From Quercus robur (taxonomy: Eukaryota; Streptophyta; Magnoliopsida; Fagales; Fagaceae): a stretch of DNA of 64,000 nucleotides. Under the pieces are notes generated by a model, which saw only the letters and a program-made list of their open reading frames with translations, searched no databases and was not told where the DNA came from. Position 1 is the first letter of the stretch. Each line of letters starts with the position of its first letter. Of this stretch, positions 1 through 64,000 are shown piece by piece. Location: the NCBI RefSeq assembly GCF_932294415.1, contig NC_065535.1:86582862-86646861 (forward strand). The letters run 5' to 3'. Made by a program: the position numbers and the translations under genes.

Positions 1-584
1 GACTCAATTGGGTAACTCACTGAATCCAAAGCTGGCAAGTAATAACCAGACATGACCAATAGCAACTCTGACTTGCTAGAGTTTTTTGCCTCAGAAACCA
101 CAGCAATTCGCCACTCGTTCAAAAGGGTATCTAAATTGGTCATGTCCGAGATTTTGCTTGGTAGAACCCCACAAAGGTCTATGCCATGAAACCCATAAAA
201 CCTTGCTGTTTCTATAGAGGACTGAATAAAAGAATTTCTAAAAGAGGACTGGTTGATCATTGAAAAGAAGATTGGAGAGTCTTCTCTGCCAACCCATACG
301 GACAAAAGCGTTGTAACCAATGGGTTCTTGAGCTTTACAGTGTTGGTGAAAGTAGAGAACTTTTGTTCGGTGGAGGAGTTGATAGAGAGGTGGTAGTTGG
401 AAGAGTTTATGTAAGCAAAAGCACATAGTAGGTGAGTAAAGAGCTTAGAGTTTATATCAGAAATGACAGTTTCACTACCTGAATAATAATAACCAGCTTT
501 AATCCAGGATTGTTGGGTTGAACAGTAGGATTTGAGTGGCAGAGAGTGGAGGAGGAAGAGTAGGGTGACAAGTTTGAACGCCAT
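1..584 (-). CDS. GH18 chitinase-like ectodomain, 5' part of a probable CHRK1-type receptor kinase (runs off left edge)
   Basis: An uninterrupted frame reads leftward from the ATG at 584-582 to the window edge: 194 codons plus 2 bases. Residues 1-20 are a hydrophobic signal peptide starting MAFKLVTLLFLL. Mature-domain landmarks are WIKAGYYYSG (27-36), the strand FTHLLCAFA (49-57), and GFHGIDLCGVLP (131-142), which sits where active plant class V chitinases have DGxDLDWE. The catalytic glutamate and second aspartate are absent, so I infer a non-hydrolysing, possibly glycan-binding domain. Tobacco CHRK1, a receptor kinase with a GH18 ectodomain, is known to lack this glutamate too. The pseudogene at 24-10 kb is a close paralogue with a kinase, which favours a receptor here, but the kinase end is outside the window, so a secreted chitinase-like protein is possible. 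No break is visible in the part seen. Confidence 0.8.
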   Translation of the reverse strand, partial: MAFKLVTLLFLLHSLPLKSYCSTQQSWIKAGYYYSGSETVISDINSKLFTHLLCAFAYINSSNYHLSINSSTEQKFSTFTNTVKLKNPLVTTLLSVWVGREDSPIFFSMINQSSFRNSFIQSSIETARFYGFHGIDLCGVLPSKISDMTNLDTLLNEWRIAVVSEAKNSSKSELLLVMSGYYLPALDSVSYPIE

Positions 585-634
585 TGAAAAATGATGTCTG
601 ATGCTTTGGTAGCTGGTACCTTGACAAAGCGTAA

Positions 635-643
635 CTATATTTA
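635..643 (-). promoter_or_regulatory. TATA-like box of the left GH18 gene
   Basis: Read on the minus strand this is TAAATATAG, about 50 bases upstream of the start codon at 584. The spacing would give a short 5' leader. The 60 bases just upstream of the ATG are also similar to the remnant at 24206-24260, so this promoter-proximal sequence was duplicated with the gene. Confidence 0.4.
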
Positions 644-1109
644 GCTAGAGATAAACAAGACCATAACTCCATAAGGAATAGAAAAATGTTAAGGAATACT
701 CAACACAATGACTTGCGTCTAGATTTCGTTGGAGAATAACAATTCCTTGCCGACACGGGAAACGTTGAGAATTCAAACTCATGACGTGGCGTCTTCAAGT
801 TTTTGGTTGCATTTTTCACGAGGTTGATCGTGCATTAACAAAACGATAAATATGTAATAATAAAGCACACATTTTTTTAATAATTAAAATCGTGAGTTAG
901 AAATATGATTTCGATTTTAAACTGGTGTTTTCTCGCTCATGATTTCAGTTAAAAAAATAGGTGTGGTGATGTGTAACAAGATAATTTATTAAATATGTAT
1001 GAAATTTGTTGTGAATTTTTATATGCTTCCAGACGCTTTTTTTTTTTTTTTTTTTTTTTTTTAATAAAAAGAAAGACTTATTGATATAATAATGTGGATG
1101 CATGACTAA
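644..1109. other. Intergenic AT-rich DNA upstream of the left GH18 gene
   Basis: No gene is visible. It holds the likely 5' regulatory region of the minus-strand GH18 gene and a T run of about 26 bases near 1037-1062, close to where the LINE begins. Confidence 0.5.
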
Positions 1110-1228
1110 TGGGTTGCTATGAAAAAAGGGATGGGCACTTTTAACAAGGAATGTAGATGGTTGGTGACAAAAAATAGCACTTTGAATATTTGGCATAATA
1201 ATTGGACTAATGGGGTTCCCTTAGAAAG

Positions 1229-1729
1229 TTGATTCAAGGACCAATTTCCCAAGAAGTTTATTGTTTGGAAATTAAAGATATTATGCTTGATGTGGGGTGG
1301 GATTGGGAGAAACTAACATTTGAACTTCCTGATGAAGTTAAGGGATTGATTTGTGCAATTCCCATTTCAACCTTAGGTGGTGGCCTAGACAAGTTGGCTT
1401 GGTCCGGGTCACCTAATGGGTCATTTGATGTCAAAAGCGCTTATGGGATTGCTATGAAGTCTTCTAATGCTACTGTTTTCTCGGTTAGCTGGATTTGGAA
1501 GATAGATTTGTTGCCAAAAGTTAGATTGTTTTTTTGGTTGTGTGCCCACAATAGTATTGGTGTTAAAGTTTGTCTAGGAAGAAGAGGAGTAGTTCAAGAT
1601 GAAGTGTGTCCTGTTTGCTGCAATGGGAGTGAAGCTATTTTGCATGCCTTGAGGGATTTCTCCCATTTGAAACATGTGTGGAATCAGCTAGGGGTTACGG
1701 CTTCTAACCATGAGTTTTTGGCATGTTAA
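1229..1729 (+). pseudogene. LINE ORF2 fragment, zf-RVT (zinc-binding) region
   Basis: A 166-codon open stretch. Residues around 68-80 (GSFDVKSAYGIAM) and 94-106 (LPKVRLFFWLCAH) are the usual plant LINE sequence following the reverse transcriptase, and CPVC near residue 127 with a downstream histidine (ILHALRDF) is the zf-RVT zinc motif. The leading part WHNNWTNGVPL lies upstream in another frame. It belongs to the same element as 5396-6153. Confidence 0.75.
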
Positions 1730-1745
1730 TTTGGTGGATTGGCTG

Positions 1746-4700
1746 TGTAACACCCCGACCCAATTTTTATAATTAAACTATGTGTTTAAGTGGTTAAGTA
1801 TTATTAATATTTTAAGCCACTTACTTACAAAAATTAATATAAAAGTATTTAATAAACATATTATTTTATAATGTCATTGAATAAGAATTTTAAAGATTAT
1901 AAATAATTGAAATGGCTATTTGTATTATAAGTACATATTTAGTATGTGCAAAATTATATTAAGTGGTTTAAGTTATTTGATTTATAATTGTTGGTGTTTA
2001 ATTAAGTGTATAAATGTAAGGGTTTATATGCAAAGTTATTTTATTATTTGGGCCTTTCTAGAATGTAGAACTATGGGAAGGTGAAATGTATAAATACTAA
2101 AAGTTGAAAAGGTAAGTTATCCTTTCTTTCCTAGCAATACACGTGAATCACCCAAGATATTTTGTTGGACTTCTTGGCTGCACCAGAAATTTCCCTTGGT
2201 CATTCTTGCTTTACTTCTTTGTTTTATTCCTTCTTTGTTCTTATTGGTTGCACCTTTATCTCTTCTTTGACCTTCTCAAAGAAAGAAGACTCAAGAAACT
2301 CTTTTGCTCCCATTTTCCCACGGATCAATGCAAATCAGAAATTTGCACCGCACTTTTCTCTCTTTTGTCTCAAGGAAAGTGCTAGGAAGCTCCCTTGAGT
2401 CTTTCTCTTGAGTCCAAGGGTTCACACACCAAAAGAAAGAAAATTCTCTCAACTTTTCTCTCCCTTTCATTCCCACGGGTCCTAAACCAAAAGAAAGAAA
2501 ATTCTCTCAAGCTCTCCACCTCTCATAATTTTGGGTCCAGCCACTAGGAAATGGGGAAATTCTTCCATGCAAGAGTGATTCTATTTCTCCTTGGAATCAG
2601 AAATTTGGTAAGGGTCTAGCTACTCTCACCTTAGAATCCATAATTTCTTCATGGAATCTTAAGAAGTTGGTTTTGTGGTTTGTAAAATTGGAAAGCTTGT
2701 AAGTCTATATATATATATATATGCTGTTTTAAGAAGCTTTGAAGTTGTGTTGATGATTTGTTGAAGGTAGATTAGGGTTTTTATTAATTAATGATTTCGT
2801 ATGATTAAGGAAGTAAGAAAAAGTTAGGAGGAGTATTGTTGATGCTGCTGCTGGGATTTTTTTGGTTGTGCTTATTTTGCTCTAAATGGTTACATGACTG
2901 TGTCTAAGTGTTTTATAACATGTCTTATGAGTGTATAAAAAATCCCCATATGAGAATATCATCGTTTGATAATTGTTTGTGAATTTACGATAAAACGTTA
3001 CAAAGCTGTCACTGTTTCAGATTCTGTGTTCATGCATGTTAAATTATGTATTAAATTGTATATAGTGAATTTGGATGCTAGGGATGATTCCTATGAAACC
3101 TAAGACACTTGTGGTTGTTATTGAATTGGTCTCACAGCATTTGGATTAATATAAAAATAATGGTTTAATTTATAAGTTGCATGAAATTCTGTCAGGACAG
3201 ATTTGAGTATGCCGCCTTGTGTGATTTTTAGTAAATCATGGGTATATACTTTGACTCCGAAATTTTTATGGTTTATACTGGACATACATAGGAGTAGTTA
3301 TGTAAAATTTCATGACAATTGGATGTGTTTGGACAGCCCGTTTGTATTTTACAAATGGGGCATATGCTGCTGGGATAACACAGTGAACAGTAAGGGACAT
3401 GCCTAACTTTGAGGATTTAATTCTAAAGTTAAGATGAATGTTTTGAGCTATAATTTTATATGCTCATCCTTTGGTATGTTAGAATCATATGTAAATTTTA
3501 TGAATTGGTTTCTCTATGATTTAGTACATCATGTGGTCTGATGAATGTATTTTGTGTTTGTGGGAACCTCTTTGAGGTGGGATTAGGACTTCCTTGATTC
3601 TAAGAGATAGGCTTTGGGATGAATGTGAAGTTTATGACAAGGAATTATGGATAGTAATAAGTTTTGAATTATGGTTTAGGTGTTACCAGTATCCAAGTCT
3701 AAGCTCCTTCGACTTTAGGCTCTCGGTTCCTCTGCTTTCAGGTAAGGGATAAGTTATATGAGCATTTGGTAAGTCATGAGGTTATTTTAAAGTATATTAT
3801 GCATTAAAATGTTTTTGGATTAGAGATATGGCATGTAATCATTATTCTGACAAAGTTATGTTCGTGAGCTTTCGAAAAACTTATGTATATGATTTAAGCA
3901 TATTGAAACTATTATTGATTCCACGAACATGATGTTTAATGAAAAGAATGGAAATGTTATTATTATGAAATGTTATGCAAAATAAGAAGTTTCAGTATGA
4001 TGTAAAAGTATGAAATGTTTTCGGGTTATGTCCTCTGATAATTTGAACTCAGCCAGTAGGGGTTAATTATTGGCTTTCCATGGAAAAATGTTATCTGTTT
4101 GGCCATTTAAAGTAGAGGAAATGGGGCTGCCCGTAACTCTAGGCCATTTAAAGTAGAGGAAATGGGGTTGCCCGTAACTCTAATCTGATTAAGGCCTTCT
4201 CCCCAATGTGTACGGACGGCGGGGAGGAACAAAACCTGGAGGGGATGTGCTATCAGGCCTCCCAAAGGGGACAATATCATACACACGGGGGCACCCAAAT
4301 GTGATGAGGCCTTCTCTGTACAGCTTATCAGATATGGACTAACCAATATGATATGAACAGCTATGTTATGTTATTAATCATGAGAGAATTATTTTGTTTA
4401 AATGCATTGTGAAAAGTGAAAGCTCTCATGGTAAGAAGAAGTTTCTAATGAAAAGAAAAGCTGTTCATTAAAGATAAAAGTTTCTGAAGTTCTGTTATGC
4501 TATAAAGGTAAAGTTTCTGATAAAAGTACAAGTTTATGTTTAAAAGTATTAGATATCTGTTTTTATGAAACGTTAAGTTTTCTGATCATGAAAGTTATAG
4601 TATTCTATGAGAAGAGGTTTATAAAGAAAGGTTTTCTTATTGGGTCAAGATGTTTCTAGTTTAATACAAAGTTGCCGAATAATTGATTTACGTTAAAATG

Positions 4701-5395
4701 ATTATTTTTGTAATGAGAATATATGTGGTGACTTTGTAGAAAATGAAAGAAATTTAATCCAAAAGGTTTGGTAATGTTAACTTAATAAGAAAAGGAGAAC
4801 AATTATTTTCTATGAAGAGCGTATAAGCTATTATGAACAGTATAAAATACTATGCATGAAAAGATGTTCTCCTATTCAAATATTCATAGAATGAAATGAT
4901 CTGATTTACATGCATCCTTATTGAATTCTCATATATCTTACCTTTACTGAGCTGTGTAGCTCACCCCTTCCACTCTTTCAGTTAACAGGTTTTATTTTGG
5001 AGCAGAGGGAGCCTTAGTCGAGTTTGGAAGGAGCTGGTTTTAGTTTTATATGTATAGATCCTAAATTAGCAATTTGATGTTTAGCTTTTTAGTATTGTGT
5101 ATTTTAGGATCTAAGGAAAGTTGTATACCTTAAAGTATTAAGAGATGTTTTATGTGAAAGTGTGGAAATTAAATGATTGGTGGATTATGTTATATTTCGA
5201 GTATAGTGTAGATGCTCTGAATGTCAAGTGAAATGTTATACAATTTAAGTAAAGAAACAAGGATTTAAAGAAAGAAGAAAGTTTTTGTAAAAGTTTTGAA
5301 AAAGTTAAGTTGGTTCTTGTTAATATCAGGTTTAGGCTTGATATTAGCATGCCGGTCATGGTCACAAATCCGGGTACCGGGTTTGGGGCGTGACA
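1746..5395 (+). mobile_element. Solo LTR (3.65 kb) of a gypsy-like family, inserted in the LINE
   Basis: The element begins TGTAACACCCCGACCC and ends GGGGCGTGACA. It is flanked on both sides by GGCTG (1741-1745 and 5396-5400), a perfect 5-bp target duplication typical of LTR-element integration. It contains no gag, protease, reverse transcriptase or integrase and no internal copy of its own ends, so a solo LTR is the simplest reading; a large non-autonomous element is the alternative. A second copy of the family lies at 35512-38545 in the opposite orientation. Open stretches near 3203-3406 and 4107-4346 recur in that copy because the copies share ancestry; I do not regard them as genes. Treated as a fossil. 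Confidence 0.8.
4101..4182. repeat. 41-bp tandem duplication within the solo LTR
   Basis: Two adjacent 41-bp units beginning GGCCATTTAAAGTAGAGG differ at a single base. The same doubling is present in the reverse-oriented family member at 36541-36622, so it is an ancestral family feature rather than a local event. Confidence 0.75.
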
Positions 5396-6153
5396 GGCTG
5401 TCACTGAATGTAAGGAAGAATGACAAGTTGCATGGTTCAGGTACCCCATGGAAAATTGTGTTTCCCTTTGTTATTTGGATCATTTGGAAGAGTAGAAATG
5501 ATATCGTTTTCAATAGGAAAGGTCAGAGTCCTAAATTGGTATTGGATATTGTGTATCAAGCTAAGGAGTATCTTCATTGTGTGGCTACTCCAAGATTGCA
5601 AACACGTAGAGTCTTAAGAAGCATTCGATGGGAGAGACTTGAGCATGGGTGGAGGAAGCTGAACGTGGATGGGGCTTGCAATGAGCTTCATGGTCTGGTT
5701 GGTTGTGGGGGAGTGGTAAGGAATGAGGATGGGCAGTGGGTAGCTGGTTTTAGCAAGCGTATTGGGATCACTAGTAGTTTTGCCGTTGAGTTGTGGGGGC
5801 TGCGTGAGGGCCTCAAACTGTGTTGCAACCTAAATGTCCGCTATCTTGAAGTCGAGATGGATGCCAAGTCCATTGTTGAGGTGCTTCAGAATGCAGGTTA
5901 TGTTAACTATGTTATATCCCATATTTTAGATGACTGTAGGCAACTGATTAAACGGTTTCAAAATGTCCATATTAAGCATTGTTTCCAGCAAGCTAATCAA
6001 TGTGCTAATGGCTTAGCTAGGATGAGCTTTAGTTTGATTGCTGATTTCCTTATTTATGATAGTCCGCCTGTGGACATTTTAGATGTTTTTGAGGGAGACC
6101 TCAATGGGATGTACTTCAACAGGATATGTCCTGAACCTTGCTTTGGTGCTTAG
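5396..6153 (+). pseudogene. LINE ORF2 fragment, RNase H domain
   Basis: An open frame continuing the LINE after the LTR insertion. It starts SLNVRKNDKL and carries a plant LINE RNase H domain: LNVDGACNE with the first catalytic aspartate, CGGVVRNEDGQW, FAVELWGLREGL with the glutamate, VEMDAKSIVEVL with the second aspartate, and a C-terminal HCFQQANQCANGLA segment. The stop at 6151-6153 is followed by the poly(A) end. This domain looks intact, but the element as a whole is not. Confidence 0.8.
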
Positions 6154-6196
6154 TTTTTAATGCTATCGTTGTTCATCAAAAAAAAAAAAAAAAAAG

Positions 6197-8370
6197 CACA
6201 TCAAGGATTTATTATAAGAAAAAGAAAGGAAAAAAAGAAAATAACATGTTTTTTTTTTTTTTTTAAGAGAAGAAAAAAAAAATGTCAAGGATTTAGGATA
6301 CATATATCAATAAGTTCAGCTTGATGTTAATTTGATGATAATAAATTGGAACTTGTGATTTTACATAGTTGTCGTAACTAAATATCTAAAATGTAAGCTA
6401 CAAAAAATTACAAGCTAACATGGAAGTGAATATAAATCATATGATGCTAATTGGTGTCACCTCATCCACATATATGAAGAGTGAAAGATAGATAGGAATG
6501 AGGTGCAGTGGATATGGCGGCGACGATAATAAATAATGTTTGAAAATTTTCTTTTTGGGTGATCTTTTTTTATGAACCTTTTTGGGTGATTGGTAGAATA
6601 GGTATTATTTAAGCAATATATTATACTTTACAAGACATTTCCATAGTAATACGAATAACTTTTTTTTTTTTTTTTTTTTTGATAGAAATGATATGAATAT
6701 CAATTTGGTATAGACAGTTCTTCTCAAAAAATTTAGTATACATTTCCATAGTAATACGAATACCAATTTAGTATATATAGACAATAAAGCACGATGGAAC
6801 AGATATATAACCGTAATAGTGAAAATCATATATTTGATAAATAATAAATGACTACTCTCTTAAAAGTTGTCAATTTCAATAAATAGTAGATCAATACAAA
6901 GAACCATACAAGTAGCCAGAGTTAAAATTTATCAAGAAAAAAAATGAGAAAAAAAAAAAAAAAAATCTCAACCTCTTTCCAGGTCTGCTGATCTTGTTTG
7001 TAAATAATTACCTCAAGTTCAAATTCAATTCCTCTATCTTCAAACTCAAGTTGAATTCAAAACATCATGTAGTCATTAATATACTTGACGCATGGCAATT
7101 TCTAGGCAATCTGGTCTTCGTTCCAAACATCTGAAAGTATGTAGGCGGCTTTTCACTTACGTCTTTTGCTGAAATTGAAAAGCTAATTAAATCACCAATA
7201 TTGGTGATGTCATTAGACTATAATATTATGGTTCATGTTCAAATTAGTTGAATCTTCTTAGATAAATCCAACCGAGTCTGGCATCAGGAAATTATATATT
7301 TATATGGACAATGACAGCTTACGATTAAAATTAATTTTTCTAGCCAAAAACAAAGATTACATAAAAAAGTATTTAGTCAATTAATAAGGATGCATTCCAG
7401 CATCTGTTTGACTTATTAATTATTTCGCATGCCTAACTTTCATGATTTATTATAATAGAGCATATATGTGTGTGTTCGGTGCGCATTTTGATTTAAATAA
7501 AAATATGAAATTCCATAATACGAAGTTCCCTTCTTTTTAGTTACAAGGTTTCATTTGAATTTTTTTCTTAAAAAAAAGTTCCATTGGAATTATATTTCTT
7601 TTTTGATAATTTGATAGTTAAAGAAATAAAATTTGCATCTCATACGTCAACGTTGAAAATACCTAAAATATTAGTTGAATGACAACTGTTTATGACTCTT
7701 TGAATCTTTTTTTTTTTGAGAAACCACCCCAGGAAGAGAGGGGGGAAGACTCTTTGAATCTTAATAGTGAGAAAACAGTTTTGCAAGTCGGGAGAGAAAA
7801 AAGGAATCAATTATTATAGACTATCATTTGGAAAAAGGCTGTATCGGCTTTAGACCTTGTGGTGGCTTGGGCTTTGCTAAAATGCTACATAAACTTGAGA
7901 GTGGCCCAATATATCCCTCAATCCTACCTAATGGCACAAAGTCGTCATCCACTGCTGCATTAATTGAATCAATTATTTTTCTGTTCTGATCCCTTCGGGA
8001 TGGACGATTTTTTTGGGTCTAGGTTATGGATAGACAACCCTAATTCTACCATTTTTCTCTTTTTATTTTATTTTATTTTATTTTTTATTTTATAGCTAAT
8101 TCCTCAATCCTTGCATTCATTGTTAGTAAATGGTCATTAATTCCTTTCAACTCATATAGTGCAATTATTCATTACAACTATACAGGATCAGAGCATTAAT
8201 TCCACATGCACATGTATGCGCGCGCACAAAGACAGATCCATAAATTTGCTCGCAAACTTATGTAGGAAGATTAGTTATTATCCTCACTTGCATTATAGCA
8301 TTAGTTTTAGAAAAATGCCTAATCTATATGTTGAGACTTAATTTGTGTTGAGCCACTTGTCAGTCGTTGG
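6197..8370. other. AT-rich intergenic stretch, no gene recognised
   Basis: It contains A/T runs (around 6250, 6660, 6950, 7710), a 22-base direct repeat described separately, and otherwise unremarkable AT-rich DNA. The short open frames show no recognisable domain. I see no exon of the neighbouring receptor genes here. Confidence 0.5.
6636..6762. repeat. Direct repeat, 22 bases, 105 bases apart
   Basis: CATTTCCATAGTAATACGAA occurs at 6636 and again at 6741, and the first copy is followed by a long T run. This may be a small tandem duplication or the target duplication of a short T-ended insertion. Confidence 0.5.
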
Positions 8371-8374
8371 AGGA

Positions 8375-9440
8375 CTTTAACATGTTAGATGCGAATTTGT
8401 TTTTGACAGTTAAGCCTTAAAACTCGATACCGTTTCCAAGTAAAACCAATGTCTATCAATGCCTTTAAGACTACAGAAGAAATAAAAACCCAAAACTCAA
8501 GAGAGAGAAAGTACGAACAATAAAGAAACTTTGATTTATATTCAACGATAAAATAAATAGCATAGGTCCAACAACAAAATGAAAATAGAATAGTGAGTGT
8601 TAACAATAAGTTAAAACAAAATGGTCTTTGAATTGTAACTTGTGGGGTCCGTTTGTGTGGGTTGTTGTCCTCCATGTTTAGAGGCTGCTTCGGCTAAGGT
8701 CTTTGTTCTTTGTGAACTGTTTGTTTGTTAATAAAGTCTTTTTTTTCAGCCAAAAAAAAGAAAAAAAGAAAAAAAAAGAAGAAGGTTAAAACAAAATAAT
8801 GTATGTTCATAAAATGGTTTTGACTTGGGGTCTATTTGGGATCCGCTTATTTTGTTGAAATTGAAATTTTTTTTGCTGAAAGTACTATAGATAAAGGTAA
8901 TAGTTAGCTGAAATAGTACAGTAAGACCCATGAATAGTACCAAAAACTGCAGTGAGGTCCATAAATAGTAGCAAAAATAAATTGAATAGTAAAATAAGTT
9001 GACTTTTTAATTTTTACCAAACACACACTTACTAAGTTACTAATTACTGTAGTTGCTTCTTCTAAAAAAAAAAAAAGTAGTTACTATAGTTGCAAGTCGA
9101 GAAATATCAATAAAACATACAAGTTGTTGGTAGCAAAAACTATGAGAAATGTGTATAAGTAGTAGATTACGTAAACCAGAATAAGTTCTTCTGTGATCAT
9201 TTTAGATTAAAGAGGTAAACATGAGTTTGATGGAGGGCGGGATTGTGTATTGTTGTGAAGGGTTAATAAACTTAAATAATATAATTTCAACTATAATTTA
9301 GTTATCTATTGTTAACATAGATTTGCGAAAGACTAAAAAAATTAATCGTGATGTTCACTTTATATGAGGAAAAATAAGTTAATTAAGTAGCTATTGAACA
9401 AAATCAAGCTTGTTTGACAAGAAAATAAACTAAATTTGAA
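8375..9440. repeat. Segment shared, inverted, with 41090-41640
   Basis: Read on the minus strand, the parts at 9440-9230 and 8580-8375 match the plus strand at about 41160-41370 and 41450-41640 in the same order, at an estimated 75-80 percent by eye. Shared landmarks are AAACAAGCTTGA, ATTGATAGACAT and GCTTAACTGTCAAAAACAAA. The frame at 8385-8675 (minus) has a hydrophobic stretch and a related frame exists at 41404-41625, but neither shows a known domain. The segment lies downstream of the 3' end of the dead receptor gene, so a duplicated 3' flank is likely. A MITE at 8827-9031 has no counterpart in the other copy. Confidence 0.6.
8827..9031. mobile_element. MITE-like element with short inverted termini
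   Basis: The left end GGGGTCTATTTGGGATCC and the right end, read in reverse as TAAGTGTGTGTTTGG, resemble each other, followed by CTTATTTT-type inner sequence on both sides. The interior contains repeated AATAGTA motifs. There is no coding capacity and the family is uncertain. Confidence 0.4.
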
Positions 9441-9479
9441 CATGTAATTTAGATTAATAATGATAATTTAATGCGTAAT

Positions 9480-9815
9480 TGTGGTTGGCTTGTTTACCCC
9501 TCTACCTGCTAGATCCTACAATTTTAAATCTTTCTCTTTATCTAACTGCACTTTTGCATTTTCCTTGCCTCCTTCAAGATTACTGAAAACAATAAAAGAT
9601 AAAATGTGAAATGAGAAATGAGACAAACATCAGAATGGGAGATGAGAAGAACCAGAGAGCATTTTTTTTTTTTTTTGGCTATGAACCAGAGAGCCTGTTA
9701 TGTGAAAGTTGTTAGTTCCAAAAATATAAAGCAATTAATAGTTTGGTGTCTTAATAATATAGAATGGCTGTCTTTAATATATACGTATTACAATTGGGTT
9801 CAGCACCAGAACTAA
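9480..9815. repeat. Diverged copy of the 1.1-kb repeat at 44.9 and 57.8 kb
   Basis: Sequences such as CTACAATTTTAAATCTTTC, TGCATTTTCCTTGCCTCC and CAATTGGGTTCAGCACCAGA match, in order, the longer repeats at 44946-46040 and 57826-58950 (for example CAATTGGGTTAAGCATCGGA). This copy is shorter and lies just downstream of the last exon of the dead receptor gene, which suggests the other two derive from a receptor-gene 3' flank. Confidence 0.5.
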
Positions 9816-9958
9816 CTTCTGTGAATGAGCACCAATGACTTTAATAAAGATGACTGTAAATAAGCATAAATGTCATTTTTAAGAGAAAAAAATTTTTATT
9901 TTTATTTTAACAATCATCAATGAACTTATATTTATATGTCCGACAAAGGCCTCCATAT

Positions 9959-10267
9959 TCAACGGGCAACCACTTGGGAGATTGTTGAATCATCAACCGA
10001 ACAAATTTCTAGCTGCAATCTGGAGTTGTATTCATCATCTTCATCTCTTTTCGTTGAAAATGCAGGCTTTTTAGGAATTGTCACAGCCACAGTTTCATTT
10101 TTTAGCATTGAGGAAACTTCCAACATTTACGGCCTATCAATTGCGTTTTCCTGAACACATAAAAGAGCTATGTGCGTGCATCGAATTAGTTTACACGATG
10201 AATTTGTATCACCTAGAGTTGGATCCATAAATTCCGTTCCTTTGCCTTCTCTCCATAGCTCATATGC
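9959..10267 (-). pseudogene. Exon 7: kinase C-terminal part with a stop
   Basis: It encodes AYELWREGKGTEFMDPTL, then CTHIALLCVQENAIDRP, then TAA at 10127-10129 where relatives have a serine (RPSML), and continues MLEVSSMLKNETVAV to a natural-looking stop at 9961-9959. In-frame sequence on both sides shows the stop is a point lesion. A-rich AATAAA-like sequence follows near 9900. Confidence 0.8.
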
Positions 10268-10384
10268 CTGAAATATAGAATATTAACCATCATTTCGAAA
10301 TGCAGAAATAATACTTAGCAAGAGAAAATAAATTCAAGACTTTGATCCACGTTTGTTCTAGCAATGTTTGTTAAAGTAACTTAC

Positions 10385-10535
10385 ATACTCTTGGAGGTTT
10401 AGATTCTCATCCAAGCCATAATAACAAGCAGTCTTCTTGCCACTTATGATTTGTAGAAGTAGAACTCCAAAGTTATAAACATCATATTTAGTAGAGTATA
10501 AACCTTTTTGCATGTATTCAGGTGGAATATAACCA
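10385..10535 (-). pseudogene. Exon 6: kinase C-lobe (151 bp)
   Basis: It encodes GYIPPEYMQKGLYSTKYDVY followed by NFGVLLLQIISGKK and CYYGLDENLNLQEY. The PPEY activation-segment end and DVYNFG helix-F motif are present. The exon is open, has the usual length, and is bounded by an AATGTAG acceptor and a GTAAGT donor. Confidence 0.85.
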
Positions 10536-10620
10536 CTACATTATTGGATTATGAACAACATGGTTAATTGCTTTACAAGAAATCTTGGGTTATAAAGTTT
10601 TATTTAAGTAGAGTACTTAC

Positions 10621-10858
10621 TAGGTTCCAACAATGCGGCTTGTGTTTGCTTCTTGTTCATCTTTCTTGAAAATTCTAGCCATGCCATAGTCTGAGATCTT
10701 GGGCTTCATCTCTTCATCCAGTAAAATGTTACTAGCTTTCAAATCTCGGTGAATTATTATCATTCTTGAATACCCTTGAAGATATAAAAGCTCTTGAGTT
10801 ACCCCTTCAATAATGTCAATGCATTTTCTCCAATCCAATAGGTATCGTCTGTCAGGGT
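10621..10858 (-). pseudogene. Exon 5: kinase catalytic loop (238 bp)
   Basis: It begins with CCTGACAGACGA ([13 protein letters not shown]) and contains [14 protein letters not shown], the catalytic loop with Asp and Asn, [10 protein letters not shown], and NTSRIVGTY at the 3' end before a GTAAGT donor. The magnesium-binding motif reads DYG instead of the usual DFG. The exon is open and of the usual 238 bp length. Confidence 0.85.
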
Positions 10859-10984
10859 CTATGACAAATTAGATAAAGAACAATTAGTTATACACTCATA
10901 TTGGGGCTAATAAAGCACTAAGATGTGAAACATTGCATTTAACATATATTAGTAACTATAATTGGTAGATGAAAGATATCAAAC

Positions 10985-11195
10985 CAAAGAGGTAGAAGTC
11001 CAAGCTTTTGTTCAACATGTACTTGTAGATTAGCATTTTTTCATCCATTTCAATGCAAAATCCCTAAAACTTGCACATGATTTACATGTAGTAGTTTTGC
11101 AGTGAGCATAACCTCATTCTTGAACTCCTTAATTCCTTGTGTGGACGTTTTTGAAAGTTTTTTCATAGCTATTTCTTTTCTATTTGGTAACACAC
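10985..11195 (-). pseudogene. Exon 4: kinase N-lobe (211 bp)
   Basis: It encodes [15 protein letters not shown], with the lysine of the VAIK position in [22 protein letters not shown] with the helix-C glutamate, and, in the frame restored by an extra base near 11063, [15 protein letters not shown] and NKSLDFYLF. The length equals the usual 211 bp, but the start appears one base short and an extra G occurs near 11063, so the intervening frame is shifted. The donor is GTTTGA. Confidence 0.75.
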
Positions 11196-11397
11196 CTTGA
11201 CAAAACAAAGACACCTATGAATGGTATCTTTCACCTAATAAGAAACTTCAAGACATTTAATGATGATAAAAGAGTAATGCTAGAAACAATGCCAGCTCAA
11301 TAAAGTTTAAAGCCTAAGGGGACAAATTTAAGCAAATTTTTTTGCATATATAATTATCAATTAAAAAATAATCATTTTATCCTTTTATATTATAATT

Positions 11398-11642
11398 TTG
11401 GGAAAGACAAAATTACCATTTTGGGGTCCACTTTTTACCATTTTGGTCCCTATATTTTGGGTCATTTTCAATTTGATCAATACTTTTTTCTAACAGTCAA
11501 TTTGGTCCCTACATTTTCTTAACAGTCATTTTGAAATTGATCCCAAAATATGGGAACCAAATTGACTATTAGGAAAAAGTATTGACCAAATTGAAAATAC
11601 CCAAAAATGTAGAAATCAAAAGGATAATTTTGCCTAAAATAT
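11398..11642. mobile_element. Foldback MITE in intron 3
   Basis: Two arms pair around a centre near 11520. The left arm has ACAAAATTACCATTTTGG, TTTGGTCCCTA and TTGATCAATACTTTTT; the right arm reads these back in reverse complement (AAAAGTATTGACCAAATTG and GGATAATTTTGCC). No ORF. The target duplication is unclear. Confidence 0.6.
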
Positions 11643-12796
11643 ACCATAAGAATGGTTTTATTTTAAAAATTTTTCATATAGGAAACCGGTGGTCCCAACC
11701 TTTGGCGACTCTATTCTACTCCCTACCCATGGGACACATTGGAAATCCCGTAGACCAATAGTATGGTGGATGAAACTTGGAACCTCTGGATATAAGACAT
11801 GTCCTTTAAGTCCATTGAGCTGAAGGGTGGCTTTACATTGAGCTCAAAATGTTCATATGAACAACCTGACTTGAAAAATGATTTATATACATGTTTATTT
11901 TAAAACTAATGTGTTTTCTTTACCTTAAAAAAATATTGAACACCGTGACTTAAGAATCCCAAGAATTTGGGTTCAACAAAAATAATATTGTCCCCCCAAA
12001 CATAATGTTTATCCCCTTAAACAATAAAAATAAATAAAGCCCAAATAACAATAATAAAAATTAGCTCAAATAATAGCTAAAATAGCCCAAACAACAACAA
12101 ATGAACAAAACATTGAACAATAATGCTCATTCAAAAACAAAAAATAAAAACCCTAATCATTCAGATTCATAACTCATTCAATCCATTCCATAAAAATAAT
12201 TTATAATAATTTTTTTCCTAAGAAAGGTATTAACAGAGATACTATGGTCGTGAGTTCTCTTCAGCAACACTGGCAACTCTGTTCTTATTAGCTTTGTTGT
12301 CGTAGTAGCTATGCTTTTCTTGGCAGCTCAACTCATAATGGTAGTAGGTATGATTCATTGCTCTATGCATCTCTCTCTCTCTCTCTCCGTTTTTCTCTTC
12401 TCTATCATTATTTCAGAATCTCTCTCACTTTATTACCGTCATTTCAACATTCTCAGTGCTCACCTTATCTCTCATTAGTCATTTTTTGCCTTTTCATATT
12501 CTTAGTAGAATGAAATTGTAAAACTTAATGTATTTGTAATTTTTTTTTTGTGATGTCAATATATTTAAGTTCTTTTTTTATTTCATTTTGTATAATTTAA
12601 GTTGTCTTAACAGCTATTCTAGAAAAAAAAATAATTCTAGAGCAGCTACTAATTGAGCCCAGCATCCAAGTGTCTCTATATAGACCAATGATTTTATAGA
12701 TAGATTCATGTTTTTGCCAATTTGTTTAGTGTGAAAAATGAAGCCCCAGTAGTGATGTTGGGCAATGCCACAATGTAGAGTCTAACAAAAGTTTAC

Positions 12797-14468
12797 CTTG
12801 TATACGGGTAGACGTGGCAAAATGGGTGGGTTGGATCGGGTTTGAGTTGGGCCAATCGGGTTTGCAGGTCAAACGGGTTGCGGGTCAAAACGGGTCATTT
12901 TTAAACAAGTTAATCGGGTTGCGGGTCGGGTCGGGTTTACCCGTATTTTTCAAACAATTTTTTTTTTCAATTACAAAAACAAATCAATGACAACCTGTTT
13001 AGAGAGAAAGAATAAAATTAATTAAGCAAATGAATTGCACTTAATGCCACTTGTTAATATCCTTCCAATTCTGATAGTTTTGAGCATGACAAAAATTATT
13101 TATAGTCATAAATTCATAATGGAAAAAATCTTCAATGTTAATAGTTCACTGTCAAAATGCATATGATTACAAGTTTATATCTTCAAAAAGAGATAGATCA
13201 TAAAACAAACAAAACAAGTAAGCCAGCAAAGTAGAAAGTTATCGGTCTTCTTAAGTGCACATGTTTTTGTTGCATTTAAAATAATAGTAAAGTTAGATTA
13301 CTTAGAAAGATAAACTAAACAAAAAAAAGATTTAAAAATAAACATAACATATTAAGTAAAGAAGAATAAGTAAATATTTTATAAAAATTACACCTCAATC
13401 TCAATCTACTCAACGTTGGTAGCAGATTCAGCATTGCAAATATTTATACTTGCAAATTGTAGCTCAAGTTGGCCAATTTTGTTAGCATCTTCATCTATAA
13501 TAAAATATTTTAATATAACTTAATGTACCATGAAAGCAAATCAATAAAGAATTAAAATTGTATAATTATGACTATAAAAAACGTAGCTTCAAATCCATAT
13601 AACCAACTTTTAGTACATAATGTAGCTTCCACATTCTCAGGTAAAAGATATGATCGATACGGAGTAAGAATTTTTTTTCCCAACTGGGAAAGGAAGCTTT
13701 GTGGTTCACTGGTTTGGTTTGACTCAACTTTTTCAAGTTTGCCATTTGTGGCTTTGTGCATTGTAACATTGTTCATTTGTTTGTGCTTTAGGCTTTGGAG
13801 TTTGGACAATGGACTACAGTTCAGCTTAGTTGAATGAGAATTTTTTTTTTTAATGGTTGTCTACTTGTCTTGACTCTTGAGTCACTTGATAGCCTTGGCC
13901 TTTATGTTGTGTAATGTGTTAAGGACCTTTTGTCTTGTCTGATGGCAATTGATTTGGCAGGCAAGCACTGAAGCTAGGCTAGCAGCTAGCTTCTCAAAAA
14001 AAAAAAAAAAAGCTAGGCTAGCTAGCTTTTATTGGTAGTCATTCTCACTAATATATAATATATATTGATTATTAGTTTTGGTACTTTGTGCTTTATGCAC
14101 TTAGTATCAGGACGTAATTTAAATAATTTTTTAGCGAATTTTTTTAACAGGTCAGGTCACGAGTTATCCGGGTCGGGTCGGGTCGGGTCAGGTCGGGTCA
14201 CGGGTCAACCCGTTTTTGCTTCGGGTAAAAAAAATCGAGTTCGGGTCAGGTTTTTTCAGGTCTAGTCAGGTCGGGTCAGAAAATTTTAACCTATATTGCC
14301 ATGTCTATATACAAGGCCATAACCTCCCTCTCCAAGTTTTTTTTTACATTGAAAATTTATCTATAGCTGCCTCAATGTCGACTAAACTAAAGACTTGCAA
14401 ATCAAGAACACTACTCTCCGAATCCCCTGTAGTTGCTATACAATTAACTTCAGACTCTAATTCTTTAG
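12797..14468 (-). pseudogene. Exon 3: juxtamembrane region and ATP-binding loop, interrupted by a hAT element
   Basis: The acceptor GGTTACAG precedes KELESEVN. The exon continues LDLQVFSLVDIEAAIDKF and then the glycine-rich loop LGEGGYGLVYK. The hAT element (12809-14307) lies in the codons for VYK; the remaining CAAG and a GTAAAC donor are found on its far side at 12800-12795. Without the transposon and one target duplication the exon is about 165 bp, one base more than the phase requires. That extra base fits an A run just before the loop, where a TAA also appears. This is the exon that would bind ATP. Confidence 0.8.
12809..14307. mobile_element. Non-autonomous hAT-like transposon in kinase exon 3
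   Basis: The termini are TAGACGTGGCAAAAT at the left and, read inward from the right, TAGACATGGCAATAT. The flanks TATACGGG (12801-12808) and TATACAAG (14308-14315) are an 8-bp duplication with two mismatches, the size typical of hAT. Subterminal regions at both ends are dense in CGGGT motifs (12820-12945 and 14150-14275), another habit of hAT elements. At 1499 bp it shows no transposase. It interrupts the VYK codons of the receptor kinase, which fixes both its borders and its insertion frame. Confidence 0.8.
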
Positions 14469-14584
14469 CTGTAACCACCATTCCAAAATTGAAAAAAAAT
14501 TAGAATAAGAACAGAGAAAAGGCCCCGAAATTTCAATTCCTCAATCATGGTAATTAGCTAATTATAAGAAAATCCTTTTAACTA

Positions 14585-14610
14585 AGGGGGGAGCTACACA
14601 CATGGCCCCC

Positions 14611-14647
<37 letters not shown>

Positions 14648-15292
14648 CCTTTATATATAATTGTTTTAACATTTTTGAAAATTTAGCATACAAAAATAGG
14701 AGTCCCCCCCCCCCCTCAAAAAAAATTTGACTTAGTCCAATCATTTTCTTAAAAAAATAATTGGTCGAATAGTTATAGAAACAATCTTTTATTTTTCTCA
14801 AATTTTTATTGTAAAATGTGCTCTTATATCTGTTAATTTTTTTTTTTTTTTTTTTTTAAATTTGGCATCAAACATGTTTGGATCTATCTTTTTCAACCCA
14901 TTATGTGGTGATTAAACAAGTCATTAACTTATTAAAAAAATCTTGTGACAAAAACCATGCAAAAAATGTCTCTTTAGTTGCCACATAATAGGTTAGAGCA
15001 AGATAGTTTTAAATATGTTTGGAGCCAAATTTGTTCCTCCATGTTTTAGATCATTCATGTTTTTGAAAATTTCATTAGTTCAATTGAAATATTTTTTACT
15101 CACTTTGGTATACAATTTGATCATTTGTATTGAAAATCAAAATTTTTAAAGAATTTGACTATGGAAATGGTAAAAGATGAATTTTATTTTATTCTATGAA
15201 AGATTGTCATCAAATATAATTTTGATAGATAATATTAAGCTTTTTGTGTGTCTGTGGGTATGTAACTTATCAAGTAAAAAAGTGTGTGTATA

Positions 15293-15348
<56 letters not shown>

Positions 15349-15418
15349 GATTGTCTTGACTAATATATTAACGTCGCAACTCAGCATCTCTAAATAAAAA
15401 TTCTTGGCTCCACCCCTG
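14585..15418. mobile_element. MULE-like element in intron 2 of the receptor pseudogene
   Basis: It is flanked by a perfect 9-bp duplication TTTTAACTA (14576-14584 and 15419-15427), the usual size for Mutator-like elements. The ends are short related inverted sequences, AGGGGGGAGC at the left and CAGGGGTGGAGCC read inward from the right. The interior is AT-rich, with T runs, a GT microsatellite and a poly(G) run, and no ORF of note. Without it intron 2 would be only about 155 bp. Confidence 0.7.
15297..15349. repeat. (GT)n followed by poly(G)
   Basis: About 18 GT units followed by about 18 G residues, inside the MULE-like element. A likely length-variable locus, and an open frame across it (15177-15359) is only the repeat being read. 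Confidence 0.9.
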
Positions 15419-15467
15419 TTTTAACTATAGATGGTAAATGGTAACACACTTTCTAGAGAAAAGTTAC

Positions 15468-15605
15468 CTTTGAATGTGAGTATTCTCATTCGTAAGTACT
15501 GTATTGCAAGGCCTAGTAATAGAGAAGTGGTAATAGTTGTAGTCAAAGCGATCACCAATAGTCGCCACTTGGACTTGGGTCGTCCATTATTTTTTTCCTC
15601 TTGAG
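15468..15605 (-). pseudogene. Exon 2: transmembrane anchor
   Basis: A 138-bp exon after a GTTGTCAG acceptor and before a GTAACT donor. It encodes AQEEKNNGRPKSKWR, a basic stretch, then the hydrophobic segment LLVIALTTTITTSLLLGLAI and a positively charged stop-transfer end. It finishes in phase 1 with TTC AAA G, which pairs with the CT start of exon 3. This exon itself is open. Confidence 0.75.
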
Positions 15606-15669
15606 CTGACAACGCAAACTCATTAATTTAATGAGAGATTAATATGCTAAGATCTAAAAAGCTATCTCA

Positions 15670-15845
15670 TTTATATATGAGAATTGCTACATTTACAATA
15701 TTTTTACAATAAATTCTAAGTGATAAGTTGTTACTGACTATTACTAGTTGACATAAAAGTAATATCAATGGTGGGCACAAATTAGAATTAGTTGTAACTT
15801 GCTACTTCGAATTTATTGCAAAATTGTTATAAAAATGTTGTTGAC
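15670..15845. mobile_element. Foldback MITE
   Basis: Inverted arms TTACAATATTTTTACAATAA and, in reverse, CAACATTTTTATAACAATTT, followed inward by AGTGATAAGTTGTTAC-type sequence on both sides. Similar foldbacks occur at 24840-25005 and 42130-42300. Located in intron 1. Confidence 0.6.
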
Positions 15846-16071
15846 ATAAGCTCCATTTGAGAACAACTTATTTAGCTGAATCTGAAAATTTTTTGTTGAA
15901 AATGCGCTAAAGTATGCTTGTACCTTAAAAAAATTGAAAATGTAAAAAAAAAAAGACATGAAAAAAATGAGGCTTTAAAAAAATGTACATTAAAACTAAA
16001 AACTAAGCTTACAAGCTTATGCCATTGGTAGTATTACTCTTTTGAGCCTTAAATGAACAAATAGACTCTAA

Positions 16072-17291
16072 GAGCATTCTCGTCAGCTTTCTCAAATGTG
16101 CCAAATGCTAAATATTTGGCACATTTGGCACACCAAACACAAAAACGGACCCTCATCAGGTGTGCTAAATGTCTCAAAATTTTGAGACATGCTACAGTAC
16201 GCTCTCAAATATGAGAGCGTACGGACAGAAATGCTATTTTAGTTTTATAATTTTTTATTCTCTTTTCTCTCTCCTCTCTCATCACTTTCTTCTTTTCTCT
16301 TCTTTCTCATTTTGCCTCGGAGTCTCAAACACCAAACCTCTCCAACCCACTTCAATCACTCTTTTTTCTTCTCACTCTTGTTGGTTTTCTCTCTTCCTCT
16401 CAGCCTCGCCGCGCCGCCTCCTCGACTTGATGCTGATCTTTGTTGCTATGGTTTGTTTGTTTGTTTGTTTGTTTTTTTTTTTTTTTTTTTTTGCAGTGAT
16501 TTGATACCCGGTTCGGCAGTGGGTGGGTTGAGATAGTGATGGGCGGATCAGTGGTGGTGGGTTGCGATGAGTAGATTCAATGGTGGGTGGGTCGGCTGGT
16601 GATGGGCGAATCAGTGGTGGTGGGTTATGATGTGCGAATTCAGTGGTAGGAGGGCCGGCCTATGGATGGGTTCCAAAGGATGGGTCGGTAGTGGATGGGT
16701 GGGTTGGCGGTGGGTGGGTTGGCAATGGCAGTGGGTGGGTCGGAAGTGGGTGGGTTGGCGGCGGCAGTGGGTGGGTGTGTGGGATGCGGTGGGTTGTGTT
16801 TTTTGTTTTTGTTTTTTTGTTTTGGTGGTTGTGATTCGAGTGATTGTGGGTTGATTTTCATAGGTTGTGATGGGCTGATGTTGGTGGGTGGTGGTGGTTG
16901 TGGGTTGATTTTGGTGGTTTTGTTTTTTTGTTTTTTCTGGTGGTTGTGGCCGCAACAATTTTTCTAGTAGTGTTTTATTTTTATTTTTTATAAGGTGGTG
17001 TTGGTGGACGTGGGTTTGTGCTGGTGGTGGCTGTTGGTGTTGTTGCGGCAGTGGTTGTTGGTGGCAGTGCTAGTTATGTCGTTGTTTGTTGTTGTTGATG
17101 ATGATGATGAGGAGGAGGAGGAGGAGGGTGATATATTATTTTAATGTGTTGGAAATATTATTTTAATGTATAGAATTGGAGAATAGAATATCTGATAAAT
17201 GTTATGTTGTAAAATGATGTGCTAAAATAATATAGTAGGTTTTTGGTATATCAAAATGGCATTTTTTATAGAACAGCTGATGAGAATGCTC
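16072..17291. mobile_element. PIF/Harbinger-like element 1, TAA target duplication, GGTGGGT-rich core
   Basis: The left end GAGCATTCTCGTCAGCT and the right end read inward, GAGCATTCTCATCAGCT, differ by one base, and both sides carry TAA (16069-16071 and 17292-17294), the 3-bp duplication of PIF/Harbinger elements. The core at 16500-17130 is dominated by GGTGGGT/GGTGG repeats, and the open frames across it are low-complexity. No transposase is visible. It lies in intron 1. Confidence 0.65.
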
Positions 17292-17473
17292 TAATATCAA
17301 ATTCCAAGTGCAAGATGGATTCTGATAGGCTAGGTTGGAAAAAGTCAATGTTGGTCAAAGTCAAAGTCAATGGTATAGTCAACAATTTGATCTTGGTTCA
17401 ACGATTTTGTCCAATGGTTTAGTAATGAGCAGATTCAGGATTCAGATCTAATCGAGTCATGTATTTGGGTTAA

Positions 17474-18588
17474 GAGCATTCATATTGATGGAGCTACTTT
17501 TTTAGTTATTTGACACCACAAAAAGTCACTTTATTTATTTTACATTTTCACATTACAAAACATTCAATATTAGTGGTTTTATTTTAGCTTTTAACACAAT
17601 AAAATAATATAAACACTACAATAAAATAATATTTTATTCAACTACCAAAACACAATCACAACCACCATCAAAGCCATAGAAATCATTGCACAGCCATAAC
17701 CCCACCACTGTAACCAGTACCCATAAAAAACCAATGAAGAAGAACAAAAAAAGAAAGCAGAAAAACTAGAAAAAAACAAGCAGATCGACAACAACCTAGA
17801 TCAGAAACACAAATCGAGAAGCCGAAACCCACAGATCAACAACAACCAGCAAAAACCCAGCCCGAAACACAAACCGAGGGGTTGAAAACCCACGTCCAAA
17901 ACATAAGAGAGAGGCCAAAACTCATGCCCGAAACACAAACTCAGCCCGAAACGCAGACCTGAAACACAAACACAGCTAGAAACTCAGCCCGAAATCCATG
18001 CCGAAACACAAGCACAAACGCAGAAAACAGAGAAGAAAGGCCGAGATGGGTCAACGTGGGTAAGCTTGGGACTTGGGGCTTCGGGCTTGGGTCGGCGGCG
18101 AGGGTGAGATGGGTTAGCGTAGGTCGGCGGCATGGGGCAGGGGAATTGGGCCGGTGAGGAGTGGAGGAAGAAAGAAAAATAAAATGCGATGGAGTATGGG
18201 TCAATGGCAATGGCTGATTGAAGCATGAGTCATCGGCGATGGGTCTGTGGCGACTGGGCTAGTGTAGATCGGCGTGGAGGAAGAGAGAAGCAGATGGAGA
18301 GGGAGTGAGGAGAGAGACACGGAGAAACAAATGAAACGCAGGAAGAAGAGGAAGAAGAAAAATGAGAATAAAAGAAAGAATACAACTTAGTAAAATAATC
18401 AAAAGCACACAAATAATTTTTTTTTTTTTAATACTTTTTAGCTATAGTGCATAATCACTTTTGGTTGTGCACTGTAGTTGTGGAGTAAAAAAATATGGTT
18501 TTGGCTCCACCATTGTAAGACACATGTTGGTATTTGGTGGTGTTAAAAATAACAATATAGCTATTTAGCACTACTAATACGGATGCTC
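17474..18588. mobile_element. PIF/Harbinger-like element 2, TAA target duplication
   Basis: The left end GAGCATTCATATTGATG and the right end read inward, GAGCATCCGTATTAGTAG, are similar, and TAA is present on both sides (17471-17473 and 18589-18591). The core carries repeated AGCCCGAAAC/AAACACAAAC units and a GC-richer segment near 18030-18130. No transposase. It is only about 180 bp from element 1, with related termini. Confidence 0.6.
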
Positions 18589-18732
18589 TAAGTCGACTCA
18601 AGAGAGGAAAGAAGTAATTGATGTGACTGATCATGAGAGTGACACATGGCAAAATGCTTTTTGTGGTGACATCACATATCTAAAACAACGCATGCAATGT
18701 GTGTTGTGTGTACGTGAGAGAAGTAGTTTTAG

Positions 18733-18890
18733 GATTACAAATTATTCTATAATTTTTTTGTTACAATTTTAACATGGTAGATTGTAAATTAACTATCACT
18801 TAAATAAGAATTCATAATTTTTTTTTTTACCAATCACACTCTACCAAATCACAATTATAATAAGAAATTGTGAAAAATGATATGATCCTA
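18733..18890. mobile_element. Small foldback MITE
   Basis: The arm TATAATTTTTTTGTTACAAT with TGGTAGATTGTAAATT pairs with the downstream stretch CAATTATAATAAGAAATTG and CTACCAAATCACAATT in reverse. No coding capacity. Confidence 0.4.
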
Positions 18891-19469
18891 GACTTTTCCG
18901 TGTGATAGCACGAACAGAGAGTTTGACAGCGCTTGAGGCTCATAGTAGGAAAGACAGTGCGTGATAAGGGATCTATTGTATTTATTAGTGTAAGCGCGTG
19001 GGAAGACGTGGTGGTGCATCAAAGTGCGTGTGGCATGTGCATTGGCACTCCGAGACTCTTGGCCGCTAGTGGAAGGTTGGTTGAGATTAATTTTTCTAGT
19101 TTTTATAAATTGGTTCAAGGCATTCTTTATAGTGATGGCGGTGAGGGGCTCGTGGACTTTGGACGTTGGTTTTTGAGAGAGCTAGCTTTAGATCTGGGAT
19201 GGTAGATGGTGATGTTAGCTTCGTCGACGAAGATGAGAGCGACTGTGGCTTGTTGATCTAGCGACAATGTTGGAGTGAATGGAGTCGCCAATATGTTTGG
19301 AGAGACAGTGATGATGTTGTAGCTTGCCTGGGTTCCCAAATTTGGTTGTGCTATGGAGGAATGTGATGGAGTTGTTTGTGTAGTTGAAGAATTTGGAAAA
19401 TCTTTTGGGAGATTGATAGGAAACTGAGATGGGCTTTTGTTGGGGGAGATTAACACTTTGATAAACTTT
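18891..19469. other. Intron 1 DNA with unrecognised open frames
   Basis: It is somewhat GC-richer than its surroundings, with overlapping frames on both strands (about 18933-19205 plus and 19127-19456 minus). Neither shows a domain I recognise. It could be remnant transposon sequence; I do not call a gene. Confidence 0.4.
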
Positions 19470-20155
19470 CAATTGAGTAATTAAAATAATATATAGGAAC
19501 ACCACTTAACCTAAAAGACTTAAGCCTTTAAGTTTGGGCACAACTATATTATATCAACCATTGTCACTTAAAATTCTTATTCCATGTAGGACTTTATTCA
19601 TATATGTATTTTCAATATTCTCTCCCTTACGCGTGAGTATTTTCCTCTTTGTGGGTTTTGATCAAGTCTTACTTGCTCCTTCAATGCCTATGGACTTTTT
19701 CTATCACCAGCACATCATCCATCGACCTCTCTTATGCCATCCATGGGAACCACATGTCAACCCCATATGCTCATCTATGGGAGTCGGCCTGTACATTCCT
19801 GTCTATTGGAACTACATGCTTCACCGTAATCTAGCACCATTAACAATACTCCTTTGTGTTGGGTTGTTCTCCTTGATTATTTGTGTGGGCCCTTTAGGCT
19901 TGCTATGTCCCCATAAGGAAAGGGACCTTGAACACCTTGCCATCTTCGCTGCACATTACTTGAACTCTAATACTACTTGAAAGGTAGAAAACACCTTGGA
20001 GATCCTCCAATTGAGTAGTTAATATAATATATAGGGACACCACCTAATCCAAAAGACGTAAGCCTTTGAGTTTGAGCCCAACTATGTTATATTAGCCACT
20101 CTTTCTTGACATTTATATTGAATGTGAGATTTTATTTACACATGTATTTCCAACA
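19470..20155. repeat. Pair of about 150-bp direct repeats around 390 bp (TRIM-like?)
   Basis: The segments from about 19470 and 20009 match in order: CAATTGAGTA, AATAATATATAGG, ACACCAC, TAAGCCTTT and CAACTAT. Both end in a related GTATTT(T/C)CAA. Short direct repeats around a small non-coding interior suggest a terminal-repeat retrotransposon in miniature, but no primer-binding site or target duplication was confirmed. The 148-codon frame inside shows no known domain. Confidence 0.45.
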
Positions 20156-20660
20156 GCTATGTTTGTGGAACATAATAACAAAACTTGTGAAAGATAGAAG
20201 CAATTGGCCACATGAAAGTTAATTAAAGTGAAATAGGAAAATATTATAGTGAGAATTGTAGTGAAAGCGGAAGCAAAAGTGAAAGATCTCGAATACACAA
20301 AATTATATAGTTCGGCCTGAATGCCTATTTCTTCTGAGGAAGCTCCTAACAGCTACATTGTTACCATATGATCAATTCGATAGATACTAGGGGAAATATA
20401 GAGATTAAAAACTTGGCTTAGGTGTACATAAGCTTACAGCATACTTGGGCCATCACATAATTTACAAATAAACCCATATATCTTTAACTGGAAGAACTAG
20501 CAATTGAAGTCTTAATCTGTTTCCAAGTCAGGCCAATGATCCATGAATGACCATTTCACGTCTTTTCTCACATAGAATTACAACCCGCCATCTATTTGAG
20601 CCCACCACAATACAAAGAAGAGAGTGAAATTTTCAAGAAATTTTCCATTCTCATAGACTT

Positions 20661-20997
20661 GGTGCCCGTTTGGATTGGGCTTATTTCCTGCGTGTCTGCA
20701 TTTTCAGCCTTTTTTTTTTTTTTTTTTTTGACATGCTACTTTCATGTTGTGTCTGTTAGTGGGTTCCATGCACTGTGCACGGACCCACCACCTCTTTGAC
20801 CAGCAAGCATTTTATGTGGGAATTGGCTTGTCAATGGGTCCGGTGTACTATTCATGGGACCTACAAATCTCACTTTTTAACAACTTTTTCATTAAAAATA
20901 GGTCACACGATACTATTCACACATTTAAAAAAAAAAATTGCTACAATGTTTTCAATTTTCAATTTTCAACAAAATAAGCTGTATCCAAACGAACCCT
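20661..20997. mobile_element. MITE-like element with CGTTTGGAT termini
   Basis: The left end GCCCGTTTGGATTGGGCTTA and the right end read inward, GGGTTCGTTTGGATACAG, are related and both lead into CTTATTT. The interior contains CACTGTGCACGG and TACTATTCATGGG. Non-coding; the superfamily is not settled. Confidence 0.5.
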
Positions 20998-22946
20998 TAC
21001 TATTAAACAAAAGATCAATAGTTAAGCTCATGTGGACCTTTTCTAAAAGTTCTCATGATAAACTTCACTTGACTGGAATTCAATTATTTGCAACTAAGAA
21101 AAAAGAGAAGAAACGATAAAGATTATATGAATGATTGAACAGGGTAGGCCATCGACATCTTGACAAGCCTTAGCCAAAATTGGACATTAGCCTTGTTTAG
21201 GGACGGAGCTAGGTGGAGGCCCAAAGGGCCCCGGCTCCACTGACCTTATAAGGCCTCGATTGATTAGAGTGAAAATAGTGAGAATAAAAAATGAAAAAAA
21301 AAAAAAAAAAAATTGGAGAGAAGATGGATAAATAGCGTGTTTGGTAATTGGGAGGGAGATAGATGAAGAAAATGGTGATGCTTAGCTATTTTTTCTCTCT
21401 GGACCCACCAATCTCAATCTCCCCAAAATGGGGAAAAAATAAGAACAAAAATGATGAGCAAAATTTTGGACTAAAATACTGACCGGCCAACACTCACTTC
21501 TTTGAACGTTTCTTGCTTTGCTTTTTTTTTTTTTTTGGTCCATTTGTTTCTTTTATTTTTAACCATCAGTTTTGGTTTCATTTTTTAATGATCTATTCCT
21601 TTCTCTCTTTTTTCCCCATCAATTTTGGCTTTTTTGTTTTTATAGGCGTTATTTGTTTTTTAATTTATTTATCAGTTTTTGTGTTAAATAAAAAAAAACA
21701 ATATTGGGTTATTGAATTTCTTGTGCTTTAATTTTTTTTTAATTTTTTATTTATAAATGAAATGCCCATTCTTATATAATCTTTTAATAAAAATATAATG
21801 TATGATTTTTATTATTATTTTATCTAATAGGGACATATGGTAAATTTATACAAACTATATTTTTCTATTCTCTTATTTTCCAATTCAACCAAACTAAAGA
21901 GTTTTCCATCACTCCACTTTTCCACCCCTCCAATTAATCAAACGATGTGAGGGAAAATTAAAATCTTTTCTATTCCTCCACTTTTCCATCACTTTGCTCA
22001 TTTTCTATCATCCCACTTTTTCATCCCTTAACCAAATGGACCCTAAGAAAAAAATAAATCAAGTAGTTGTATTCTCTACAATTTCATATTTGGGGCCCCT
22101 GTTCCAAAAATCTTGGTCCCCGTCCCCTATAGTTTTACATTGATTTCATTGGAAGAACATTTGTATCAATTTTTATAAAATAGTATAAAACCCCAAATGT
22201 TGGCCCATTGACTACAAAATACGCTCACATCAGTCTATATATTATTGTACAAAAATATATTTATTCTATAGTTGCTGTGTAAATTTATACAGTTATTGTA
22301 GCTATGCAAATGAAGTTTTTAGAATTATTAAGATGGAGGGTAGTGGTTTTTTTTGTAGAGGAAGAGAGATATATGATTTGGGATAGTAATAAAAAAAAAT
22401 AATAATGAAATAGTATCTTAATAAAATGTAGTATAAAATCAATAATCTTATGTGAGATGTTTTAAAAAATAAGTATATAAAATAGAAAAAGTAAATAAAT
22501 TTTTATGCTAAAATAGACAATAAATTTTGTATGAGTTTATGTAGATGCTCTAATGTACGTGGTAAGGAAAAAAAAAAAAATGATGTTTTGTATTTTTGTC
22601 ATTGTTAATAGTTTGTTTTTTTTTTTTTTTTTTAAGAATCAAATTGAATCAACTTTTATTAAAAGAAAAATTAACTGTAATTTGTTAATACTAAATAAAA
22701 GCTTATTTAACATTTTTTTTTTTAGCTTATACTTTGACTCCCCTGACTTCAAATCCCTGACTCCATCATCATTGGTTATCAATGCACTGAAAACAACATG
22801 CTTACCTAGTCAATAATCTTTCTTCCTTAATTCAAGTCTTACTGATATTATTTGATTATTTAAAAATGAGGGCTATTATATTACCTTTCTGAAAAAAAGA
22901 GAAATTAAAATAATATAGAATATAGCAAGAGTGCAGCATCTCCTAC
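20998..22946. other. Remainder of intron 1 of the receptor pseudogene
   Basis: AT-rich, with T and A runs. Fragments at about 21200-21250 (GGACGGAGCTAGGTGGAGG) and 22090-22125 (CCCCGTCCCCTATAG) look like worn transposon ends. No exon was found between the GH18 exon and the membrane exon. Confidence 0.45.
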
Positions 22947-24015
22947 CTGCTGAAGAAAGTACCCAATTGTCATCATATGGGATTTGCCACACAAAGTAAC
23001 CAAGTAGCTTCTTCTCCCTGGCATAAGAAACCTTAATTCTGACAACTTCAACATCATCAAAGCCAATCCAATTAGATTTACTACATATGTAGCATTATAC
23101 ATTATAGCAGCCCCGGGTCTGAGAACATAACCCTTGATATCATTATGGCACATGGCTCCCCCATCGGTTGAAATGGCAGCTGGACCTGTAGCTAGTGCAC
23201 CTATTGCGTTGTCGTTTGGGTTCTTTAGCCTCCATGCATAACCATAGAAAGGCAATCCTAAAACCAACTTGCTAGCTGACAAGCCGCTCCCAATCCATGC
23301 ACCAATACCATAATCCGTGTTATGAGCCTGTCTCGATGGGTCATATAAGGCGGCATGAGCACCCGTATAATTTGACAACTTGGGCGTATAGTAGTCATAT
23401 GCCAGAACATGCACCCAAATTCCAATCCAAGTCATTCCGAATAAAGTCCACAGGGAAAGAAACATTAACATCTATGTCTGGTGAGTATTGAACAGCAGCA
23501 GTCAAAATCAATTGTTTCTGGTTTGAATTTTTGGCCTCAGAATTTACAGCGGTTCGCTACTCTTGAAAGAGTAATCCCATGTTCTTCATGTTGAGGAATG
23601 TGTGTGCCGAAACCCAACAAAGGTCTAAACCTTGGAAGCCATAAAGCCTGGCCATCTTTATTGAAGAGTCAATGAAAGATGTTCTGTAAGTTTCCTTGCT
23701 GACCATGTACGCAAGGGTGGTATGGTTTACAATGGAAAGAAGGGTGGTGACTGATGGGTTCTTTTGTCTAACAGTTTTTGTGAAGGTGGAGAAGTATTGC
23801 TCATCAGTGGACGATACAGAGAGCTCGTAGGACGAAGAGTTTACATCCGCAAAAGCGCAAATAAGGTGAGTAAAGAGAGCTGAGTTTATATCTGAAATGG
23901 GAAACTTGGTGTCGGAGAACCAGTAACCTGCTTTGACCCAAGTTTGTGCATTTGAAGTCTTCAATTTTGAATAGAGAAGGATATGGAAAAGAAGAATGAT
24001 AATTTTGGACATCAT
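22947..24015 (-). pseudogene. Exon 1: signal peptide and GH18 chitinase-like domain (broken)
   Basis: It starts MMSKIIILLF; residues 1-23 form a signal peptide, followed by WVKAGYWFSDT (26-36), FTHLICAFADVNS (48-60) and GFQGLDLCWVSA (126-137). The last lacks the DLDWE acid residues, as in the left-edge gene. After the stop at 23557-23559 (a tryptophan codon in the paralogue) the domain continues with AVQYSPDID, then in another frame LAYDYYTPK and LVLGLPFYGYAWRL, and after a further shift NWIGFDDVEVVRIK and LLGYFVWQIPYDDNW, the usual C-terminal GH18 strand. The exon ends at 22947 before a GTAGGA donor. Usual family length is preserved (1069 bp), so decay is by small lesions only. Confidence 0.85.
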
Positions 24016-24139
24016 GTATATGTGGGTACTTGATCCTCAGGAGCAAATTAAAGGTGCATATAAAAATGACAGCATCTCATATTAATTTGTAGCCACACAC
24101 GTTTGTGCAAGGAGCCAACGAGAGGATTTTGTGAGTACC

Positions 24140-24208
24140 TTTGATCGGTGGGATTTAATAGGGAGAAGGAGGAGAAGGGACGAAGAAGGTGACAAGTTTG
24201 GAGGCCAT
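24140..24208 (-). pseudogene. Remnant of a second GH18-receptor start codon and signal peptide
   Basis: The ATG at 24208-24206 opens MASKLVTFF, close to MAFKLVTLL of the left-edge gene, and the bases upstream (CCAAAGCATGAGATG) also match that gene's leader. The frame then breaks (stop within 18 codons). It lies just upstream of the start used at 24015, so it is either the original start region or a partial tandem duplicate. Confidence 0.6.
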
Positions 24209-24229
24209 TGAAGAATGGCGTGGCATCTC

Positions 24230-25279
24230 ATGCTTTGGCTGCATATGTCAAACGGTCAAAAGTTTATTTAGAAATATGATTGTGTCCCGTACATGTTGTA
24301 ATCATCGTATTATATTCTTTTTATTTCTTTTTAGTGTTTTACTCTACGATATCCGCTTCTGTTAACTGTGCTCGTTATCATCAGGTTAAGATACTAATCG
24401 GTTTTTAATATAAGCAAGGTTTGAACCCCAAGTTTTTTATTCAACTATCAAACTTTTTTAATTGAGCTAACTAAAACCCACAAATCATCATATTATCTAA
24501 AAAAGAATATTAGTTTTTTCTTATATTTAAAAAAAAGTAATGAAAGACATACACTTATTATTAGTTATAACATACTCATTTTACACACTGTCAAAATGAC
24601 TGAAATCCTATTTTGAAAACAGGATCAAAATAGAGTACGTACGGATTGTGCAATACAAGTGTGTAATAATATTTTTTTAATTTAAAAATTGACACATTTG
24701 TAAGATGAAGTAAAAAAATTTAATAGTTACTATCATTAACATCACTCTTTCGTTTGAGGATGATATTCTTTACAACTCTCTAAGACCAATAATTTTAGGT
24801 AAAAAAAAAAAAATGCTAAAGTTACTACTAAATTTAATGAGAAATGTTATATCTATAACACTTTTACAGAAAATCATAAGTAATAAGTTATTATTGCCTG
24901 TTATTGGTGGGTAAAAAAAAAATTTCGTGATGAGTTCAAATTAGAACAATTAATAACTTACCATTTAAGATTTGTTATAAAAATGTTATGGATGTATTAC
25001 TTCTCCAATTTAATATAAGATGTATATGCAATGAGTGCCACGTTAAAAATAAACGACTTTCTTAATTACTCTTTGTGCCTTGTTTAAAAATTCACCCATT
25101 CCCTCTCTCTTGTTTATGTGCATTTGTTTTTCCCAAAAAAAAAATCACTCATTATTTTGTAAAATCTATGTAATGCAATTTGGAATATTCGACATCACTA
25201 AATTTAAGTAATATGTGATGGGGCCATTTTTTTTTCCAATTCTTTAATTTTGAAATATGCTAGAGGTATTAAAATTTTT
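24230..25279. other. AT-rich intergenic stretch upstream of the receptor pseudogene
   Basis: No gene is visible. It includes a foldback MITE at about 24840-25005 and A/T runs. Confidence 0.5.
24840..25005. mobile_element. Foldback MITE
   Basis: The arms ATAACACTTTTACAGAAAAT with AGTAATAAGTTATTA pair with TTGTTATAAAAATGTTATGG and TTAATAACTTACCA downstream. Same type as 15670-15845. Confidence 0.55.
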
Positions 25280-26339
25280 ACTGTAAATTACAGTTGTTCC
25301 CTATCCTTTACACCAAATGCCAATTTGGTCTATAATATTAATATTTCAATTGTGTCAATTTGGTCACTAATATTTTAATGTCATGTCAATTTGGTCCTTA
25401 TTGTTATCTATTAGATAGAAAAATTTGATATGTCAAACGAAGTAATAAAAAATTATTTTTCCTACCCATCAACAGCCACCTATACTGCCATGTCAATTCT
25501 TTTTTTTTTTTTTTTTTTTTTAAATCCAAATTTTCTTATTCGCACATGAGTTCAAGTTTGGGGAAAATTCTAAAAACCTTAACTTTCTCACTATCATTAG
25601 ATTATATCTCTCTTTCTTCTCCCTCATCCTCATTCTCATTGATAGTTGCTTCAGATATGAAAAAGAATCATGCCATTCTAAATAGCCAGACTTCACTACA
25701 AGAATTTTGGTCTTTTACGACCCATGTTTTAGCGACGACCAAAAAGTTGTCACTATTAGGCACACATTAGCAACAATAATATATGGTCATTGCTAATAAG
25801 TGTATAGTAGCGACGCCACTAAAGTAGTCGCTAATAAGTCATCGCTAACGTCATGGAAGGAATTTTATTTACTTTTGGAAAATTAAGGGAAACTTTTAGC
25901 AACAACAATTAATTTTGTAGCGACGACATTTATGTTGCTAAAATAAGGTTTATTTTAACGATGACATCTATTGTCGCTAATAATCATCTTTAGTGATGAC
26001 CTTGTGTTTCATTGCAAATATGTAGCTAAAAATATATAGTAAATATATTATATATATATGCTTTATTTATCAGCAATGACACATTGGTCGTTGCTATTAG
26101 AAGGCTATTAGCGAAGATATAATTTGTCGTCTTTGATAATCACCTTTTAACAATGACACAACATGTCGTTGCAAATATATCGACCTAAATATATTGGAGG
26201 GGAAAATTTTCACTCTCAAAAAGTGGTAGGAATTATTGGAGGGAAGCAGACTATTTATTAGCAACGAATTAGGTTGTTGCTATAAGGGATCTTTTAATGA
26301 AGACAAAGATTGTCATCACTAATATGCGGGCCAAAATAA

Positions 26340-27133
26340 TTTTGATATAATATGATTTTTATTTTTAATCAAATCCTCCTAATGTCTCTTAAAATATTCA
26401 AAATGACATAAATTCCTTTAAAATACTTGAAATATTAAAATACCATTAACCTCGTCAAAATGACCAAAATACCCCAAACTTATATAATGACCAAAATAAC
26501 TTTGAAACCTCCAAAGTAATTTAAAATCTCAAATCCATTAAAAAAAAAAGAAAAGAAAAAATGAGACAAGGGAGGGCTTGTTGCTTCAAAATACTCTCAA
26601 ATAATAATGTTACCCATTTGAAACTCAAAATCGATAAAATAACAAAAATTGAGAAAGTTTTGATTCCACTCAAAATACTGACTAATACCCATAGTTATCA
26701 AAATGTGAATCGTATTATGAATCAATTTTTAATATTTCTGTATCATGTGTCATAAGAAAGGTATTAGTCAATATTTACCAAACTAATAAATTCATTATAA
26801 ATATATGAAAGGTATATTCATTATAAATTCATAATATATTCAACTAATAACCAATTCAATCATCAATTATGTGATAATATTTACCAAAAGTAAGTAAATA
26901 AATCAAATTAAAATATATTTATAACATACATCTTCAAATTAATTAAAATTAGAAGTAATAATACATGATATATGAGCCAAAATAATAAATGTTTTCATCA
27001 TTTTACCTAATCAACTTTATCTAAGTCAATGTTAACATGATGTTCATCATCTTTCAAAATTATTTCTTCATTGACATTTTCTAACAACTATTCCAATACC
27101 CAATAATCAACTGAAAATCTTTCCACTAAACCA
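26340..27133. other. CACTA interior, AT-rich, no gene
   Basis: Low-GC sequence with repeated TCAAAAT/ACCAAAAT words and no recognisable domain on either strand. Confidence 0.45.
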
Positions 27134-27926
27134 GTTTCACCAAGTCCAGTGGTCTCGAGACCATCTTTTTAGTTTGATCGAGTTTGACCAATTTTAACTA
27201 AACTTTGACCGTGCCTTTCTTTAAATCCAACTGTTTGATTGTGACCATAATTTACTGAAATTAACATTTCATTACGCTCTTCAAATCCAACTGTTAGATT
27301 TCAAACCGAGTATGGTGCATGATGGATATGTGTTGTGTACCTATATTACTATGTTCTCTCAATCTGACCATCCAATTGGTCTTAAATTTCACCAACACCA
27401 ATATGTCACCATATTCTTTAATCCTAATTGTGATGCCCCAATTTGATTGATTGTGTGATGTGTGTGGGTGTGTGATGAGTTCCACATTGGATATTTATTG
27501 GGTTGAACTGGGCTTTATTAACAACTGCAAGGAGCCTCAATTGTGACTAGTCCTTTTGAGGTATAGCGCAGATGTGGCTAGCACTTTTCCTTGGGTCGTT
27601 ACACCAATGACCATGATTTGAATATAAATTTCACCATGTCCAATGGTCTCGGGACAATCTATTAAGTTTAATCGAGTTTGACCAACTTTAACTAAACTTT
27701 GACCGCACCTTTCTCCAAATCCAACTGTTTGATTGTGACCATAATTTATTAGAATTAACCTTTCATTACACTCTTCAAATCCAACGGCTAGATTTCAAAT
27801 ATAAGTATGGCGCGTGATGGACTTGTGTTGTGTACCTGTATAGCTATGTTCTCTCAATCTAACCATCCAATTAGTCTCAAATTTCATCAACACCAATATG
27901 TCACCATACTCTTCAATCTCAATGAT
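27134..27926. repeat. 315-bp tandem duplication, split by a short LTR
   Basis: Two units, about 27134-27428 and 27629-27926, share TTTCACCA(A/T)GTCCA, GATTGTGACCATAATTTA, TGTTGTGTACCT and CACCAATATGTCACCATA in order, at an estimated 85-90 percent. Subtracting the 180-bp insertion gives a period near 315 bp. Confidence 0.75.
27429..27603. mobile_element. Short solo LTR, TRIM-like (175 bp)
   Basis: It starts TGTGATGCCCC and ends GGGTCGTTACA, with flanks CTAAT (27424-27428) and CCAAT (27604-27608), a 5-bp duplication with one mismatch. It lies exactly at the seam of a tandem repeat whose other copy lacks it. Non-coding fossil. Confidence 0.65.
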
Positions 27927-28228
27927 CAAGATTTGAATATGAATTGGAGCATGATGGTCACGTGCCATGTGGCCCCATGAAGATTCAGTTATCATTGTTC
28001 TCATTATTTGATCGTCTGATTAAAATTATGTTCCCCAAAGTACTTCTTTTAAAGTTATGTTTTTCCCAGGATCACACATGAAAGTGATAGGAGTTTTAGT
28101 TCAAAGTACTACCTTTAAAATTATATTTAATTTTTGAAAATTCATTTTTAAAGGGAAGATACTAGTAGGTGAGTGAACAGTGACTTTTATCTATCGCCAA
28201 CGGCATGCAGCTCGTATGGGTCAGATTT

Positions 28229-28262
<34 letters not shown>

Positions 28263-28435
28263 CTTTAAAATTTGATATGATTTTATTAGTTTTAAGAGAA
28301 AGATTGTGTTTTGTGATTTTGTTTTGATTGTGTTTTGTTGTCCTTTGTAGCCGTTGAGAATAGGCTAAAATTTGAATATGCAATGTTATGCTATGCTAAA
28401 TTATAATACCATATCACTATTATAAAATAATAAAA

Positions 28436-28605
28436 AAGTAAGTTTACTACCACAATAATTTTCACAATTTTCTTATGTGGAGAATTGTAAATTGATATAA
28501 AAAAAAAATGGTAGGTTTACACTTCTACCAGCTCACAAATTAAGCATGAACAAGTTGCAACAATATTGTGAAAATTATTGTATGGGAGTAAACTTACTCT
28601 TATAA
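28436..28605. mobile_element. Foldback MITE in the CACTA interior
   Basis: The arm AGTAAGTTTACTACCACAAT with AATTTTCACAATTTT is mirrored by AATATTGTGAAAATTATTGT and AGTAAACTTACT. Near-symmetrical, non-coding. Confidence 0.6.
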
Positions 28606-29161
28606 AAATATTCACTATCATCATATTTAAATATAAAAATAATAATAAAATGGTACAGGCTATAGGCTAGTAGAGGCTATCACCATTTACTTTTTTTTTT
28701 TGGTTTCCCACAGTGTTTTCTCAAATCTTTCAACCAAAGACTAATTATTGTTTTATAGAAATAATATTCATTTTAATTTAGAAATATTTTTTTTGATTGA
28801 TTATTTAATATTTATGAAAGTGCAAAATAGTTTGACTATTAGTCACCAAGCTTGCAACATATCAGGCGCCTATAGGCTATAGCATTATAGTCTAGAAAAT
28901 GGAAATACAGTTGAGAAGCATTATAGTTTATGTTCTCAAGGAATTATTGAAGTTCCCATGTGTTCTCCCATTATTACTTTGTAATTTACTTTTTCATTTC
29001 TCTACCTATCTTCTTCTTCATTTTGTTGCCCAAGTCTGTAAATCGCTTCTTCTTTTTTTTTTTTTAACCATACCACTTAGAACCATGCAAACAGCAAGGG
29101 CAAGAGGTAGATTTGCACAAAATTGGGGCAGATTTGAGTAGACGACTAGAGGCTTAGACCA

Positions 29162-29528
29162 CACCATAGAAAAGGGTCACTCATCTTCCTCCTTAACGCA
29201 ACCCAAATGGCTTATGTTCTTTTTTTATTGCAGTTTGTATTTTTAAGATTGTGTTTTTTAGTTTGTATTTTTTTTTATTGCAGTTTGTATTTTTCTTTTA
29301 CTGCAGTTTAGAGATGATTGAGAGAAATGATTATTGTGTTTGTAGCCGTTGTGAATATTTTAATCGGTTGTGTTTTGGTGGTATTAATTTGGTGTTTGTA
29401 TTTGGAGGGAAAATGGGTTAGGGATGGGCCAAAAATTATATTTGGAGGGAAAATGGGTACCAAAATTCTTTTTTTGGTATTTCAAAAAATGGGTATCATC
29501 ATATTTAAATTTTGAGGAGATTAAATTG

Positions 29529-29579
<51 letters not shown>

Positions 29580-32028
29580 CTGCTCAAAAGAAATATTTAG
29601 GTAATAATTGAATTTTTTTTGTCACAATAACTCATGAAATGTATTAAAAAAAAACACCTAACATAACGGATTTGAAGTCCCATGAGCCATGATCTCCATC
29701 TCTTTCTCAATCATTACTACCAATGATATATCACTCATCATCTCTCTCATTCTTTCTCAAATACCTGCTAAACATGTAGATCCACTGCCACTGTCCAGGT
29801 ATTTTTCTTTTTTCTTTTCATATGGTTTTGTTCTTAGTGTTTTTCATTAAATTAATAAATATATGTCTTTAAAAAATAATGTATTAATTAACACCCAAAC
29901 TTTTATTATTAAAGAATCATATGGAAAAACCAAAAAAAATATTTTGGATGTACTGAACGGTTTGTTTTTTCTATGGTAGTGTAAAAGTCATTCAATTTCT
30001 TTGTTATACCAAAGCTGAAAAATCACACTCCATCAATTTTTTTACTTGGATTTGGGTAGTGTAAAAGTCATTCAATGACTTTAATTGTACTATGATCCCA
30101 ACTTTCCTTGGTTCAATGTACAGTTTCACACATCTATATAATTTTGTCTCTTTGATAACTGAGAAATTTCCATTTTAAGAGAAAAAAAAAATGGTAATCT
30201 GAAGTCTTCTTTGGACCTTTGAACCTCCTTTTCAGTCGGCATTTTAACCTCCAGGTTTGGCATTTTGACTTTAAAATCTCCTTATCTTTAACCCTGCTCT
30301 TTCTTGCTGTAGTTTACCTTCTTTTATTCTTGGTTGTTAGTGGTAGATTCTAATTTTATTTTATTGCTTGCTTTTTGGACATGTCTAATTGATAATTGAT
30401 TACAATTTTTGTAGCACACTATGAACAATATATGGGTTAAATTGTATATTGTACACTTTTTTTTTTTGGGATGCTGAGATCCAACATGACTATTGTCCTT
30501 TTGGTTTGGAGAGAAAAAAACATTTCTTATTTGCATGCTTCACTCTTGCTAGGATTGCTTGTAATTGTTAAATTTCTTACATGCCTAAGTGGGAAAAGGG
30601 AATAGGCCTTTGCAATTGTAATTGGTGAATGACACAACTAGCTTTATAGGATTGGCTGCTACATGGTTATATATGTGTAGTTCTCTATGTGAGCTAGCCA
30701 TTACCCTTGCATATGGTTTAGTTCTAGCCAACAAAAATTGGAAGTGTGGAGAAATTCTAAACTTTCTTTTTATGTTGGTTTGATTCAAATTCCATTTGAT
30801 AGAAAATTTGTTTCAATCCCCCTGTCTACTTCACCATTCTCATGATGAGTGTGATTTGAGAATGGAGAAGCAGATTGGGGGATTGAAACAAATTTTCTAT
30901 CAAAATGGAATTTGAATCTAACCAACATAAAAAGAAAGTTTAGAATTTCTCCACACTTCCAATTTTGGTAGTTAGATCTAAACCATATGCAAGGGTATTG
31001 GCTAGCCCACATAGAGAACTATACATATATAACCATGTAGCAACCAATCCTATAAGGCTAGTTATGTCATTCATCAATTACAGTTGCAAAGGCCTTTCCC
31101 TTTTCCCTCTTAGGCATGGAAGAAATGTAACAATTACAAGCAATCCTAGAAAGAGTGAAGCATGCAAACAAGAAATGTTTTTTCTCTCCAAACCAAAAGG
31201 ACAATAGTCGTGTTGGGTTCTAGCATTCCAAAAAAAGAAAAAAGAAAGTGTACAATACACAATTCAATATACAATTTAAGCCATATATTGTTCATAGTGT
31301 GCTAAAAAAAAGTGTAATGAATTATCAATTAGATATGTCCAAAAAATCAAGCAATAAAATAAAATTAGAATCTACCACTAACAACCAAGAATAAAAGAAG
31401 ACAAACTAAAGCAAGAAAGAACAGGGTTAAAGATACAGAGATTTTAAAGTTAAAATGCCAAACCTAGAGGTTAAATTCCAATTGCAAAGAAGGAGGTTTG
31501 AAGGTCCAAAGTCAACTGCAAAGAAGACTTCAGATTACCTTTTTTTTTTTCCCTTAAAATGGAAATTTCTTAGTTATTAAAGAGAAAGAATTATACAGAT
31601 GTGTGAAATTGTACATTGAACCAAGGAAAGTTGGGATTAGAGTACAATTAAAGTCATTGACTGACTTTTACACTACTCAAATCCAAGTAAAAAAAATTGA
31701 TAGAGTGTGATTTCTTTGGTGTAACAAAGAAATTGAATGACTTTTACGCTACCATAGAAGAAACAAACCGTTCAGTACATCTTTTAATTAATACATTATT
31801 TATTAAAGACATATTTATTGATTTAATGATAAACACTAAGAACAAAACCAGAAGAGAAGAAAAGAAAAAAGAAAATACCTGAATAGTGGCAGTGGATCTA
31901 CAGGTTTAGCGAGTATGTGAGAAAGAATGAGAGAGATAATGAGTGATATATAATTGGCGGTAATGACTGAGAAAGAGATGGGGATCATGGCTCATGGGAC
32001 TTCAAATCCATTATGTTAGGTGTTTTTT

Positions 32029-32059
<31 letters not shown>

Positions 32060-32572
32060 AATTCATTTATACATTTCATGAGTTATTGTGACAAAATATT
32101 TTCAATTATAACCTAAATATTTCATATGAGGGGAAAAAAACACAACCGATTAAAAAATGAGGGGATTAAAAAAAAAAAAACACTCAATTTAAACTCTTCA
32201 AAATTTATATATGATGATACCCATTTTTCAAAATACCAAAAAAAGAATTTTGATACCCATTTTCCCTCCAAATATAATTTTTGGTCCATCCCTAACCCAT
32301 TTTCCCTCCAAATACAAACACCAAATTAATACCACCAAAAACACAACCAATTTAAATATTCACAATAGCTACAAACACAACAATCCTTTCTCTCAAAGAT
32401 CTCTAAACTAAAAAAAAAAAAAATACAAACTGTAGTAAAAAAAAAAAAAAAAATTCAAATTAAAAAACACAATCTTAAAAATACAAATTATAGTTAAAAG
32501 CAAAAAAAAAAAAAAAAAAAAGGCCATCTGTGTTGCGTTGAGGAGGAAGACGAGCGGCCCTTTTCTATGTTG
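29162..32572. repeat. 3.4-kb near-complete palindrome (foldback element)
   Basis: Two arms of about 1.7 kb are reverse complements over their whole length, meeting near 30848 with a spacer of about 13 bases (inside ACCATTCTCA ... TTGAGAATGG). Outer ends are ACCATAGAAAAGGG at the left and CCCTTTTCTATGTTG at the right. Landmarks such as GGAGGGAAAATGGGT (29402, 29446) reappear inverted as ACCCATTTTCCCTCC (32260-32310). The arms differ in A/T-run length and an (AT)n run at 32034-32058. No gene lies in either arm. No clear target duplication was found. A foldback transposon or MULE-type long-TIR element is likely. Confidence 0.8.
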
Positions 32573-33434
32573 AAAGGTTTGGTTGATAGAGAGATAAATT
32601 GGATTTTGACATGGCTTTGTTTTCTGACCTTGGATCTTTCACTTAACTTGTGTCTTTCATCCGTTTTAAAAATGGAGAGAACAAGAGGTTTTGTAACAGG
32701 CAGGGAGGGGAGCCAAAACCAATTATTTTTACTGATTTTGTTAGAGTGTTGGGATGGCTACTGTTATATTTGTTAGCTAGGAGCTGGAGTTATATTTTAG
32801 AAGGTAATAACTGATTATTCTAAATCGAAAAATGTTATTCTTAATTTTTTTTTTTTTTAAATTGTGATTCTACTCAAATTTTAAAACTTTTTTTTTTTTA
32901 GTTATTTATTATCTCCAAATCTCCACCTCACATCATAACCTTTCCAGAGACTTTTGGCTTGAGTTTGAAGGTCGCTAAAGATGGCTTTGGCTACCCACGA
33001 CCACGAGGAAGAAAAGGGAAATTGAAAAAGATTATAGTTATGAAAAGGGATTTGAACCTTTGGTGTTTGCTTCAAAGACACGTGCTGGTTTTTTGTGTAG
33101 GTGGGGTTCAAACCCAGGTCATCTGATGTTGAGAGGAGATATATTTCATTGCAACAAGTTTCAACTTGGTTCCATATCTTCATGAGAAATTTGTTATCAT
33201 TTGATTAGTATTTGAGTGAATAAATTGGAACTTATATTATATATATGATATTGAACTTGGGTATTATTTTCTCTTATTAGTAGTTGTTGATTGAGTAGTT
33301 GTTATGCTTATATGAGTATTTGTGATTGAAAATTTGTGATGTGTATATGATTGTGGTTTATTATTTCCCATTAGGTACCCATGTAAAATTCAGAAAGTAA
33401 ATTTTAAAGAAATCCAAAAAAAAAGTTGTAAAAT
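32573..33434. other. CACTA interior, no gene recognised
   Basis: AT-rich. The open frames at 32567-32776 and 32902-33183 have no domain that I recognise. Confidence 0.4.
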
Positions 33435-34488
33435 GTTATTAGCAATGACAGTGTCGTCACTAATATTTTATCATATCATTAGTGATGACAAACAATATCA
33501 TCGCTAATATGCAATTTTTAGTGATGGCATGTTTGTGGTCACTAATATATCATTATCTGTGATGACAGCAAGCGTCGTCGCTAGTAATGACATATTAGCG
33601 ACAACAAAAATGTCATTGTTAATAATAATCTAATAGTGACGACAAAAAAATTCGTCACTACTAATGAGCTAGTAGCGACGACATTTCACATTGGGTTCTT
33701 GAGTTATTTATGACGACAACTGTCACTATTATCGACGACTTTGTCGTCATGAATAGTATTGTATTCACGACAACATAAATATCGTCACTAAAAATCTTTT
33801 TTGTTACAATTTTTGTTCAACAAAAGTTAGCAACGACATTTTTTGTCACCAATATAATTAACAATGATATTTATAGCATTAGCAATGACTATATACCGTC
33901 GCTAAAAGACCTAATTTCTTCGAGTGCGCTTGGTCTTATTGGGACCAAAATTTTGCTCAAAAGCATAAGCAATACAAGAACAATTGTTTAAGCAAGATGA
34001 TTGGCACCATTATCGCTGTCAATGTTCTTTGGCAGCGAATTATGGAGCCAATCAATGTTAGACATGAGAAGAAACCCATCATTCTGAACATCAAAATTAT
34101 TACTGCACTACAGAGTAGTTTTCCTCACATAGCCGTTGGACACGTTCTCGGCAAACATGGTTCTTGCAATCTTGGGTAGTCTTATTGCATATGCTAAAAG
34201 CACCACATAAAGCATAATCCCCACACCTAGATAACTGTAATGATGAATTCCACTTTTTCTCTTCCTCTAATTATGACTAAAGTTTAAGCTTCCTAGATTC
34301 ATCCAACACGATTCTCGAAATTTGAGTATGATGTGTAATTAATAGGGCAAGAATCATAAATCAAAACATCAAAGCTAGTGTGTGAACCAGTCCAATATAC
34401 TTTTTATGTTTTAAGTTAAGTGCTAGTTTGTTTTATTTATATACTTTTGGTTTAATGGCATCATAATGAGGATGAGGGAGAAGTAATT

Positions 34489-34489
<1 letters not shown>

Positions 34490-34526
<37 letters not shown>
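34490..34526. repeat. (GA)n microsatellite
   Basis: About 18 GA units inside the right outer inverted repeat. The left arm has only short CT repeats at the matching point, so it expanded after the arms formed. Confidence 0.9.
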
Positions 34527-34535
<9 letters not shown>

Positions 34536-34850
34536 GATTTTAGAATTTTCCCCAAACTTGAACTAACGTGGGAACAAAAAAATTGGGTTTTTGTTTTTGT
34601 TTTTCTTGTTTTTAAGTCTTACATGGCACTTTCTCAAAAAAAAAAAAGAAAAAAAAAAAAGGTCTGACATGGCAGTACAATTGGTAGTTGATGAGACAAG
34701 AAAAATTAATTTTTTCCATCCAATAATTAGCAGTAGGGACTAAATTGATACATCATTGAATATGTTAGAGACCAAATTGATACAATTAAAAAGTTAAGGG
34801 CAAAATTGATATATGGTATAAAGCGTCGAGACCAAATTTATAATTTACCA

Positions 34851-35506
34851 AAAATTTTATTATGTAAGCTTTTAAAAATTGGTGTCAACATTTAAACACA
34901 AACCATGAAAAAAATGTTAAAAATACTGTGACTTTAATTACAAAAAGAAACTTATAAATTAAAACGTGTTAACAAATGCGATTGATGTCACATCAAAAAC
35001 ATAATAAATAAATTTCTTAGTCACATATTATTTTACGGGTTAAAAGCTGGGTAGATTTTTCAATTAACACCAATTTCATTTACACGACCATATCAATTTT
35101 TTTTTGAGATGACCCGACCATATCAAATTAAAGTGAAAAGAAACTGAATGACCAATAGATTCCAAGTAGTAAATTGTAAGCTACCTGATATAAAGCCACA
35201 GCAACAAGCCCATGATCTCAATCCTCCAACTCCCGATCTCAATCGATTTACAATCAACTATTGCTCATAAACTACAACTCAATATGTCAATAGATTTGTT
35301 GTTTAAGTCTGGCAAATGACCTGCAGTTTCTATTAGAGTTTATATAAACTGGGGTTGATTATGTATTTGGAGTATGTAGCAAATTCTTGATGCTAAGAGA
35401 GTAATTACGTACCTTACTCCTGGCCTTTGTGTGTTAACTGTGTAGGTACTAACATTGCCTTGTGCATGGCTGCTGCTCTATGCATGAAGTGGTGTCTTAT
35501 TTGACA
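34851..35506. other. Intergenic AT-rich DNA
   Basis: Nothing recognisable as gene or complete repeat between the composite TIR element and the solo LTR. Confidence 0.45.
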
Positions 35507-35511
35507 ATTTT

Positions 35512-38264
35512 TGTCACGACCCAAATCTGTATTTCAGAGTTTAGAGCATGACCGGCATGTTAATATCAAGTTTATCTCAATATTAACACGAACCAACCTA
35601 ATCTGAAGGTACTTATCAAGAATTGTTTCTTGAATTCCTGCTTATTTTCTTGCATAAAAGTCAATATATAAACAAAAATGATGGAAACCCTGAAATTTCA
35701 TTTTCTTCGAACTTGGAAAATAACACCTGGCTGAAACTTAAGGTATTCAAGTAAAAATTTACATAGCTAAACGTTTAGCAAAACTCTTATTACAAACCTA
35801 ACCCCAAAGACATACAATAGGGGTTTAAAACAAACTACAGCACCAAATTACATCTGTGCTCAAAGGATCAAGTACATCTTGATTTCTTCTATACAACAAA
35901 AGAGCTAACTGCTATACAACAAAACTCTACATTCTAACAAAACGAGAAAACACAGAATCCTTGCCACCTCTCATACTCTCGCTGCTTCCAGGAAGAACCT
36001 GTGCACTGAAATATAATAGGGTGAGCTGCGAAGCCCAGTAAGGTTTTAAAGCTCCATGGGCCTTTAATAAGAATGCATGTAAATCCAATAGTTTATGGAT
36101 ATGCTAGCTTTAATCAAATAGCCTTCATACTATTCATATTGCTCTTAAATAACTTATGAACTTTTCAGATTAAAAATATTTCATGTTCCTTTCATATAAA
36201 AATAAAAAGACATAATAAGAAACATACATATAATTCTATAACCTTATCTTTAAAACAAAGACTATAAAATGTTTCATCATAAACTTCTTTTCATGAGAGC
36301 TTTTAATTTTCATAATGCATATTAACAAAATCATTCTCTCATGCTCAATAACATAATGTAGCTATTCATAACAGATTGGTTAGTCCACCTTTGATAAGTC
36401 TGTACAGAGAAGGCCTCATCACATTTGGGTAACCTCGTGTGCATGATATTGTCCTCTTTGAGAGGGCTGATGGCACATCTCCTCAAGGTTTTATTCCTCC
36501 CCACCGTCCGTACACATTGGGGAGAAGGCCTTATTCAGATTAGAGTTACGGGCAACCCCATTTCCTTTACTTTAAATGGCCTAGAGTTACGGGCAACCCC
36601 ATTTCCTCTACTTTAAATGGCCAAACAGATAACATCTTTCCATGGAAAGCCAATAATTAACCCCTATTGGCTGAGTTCAGAACATAACAGTGGAATAACC
36701 CGAACGCTATATTTTTCTGATAGCTATACTTTTACATAATTATTTCATAATAGTAGCATATCCACTTCATTCTAAAATATTATGTTCGTGACATAGGTAC
36801 TAGCATTAATATGCAAAATTATCATATACATAAGATTGAACAACTCACGAACATATACTTTACTTAAATCATGCTTATATGTAATATCTCAAATCGACAA
36901 GTTTTAATGCATATTAGTTTTCGAAATAAACTTTATACTTATTAAAAGCACACGTCACAAGTCTCTTACCTGAAAACAGAAGGCGCGAGAGATTGTACGC
37001 GGGGAGCTCAAGTATCCGTGTTCTCGTTCTCGCCACCTAAACGAAAAGAACCAAAACTTATTATGGACAAACTCTTCCTAATATATAAACTTATACCTAA
37101 ATCACCACCTAACTCTCAAACTCAAGAAAATCCTAATTCCCATCACATAGAGTTTCCCCAAAACATATAATACAATCATCAAACACATTTTGCAGCCAAA
37201 CCATAGAAAAACCAATCCATAAAATTTATATGTGCTTCAAACACACCAAAGGATGAGTGTATAAAATTATAGCTCAAAACATACACCCTAACTTGAGAAT
37301 TAAATCCACAAAGTTAGGTGTAATATATATTGTTCACTGCTCATTACAGCCACGTATGCTCCATTTGTAAAAATACAAACGGGCTGTCTACACACCTCCA
37401 ATTGTCATGAAATTTTACAGGACTACTCCCCTGTATGCCCAGTATAAACCATAAAAATTTCGGAGTCAAAGCATTAACCCATGATTTACTAAAAATCACA
37501 CAAGACAGTAAACTCAAATCTGTCCTGACAGAATTTCTTGCAACTTTCAAATTAAACCACTAATTTTATGTTCATCCAAATACTGTGAAACCACTTCTAT
37601 AACAACCATATGTGTCTTAGAATTCATAAAAAATACTCCTTGCATCCTAACTCACAAAATAAAATTTAATACAGAATTTTCTTGTAGTAAACATCAAATC
37701 TGTCACAGAATCAGCTTCAGTACATATTCTTACAAAATCATCAACAAATAGCAATAGGTCTTAATTTCATTTGGATATTTTTATACCTATAGTATACATA
37801 TTAAATTACCCTAATAAGCATTCAATAGACCACAATATCATCAATATTTCAAGTAACTAAAACAGAATCACCAAATCAACTTCCAGAAACAGAGTAGAGA
37901 ACAAAGAGGGAAAATAAACAAACAAATTTTACTATCCAAATACACAAAATCAGATGAGGTTTAACTTACTTACCCACACACTTTGAAGATAAAATCTTAG
38001 GGTTAATTGTCTAATTTCTTCTTCAAAGAAACTAGAATTATTTGGTGAGAAAGGGAGGGAGAGATGTTGCCGTGTAAGGAAGGAAGAAGAAAGAAGAACA
38101 AAGAAAGGGGAAATAGAGAAAGAAGAAAAGCAGCTGCTGGACTTCAGAAGCAGCCAAGAAAATCAGAAAAGTAAGAAGACTTTTGGGGCTTGGGTACGTG
38201 TATGGCTAGGGAGAAACAAATATCACAAACACCTTTTCCAATTTTCTTGCATTCACACACACAC

Positions 38265-38301
<37 letters not shown>

Positions 38302-38545
38302 TTGCATTCACACTTACTTTTATTTTTCTTTGCATTCACACCTATCTACAAAGAATAAATAACACATTTCCCACACACACAAATATATATCCTTAATTTT
38401 ATAAAGTTATATCCAACACATTAAAATGGCATGCATGTTCTATAATGTCACAAAAATCAAAGTTTCATGCACTTAAAAGTAATTAAAATAATGACATGCA
38501 TATAAACTCATAAAATTAATTAGGCACTTACGTTGGGGTGTTACA
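35512..38545 (-). mobile_element. Solo LTR (3.03 kb), same family as 1746-5395, opposite orientation
   Basis: Read on the minus strand it begins TGTAACACCCCAACG and ends TTTGGGTCGTGACA. Flanks are ATTTT on both sides (35507-35511 and 38546-38550), a perfect 5-bp target duplication. It shares with the 1.7-kb copy the terminal GATATTA(A/G)CATGCCGGTCATG, the 41-bp tandem unit, and open stretches at 36425-36616 and 37344-37550. It has no internal coding domains. An (AT)n microsatellite lies at 38271-38297. Fossil. Confidence 0.8.
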
Positions 38546-38550
38546 ATTTT

Positions 38551-40282
38551 GCCCTTGGTTTCCGCCACGCCTTGAACCCAACTACAAAGATTGGCACATG
38601 CATGCTTATAAAATAAGCACCCTACAAGTGTGTAAGGCCTTCTTAGCAACTAAAATTTATCCTAAAAATTTACATCAAAATAAATCCAAAATACCTCAAC
38701 AATTTCTTTATGAATAGATCTTCAATAATTCAAAAGGAACAAAATCCAAACCTCATGTACATAATGCCAATTGGCCAATAGATATAAGACTATTACAAGA
38801 CCATCAAATCCCAAAATCACTAAGCTTCTTTCCTGGCTCACAACATAGCAACAAAACTTCCAAAACTTGCTATTCTTCACAGTCTGAAACTAGAGGGAAA
38901 AGGGGGTGAGATGACAACTCAATAAGTAACCAAAGTCGTACTAAGTTCTATCAACCAAATAGATCTGTAAATAATAAGTTGTAAAAAGATTGAATATTTT
39001 AATCTTACAAATATATCATAGATGGATTAAAAAATAAGCAGTTTTCCATATATCAAAAGCTGTAATTTACAATAGGTTCCAAAAACATGAAAGCAGTTTC
39101 AAGGACTCAAAACAGTTCAAATACTAAAAAATAATTCATATTCTTAACTTTTTTGTGCTAATGTATATCCCCCACTAGCTGGGTCCAGAAACAAAAGGCT
39201 CGTAATGCCCAAAATAGAACTAGTATCAGTACCAATGAATAACCCCCATTGGCTAGGTATCAGAGTCAAAACATAGTCAGATTGTCCAAAATCATATATA
39301 TCAAATCATAGTTCAAACAAAAATATATCTCATTCAAATACATATATAAAATCATGTATTCAATTATCAAATATATTTATGACAATTCTTTATTCTTTAC
39401 TTTAAGTCAATGTAGCTAAAACAATTGAAATAAAATTGTAACATTTGTAAACCAATATTTAGTAGCTAAATTATAGTGATATAAGCAAAATAAAACCAAT
39501 TAGGAGAAATGTTACTTACCTCCAAAAGCCATACCAAAGGACACCAAAATTAGGAGTTCAACCTATTACAATCCAATACGTAAAATAATTCATAGACTTA
39601 TACAAAGCTACTTATAGTCCAATTTAAGCCTGTTTTTCCTAAACTTAATTTATACCTCTAGAATTCAATTTAAGCCTATTTTTTCTAAACTTAATTTATA
39701 CCTCTCTAGAAACCTCAATTCAAAATATATTCAATAGAGTAACTAATTTCACTAAGCAACCTAGAGTCCAACTAGTCCAGACCCTTATCCCTTCACTGTA
39801 ATAATTTTTATCCATTTAGCCCAAGTTCTTCTATTATCAAGTAAGTCACTTGAACCATTCCCAATCCAACAAATTGATCCAAAAACAACAAAATATATCA
39901 AACCACGTAAAAATATACAGGTTATACTCCAAATTTGTCCCCTCAAACACATAAATAAAATTTGGTGTGTACAGTATTAATTAAGAAATGCTTAAAATGG
40001 AAAAAGGCTAGGGTGATTACCTAGACTTGGGCAAGCCAAGACTGTCAATGCAACCTTTCTCAATTCTGAACAGGAAGCTAAAGTAGAGGATTGGTAAGGT
40101 GCAAGGCCTAGAGTTGAAACTCCAGGAAAAGCTAGTTTCTTGAGTTGTTGGAGACCCAATTTCGAGTTTGAGTTACTGAAGCAATCGAATGGCTAAGAAT
40201 TGTTGTGTTGAGAATGTAGTTGTGGTGGCGTGGTCCAATTTTCTCTTCGGGGGTTTGAACTTTAGAGAAGTAGCGTAACAAC

Positions 40283-40368
<86 letters not shown>

Positions 40369-40505
40369 AACGGCAAAACTAAAAGAGGGGGAGTTACGGC
40401 TATTGGAAAGGGGAAAAGTGATTAGGGTTTGTTCCAAATCCAATTACCAAAATACCACACCTTTTAAAGTCCCCCCCCCCCCTTTTGTTTTGGGGGTATT
40501 ATAGT
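38551..40505 (-). mobile_element. Possible older, related LTR copy
   Basis: Directly beside the solo LTR. It has the same layout: CGCCACGCCTTGAACCC at one end (compare GTCACG(A/C)CCC), a GGGGGTGAGATGAC-type segment, a CCCCATTGGCTAGGT segment, and GGGGGTATTATA at the other end. No target duplication found and similarity is loose, so this may be coincidence of family layout. No gene is visible. Confidence 0.35.
40286..40365. repeat. (AG)n microsatellite, about 80 bp
   Basis: An uninterrupted run of roughly 40 AG units. The serine/leucine-rich open frames across it (40132-40443, 40173-40376, minus) are the repeat being read and not genes. Confidence 0.95.
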
Positions 40506-40531
40506 TTCTTTGGAGTATTTACGTGGCATTC

Positions 40532-40972
40532 GGACAAAATGAGCTTTTGCCATTTTCAAGAAAATTAATTAGCTCTTTGCCTTTCTTCCCAAACTAAATA
40601 GGGAAATGCCCCTCTTTTGAAACTCGACTTTTTCAAAATCGAGTTAAGCCCTATAGTGATGTTTTTAAAGACCTATAGTGACGTTTTTAAGAACCTATAG
40701 TGGTGTTTTGTAACTTGATATCCATGAAATCGAGAAAATTGCCTATAACTCAATTTCATGGATATCAACTTACAAAACGTCACTATAGGTTTTTAAAACG
40801 TCACTATAGGTCCTTAAAAACGTCACTATAGGGTTCCAGAATTTTTTTTTTTTTTTTTAACTCGATTTTGAAAAAGTTGAGTTTCAAAAGAGGGGCATTT
40901 CCCTATTTAGTTTGGGAAGAAGGGCAAAAGGCTAATTACTTTGGCTAAAAAGGGTAGAAGCCCATTTTGTCC
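40532..40972. mobile_element. Foldback MITE with perfect 10-bp target duplication (Mutator-like)
   Basis: The 441-bp element is flanked by CGTGGCATTC at 40522-40531 and 40973-40982. Termini are GGACAAAATGAGC and, read inward from the right, GGACAAAATGGGC. The interior is mirror-arranged: CAAACTAAATAGGGAAATGC, AACTCGA..., and CTATAGTGACGT units reappear inverted. The duplication size suggests Mutator-like mobilisation. No ORF. Confidence 0.85.
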
Positions 40973-41089
40973 CGTGGCATTCCCATGGTCTTAAATCATT
41001 GTTACTGGTAAGCATGGAGTGCAAGACCATTGTGACCTCGCCTCCAAATATATGCTTGTGAACATATAGGTGGTAAAAAAGTCAATAAA

Positions 41090-41640
41090 GCCAAGCTATG
41101 TAGTAAATATTTAAAATTTTATTTTGAACACAAACTAAGTTGGAACTCGTGAATATCTAGATTATATATTCAAACTTGGTTCATTTTCTTATCAAACAAG
41201 CTTGAACTTATTCACGAACTACTTAATTAACTTATTTTTCTTATATACTGTAAACATCACAATTAAATTCTTTATCTTTTCACAAATCTACGCTGGTAAT
41301 TAATAACTAAAACTATATTATTTGTATCAATTACCCCCATCGCAGCTCATCACAATTTCAGCCTCCACCAAACTCAAGTTTGCCCCTTTAATATGAAATA
41401 ATCATGGAAGAACTTATTTTTCTTTACTTTTTCTCCACCACTAGATTCACAGTTTTTGCTATCTATGCTATTTTGCTATTTGTTTTATATATGAATATGA
41501 ATCAAAGTTTCTTTATTGTTTCTATTTTCTTTGTCTTGAATTTCGGGTTTTATATCTTTTGTAATCTTAAAAGTACATTGATAGACATCGGATTTCTTTG
41601 GGATGGTATTGAGTTTCAAGCTTAACTGTCAAAAACAAAC
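41090..41640. repeat. Inverted copy of the region 3' of the receptor pseudogene
   Basis: Corresponds, on the opposite strand, to 8375-9440 but lacks the MITE present there. It ends GTATTGAGTTTCAAGCTTAACT against GTATCGAGTTTTAAGGCTTA. No receptor exon was found beside it. Confidence 0.55.
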
Positions 41641-42536
41641 TTGTACGTATCTTACATGTTCAGCCTTTCAACGATTGATTTGCGGCGAAACAAAAATTAA
41701 CCCAAAAGCCCATTGTCCCTTCGCTGTTCTTCAACATTCTACCCTATGTGCCATTTATCTTGGCCGATCTGTTGAGTTCCTGGCCAAATTCAGTGAGATC
41801 TCGACCAGATTCAAAGAGATCTAACAAGCATCCACTGAAAGTGAGATCTTGAATTGTGGAATTCCATGATCATTTCTATCAAAATGCCGTCCAACACACA
41901 CATATACTCTATAAATACACCATGAGTGTAAATGTTGTGAAATAAGTCAAACAAGTGCATCATGGACGGAGGTAGACTTGGACATTGTCCCCCTAAATTT
42001 TTTTTTTTTTTAAAATAAAAAATATTAGTGTGTGTCTATACATACATATATATATATAACACTATTAATTTTAGCAATTTTGTTCTATAAAATTATTACA
42101 CTTTGCCCCTCTTAATAATATCATTGATTATTTAAAAAGTAATGATATAGTCAAACTTTTCTACAATATTTTTACAAACTGTTGAGGTAGTAAATTTTTA
42201 TTGGTTTGCATCTAGACTCATCACTTACATAACTTTTTTACTTAGCTATAACCACTTAACACGTTAGCAATTTGTAAAAAAAATTCTAACTCTAGTATTT
42301 TCCTCTTTCTAAAGGCCATAAAAAAATTTATAGGTACAAGCTCAAAACTTTTTTGTACCTATAAAAAAATAAGAATTTTATAAGAATAAATCCTGCCTTC
42401 CTCTTTCTAAAGGCCATACAAAATTTTATAGTTACAAACCATGATGTGCTAAAAAAAACCCAACCCAACCCAACTTATCATAGGGTGGGTGGGACCAATG
42501 GGTTGAACAATTTTTTTTAATTACTATTATTATTAT
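41641..42536. other. Intergenic DNA with a foldback MITE
   Basis: No gene recognised. A MITE at about 42130-42300 (CTACAATATTTTTACAAACT at the left, AATTTGTAAAAAAAATTCTA at the right) resembles those at 15670 and 24840. A CAACCCAACCCAACC tract lies near 42460. Confidence 0.45.
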
Positions 42537-44515
42537 GGCGAAAAACACATTTTCGTCCCTACATTTTTAGGTGATTCCCACTTTGGTCCCTATCTTTTCT
42601 TTTCACCGCTTTTACTCCCTATTTAGAAAAACGCATCTTGTTTTAGTCCTTTTTGTCAGTCCCTAACGGCAAAGTCCTACGTGGCAGACGAAATTATTAA
42701 AATAATAATAATAAATTTATTTTGGCATTAAAAAATGCCATGTTAGCATCTAATTTTTTTTTTAAAATTTAATTTATTAATTTTAACTAAATAAAAAAAT
42801 TAAAAACAAAAATAAAAACAAAAAATCGCATGAATTAAGATCTAAGTGTGTCTTGAACAAGAAGACAAATCCAGATCTAAGAACACAAAATTAAAATCCA
42901 AAAATCACAAATAACTCAAAAAATAAAATCACAAAATTAAACATAAGATCCACATCAGAATAAACATGAACAAGGAATTAAATAAGAACAAGATCAATAT
43001 TCCAAGCTCAAAACAATCTTTCTCAAACTATTAACAGGGATCTAAGCATATAGAACAACACATGAACCCCCTAGCAAAAGCAACAAAATATCAAACCCCA
43101 ATAGAGCTGAGATTCAGAAATCAAAGCAAAAGAGAGGGTGAGAGACGATGAGAGTTGAAGGAGCTGGAGAGAGGAGAGAGAGGCAGACCCACCACCACAC
43201 CACCATCACTAGACCACCTCTACAACCTAGCAACAACCCACACCACAAAACACCGAGGAGGAGATACAGTTGCATTGGCACTTCGGTTGACGACATTTTC
43301 TACATGATTAGCAAACTCAAAATCGGCGGCACCGCGGTCGGGATTGAACCTCCACAAGCCACAGCGAACGTGGAGGCTCACGTGTACGCGAGCTAGATAG
43401 ACTTATACGACGTGGTGGCACGCATGTGGCTTCGAAGCCGAGTTGTCCCGAGCGGAGGTTGCGTTGTCACAGCATGTTCCGCTGCCAGACACTTCTATGT
43501 CCTTGCGAGCCACGCCATGGAGCTCTTGTTTAGAGAACAAAGTGGTTTTGGTCCAAGTAATGGGTTGTATCGACAACTTGTTGCGATAGAGTGGGAGGAG
43601 TTTGTGAGGTTTGAGAGAAGGGCTTGTGTTGGTGTACGATCCCATTGGTGGAGAGTGGAGCGGAGGACCAGATCTGCCTGAGGTTATACGACGCGCTGCT
43701 TAGATTTGAGTTTTGTGTTTGGTTTCTCAGAAAGTATAAAAAAAATTTGGGTTTTGAGTTTTGAGTTTGGGGGTCGAAAATTTGGGTTTGAATTTAGTGT
43801 TTGGGGGTCAAAAATCTGGACTTGATTTTTTGTATTTGATGTTTTGGTGGTGTGGGGGTTTGAAATATGGATTTAAATCTAGGTTTGAATTTAAATTTTT
43901 GAATCTAGGTTTGAATCTGGGTTTGAATTTAATTTTTTGGGTTTTAAATTTGCTGGGTTTATGTTCTTGTTTAAATATTTAATGTGTTCATGTTTAATTT
44001 ATCAATTTTATCTGGGTTTGTCAAGAATGTTGGCATGAATTCTAATTCTGGGTTTCGGCTTTGAGGTTCAAATTTTTTGGGTTTTAAATTCTGTTTTCAT
44101 GTTTAATTTCTTGTTCATGTTTAATTTGATGCAGATCTATAGTTTAATTTTATGTTCTTATTTCTGGGTTTGTGATTTTTGAATTTTAATTTTGTGTTCT
44201 TAGATCTAGGTTTGAGTTCTTGTTGTTCTTGTTCAAGACACACTTAGATCTCAATTCATGTAATTTTTTGTTTTTATTTCCGTTTTTAATTATTTTATTT
44301 AGTTAAAATTAATAAATTAATTTTTTTAATGACATGGCATTTTTTAATGTCAAAATAAAATTTATTATTATTATTTTAATAGTTCTGTCTACCATGTAGG
44401 ATTTTTCCGTTAGGGCACTGATAGAAAAGACTAAAACGAAATGCGTTTTTCTAAATAAGGGGTAAAAACGGTGAAAATAAAAGATAGGGACTAAAGTGGA
44501 AATTTCTTGGGTTTG
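42537..44515. mobile_element. MULE-like element with about 0.4-kb inverted repeats and a GC-richer core (Pack-MULE candidate)
   Basis: The left arm 42537-42960 and the right arm about 44130-44515 are inverted copies: TTTGGTCCCTATCTTTT, AGAAAAACGCAT, GTCCCTAACGG and AGATCTAAGTGTGTCTTG at the left reappear reversed at the right, and the right tip seems shortened. The core at about 43140-43680 is clearly GC-richer, with overlapping frames on the plus strand (43148-43396, 43412-43681). These show no domain I recognise and the joined reading has a stop, so I read it as possible captured host gene sequence and not a functional gene. No clear 9-bp duplication. Confidence 0.55.
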
Positions 44516-44945
44516 TACGGTTCATAAATCGGGTACAGGCCTGAGGCCAAGGCCCACATAAGGTAGGTACAACTAACCCACTAACCCTAATCTATCCAGC
44601 TAACCCCTAAAGACTGATCCAACCTAGTAGGTTGGATTAGATTGGGTTGATTTTGATGAGTTTGCAGCGCACTTCTACAAGTAGTTTTGAATATTGGTGC
44701 GTTAATCAAGTCATGTGTTAACTTAAACCAATGGCAATCTTATTTCCTTTAAGCAAAATGTTGTTGTCTTTAACCAGGAGTGGCTTCCCTTTCAATGAGA
44801 AACGACAACGTTTTATATACAACTTTCTCGCTTATCATTAGACGCAGTCATTTTTCCTGTTCTTTCTTTTTCTTTGCTTAAATTACAACTCTTCATGTCT
44901 TCGCTCATTCTCTTCCGTTTTAACACCTTAACCTAAGGCCTTTCC
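44516..44945. other. Short intergenic stretch
   Basis: It contains GGTTGGATTAGATTGGGTTG-type low-complexity sequence and otherwise nothing recognisable. Confidence 0.4.
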
Positions 44946-46040
44946 ATGTAATTGTTGTGCCTTCGCAAGTTTCATCCTTCTTTTCCTCACTCCAACGCAA
45001 CACTAAATACTGAGTCAGCCATTGAGCTAAACCTTAATGGAGCCCATAAATATGTGTCGGTAAAAGGTGTTAAGCAATAACCATTACCCAATTCTCCTCT
45101 TAAAGCTAATTGCCACGTAAACGACCCTACATGCTAGTTGCTACAATTTTAAATCTTTCACCTTATTTTACTTATCTTACTATTCTTCTGCATTTCCGTT
45201 GTCTCCTTCAACATTATTCACGAAAATTAGCAACAAAATGAGATATGAGACAGCCGTCAACAAGATAGACAATGTCGGCTTAATACAATTTAAGGCTTAC
45301 CGCAATGATTATAAGTGGAATTTTTAAAAATATTTAAATATAAATCAAATGATATTTATTTTATTTTTATATTATTATCGTTTTGTTTTTGTTTAAAAAC
45401 CATTCCTTTTTTTTTTAGATGAAAGATTACTAATTTAGTTTTTGTTTTTAGATTTTATTAACATCTCTTTTACATTTGATAATAACTAATCCACTTAATC
45501 AACACATTGACATTAATTCTCTTTAAATGAAACAATTTATGGGCTTCAATTAGTTTAGAATTCTTTCTCAAAAAAGAAAAAGAAAAAAGGTTTAGAATTA
45601 CATTTGTACAATATTTTGGGAGCCATCTTGAAGGTGTGAGAAAGAATCCAAAACCAACTCTTAAAAAAGAAAAAAGAAATTAATTATCATCTTACAATAT
45701 TTTGGGACCATTCTAAATTTTTTGGGGGTATAAGGGACCTTAAGCCTAGGCCAAAGTGGCCAAGGCCTTGAGCTGGCCCTAATAAGAGATGAGAATTAGA
45801 GAACCCATTATGCTAACATTTTTTTAATAAAAACAACTCACTGTGATAATAATATAGAAAGACTTTTAATGCATCTGATTTCATATATAGTACAATTGGG
45901 TTAAGCATCGGAACTAACTAATGTCATAATTTTCAGATCCGAGTTGTTCAATGAATCGTAAAAGGAAGGTTTAAGGTTTTTAAGATTACATCAAGGTCAA
46001 ACTGAAATCAAACCTTGATGATGTCATAATTAATTTAATA
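44946..46040. repeat. 1.1-kb direct repeat, left copy
   Basis: Starts TTCCATGTAATTGTTGTGCC and matches 57826-58950 in the same orientation at about 90 percent by eye. The gypsy element begins right at its right end, after TAATTTAATAT. It is related to 9480-9815 beside the receptor pseudogene. Confidence 0.8.
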
Positions 46041-46042
46041 TC

Positions 46043-46624
46043 TGATGATGCACGATAATCAGTAGGCTGAAATATTTTGGGCTACGGTAATGGTTATGAA
46101 TCTTGAAAAGAAAGAAAGTACTGTCAAAGGTGACTGGTGTGACTTGGCCAAGGACTCTTCGACGATTAAGTCAGTTTTCTCTCTAGGACACAAGGAAAGA
46201 GAATAGTGAAATGGTTAGAACTTACCTTGGGTGAATGGAATTTACTCATTTTATAGAGAGTTAGACGTGCGTCTACTTGTTTGGATCCACCAGCATCATG
46301 GGTAATGTTGGTGGTTGACAAAGAAAAAGGGTTACATGGGGCGTTGTATGTGGAATTTCTTCCACGTATCATGCAATGTGTCGTATTTTGCTCATGTGAA
46401 TCTAATGGAGGATTTTCCACAAAATTCACTAAGTATGATTCACTCGTCTATATACATGTCGTCTGTAGATACACTCATCTATGGAGAGCTTCCTTCATCG
46501 CATGACTTGGTAGTTCATGGACGAGCACCTTTATGTCTTTTGTGCTTGGACAAGCTGATGTAACTTCTTTGGTGTTTTGGACAATGACACAAGGACGAGT
46601 AACACTTACTGTTTATCCCCATCA
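46043..46624 (-). repeat. 3' LTR of the Tat-type element
   Basis: Bounded by TGATGATGCACG at the left and TTATCCCCATCA at the right, followed by a pyrimidine-rich stretch (GTTGCCCCCTTGTCC), which on the coding strand is the polypurine tract. Confidence 0.7.
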
Positions 46625-46979
46625 GTTGCCCCCTTGTCCTTGTGTTGTCTACAATTTTTTTTTTTTTTTGAAATTTTTGAATTTTTTACTCGAATGTCGA
46701 CACATGGTGTGATCTTGAAGTTTGTCTATCATGTTGTTTCATCCTTCGGGGAAAATGCCATGCGTTTCCTTTTAATTAGTCGCATCATTTCCTATGACTA
46801 GCTTCGTTGCCTATAAATAGTAAAGTTCCTCTCCTACCCTTTCACATTTCCAATATTTTCTTCTTTGACATTTGTCGTCCAGCACCTCGTCTAGAAATCT
46901 TCTCGCGACCTTAGGCCTTCTTCATTTAGAGCCAAGTATCTTCTCCATCTCGTCTTTAGGTTTTCCTTCAATTTTCAAA

Positions 46980-49191
46980 ATGTCTGAAATCATAGTATCG
47001 TCGTCTAGTAATAGTGACAATAGGGAGATAGACGAGTATCACGATAGCACTAGTGATAACGGTTCTAGTAGTAGTAACAGTAGAAGTAGTGACAGTGGTA
47101 GTAGTGGAGGGAATACTACAGACGATTAATATATGTCCGGAGTTCCTAGGGTTCCTTTCAAAGTCCTTCAGGAGGAGCTAAGGATGAGGGTTGCTTCAGG
47201 GTCGCGTGTTGGTACCTCATCCAGTGCTCCTTCATCCATCAACCCAGAAGAGGTAGAAACTGTTTATAGTTGTGTTGTAGGTGTCTCTTCTAAGACGAAT
47301 GAAAGAAGACTTACCTCTCTTAGAAGTTGGTACCAAATTCCAAACGACCTTAGCCCTAGATTACCCGTCCATGGCGAGTGGTGTTGTGATCCTCATCTCG
47401 GAGTAGGTATTTATGAGGCCTACCTTTTGGGGGGACTTAGGTTGCCTCTCAATGCCTTTACCAGAGAATTACATATAGGTTAGGTTTAGGAATTTGTCAG
47501 CTTAACCCCAATGCATGGAGGCTTATCGTCTCTATGCAGGTTTTATGGAAAGAAGTGTTTGAGGGGGATCATCCTTTTACTGTGGACGAGTTCCTCTATT
47601 GCTACAAACATTCTGAAATCAGTCAGTCCCTGGGTTTTTATCAATCTCAGCTAGGGGTACAGATTGTAGATTGATTAAGTCCCTTCTCACATCCGATAGG
47701 AACTAGAAGATGGAGTTCTTCTTCGTCTCTGGTTTTTGGGCTGGGAACCTTGTTGAAGTATGCAGGGATGCATTTCCCCCTTATATTGGAGAAATTGGGA
47801 GCCTTCGTCTTGAAGGTATGCTTCTTTTCTACTCAATATTTTCTATCTTTTTTGTATTTGTCTAACCTCCCCCTTTTTTTAGCTATTGGACAACCTTCTT
47901 TGAATAGGTTTTATCTTGAGTGCGTCTAGCAAGCTCATCAATTCGCTGATAGAAGTTTTCATTCTTTAGTTACTCTTCAGCGTCTTACCACTTAGGGACT
48001 CGGGCCTAAACCGTCTACTAAAGCTTTAGCTCACGAGCTCACTACGCGTAGACATAAGCTTTTTACTTGAAACTTTTTTCTTATTTGTTTGAACCAAGTT
48101 CTAACATTCTTTTTCTTTGCAGGGATAGAAACTATGAAAGAAAACAAAGGAAAGGGCCCGGCATATGAGGAGACCATGCTAGAGACCCAATCTCAGCCTC
48201 GTCCAGTTACTGGAGATAAGAGAAAGACCTTGTCCAAGAAAATTGACTTGGGAGATCTTCCAAGTTGTTGAGGTCACAAGAAGGCGAAGCATGGGTTGTC
48301 CAAATCTAGGGTCTCCAAGCTAGGTCTTCTTGTCCCTCTTGCTTTTCAACAGCCGTCTATTCAAATACATGACTTGGATTCGTCCATCCCTGTTGGAGTC
48401 ACTCGGTCCAAGCTTGTTGTAACCAGCTTATCCCAACCTTCCAAAAGAGTTCCTATGAACCTACTTGAGACTGAGGATCTTACTTGGGAAATGTTTCAAC
48501 AGGTTGTGACTGACGAGGACACTGCTACGTGTTATGACATGTCCTTGAAAGAATTTGAACACTCTACTGTTCTTGATCTCTTCAGGGTATGCTTTGTTAT
48601 TTTTTTTTTATCATATTTCTCATTTATTTGTCTAATCACCTTTTGCAACTTATTTGTTTATACAGGCTATGTCAAAGTTCATGGCAACGTCCAGGAAAGC
48701 TACTAAGATGGACCAAGAAAGAATTAGTCTAGAAGCAAGGGTTTGTGAAGTGCAGGCTGACTGTAGGGGTAGAGCTGAGATAGTGGCTAATGCCATGGAT
48801 GAGGTGAAGGAGATAAAGAACCTCGTCGAAGAGCTTAAGGCGGATGCTATAGAAAAGGACACTCGTCTTGATCACCTGCAAAAGAGGAGTAACGAGCTTT
48901 GCATCCTTCTTGAGAAAGCCAAGGGAGAAGCCATCAAAGAATTTAGGGCATCTAGCGAGTTCACTAATCTTTTGGATAAGAACTACGCTGCTAGTTTTGA
49001 GGACTTTCGTATGGACGCCATGGAACGCTTCCCTAGGGTTGCCTTTAGCTCTATTAAGCTTAACATTGGCACTACAAGCTCTCTCCTCTAGACGAGTTCT
49101 GAGGATGTTAATATTTAGGACGATGTCACAACTCAGCCTGCTCAAGATGACCCTACCTCTGGAGAAAATCCCCCCCCCCCCCAGTAGTTGA
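46980..49191 (+). pseudogene. Extra antisense ORF of the Tat-type element (Transposase_28-like)
   Basis: Lies between integrase and 3' LTR but on the strand opposite to gag-pol. The N-terminal part is acidic and serine-rich, then comes a region with the pattern of the plant 'putative gypsy type transposon' domain (LPLNAFTRELHIG, then LNPNAWRLI), and the distal part is a coiled-coil-like, charged segment around 48660-49090. Function in the family is unknown. Broken fossil. Confidence 0.65.
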
Positions 49192-50194
49192 TGAAAGGAT
49201 TTTGGAGCTTTTATTTATCTTGTTGTAGTATTTTTTTTTTTAATATTTATTTTATGTGTATGGTCCATTTTTTTGGATCATTTGAATTTGTTTAATTACA
49301 TTTATCTCGTCCTTGCTCTTAGATGAGTCTTGATACAATTGCCTTCTTAGGCTTAACTTAAGGGTTTTTGGATGATAGTCGTCTACCTTTAATTTATGAA
49401 TGTTTTATCTGTACTGTTGATTTCCAAGTATTTTCCATCTATTCTTCTCGTCTTTAGACTCATCTTTGGAAATTAACTTGGTTATGTTATCCATGATTTA
49501 GATTGGTTGGACATGTCATCCATGAGAAATGTTGTCTTTGATCTATTTTGGACAAGTTTCATTGGGAAATCTATTCTTTCCCTTGTTTATTGTCTTTTAT
49601 GACAATTTACTTCCTTTTTATAAATGATAGCTTATGATGAGACATCCTCTACATCCAGAGATTTTAAACGTCTATCATTTCATTTGGATGTTGATTTTAT
49701 AGAATCATAAACACTTAAATTAGGAAATTAAAGTTGCTTTATATACAACATCTATACACAACATTGTTTGTGGACTTACAACATCTGTACACAGCATCGT
49801 CCATGGACATTAAGGACAGTATATAACATCGTCCAAATAGCTTGTCCATGCTAATACTTAGTCCTTTTTTAGGGAATTTAAATTACTTTATGTACAAAGG
49901 GACTTAGTTCATGGCACCGTCCATAACACATGCCATTAGCTAGTGCTTTTTAGGGAATTCAAATACTTGAAAACATAACACACTGTTCTAAAATATAAAC
50001 ATTGAAAACATAATATAAACAAACTTCTTAATCTCGTCCATGCTGACCTTCTTCACAAGTTGCTTTCATTGGTAGTACTTCCTCAAATGCTCCACATTCC
50101 ATGGGTGTTCTAGCTTCCATTTATCTAGAGCCTCTAAGTAGTATGATCCTCACCTTTTGGAGTTGATAACTCTGTATGGTCCTTCCTAGTTAGG
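49192..50194. other. Non-coding spacer inside the Tat-type element
   Basis: Separates the extra ORF from the integrase end. Short GTCCATG/CATCGTCC repeats occur around 49740-49930. No gene. Confidence 0.55.
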
Positions 50195-53100
50195 TCAGAA
50201 CTTTCCATGAGCAAGGTCCTTAATGGCTAAGGATACCCTTTTTAGGATTAGGTCCCCAATATTGAACTGTCTTGGCTTTACCAACGCATCATGGTACTTA
50301 GTCATCAGGTTCTTATAACACACCACCCTCTGCTCTACGTCCATTCTAACCTCATCAATGAGATCAAGGTTTAGACGGAGATGTTTTGCATTTTCCTCCT
50401 CCTTATAATGGGCTACCCTATGGCTAGTTAATCCAACCTTCGCTGGTATCACTGCATCACTTCTATACGCTAGTTTAAAGGGAATCTCACCAGTAGGAGT
50501 CCTTACAGTCGTCCTATATGTCCAAAGGACACTAGGCAATTCATCTGGCCATATCCCTTTTGCCCCCTCAAGCCGAGTTTTGATGATCTTTAGCAAGGAT
50601 CGGTTTGCAACTTCAACTTTTCCGTTGGCCTGTGTGGGTGGGCGGGCGAGGAGTAATGATTTTTGATTCCTAACTGCTCACAGAATTCCCTGAGAGGTGT
50701 GTTGTCAAATTGTCATCCATTATCTGAGACGAGTACCCTAGGGATCCCAAAACAGCAAATGATATTCTTTCAGACGAAGCTTTTGATGTTTTACTGAGTG
50801 ATTTTTGTCAAGGGCTCTACTTCTACCCATTTGGTGAAATAATCAATCCCTACCACTAAGAACTTCATTTGTCTCGTCCCCCTGGGAAAAGGACTAAGGA
50901 TATCGAGTCTCCACTTGGCAAAAGGCCATGGAGCCACCATTGGGGTAAGATACTCTGATGGTCGTCTAGGGATGTTGTTGTAGCGTTGGCATTTATCACA
51001 CACTTTGACATAAGCTTTGGCATCTACTTGCATGGTCAGCCAGTAATATTCTACACGGACTATCTTATGGACTAGTGATCTAGCCCTCGAATGATTTCCA
51101 CAAGCTCTTTCCTAGACGTCCTTCAGGCCCTAATGGGACTCGTCTGGAATCAAACACCTCAGGTAAGGTTGAGAAAAACGTCTTTTATATAACACCTCGA
51201 CCATGAGGACAAACTTCGCAGCTCTTATTCTTAACTTCCTTGCTTCTTCTATGTCTTTAGGGAGTAGTTTGTCTTTGAGATAAGACACAATTAGGGTGGT
51301 CCAGTTGACAACTCCATCCACTTGATTTATTTTCATAACATCTATGCTCGGAACATATTAGACTTTAACTTGATCACCTACCATCTCGTCCAAAGACGCC
51401 ATTTTGGCTAAGACGTCAGCTTCTGTATTCTCTTCCCTTGGTATTTGTTGAAATTGGGTTGTTGTAAAGCCTTTGATGCATTGCTTAACTTTCTCCATGT
51501 ATTTCTTCATTCGCTCTTCTTTGGCTTCACACATCCCATTTACTTGTCCTATCACTAGCTGTGAATCTCCCTAGACGAGGATTGATTCCGCCCTAAGTGA
51601 TTTCGCCAATTCCAAATCCTGAAGGAAGGCTTTATACTCAGTTTCATTATTCGTTGTTTGGAATTGTAGACGGACGGCGTACTCTAAATGATCTCCTTCT
51701 GGTGATTGGAAGATGATCCCAATTCCTCCTTCATGTTGTGTGGATGACCTATCAACATGGACGACCCACTACTTTGCCCCCTGGTCTCCATCTTGCTGAT
51801 CGTTAGTAGGAGTAAATTCAGCAATGAAGTCTGCAAGGACTTGTACTTTTACTGCTTCTCTTGGCTGGTATTGCACATCGAACTCACTAAGTTCCACTAC
51901 CTACTGGATCAATCGTCTAGCGGCCTCTAACTTATTCATACCTTTCTTTAATGGGTGATCTATCAGGACGTTGATTACATGAGCTTGGAAATAAGGTATG
52001 AGCTTTCTTGTTGCTGTTACCAGTGAAAACGCTAGCTTTTCCATTGGTGGATACCATCCTTCAGCTCCTCTTAAGGCTTTGTTAGTATAGTAGACGAGCT
52101 TCTATATCTTTCCTTCTTCTCTAATCAAGGATAAGCTTACTGCATGGGGAGACACTGCTAGGTAGAGATACAACTCCTCTCCTGGTTTGGATGGGCTTAG
52201 CAACGGGGTTGAAGTGAGATAAGTCTTCAAGTCTTCAAAGGCTCATTGACACTCGTCCGTCCATTCGAATGCCTTCCTTAATATTCTGAAAAATGGTAAA
52301 CACTTGTCAGTGGCTTTTGAAACAAACCTATTAAGGGCTGCCACTTGTCCAGTGAGGCTCTGGGCGTCTTTAATATTCTTCGAAGGTTCCATGTTCAAGA
52401 TTGCTTGGATCTTATCAGGATTTGCCTCAATCCCTCTCTATGAGACCATAAAATTGAGGAATTTCCCTGATGTAACTCCAAACGCACACTTGCTTGGGTT
52501 CAGTTTCATTTTATACCATCTAAGTGTATCGAAGGTCTCTTGAAGTTCATCCAAATGCTGCTATCCTTCGTACTCTTCACCAGTATATCATCCATATATA
52601 ATCAACATTTCGTCCAATCTGTGGACGAAACATGTGGTTAACCAACCTCTAGTAGGTAGCTCTTGCATTTTTCAACTTGAACGACATAACTTTATAACAA
52701 AAAAAACCTTGGCTTTTGATGAAGGATGTTTTCTCCTGGTCCGCCTAGTTCATCTTGATTTGGTTATACCCCGAGAATGCATCCATAAAACTCAACAGTT
52801 GAGGTCCAGCTATTAAATCTACCAACTAATCAATGCGTGGAAGAGAATAACTTTCTTTGGGGCATGTCTTGTTTAAATTTGTGAAATCTACACACATCCT
52901 CCACTTGCTATTAGCATTCTTGACCATCACTACATTAGCTAGCCAATCAGGGTAGTATACTTCGCGAATAAATTCTACAGTGATTAACTTTTGGACTTCT
53001 TCTTTGATGGCATTATCACGTTCTGGGGCAAACACTCTCTTCTTCTGACGAATAGGCTTGTAAGATGGAGATACATTTAGATGATGAGTAATCACACTTG

Positions 53101-55007
53101 GGTCAATCACAGGCATGTCTTCATGACTCCAAGCGAATACATCTATGCTTCGTCTAAGAAATTTAACAAGATCTTGCTTGGTCTCTTCCTTCATAATTGT
53201 CCTAATCCTAGTAAACTTCTTCGGGTTGGACTCGTCTAGTGGCATATCTTCTAACACTTCAATTGGTTCAGCTAGCACTCTTATTTCTTCAATGTTCATT
53301 GTCTGTATTTGCTCATCCGTGGCAAGCATTGCTAAGTAACACTCTCTAGCAGCTAACTGATCTCCTTGTACTTCTCTGATGCCATACTCTGTTGAGAACT
53401 TAACAGACAAGTGGTAAGTGGACGTTGCAGCTCTCTAACTATTTAGAGTTGGTCGTCCAATGATGGCATTATATGAAGACGAACAATCCACAACAAGGAA
53501 ATTTACTTTCTTATTGATTTGTCATGGATAAGAGCCAACCACAACTGGTAGGGAGATTGTATCTAATGGTAGAACCTTCATTCCTCCAAACCCAATCAAT
53601 GGCACATTCACTAGACGAAGTGACTCCTTGTTCATCCTCATTTGTTGAAAGGTTGGATAATAAAGGGTGTTTGCTAAACTCTCATTGTCTATTAACACCT
53701 TTCTAGTTGTATAATTTGCAATCACCAAGGTGATGACAATCGCATCGTCATGAGGATGGCGCAATCATCTGGCATTTTTGTCCATGAAAACAATGTCCAG
53801 CTTGTCTTCTCTAATCATCCTTGGTGGTCGTCCAGACAGTTGAACATTTTGGATGACCTGTAAGTAGGTTTTCTTAGCTTTGGATGAGCTTCTTGTAGAA
53901 CTGCCCTTTACAATCATCTTTATTTCTACAAATGGTGGACGTACTGATTCCTCCACTTTACCCTTCATTGGTTGTCTCTCGTCCTTATGATCTCGTCCAA
54001 GGAAATTTCCAATTTCCCTTATTTGATGAGAACTTCAATCTGTTGCTTCAAGTCATAACACTCGCCTGTATCATGCTCATGGTTACAATGAAAGCGACAA
54101 TACTTGCTTTTATTCCTCTTGCTGGGATCTCCCTTCATTCTTTCTAGCCACTTCAAGGATGGATCATCTTTTATCTGCATCAACATTTGATCAAGTGAAG
54201 TGTTCAGAAGAGTGTAGTTGGAATACCGTCTTGAGGACAACCTTGCCTTTTTCCTGTCCTGCTCTCTTTTCTCCCCCACTTTGACTTTCTTTGGACAAGG
54301 ACCTTGCTCCGAGTGGTGCATATAACTGTTCTCTAGTTGTTCACCTTTCTTTTTCTTCTTGGCAATAATGGTTTCCTCTACGTTCATGAAGTTTTGGGCT
54401 GAATGTATCAACTCAGCCATTGTCTATGGCTCTTGATCATACAGCTTATGAATGAACAAGTCCGAACTAAATCCATTGTAGAAAGTTTCCAAGAGGATCT
54501 TGTCGTCCATTATTTACTAATAAGGCTTCTCTGTTGAAGCGGATGATAAATGAGCGCAGACTCTTATTCTCTCCTTACTCTATGCTCAATAGATTGGACA
54601 AGGAACTTTTCTGCCTTTGTCTACCTACAAAGTTATTAACAAACAACTTACTTAACTCCTGGAACGAAGTTATGGTGTTCAGTGGTAACTTTCCGAACCA
54701 CACTATGGCCGGTCCTTTCAAGGTTGTAGAAAAGGCTTTGTACATAATTTCATCTAAAACACCTTTTAGATGCATGGTTTGTCTTGAATGTGGCAACGTG
54801 ATCATAGGGGTCACGCGTCCCATCATATGAATCTAGAGTGGGCGTTTTGAACTTGGAAGGCAAGGGAAGAGTAGTGATGGACGCAGTAAATGGGGAATCT
54901 GTCTTATGGAAGAGATCATCCACATGGTTAACTCTTCTTATGGAGTCTTTCATTTCTTCCATAATTTTCTTCATCTGGTCCATTTCTTTTTCCAAGTGTG
55001 GTACCAT
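50195..55007 (-). pseudogene. gag-pol region of the Tat-type element
   Basis: In coding order (right to left): gag with PLPSKFKTPTLDSYDGTRDP and LKGPAIVWFGKL (about 55007-54020), an aspartic protease region (about 53970-53500), reverse transcriptase with KWRMCVDFTNLNKTCPK (about 53410-52300), RNase H (about 52300-51360), and integrase with CDKCQRY, DILSPFPRG and VGIDYFTKWVE (about 51340-50195). Domain order PR-RT-RH-INT is that of Ty3/gypsy. Fossil with many breaks. Confidence 0.85.
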
Positions 55008-55303
55008 ACAAGTGACAGTACCTTTGGACTGGTCCCCTTCAGCATTGTTCTCATCACCTTCGTATCTTGAATTTTGGCCTCGTTCTCCACTATGCTGTTG
55101 ATGTTGCCTGTTAACTTCTCTAGTTAACTCTCGGTTCTATTGCGTCAGTTTTGCCATTAATGCTGCCATAGATTGCAATTGTTGCTGGACGGTCATGGGG
55201 GGTGGTGGTGTGCAATTTGGGAGACTAGAGGCATTTCCACTCTCCTGGTGCCCTGGACTAGTAGCCATTGACCTAGATCGAACCATGTAGCCTTTTTGTC
55301 TTG

Positions 55304-56325
55304 TGTTGGGAAATTTAGACCCTAGTTGATATAATTAACAAGTTTTAAACTCAAATTGTTAATCAGCTTTATTATTAATAAAACTTGTTAAAACAAACAA
55401 ACATCAATATCATGTCAAAATCATGCAGTGAAAAAGTAAATAAGACAAGATATGATAACCTAAAAAAACCAATGAAACAAACTAGTTTCACAGTAAAAAA
55501 AAACCTGGGGGAAAACCTTCCCGAAAAGCAATCCACTATAGTAAAGAGAAGTTTCACATCTAGTACAAAACCTTTGTCCCTAGACTCTACAATCCCCTTA
55601 GATGAACTTACAGTAGAAACCTTCTACCGCTTCAGAACCTCTGAACTCTTCAATATATGAACGCCAACCTTTTTGCACGGATCCAAGTACGTGACTAACC
55701 AATGATGCATGACTCTCAGTACGTGACTAACACACCAACTTGAAGAAGATTGTTGGCTACAAAGTTCTTCACTTCATCAACAATGAATATCAAGAAGCAC
55801 TTGGTTATAAAACCCTAAGGTACAAAGACGCAATAGCTTCTTTCAGAGAGAATAAGGCATTGGTCACCTTTTGCATGTGTTTTCCTTGTATTCTCTTATG
55901 TGACGACCTTTAAAATAAGCCTTATATATGTTTAGGGTTGTGAGAAAAGAAACCCTACACAAATACATAAGTATGGGCTAAAAATCAGATTTGGAAATTT
56001 GAATTTCGTAATTCTCTATAGATAGTATTTGTCGAGCAGCTGTTGAGATTCATTAAACCTTGATAGATACTATTTGTCGAGCAGCTGTCAAGACCTCGAT
56101 AGATAGCTATCTATCAAGAATCTGTCCAACTTTAATGAACAGCTCTTTTTTACTTGTTTCTTGGACATATTTGCATGACTTCAATACTAGACTTGAACTC
56201 TTGTTCTTTGAAGTATTAAACACATCTTAGATTTACCCAATTACAAGTAACGTGCATTTTGTTAAATAATTAACTAATTCTAAGTTGACATATGTTCCTA
56301 ATATCAAATCACGTATGTCCTAACA
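55304..56325 (-). mobile_element. Solo LTR (1.02 kb) inserted between gag and primer-binding site
   Basis: On the plus strand it starts TGTTGGGAAATTT and ends GTATGTCCTAACA, flanked by TCTTG on both sides (55299-55303, 56326-56330). It belongs to the same family as 56401-57398 but in opposite orientation: shared words are ACTTGTAATTGGGTA, TTAGTCACGTACT and GATCCGTGCAA. No coding domains. Fossil. Confidence 0.8.
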
Positions 56326-56374
56326 TCTTGGAAATCAGATAAGTTAATACTTAGAAACTTTTTCTTATCTTTTT

Positions 56375-56391
56375 CCCACAGACGGCGCCAA
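56375..56391 (-). other. Primer-binding site region of the Tat-type element
   Basis: On the coding strand this reads TGGCGCCGTCTGTGGGA, two bases after the LTR end ATCATCA. This is the usual sequence next to the 5' LTR in many plant gypsy elements and fixes the element's orientation. Confidence 0.7.
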
Positions 56392-56400
56392 CTGATGATG

Positions 56401-57398
56401 TGTTAGGACATATGTGATTCAATGTTAGGAACATATGTCAACATTTTATGTAATTGATTAATCCTTTGACAAAACGCACTTTACTTGTAATTGGGTAGAT
56501 TTAGGATGTGTTTAATACTTCAAGAAATAAAGTTTCAAGTTCAAGTGTTAAAGTCATGTAAGTCTGTCCAAGAATCAAGTAATGAAGTGCTAGATTTTAA
56601 AACTCGACAGCTAGTATCTATCGAGATTTAAAAGCTGCTGAAGCCCGTGGCTTGACAGTTATCTTGATAGATGGCTATCTATCGAGATTTATGAAACTCA
56701 GTTTTTCATCCAATCCGTGGGTATATGTTTAGGCTTTCTTTTTCCACAATCCTAAACATATATAAGGATTATTTTGAGGGCCGTCAAAGGTTACACAAGT
56801 TGCACTAGAGTACAATTCCACAAGTGTGAAGAAAAGTGTGACCAGAAACCTAGTTTGTCCTAATTCATCTTTCTCTTGAAGAAGCTATTTTGTTTGTACA
56901 CCGTAGGATTTTGTGATCAATGAGCTTCTTGATCTTCATCGTGTGATGAACTGAAGAACTTTGCAGCCAACATTATTATCAAGTTGGTGATTAAGTCGCG
57001 TACTGGGATCCGTGCAATTGGTTAGTCACGTACTGGGAGCCATGCATTGAAAAGAAGAGATTGTCACTACAGAATAAGTCCAATTAGGTATTGGGGTAAG
57101 GGTTCAACTGTAAGTTGGTATAAAGTACTGTGATTCCTTTACTTGTAACCACTTGTTTTGATAATAGTGAATTCTCGGGAGTAGTGACCTTAAAATCACC
57201 TAGTGAGGTTTTTGCTATGTAGGTTTTCCCTATTAGTAAACAAATCACCATGTAAATTTATTTTCCGTTGCATATTTAGTTTAATTGGTGATTTGTTTGT
57301 GCTACCACGCATCTTGCATATTAATTTGATTAATTAATAAACTTGGCTAATTAATTAATTAATTCATCACAATGGGTCAATACATTCTTGGCCTATCA
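56401..57398 (+). mobile_element. Solo LTR (1.0 kb) inserted in the 5' LTR of the Tat-type element
   Basis: It starts TGTTAGGACATATG and ends TTGGCCTATCA, flanked by TGATG on both sides (56396-56400, 57399-57403). Removing it restores TGATGATGCACGA, the tip found in the other LTR of the host element. Fossil. Confidence 0.8.
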
Positions 57399-57825
57399 TG
57401 ATGCACGAAAATCAATAGCTTGAAATACTTCGAACTACGGTAATGGTTGTGAATCCTGAAAAGAAGGAAAGTACTGTCAAAAGTGACTGGTATGACCCGG
57501 CCAAGGACCCTTTGAAAGTTAAGTCAATTTTCTCTCTAGGACACAAGGAAAGAGAATGGTGAAATGGTTAGAACTTACCTTGAGTAAATGGAATTCACTC
57601 ATTTTATAGAAAGTTAGATGTAGGTCTACTTGTTTGGATCCACCACCATTATGGATAATGTTGGTGGTTGACAAAGAAAATGGGTTACATGAGATATTGT
57701 ATGTGGAATTTCTTTCACGTATCATGCACATGTCGTATTTTGCTCATGTGAATCTAATGGAGGATTTTCCACAAAATTCACTATGTATGATTCACTCGTC
57801 TATAAACATGTCCGTAGGTACACTC
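57399..57825 (-). repeat. Remaining part of the 5' LTR of the Tat-type element
   Basis: Matches 46046-46470. It stops at GTAGGTACACTC where the 1.1-kb repeat begins, so the outer portion of this LTR is missing. Confidence 0.7.
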
Positions 57826-58950
57826 TTCCATGTAATTGTTGTGCCTTCGCAAGTTTCAATCTCCTTCTCCTCACTCCAACGCAACATTATATACTGAGTC
57901 AGCCATTGAGCTAACCTTAATGGAGCCCATGTATATGTGTTGGTAAAAGGTGTTCAGCAGTGGCCATTTCCCAATTCTCCTCTTAAAGCTAATTGCCACG
58001 TAAACAACCCTACATGCTAGTTGCTACAATTTTAAATATTTCTCCTTATTTTACTTATCCTACTATTCTTATGCATTTCCATTGTCTCCTTCAACATTAT
58101 TCACGACAATTAGCGACAAAATGAGACATGAGACAGCCGTCAACATGATAGACAATGTCGGCTTAATACAATTTAAGGCTTACAGGCAATGATTATAAGT
58201 GGAATTTTTTAAAATATTTAAATATAAATCAAATGATATTTATTTTATTTTATATTATTATCGTTTTTTTTTTTGTTTAAAAACCATTCCTTTTCTTTTT
58301 TAGATGAAAGATTACTAATTTAGTTTTTGTATTTAGATTTTATTAACATCTCTTTTACATTTAATAATAACTAATCCACTTAATCAACACATTTATAATA
58401 ATTCTCTTTAAATGAAACAATTTATGCGTTTCAATTGGTTTAGAATTCTTTCTCAAAAAAAAAAAAAAAAAAAAGTTTAGAATTACATTTGTACACTATT
58501 TTGGGAGCCATCTTGGAGGTGTGAGAAAGAATCCAAAACCAACTTTTAAAAAATAAAAATAAAAGAATTTAATTATCATCTTACAATATTTTGGGATCAT
58601 TCTAATTTTTTTGGGAGTATAAGGGACCTTAAGCCTGGGTCAAAGTGGCCAGGGCCAAAGTGGCCAAGGCCTTGACCTAGCCCTAATAAAGAGATGAGAA
58701 TCAAAGAGCCCATTATGCTGACATTTTTTAGTTCCAATAAATAAAAACAACAACTCTCTGTGATAATAATATAGAAAGACTATTAATGCATTTGATTTCA
58801 TATATAGTACGATTGGGTTAATCACCAGAACTAACTAATGTCATAATTTTTAGATTCGATCCGTTTAATGAATTGTAAAAGAAAGGTTTCTGGTTTTTAA
58901 GATCAGATCAAGGTCTTGAAATTGAACCGTGATGATGTCATAATTAATTT
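57826..58950. repeat. 1.1-kb direct repeat, right copy
   Basis: Matches 44946-46040 in the same orientation. Unlike the left copy, it runs on without a break past the point where the gypsy element sits (TAATTTAATAT followed by TTATTTAAATATATT), so it shows an empty insertion site. Confidence 0.8.
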
Positions 58951-59204
58951 AATATTTATTTAAATATATTAAATTAATGTAAATACAAAATTTGACTAAA
59001 ATTGACCCTAAATAAATATAAAAATCTATATTTCAAATGCATTTTTTATATCATAACTTTCATAAGATAAATAATAAAAATTCAATTCAAAGAAAACATA
59101 ATAAATAAACAAATTTGTAATTAAATGCATAACAATGTCAAAGTTGATTTACTGATTTAAAAAAACGTAGTTGATTTACTTAAATCACTAAGCAAACTAT
59201 ATAG
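58951..59204. other. AT-rich spacer
   Basis: Nothing recognisable. Confidence 0.4.
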
Positions 59205-59209
59205 TAAAC

Positions 59210-59994
59210 TGTAGGGACAAAGGCCCAAAATCGTGAAATGGGCCTTGCGCCCCATATGAGAAGATTAGCTATGCCCGAAGAGAGGAAGTGGATGCCAAAA
59301 GGGCTCCCAACCCAGCTCTCGTGGATAGGGAGACATTTAAAGGACGGTCCGAGGAGAAATGCATCCTCGGTCGTGATGAGTATGACTCAAATATGCACTT
59401 TGTCTACTAGAAGGACCCACCCCAACAGACATTAGTAGTAAGGATGAGTCTCACAGACCCGTAGGAAAGAAGGAAACATAAGATGTCCAAGGAGAGGCTG
59501 TTGCTGTTGCATTAAATGCGTTGCAGCTACTTTTCTAGCCACATTAATGTGGAGAGGACCTGTGAACAGTGTTGTCTTGACCACCACAACTCACAAAAGG
59601 TTGAAAGGGAGTGTCCGATGGGACAAGCACTCAAGTAAGAGTCCAGATGATCGACAAGTGTAAGGTCACGATGGCTTCAAGAAGACTATATAAGAAAGGA
59701 AGTCCCCATGAGGAAAGGAGGATAGAAAAAAGTAAGGAGAATAGAGGAACAGTACAAACAACCGTAATCTTCGAACATGGACCAGCATATATTCATCTTA
59801 TTCCTTCGGACTGAGAATCTATGGATATTAACGTGCTTCACTTGTGTTCAACTGTTGTATAGCCCAATATTAACCACTGTCCACTTCGCTAAGACCTAGT
59901 TCTATAGCCCATTTTTTACAAATTCATTGTTTCTGGCCTTCTTAGACTAAGACCCCATACTTTTTGGGCTTGGGCCCCAAATTGTGACCCTACA
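59210..59994. mobile_element. Solo LTR (785 bp)
   Basis: It starts TGTAGGGACAAAGGCCC and ends CAAATTGTGACCCTACA, with TAAAC on both sides (59205-59209, 59995-59999), a perfect 5-bp duplication. The sequence is less AT-rich than its surroundings. The open frames inside (59238-59435, 59611-59814) show no known domain. Orientation and superfamily not settled. Fossil. Confidence 0.75.
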
Positions 59995-60146
59995 TAAACC
60001 ATTGTTATCAATTTTAAATCTAATATAAAATATTAAAGAGGACAGTTGATAAAACTTAAAACTACTGTGGTAGTAGTAGTGATATTGTGGGACACTAGTA
60101 CTGTTACTACTGTAATGCATGAATAGAATATCAACAAATGGCTTAA

Positions 60147-60410
60147 GTATTGTAAGCCTTGCTTAAACCTTCAAGAGTTAGGTCCTTTTGAAGGTTTAAG
60201 TATTGTAAGTCTTTATAATAAAAAAAACAAATGGCTGTGAACAACTAGTGGTGAGTTAATCCAGGAGTCTCCTATGGGGCTCTTGTCCCACATCGTTTAG
60301 TTTCAGTTGTGTGTGTGAGTTTAAAAAGCCTTGCTTAAGCCTTCAAGAGTTAGATCATTTTGAAGGTTTAAGTATTGTAAGTCTTTATAAAAAAAAAAAA
60401 AAAAAAAAAA
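60147..60410. repeat. Direct repeat of about 85 bp, 176 bp apart, second copy A-tailed
   Basis: GCCTTGCTTAA(A/G)CCTTCAAGAG and GAAGGTTTAAGTATTGTAAG occur in both copies (from about 60147 and 60323). The interval contains TCTTGTCCCACATCG, and the second copy ends in a long A run. A local tandem duplication or a short retroposed copy. Confidence 0.55.
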
Positions 60411-62590
60411 AAAAGAAAAAAAGAAAAAAAAAAGAATATCAACAAAACTAAAAACTAATTGCATAATAAATATATTAATCTCATAAAAAAAAATGAATAA
60501 ATATATCAATAGATATGTGGATTTGATGTTTGTGGTACACGATAGGCGAGACAGTCAAGACATTTTGTGGTACTACAGCTTTATCAAACAAAACAAAGAG
60601 GTATTAGCCAAAAAAAGGAAAACAAAACAAAACAGGGAGAGGAAGGGAGAAAGTTTCAGAGTCAGAGCCACTGCGGTAACTACAACTGATTTGGAGAGAT
60701 CAGATCGCCGGTCTTGACTGGAAGTTGCAACGGACGACAAGACCGACGGTTTTCAAACTTAGGCGGTTCAGCTGCTGTTCGCACAGTAACTGATTTTTTT
60801 TTTTATTATGTAAAACAGATTCTGGTTTAAAAAATCAGTACGGTAAAAAAACTGAAAAATGAACTGGTTATATCAAACCGATGGTTCTGGTGATATCATA
60901 AATATTTATTTTATAATTTTATAATTATAAAAATAAAAATATAATAAGTTTATTATTAATAATATATAAGTAAAAATTTGCAAAAAAATCATATAAGTTT
61001 TTACATCTTATAATTAGAAAATAAAAATAGTAAAATGTAAAAACATAACATTTAGTGATATTTTTCATTTAAATTTAATTATTTTTCTTCAAAATCGACT
61101 AACACATATCTTTAATTGAAATCTTAAAAATAAAACGTTTATTATTTATTTATATGTATATATATATATATATATATATTAATGAATTAATGTCAAAGAA
61201 AAATTAAGTAACTTTTAAGTTTATCCACTTAATTAATTAAAAATATTATTTTTATCTCATCATAATTATCCTAAGAAGAAAACAAAAACTAAATTCAGCA
61301 AATATCTAAAACTAAATCATAATTATCAAGTAGTGGTGATTTATTACATTATAACTACTTGAGAGAAGTGGTTGTACAATGTACAGGGTGCCTAGTAAAA
61401 CAAAAACTAAAAGTAAAGTTTTATCAAGGAATGCTAATATGTGGCTCTCATGGATTGCAAATTACAAACTAAAAAACAAAGGTGTGGCTCTCATTGTTTC
61501 GTTGTGTATACAGCTAGCAGACCAGCAGAGCACTGTCTGTAAAAGTAGAGGTTCAGTTGTTTTGTTTATTAATCTCTCTCCCCCTTTTTCTGAAGAAGCA
61601 GCTCATTTCAAGAAATTTTCAACCTCTCCTTTTCTTTGAAAATCTAAAGTCCCTCATTCTTTGGGTGTGAACATCTGTGTTTCCACACATGATTTAGAAT
61701 CTTGATTGCTTCAAGAGTCTAATCACTGATTCCATGCTTTACTTCACTTCAGTAATCACAGACGCAGATCTGAGGAAAAACAACTATCCTTGTTTCACTG
61801 ATTTAGCAAAACCGGTTCAACTATCCTTGTTTTCGGTTTTCCCGATTTATCCGTTTTTTCTTAATTTCTGGTTTTACTGAATAACCAAACCGGATTAGTG
61901 TTCAGTTTTAGTTGAACCGGACAGTTGGTTCGATTTTTAAAACCACAGTTTTTAAAGTTAAAAGCTCTGTTTGGAATCGAGGCATGTTTGGGATGTCCGC
62001 ATTTCAGGCTTTTTTTGCCCGTAACCAGCGCGTTATGTACTGTTTATTAATCATGAACAGTAATTTTAGACTAATAAACAGTATTAAGCAGTAATTTTAA
62101 ACTAATAAACAGTAATAAACAATAAAAAAATGATTTTTTTATTTTCTATTTTAATTTTCAATAAAATAAACTGTATTTAAATGCACATAAAATCTGCATT
62201 TGTATTTAAATTAGGTTAAAAATTAAAATTATTTTACTATTTAGTTATTTTTGTTACTATTTGTGATTCTATTCTATTGTATTTTTGGTATTATATATAA
62301 ATCTTATTATATTATTTTAATTGATTTTTATCTTTAATTATTATATTTTTATCAATAATTTTTCAATTTCAACCAAATAAACAAAACACACCTAAAAGTA
62401 CCCTTTTGATGAGCTGTCTGGGCCGAATTTCAAAACTATAAATTCAATGACAGTGACTTGTAATAAATAAGGTGAGAGAAAAAAATTGCCCTAACATTAA
62501 TTTTGCTAATGTTGTAGTTAATTATTTTTAATTAATAATTTAAAAAATGTGTACCTTTTTTTGGGACATCATGAACAGTCTCTTTTATTA
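60411..62590. other. AT-rich intergenic stretch upstream of the TBL gene
   Basis: No gene called. Segments rich in CGGTT/AACCG at about 60740-60890 and 61805-61945 face each other and may be worn subterminal regions of a hAT-type element. (AT)n at 61158-61179. The frame at 61379-61639 has no recognisable domain. A MITE-like stretch with CTGTTTGGAATC lies near 61965. Confidence 0.45.
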
Positions 62591-62594
62591 TTAT

Positions 62595-62604
62595 TATATA
62601 TATT
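62595..62604 (+). promoter_or_regulatory. TATA box of the TBL gene
   Basis: TATATATATT, about 42-50 bases upstream of the ATG at 62646, followed by a CT-rich TTCTCTCTCTTTGG leader. Confidence 0.5.
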
Positions 62605-62645
62605 CCCTATGTTCTCTCTCTTTGGATTGAGTAAGGTTTATAGAA

Positions 62646-62902
62646 ATGGGTTCCGGGGTTTATTTGGCATCTTTTGCTCTTTTGCATGCTGTGTTTCTTC
62701 ATCTTCCTCTTCATCACAAAGCTGAAGCTGCAAGTGAGTGCGATTTGTTCGCAGGAAGATGGGCAGTGGACAAATCATACCCACTTTACAATACAGCCGC
62801 ATGTCCTTTCATTGAGAGGGAGTTCGGTTGCCAGAAGAATGGCCGTCCCGATCTCGACTATACCAAGTATAGATGGATGCCCCTTCACTGCGATCTTCTT
62901 AG
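62646..62902 (+). CDS. TBL: TRICHOME BIREFRINGENCE-LIKE (TBL) protein, exon 1
   Basis: The exon encodes residues 1-85 and two bases of the next codon, ending at CTTAG before a GTAACC donor at 62903. Residues 1-30 are a hydrophobic signal or signal-anchor. From 32 the TBL (PMR5N) domain follows: CDLFAGRWAVD, SYPLYNTAACPFIEREF, GCQKNGRPDLDYTKYRW, with the conserved cysteines and the NGRPD/YRW motifs. Family members are Golgi polysaccharide O-acetyltransferases of cell-wall polymers or close relatives; the catalytic GDS and DxxH motifs are in later exons outside the window. The exon is open and a TATA box lies at the right distance, so the gene may be intact. Which TBL subgroup it belongs to cannot be told from this exon. 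Confidence 0.88.
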
Positions 62903-64000
62903 GTAACCACACCAACCATTCTTTCCTATCTTTTTCATACCTCTAAAATGTCATTCTTGGAATGAATCTTCGTTGTGTGACCACAATGCACATTGAGAAA
63001 CAACTTCAGTACCTTGCTTGAATAACAAATTTTGATCATTTCATAAATTTCATCCTTCTTTCTTTTTCTTTTCTTTTTTTTTTTAAGAAATAAACATATA
63101 AAACCATTTATTTTATAGTTGGAATGGCTTTTTTTTTTTTTTTTTGGTTGGTAGAAGTTGGAATGACTTTTGTGAATGAATGAATATTGAATAAAACGCG
63201 ATAAAAGTTGGAATGACTTTTTTTTTCACTTTTTATAATTGCAGAGCTAAAATTAAAGTAAAACCCAAAAGTTATATTGTGACTATCTGTAATTGCATTT
63301 GTTATTTAAATATCGTTTATTGGTTACATAACTTTTATAAACACTCTAGACACCCTTAATTTGTCTCTATGTTTCAAGTGCAATGGCCTCTCGCATTTAT
63401 TTATTTATTTTAAATTCTCTCAAACTCAAAGCTATTAAAAAAGAAAAACTAAAATATAGAATAAATCTCGTTCTCCCACTCTATGGGCTAAGTTATATAA
63501 TATATTATAATATTTCATGACTATCATGTGAACATAGATCACATGTGAATATAAAAGTCCGTGGCATATGGCAACCAATTAGGTTGGGATTCGCATTAGC
63601 TTAAAATTTTAGTTTTTTTTTTACCGTTTAGTTTAGTTTATTTTTGTTATTATTTATGAGTTTTATTATATTTTTTTAATATTATTCATAAATTTCAATG
63701 TATTGTTTCAATTATTTTTTAGTTTTATTTACAGTATTTTTAATAAAAAAATTTTAAATTTCAACTAAATAAACTGCTTCTAAATAGTATCCTTAGTCAC
63801 ATGATTTGTTGGAGAATGTTTGACGGCACAACCAAGCTCTAATTGGCTGTCGTGTCACTTTTTCACAAATCTTTAATTATTAGATTTAGAGGTGGGAAAA
63901 AGCTGGGCATTGTTTTGGTTTTTGGCACTGTGGTTATCTTTCTCATAATGACACACATTCTCTTTTAGCATGTGGGAAGCAAAGCTGTTCTTCACTCTAG
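62903..64000 (+). other. Intron 1 of the TBL gene (continues beyond the window)
   Basis: AT-rich with T runs near 63070 and 63130. No second TBL exon was found before the window ends, so intron 1 is at least about 1.1 kb, or later exons are missing. Confidence 0.6.

Follow-up and report, generated by a model that had tools for sequence, protein, structure and literature searches.

A probable dead member of a tandem array of CHRK1-type GH18 receptor-like kinases in Quercus robur

Results

Structure of the locus

The window, i.e., the whole stretch of 64,000 nucleotides of Quercus robur analysed here, carries seven exons on its minus strand (24015-9959): first that of the GH18 domain, then the membrane anchor, then five on the kinase side, all with compatible splice phases. 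All seven exons announced by the preliminary description were thus found. This gene is referred to below as the window copy, and its paralogues in the same genome as A, B, C, D, E7, F8, and G. The features of the window are the following:

22947..24015, minus strand: exon 1, hydrophobic N-terminus (signal peptide judged by eye) and GH18 domain
23559-23557, minus strand: TAG stop in exon 1
about 23430-23415, minus strand: 7-bp insertion in exon 1
about 23078, minus strand: junction of a 16-bp deletion in exon 1
15606..22946, minus strand: intron 1, 7,341 bp
15468..15605, minus strand: exon 2, transmembrane, 138 bp against 132 bp in A, B, and D, with its AG acceptor and its GT donor still present
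14469..15467, minus strand: intron 2, 999 bp (145-161 bp in A-D)
14308..14468, minus strand: first part of exon 3, juxtamembrane and glycine loop, with an extra base ahead of an A run that leads to a stop
12809..14307, minus strand: insert within exon 3, 1,499 bp
12797..12808, minus strand: final bases of exon 3 past the insert (12808-12801 being the flanking repeat), followed by the donor GTAAAC
10985..11196, minus strand: exon 4, kinase, 212 bp where relatives have 211, start placed by alignment, the AG lying one base further in
about 11067-11065, minus strand: one extra base in exon 4
10621..10858, minus strand: exon 5, kinase, 238 bp, HRDLK retained, DYG in place of DFG
10385..10535, minus strand: exon 6, kinase, 151 bp
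9959..10267, minus strand: exon 7, last kinase exon, 309 bp, terminating at the expected stop
10129-10127, minus strand: internal TAA stop in exon 7
1..584, minus strand: start of the GH18 exon of E7 (first Met at about 584), which exits the left end of the window

The transmembrane, juxtamembrane, and kinase exons of E7 continue outside the window. The protein pieces of D match the region of the window copy in order on the minus strand, and 50 dinucleotide shuffles of 9900-24100 gave no match to them at E<1e-3. A Pfam scan covered five pieces of the window copy: both GH18 pieces matched Glyco_hydro_18 (E 2.7e-17 and 4.8e-15), the pieces 10868-10620 and 10540-10358 matched kinase models, and the piece 10282-10127 (51 aa) matched no model. 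A processed pseudogene was excluded, since the six introns are in place. The splice sites are common to the five aligned copies, except for the exon-4 acceptor of the window copy, which is shifted, and its exon-3 donor.

The apparent 3.1-kb intron of the preliminary description had to be reinterpreted, since part of it is the insert inside exon 3 (14307-12809). The exon ends at 12797 and its donor starts at 12796, past the insert, which rules out the loss of this donor. The insert is bounded by terminal inverted repeats of 12 bp (11 of 12 positions matching), which lie between 8-bp flanking repeats (6 of 8 matching), and its longest stop-to-stop frame has 102 codons. Elements with a target repeat of 8 bp and with short terminal inverted repeats are called hAT-like, and the insert appears to be a hAT-like non-autonomous element.

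Intact paralogues and the tandem array

A, B, and D have complete reading frames of 761-766 codons in seven exons, with GT-AG at all six introns (contig C2), and their kinases retain HRD and DFG. In these three copies a single open frame runs through the GH18, transmembrane, juxtamembrane, and kinase parts, all on one strand, which disposes of two differently oriented genes, the case that would have spoken against the proposed structure. The union of a GH18 ectodomain, a membrane span (judged by eye), and a kinase in one gene is seen in A, B, and D, in the Pfam matches of D, and in the exon order of the window copy. E7 and F8 have the same exon order as A, B, and D, the donor context of the E7 transmembrane exon being irregular, and the kinase exons of G are known from genome matches alone. 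C is also broken, by a 4-bp loss in the transmembrane exon, by additional bases in exons 3 and 5, and by indels in the GH18 exon.

The middle kinase exons measure 211/238/151 bp in A, B, and D, and 211/240/151 bp in the broken C; for E7 and F8, the splice contexts, worked out by hand, also give 211/238/151. The same sizes had been attributed to the window copy, where 238 and 151 are exact and the 211-bp exon has 212 bp, owing to one extra base.

The array was examined over a joined stretch of 260 kb that includes 5,000 N. When the last kinase exon of D was compared with the genome, with 150 of 764 candidates scored, the eight best matches lay on the minus strand of C2 at 86.503-86.784 Mb (E 1.3e-30 or better, 55-100% identity), and the ninth (E 7.2e-24) fell outside the array. 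The identity gap is narrow in this exon among the same scored candidates, 55% in F8 against up to 54% in partial matches elsewhere. For the 238-bp exon (150 of 2035 scored), nine array matches, one of them a broken fragment, showed 81-100% identity, against at most 76% elsewhere; F8 reaches 81%, and its kinase is preceded by a GH18 exon. In the GH18 tree the seven fused rows, C being absent from this tree as well as from the cleft alignment and the invariant-column count, fall together on one side of a branch with support 100/99. L006, a further GH18 fragment that is of the fused type and likewise devoid of the Glu, stands outside the eight copies; no adjoining kinase exon was found when the array stretch was searched with the exons of the window copy.

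Since intact same-strand paralogues carry the same seven exons, the GH18 and kinase halves of the window copy are, as judged by sequence comparison, one gene.

The first intron

Intron 1 of D has 967 bp, far less than that of the window copy. The first 2.4 kb of the latter contain six short blocks of the D intron in D order (E 3e-19 to 1e-5), with extra DNA between them. Given this excess length and the ordered D blocks that persist, intron 1 of the window copy is, on this alignment, inflated by insertions. The claim that it is filled with transposons has partial support from this inflation by insertions, but the one intron-1 ORF scanned had no Pfam match, and, apart from T-rich and 61-bp tandem repeats, the sole long direct repeat is a 164-bp pair of 77% identity. 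A and B share an intron-1 insert with direct repeats of about 842 bp; the intron of the window copy matches this insert at its ends only, and a transposon common to the window copy and the intact copies was discarded.

The ordered D blocks tie the GH18 and kinase halves together, and they bear on whether a broken chitinase gene and an unrelated broken receptor kinase have come to be neighbours on one strand by chance. The 7.3 kb of mostly unmatched DNA between the two parts would suit such an accident, to which we nevertheless give almost no credence: the same parts are joined in one frame in A, B, and D, the start of the intron carries the D blocks, and in front of each of the eight array kinases stands a GH18 exon that lacks the catalytic Glu.

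Loss of the chitinase active site

The DxE motif of active class V chitinases is absent from the fused copies. The catalytic Glu is lost in all eight (A, B, C, D, E7, F8, G, and the window copy), which have Val, Asp, Asn, or Leu in its place; at the position of the catalytic Asp they have Cys, Gly, Phe, or Asn. The motif reads CxV in the window copy (GLDLCWV in exon 1), D, and E7, GxD in A, GxN in B, NxV in C, FxV in G, and FxL in F8. The Glu is present in all 12 of the unfused GH18 genes or gene fragments in which this motif was read (L031-L037, L045, and four pieces; L032/L033 and L036/L037 are near-copies), including one piece with His at the catalytic Asp. No kinase was found within about 3.5 kb of L031, L032, L036, L037, and L045, nor, with the exons of the window copy, across the stretch holding the four pieces; for L033-L035, none appeared among the last-exon and 238-bp-exon matches scored (150 of 764 and 150 of 2035, respectively). 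To judge by these motifs, the chitinase active site is gone in the intact copies too, and not just in the window copy.

The fused domains might still be enzymes using another acid residue, given that A carries Asp at the Glu position and that seven of seven aligned fused copies retain the Tyr of MAYD. This is very unlikely, however, when both catalytic residues have been replaced so variously over the eight fused copies while the unfused motifs retain the Glu, and CHRK1 is described as lacking both the Glu and chitinase activity (PMC10573068).

Lesions and death of the window copy

The gene had been called a fossil, and the window copy indeed carries seven disabling lesions: two stop codons, four frameshifts, and one exon split by an insert. 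Exon 1 has also suffered an in-frame 12-bp loss that takes out the SxGG region. The window copy is very probably a pseudogene, dead itself but belonging to a tandem array of CHRK1-type GH18-ectodomain receptor-like kinases that all lie on one strand, and it would yield no receptor protein.

The dN/dS of its branch is 0.35 (bootstrap 0.25-0.45), not above that of the intact A (0.46) and close to that of D (0.30), with the proviso that gene conversion could mimic constraint. For this reason its death looks late, after a long period of purifying selection, an estimate that is rough because the NG86 calculation excluded stop and gapped codons. The unraised dN/dS, together with the 152 codons open at the start, could also be expected if the gene still yielded a truncated GH18 protein, acting as a soluble decoy, or a regulatory RNA. 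We consider this very unlikely, since the frame ends short of half the barrel and the 12-bp loss strikes the SxGG strand.

Discussion

The pseudogene exemplifies the kind of gene that would probably be broken up by automatic annotation, the proof of its unity being its intact sisters. As a kind of gene, the GH18-kinase receptor is already known, i.e., the CHRK1-type pseudo-enzyme receptor, and the tandem array with its eroded, variable cleft is of more interest.

The intact members would reach the plasma membrane by means of a predicted signal at the N-terminus and one membrane helix, both judged by eye. There, the dead GH18 barrel may act as a lectin-like carbohydrate-binding sensor of chitin fragments, lipo-chitooligosaccharides, or N-glycans, and signalling would proceed through an ordinary Ser/Thr receptor-like kinase. 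Of the 71 columns invariant in nine unfused or reference chitinases, 43 are still invariant in the seven fused copies aligned. Only three of the 71 show at least four residues among these copies, namely the catalytic Glu, the Met of MxYD (six residues), and a Trp nine positions on; without the window copy, these columns have four, five, and three residues, respectively, in six copies. A tentative reading, which we hold to be possible rather than probable, is that the array represents a family of receptors in the course of diversifying: a class V-like chitinase was fused once to an S-domain-type kinase, the enzyme site was afterwards discarded, and the cleft turned into a variable surface for reading ligands. 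If the cleft variation reflects selection and not mere decay, the members would serve as receptors of glycans or lipo-chitooligosaccharides, each with ligands of its own.

Middle kinase exons of 211/238/151 bp mark the S-domain receptor kinases, and A, B, and D share these sizes. S-domain kinases carry an S-locus or bulb-lectin ectodomain where the array members carry GH18. The C-terminus of D gave a sub-threshold match to DUF3403 (17.2 bits against a cut-off of 28.9, E 0.0056). Literature searches found no publication on these kinase exon sizes or on Quercus GH18 receptor kinases, and for inactive GH18 receptor arrays nothing relevant by title among the matches listed.

Among solved sequences, 3aqu, 3alg, 3alf, and the chitinase-related agglutinin 4uri come nearest to D in its GH18 exon. 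The class V chitinases 3aqu (At4g19810; presumably AtChiC; E 6.7e-106) and 3alf (presumably NtChiV; E 7e-104) have the active-site Asp and Glu and no kinase, unlike the array members. The agglutinin 4uri, which we take to be Robinia RobpsCRA, matches the GH18 of D at E 5.8e-85 and has no kinase. RobpsCRA is near class V chitinases, has essentially no enzyme activity, and binds high-mannose N-glycans (PMC6272470).

In soybean, GmGH18-20 combines a class V GH18 with a Ser/Thr kinase domain, and GmGH18-18 and GmGH18-32 have kinase motifs too, with a PAN domain (PMC11855358). GmGH18-20 is the only class V kinase gene named in the accessible part of that paper, whereas the oak array has eight. A 2017 review counts 91 plant sequences of GH18-kinases such as CHRK1 and excludes them from the lectin receptors because the ectodomain is predicted to be an enzyme (PMC5485988). 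The loss of the catalytic acid in all eight fused copies of this genome argues for filing GH18-kinases as lectin receptors, and it makes the array well suited to ligand tests.

The preliminary description had allowed for an exon order known from no protein; the architecture is in fact published as that of CHRK1 and its relatives. Tobacco CHRK1 (chitinase-related receptor-like kinase 1) has a class V chitinase-like ectodomain and a kinase and lacks the catalytic Glu (PMC10573068). By that published description the array members share all three traits with CHRK1, from which the window copy differs in being dead and one of an eight-member array.

A decayed GH18 receptor-like kinase gene

The window occupies C2:86582862-86646861 (C2 is contig NC_065535.1) of a 786-Mb genome, and holds a decayed copy, W, of a GH18 receptor-like kinase gene of the CHRK1 type. 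The preliminary description had traced a single fossil chitinase-domain receptor kinase exon by exon, and all the exons that it named were found, on one strand:

24015-22947, minus, GH18 exon
15605-15468, minus, TM exon
from 14468, minus, juxtamembrane exon
11196-10985, minus, kinase exon
10858-10621, minus, kinase exon
10535-10385, minus, kinase exon
10267-9959, minus, kinase exon

Two of the five pieces of W submitted to Pfam matched Glyco_hydro_18 and two matched kinase models, the one without any match being a 51-aa piece; 50 shuffled versions of the stretch holding W gave 0 matches at E<1e-3.

A DNA search of the oak genome, with a piece of W's GH18 exon as the query, returned eight places including W itself, each of them on the C2 minus strand (86.509-86.787 Mb). 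Each exon of W was then used to query the window plus 200 kb on its higher-coordinate side (260 kb, including 5,000 N), which revealed four further exon sets, A to D, that match W in order and strand, together with GH18 pieces without kinase. The sole stop of A, B, and D is the terminal one, after 766, 766, and 761 codons, and their exons measure 1,087 or 1,081, 132, 164, 211, 238, 151, and 318 or 309 bp. In the alignments C is a broken copy, and the aligned copies have their splice sites in common, apart from two sites of W: its exon-4 acceptor is shifted and its exon-3 donor displaced. There are also two diverged sets, F8 and E7 (its GH18 exon lying across the left edge of the window), and an eighth set, G, whose GH18, TM, and juxtamembrane part were read. 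E7, the next member of the array, runs from window 1-584 (minus) on to 86578673 of C2, with the GH18 motif GIDLCGV followed by TM, juxtamembrane, and kinase exons. These sets of conserved order and strand, open throughout in A, B, and D, bear out that one gene encodes the GH18 domain, the membrane anchor, and the kinase.

Lesions, introns, and time of inactivation

An in-frame stop lies in each of exons 1 and 7 of W. Its reading frame is shifted in exon 1 by a gain of 7 bp and by a loss of 16 bp, and in exons 3 and 4 by one extra base each. Exon 3 is also interrupted by a 1,499-bp insert (window 12809-14307) with 12-bp terminal inverted repeats (11/12), imperfect 8-bp flanking repeats (6/8), and a longest open stretch of 102 codons, which we take to be hAT-like by the usual criteria. 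GACCCG-rich stretches lie close to either end of it. Introns 1-3 of W measure 7,341, 999, and 3,107 bp (the third counting nearly all of the exon-3 insert), whereas those of D measure 967, 145, and 354 bp. Nevertheless, big introns are not lethal by themselves, since A and B have open frames although intron 1 measures 11.7 kb in A and 13.6 kb in B. These introns (C2 86659397-86671070 in A, 86708837-86722392 in B) have a common insert between direct repeats of about 842 bp, which are 88% alike within A and 84% within B, so that the insert is probably older than the duplication of A and B.

Branch-specific dN/dS was estimated by simple counting on three-taxon branches (750 codons). With A as outgroup, the ratio was 0.35 for W (bootstrap 0.25-0.45) and 0.30 for D (0.17-0.52), the W branch being about twice as long (dS 0.187 vs 0.096); with B as outgroup, it was 0.37 (0.28-0.53) and 0.26 (0.17-0.43), respectively. 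The A and broken C branches gave 0.46 (0.29-0.70) and 0.47 (0.31-0.70). The values for W are well under the ~1 expected of branch-long death, and by this simple-counting estimate W would have spent most of its branch under constraint. Tree support for placing W next to D, or next to A and B, is weak (81/80).

Other candidate elements were located in the window:

1211-1729, plus, Pfam zf-RVT (E 4.2e-13)
5269-6153, plus, Pfam RVT_3 (E 7e-25)
50791-51111, minus, integrase zinc-binding Pfam match (E 4.2e-7)
50195-55136, four frames adjoining the previous match, without Pfam match, retrotransposon-like by eye

The first two are probably pieces of a non-LTR element.

Extent of the array

The eight top genomic matches of the last kinase exon of D all fall in the array (55-100% identity, E<=1.3e-30), and the ninth has an E of 7.2e-24, with partial matches outside the array reaching 54% identity (best 150 of 764 candidates scored). 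Given this narrow gap, F8, the weakest member, is separated by score and by its own GH18 exon, not by identity. The 238-bp exon gave nine array matches (81-100%) and at most 76% elsewhere (best 150 of 2035 scored). A broken ninth exon of this type, containing a stop, lies at C2 86556089-86556316; no last-exon match was found for it among the best 150 of 764 candidates, and it is a putative further decayed array member.

The genome-wide GH18 family search yielded 57 exon-level matches. The top ten all fall within C2 86.37-86.92 Mb, a region in which the fused genes have unfused GH18 genes (GH18 alone) to either side. Three matches at 86860222-86871523 (minus) and three at 86885152-86896449 (plus) have equal scores, as if unfused genes had recently undergone an inverted duplication.

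Loss of the chitinase active site

The GH18 motifs DxE and MxYD presumably hold the counterparts of the catalytic beta-4 and beta-6 loop residues of the plant lectin PPL2. In this GH18 protein, the catalytic Asp, Glu, and Tyr are reported to sit in those loops (PMC12355970). At the DxE position the fused copies have CxV (W, D, E7), GxD (A), GxN (B), NxV (C), FxV (G), and FxL (F8), whereas Glu is kept in 12/12 unfused genes or fragments with the motif read. In a midpoint-rooted GH18 tree of 16 rows, C not among them, a branch with 100/99 support separates the seven fused rows from the rest, and thus the loss may be one event, not eight, followed by drift or selection.

Nine unfused or reference sequences, with two near-copy pairs among them, show no variation in 71 of 333 alignable GH18 columns; 43 of these columns are still invariant in the fused copies and 28 are variable. 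Only three hold at least four residues: those of the catalytic Glu, the MxYD Met, and a Trp nine residues on, which show four, five, and three residues, respectively, when dead W is left out (six copies).

A, B, and D retain whole HRD and DFG kinase motifs, the closest matches among solved kinases are receptor kinases of plants (SYMRK, BAK1, BRI1), and a putative signal peptide and membrane helix were assigned by eye. The best-fitting function, inferred from these sequences, would be that of a receptor kinase on which the dead chitinase barrel acts as a carbohydrate sensor.

Comparison with known GH18-kinase genes

Many tandemly duplicated receptor-like kinases have been reported in oak (PMC6086335). 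No title on a GH18-kinase tandem array appeared among the papers listed, which is weak evidence because subscription journals are mostly uncovered. The fusion as a kind is already known from CHRK1, from soybean genes (PMC11855358), and from the 91 plant sequences counted by a 2017 review (PMC5485988).
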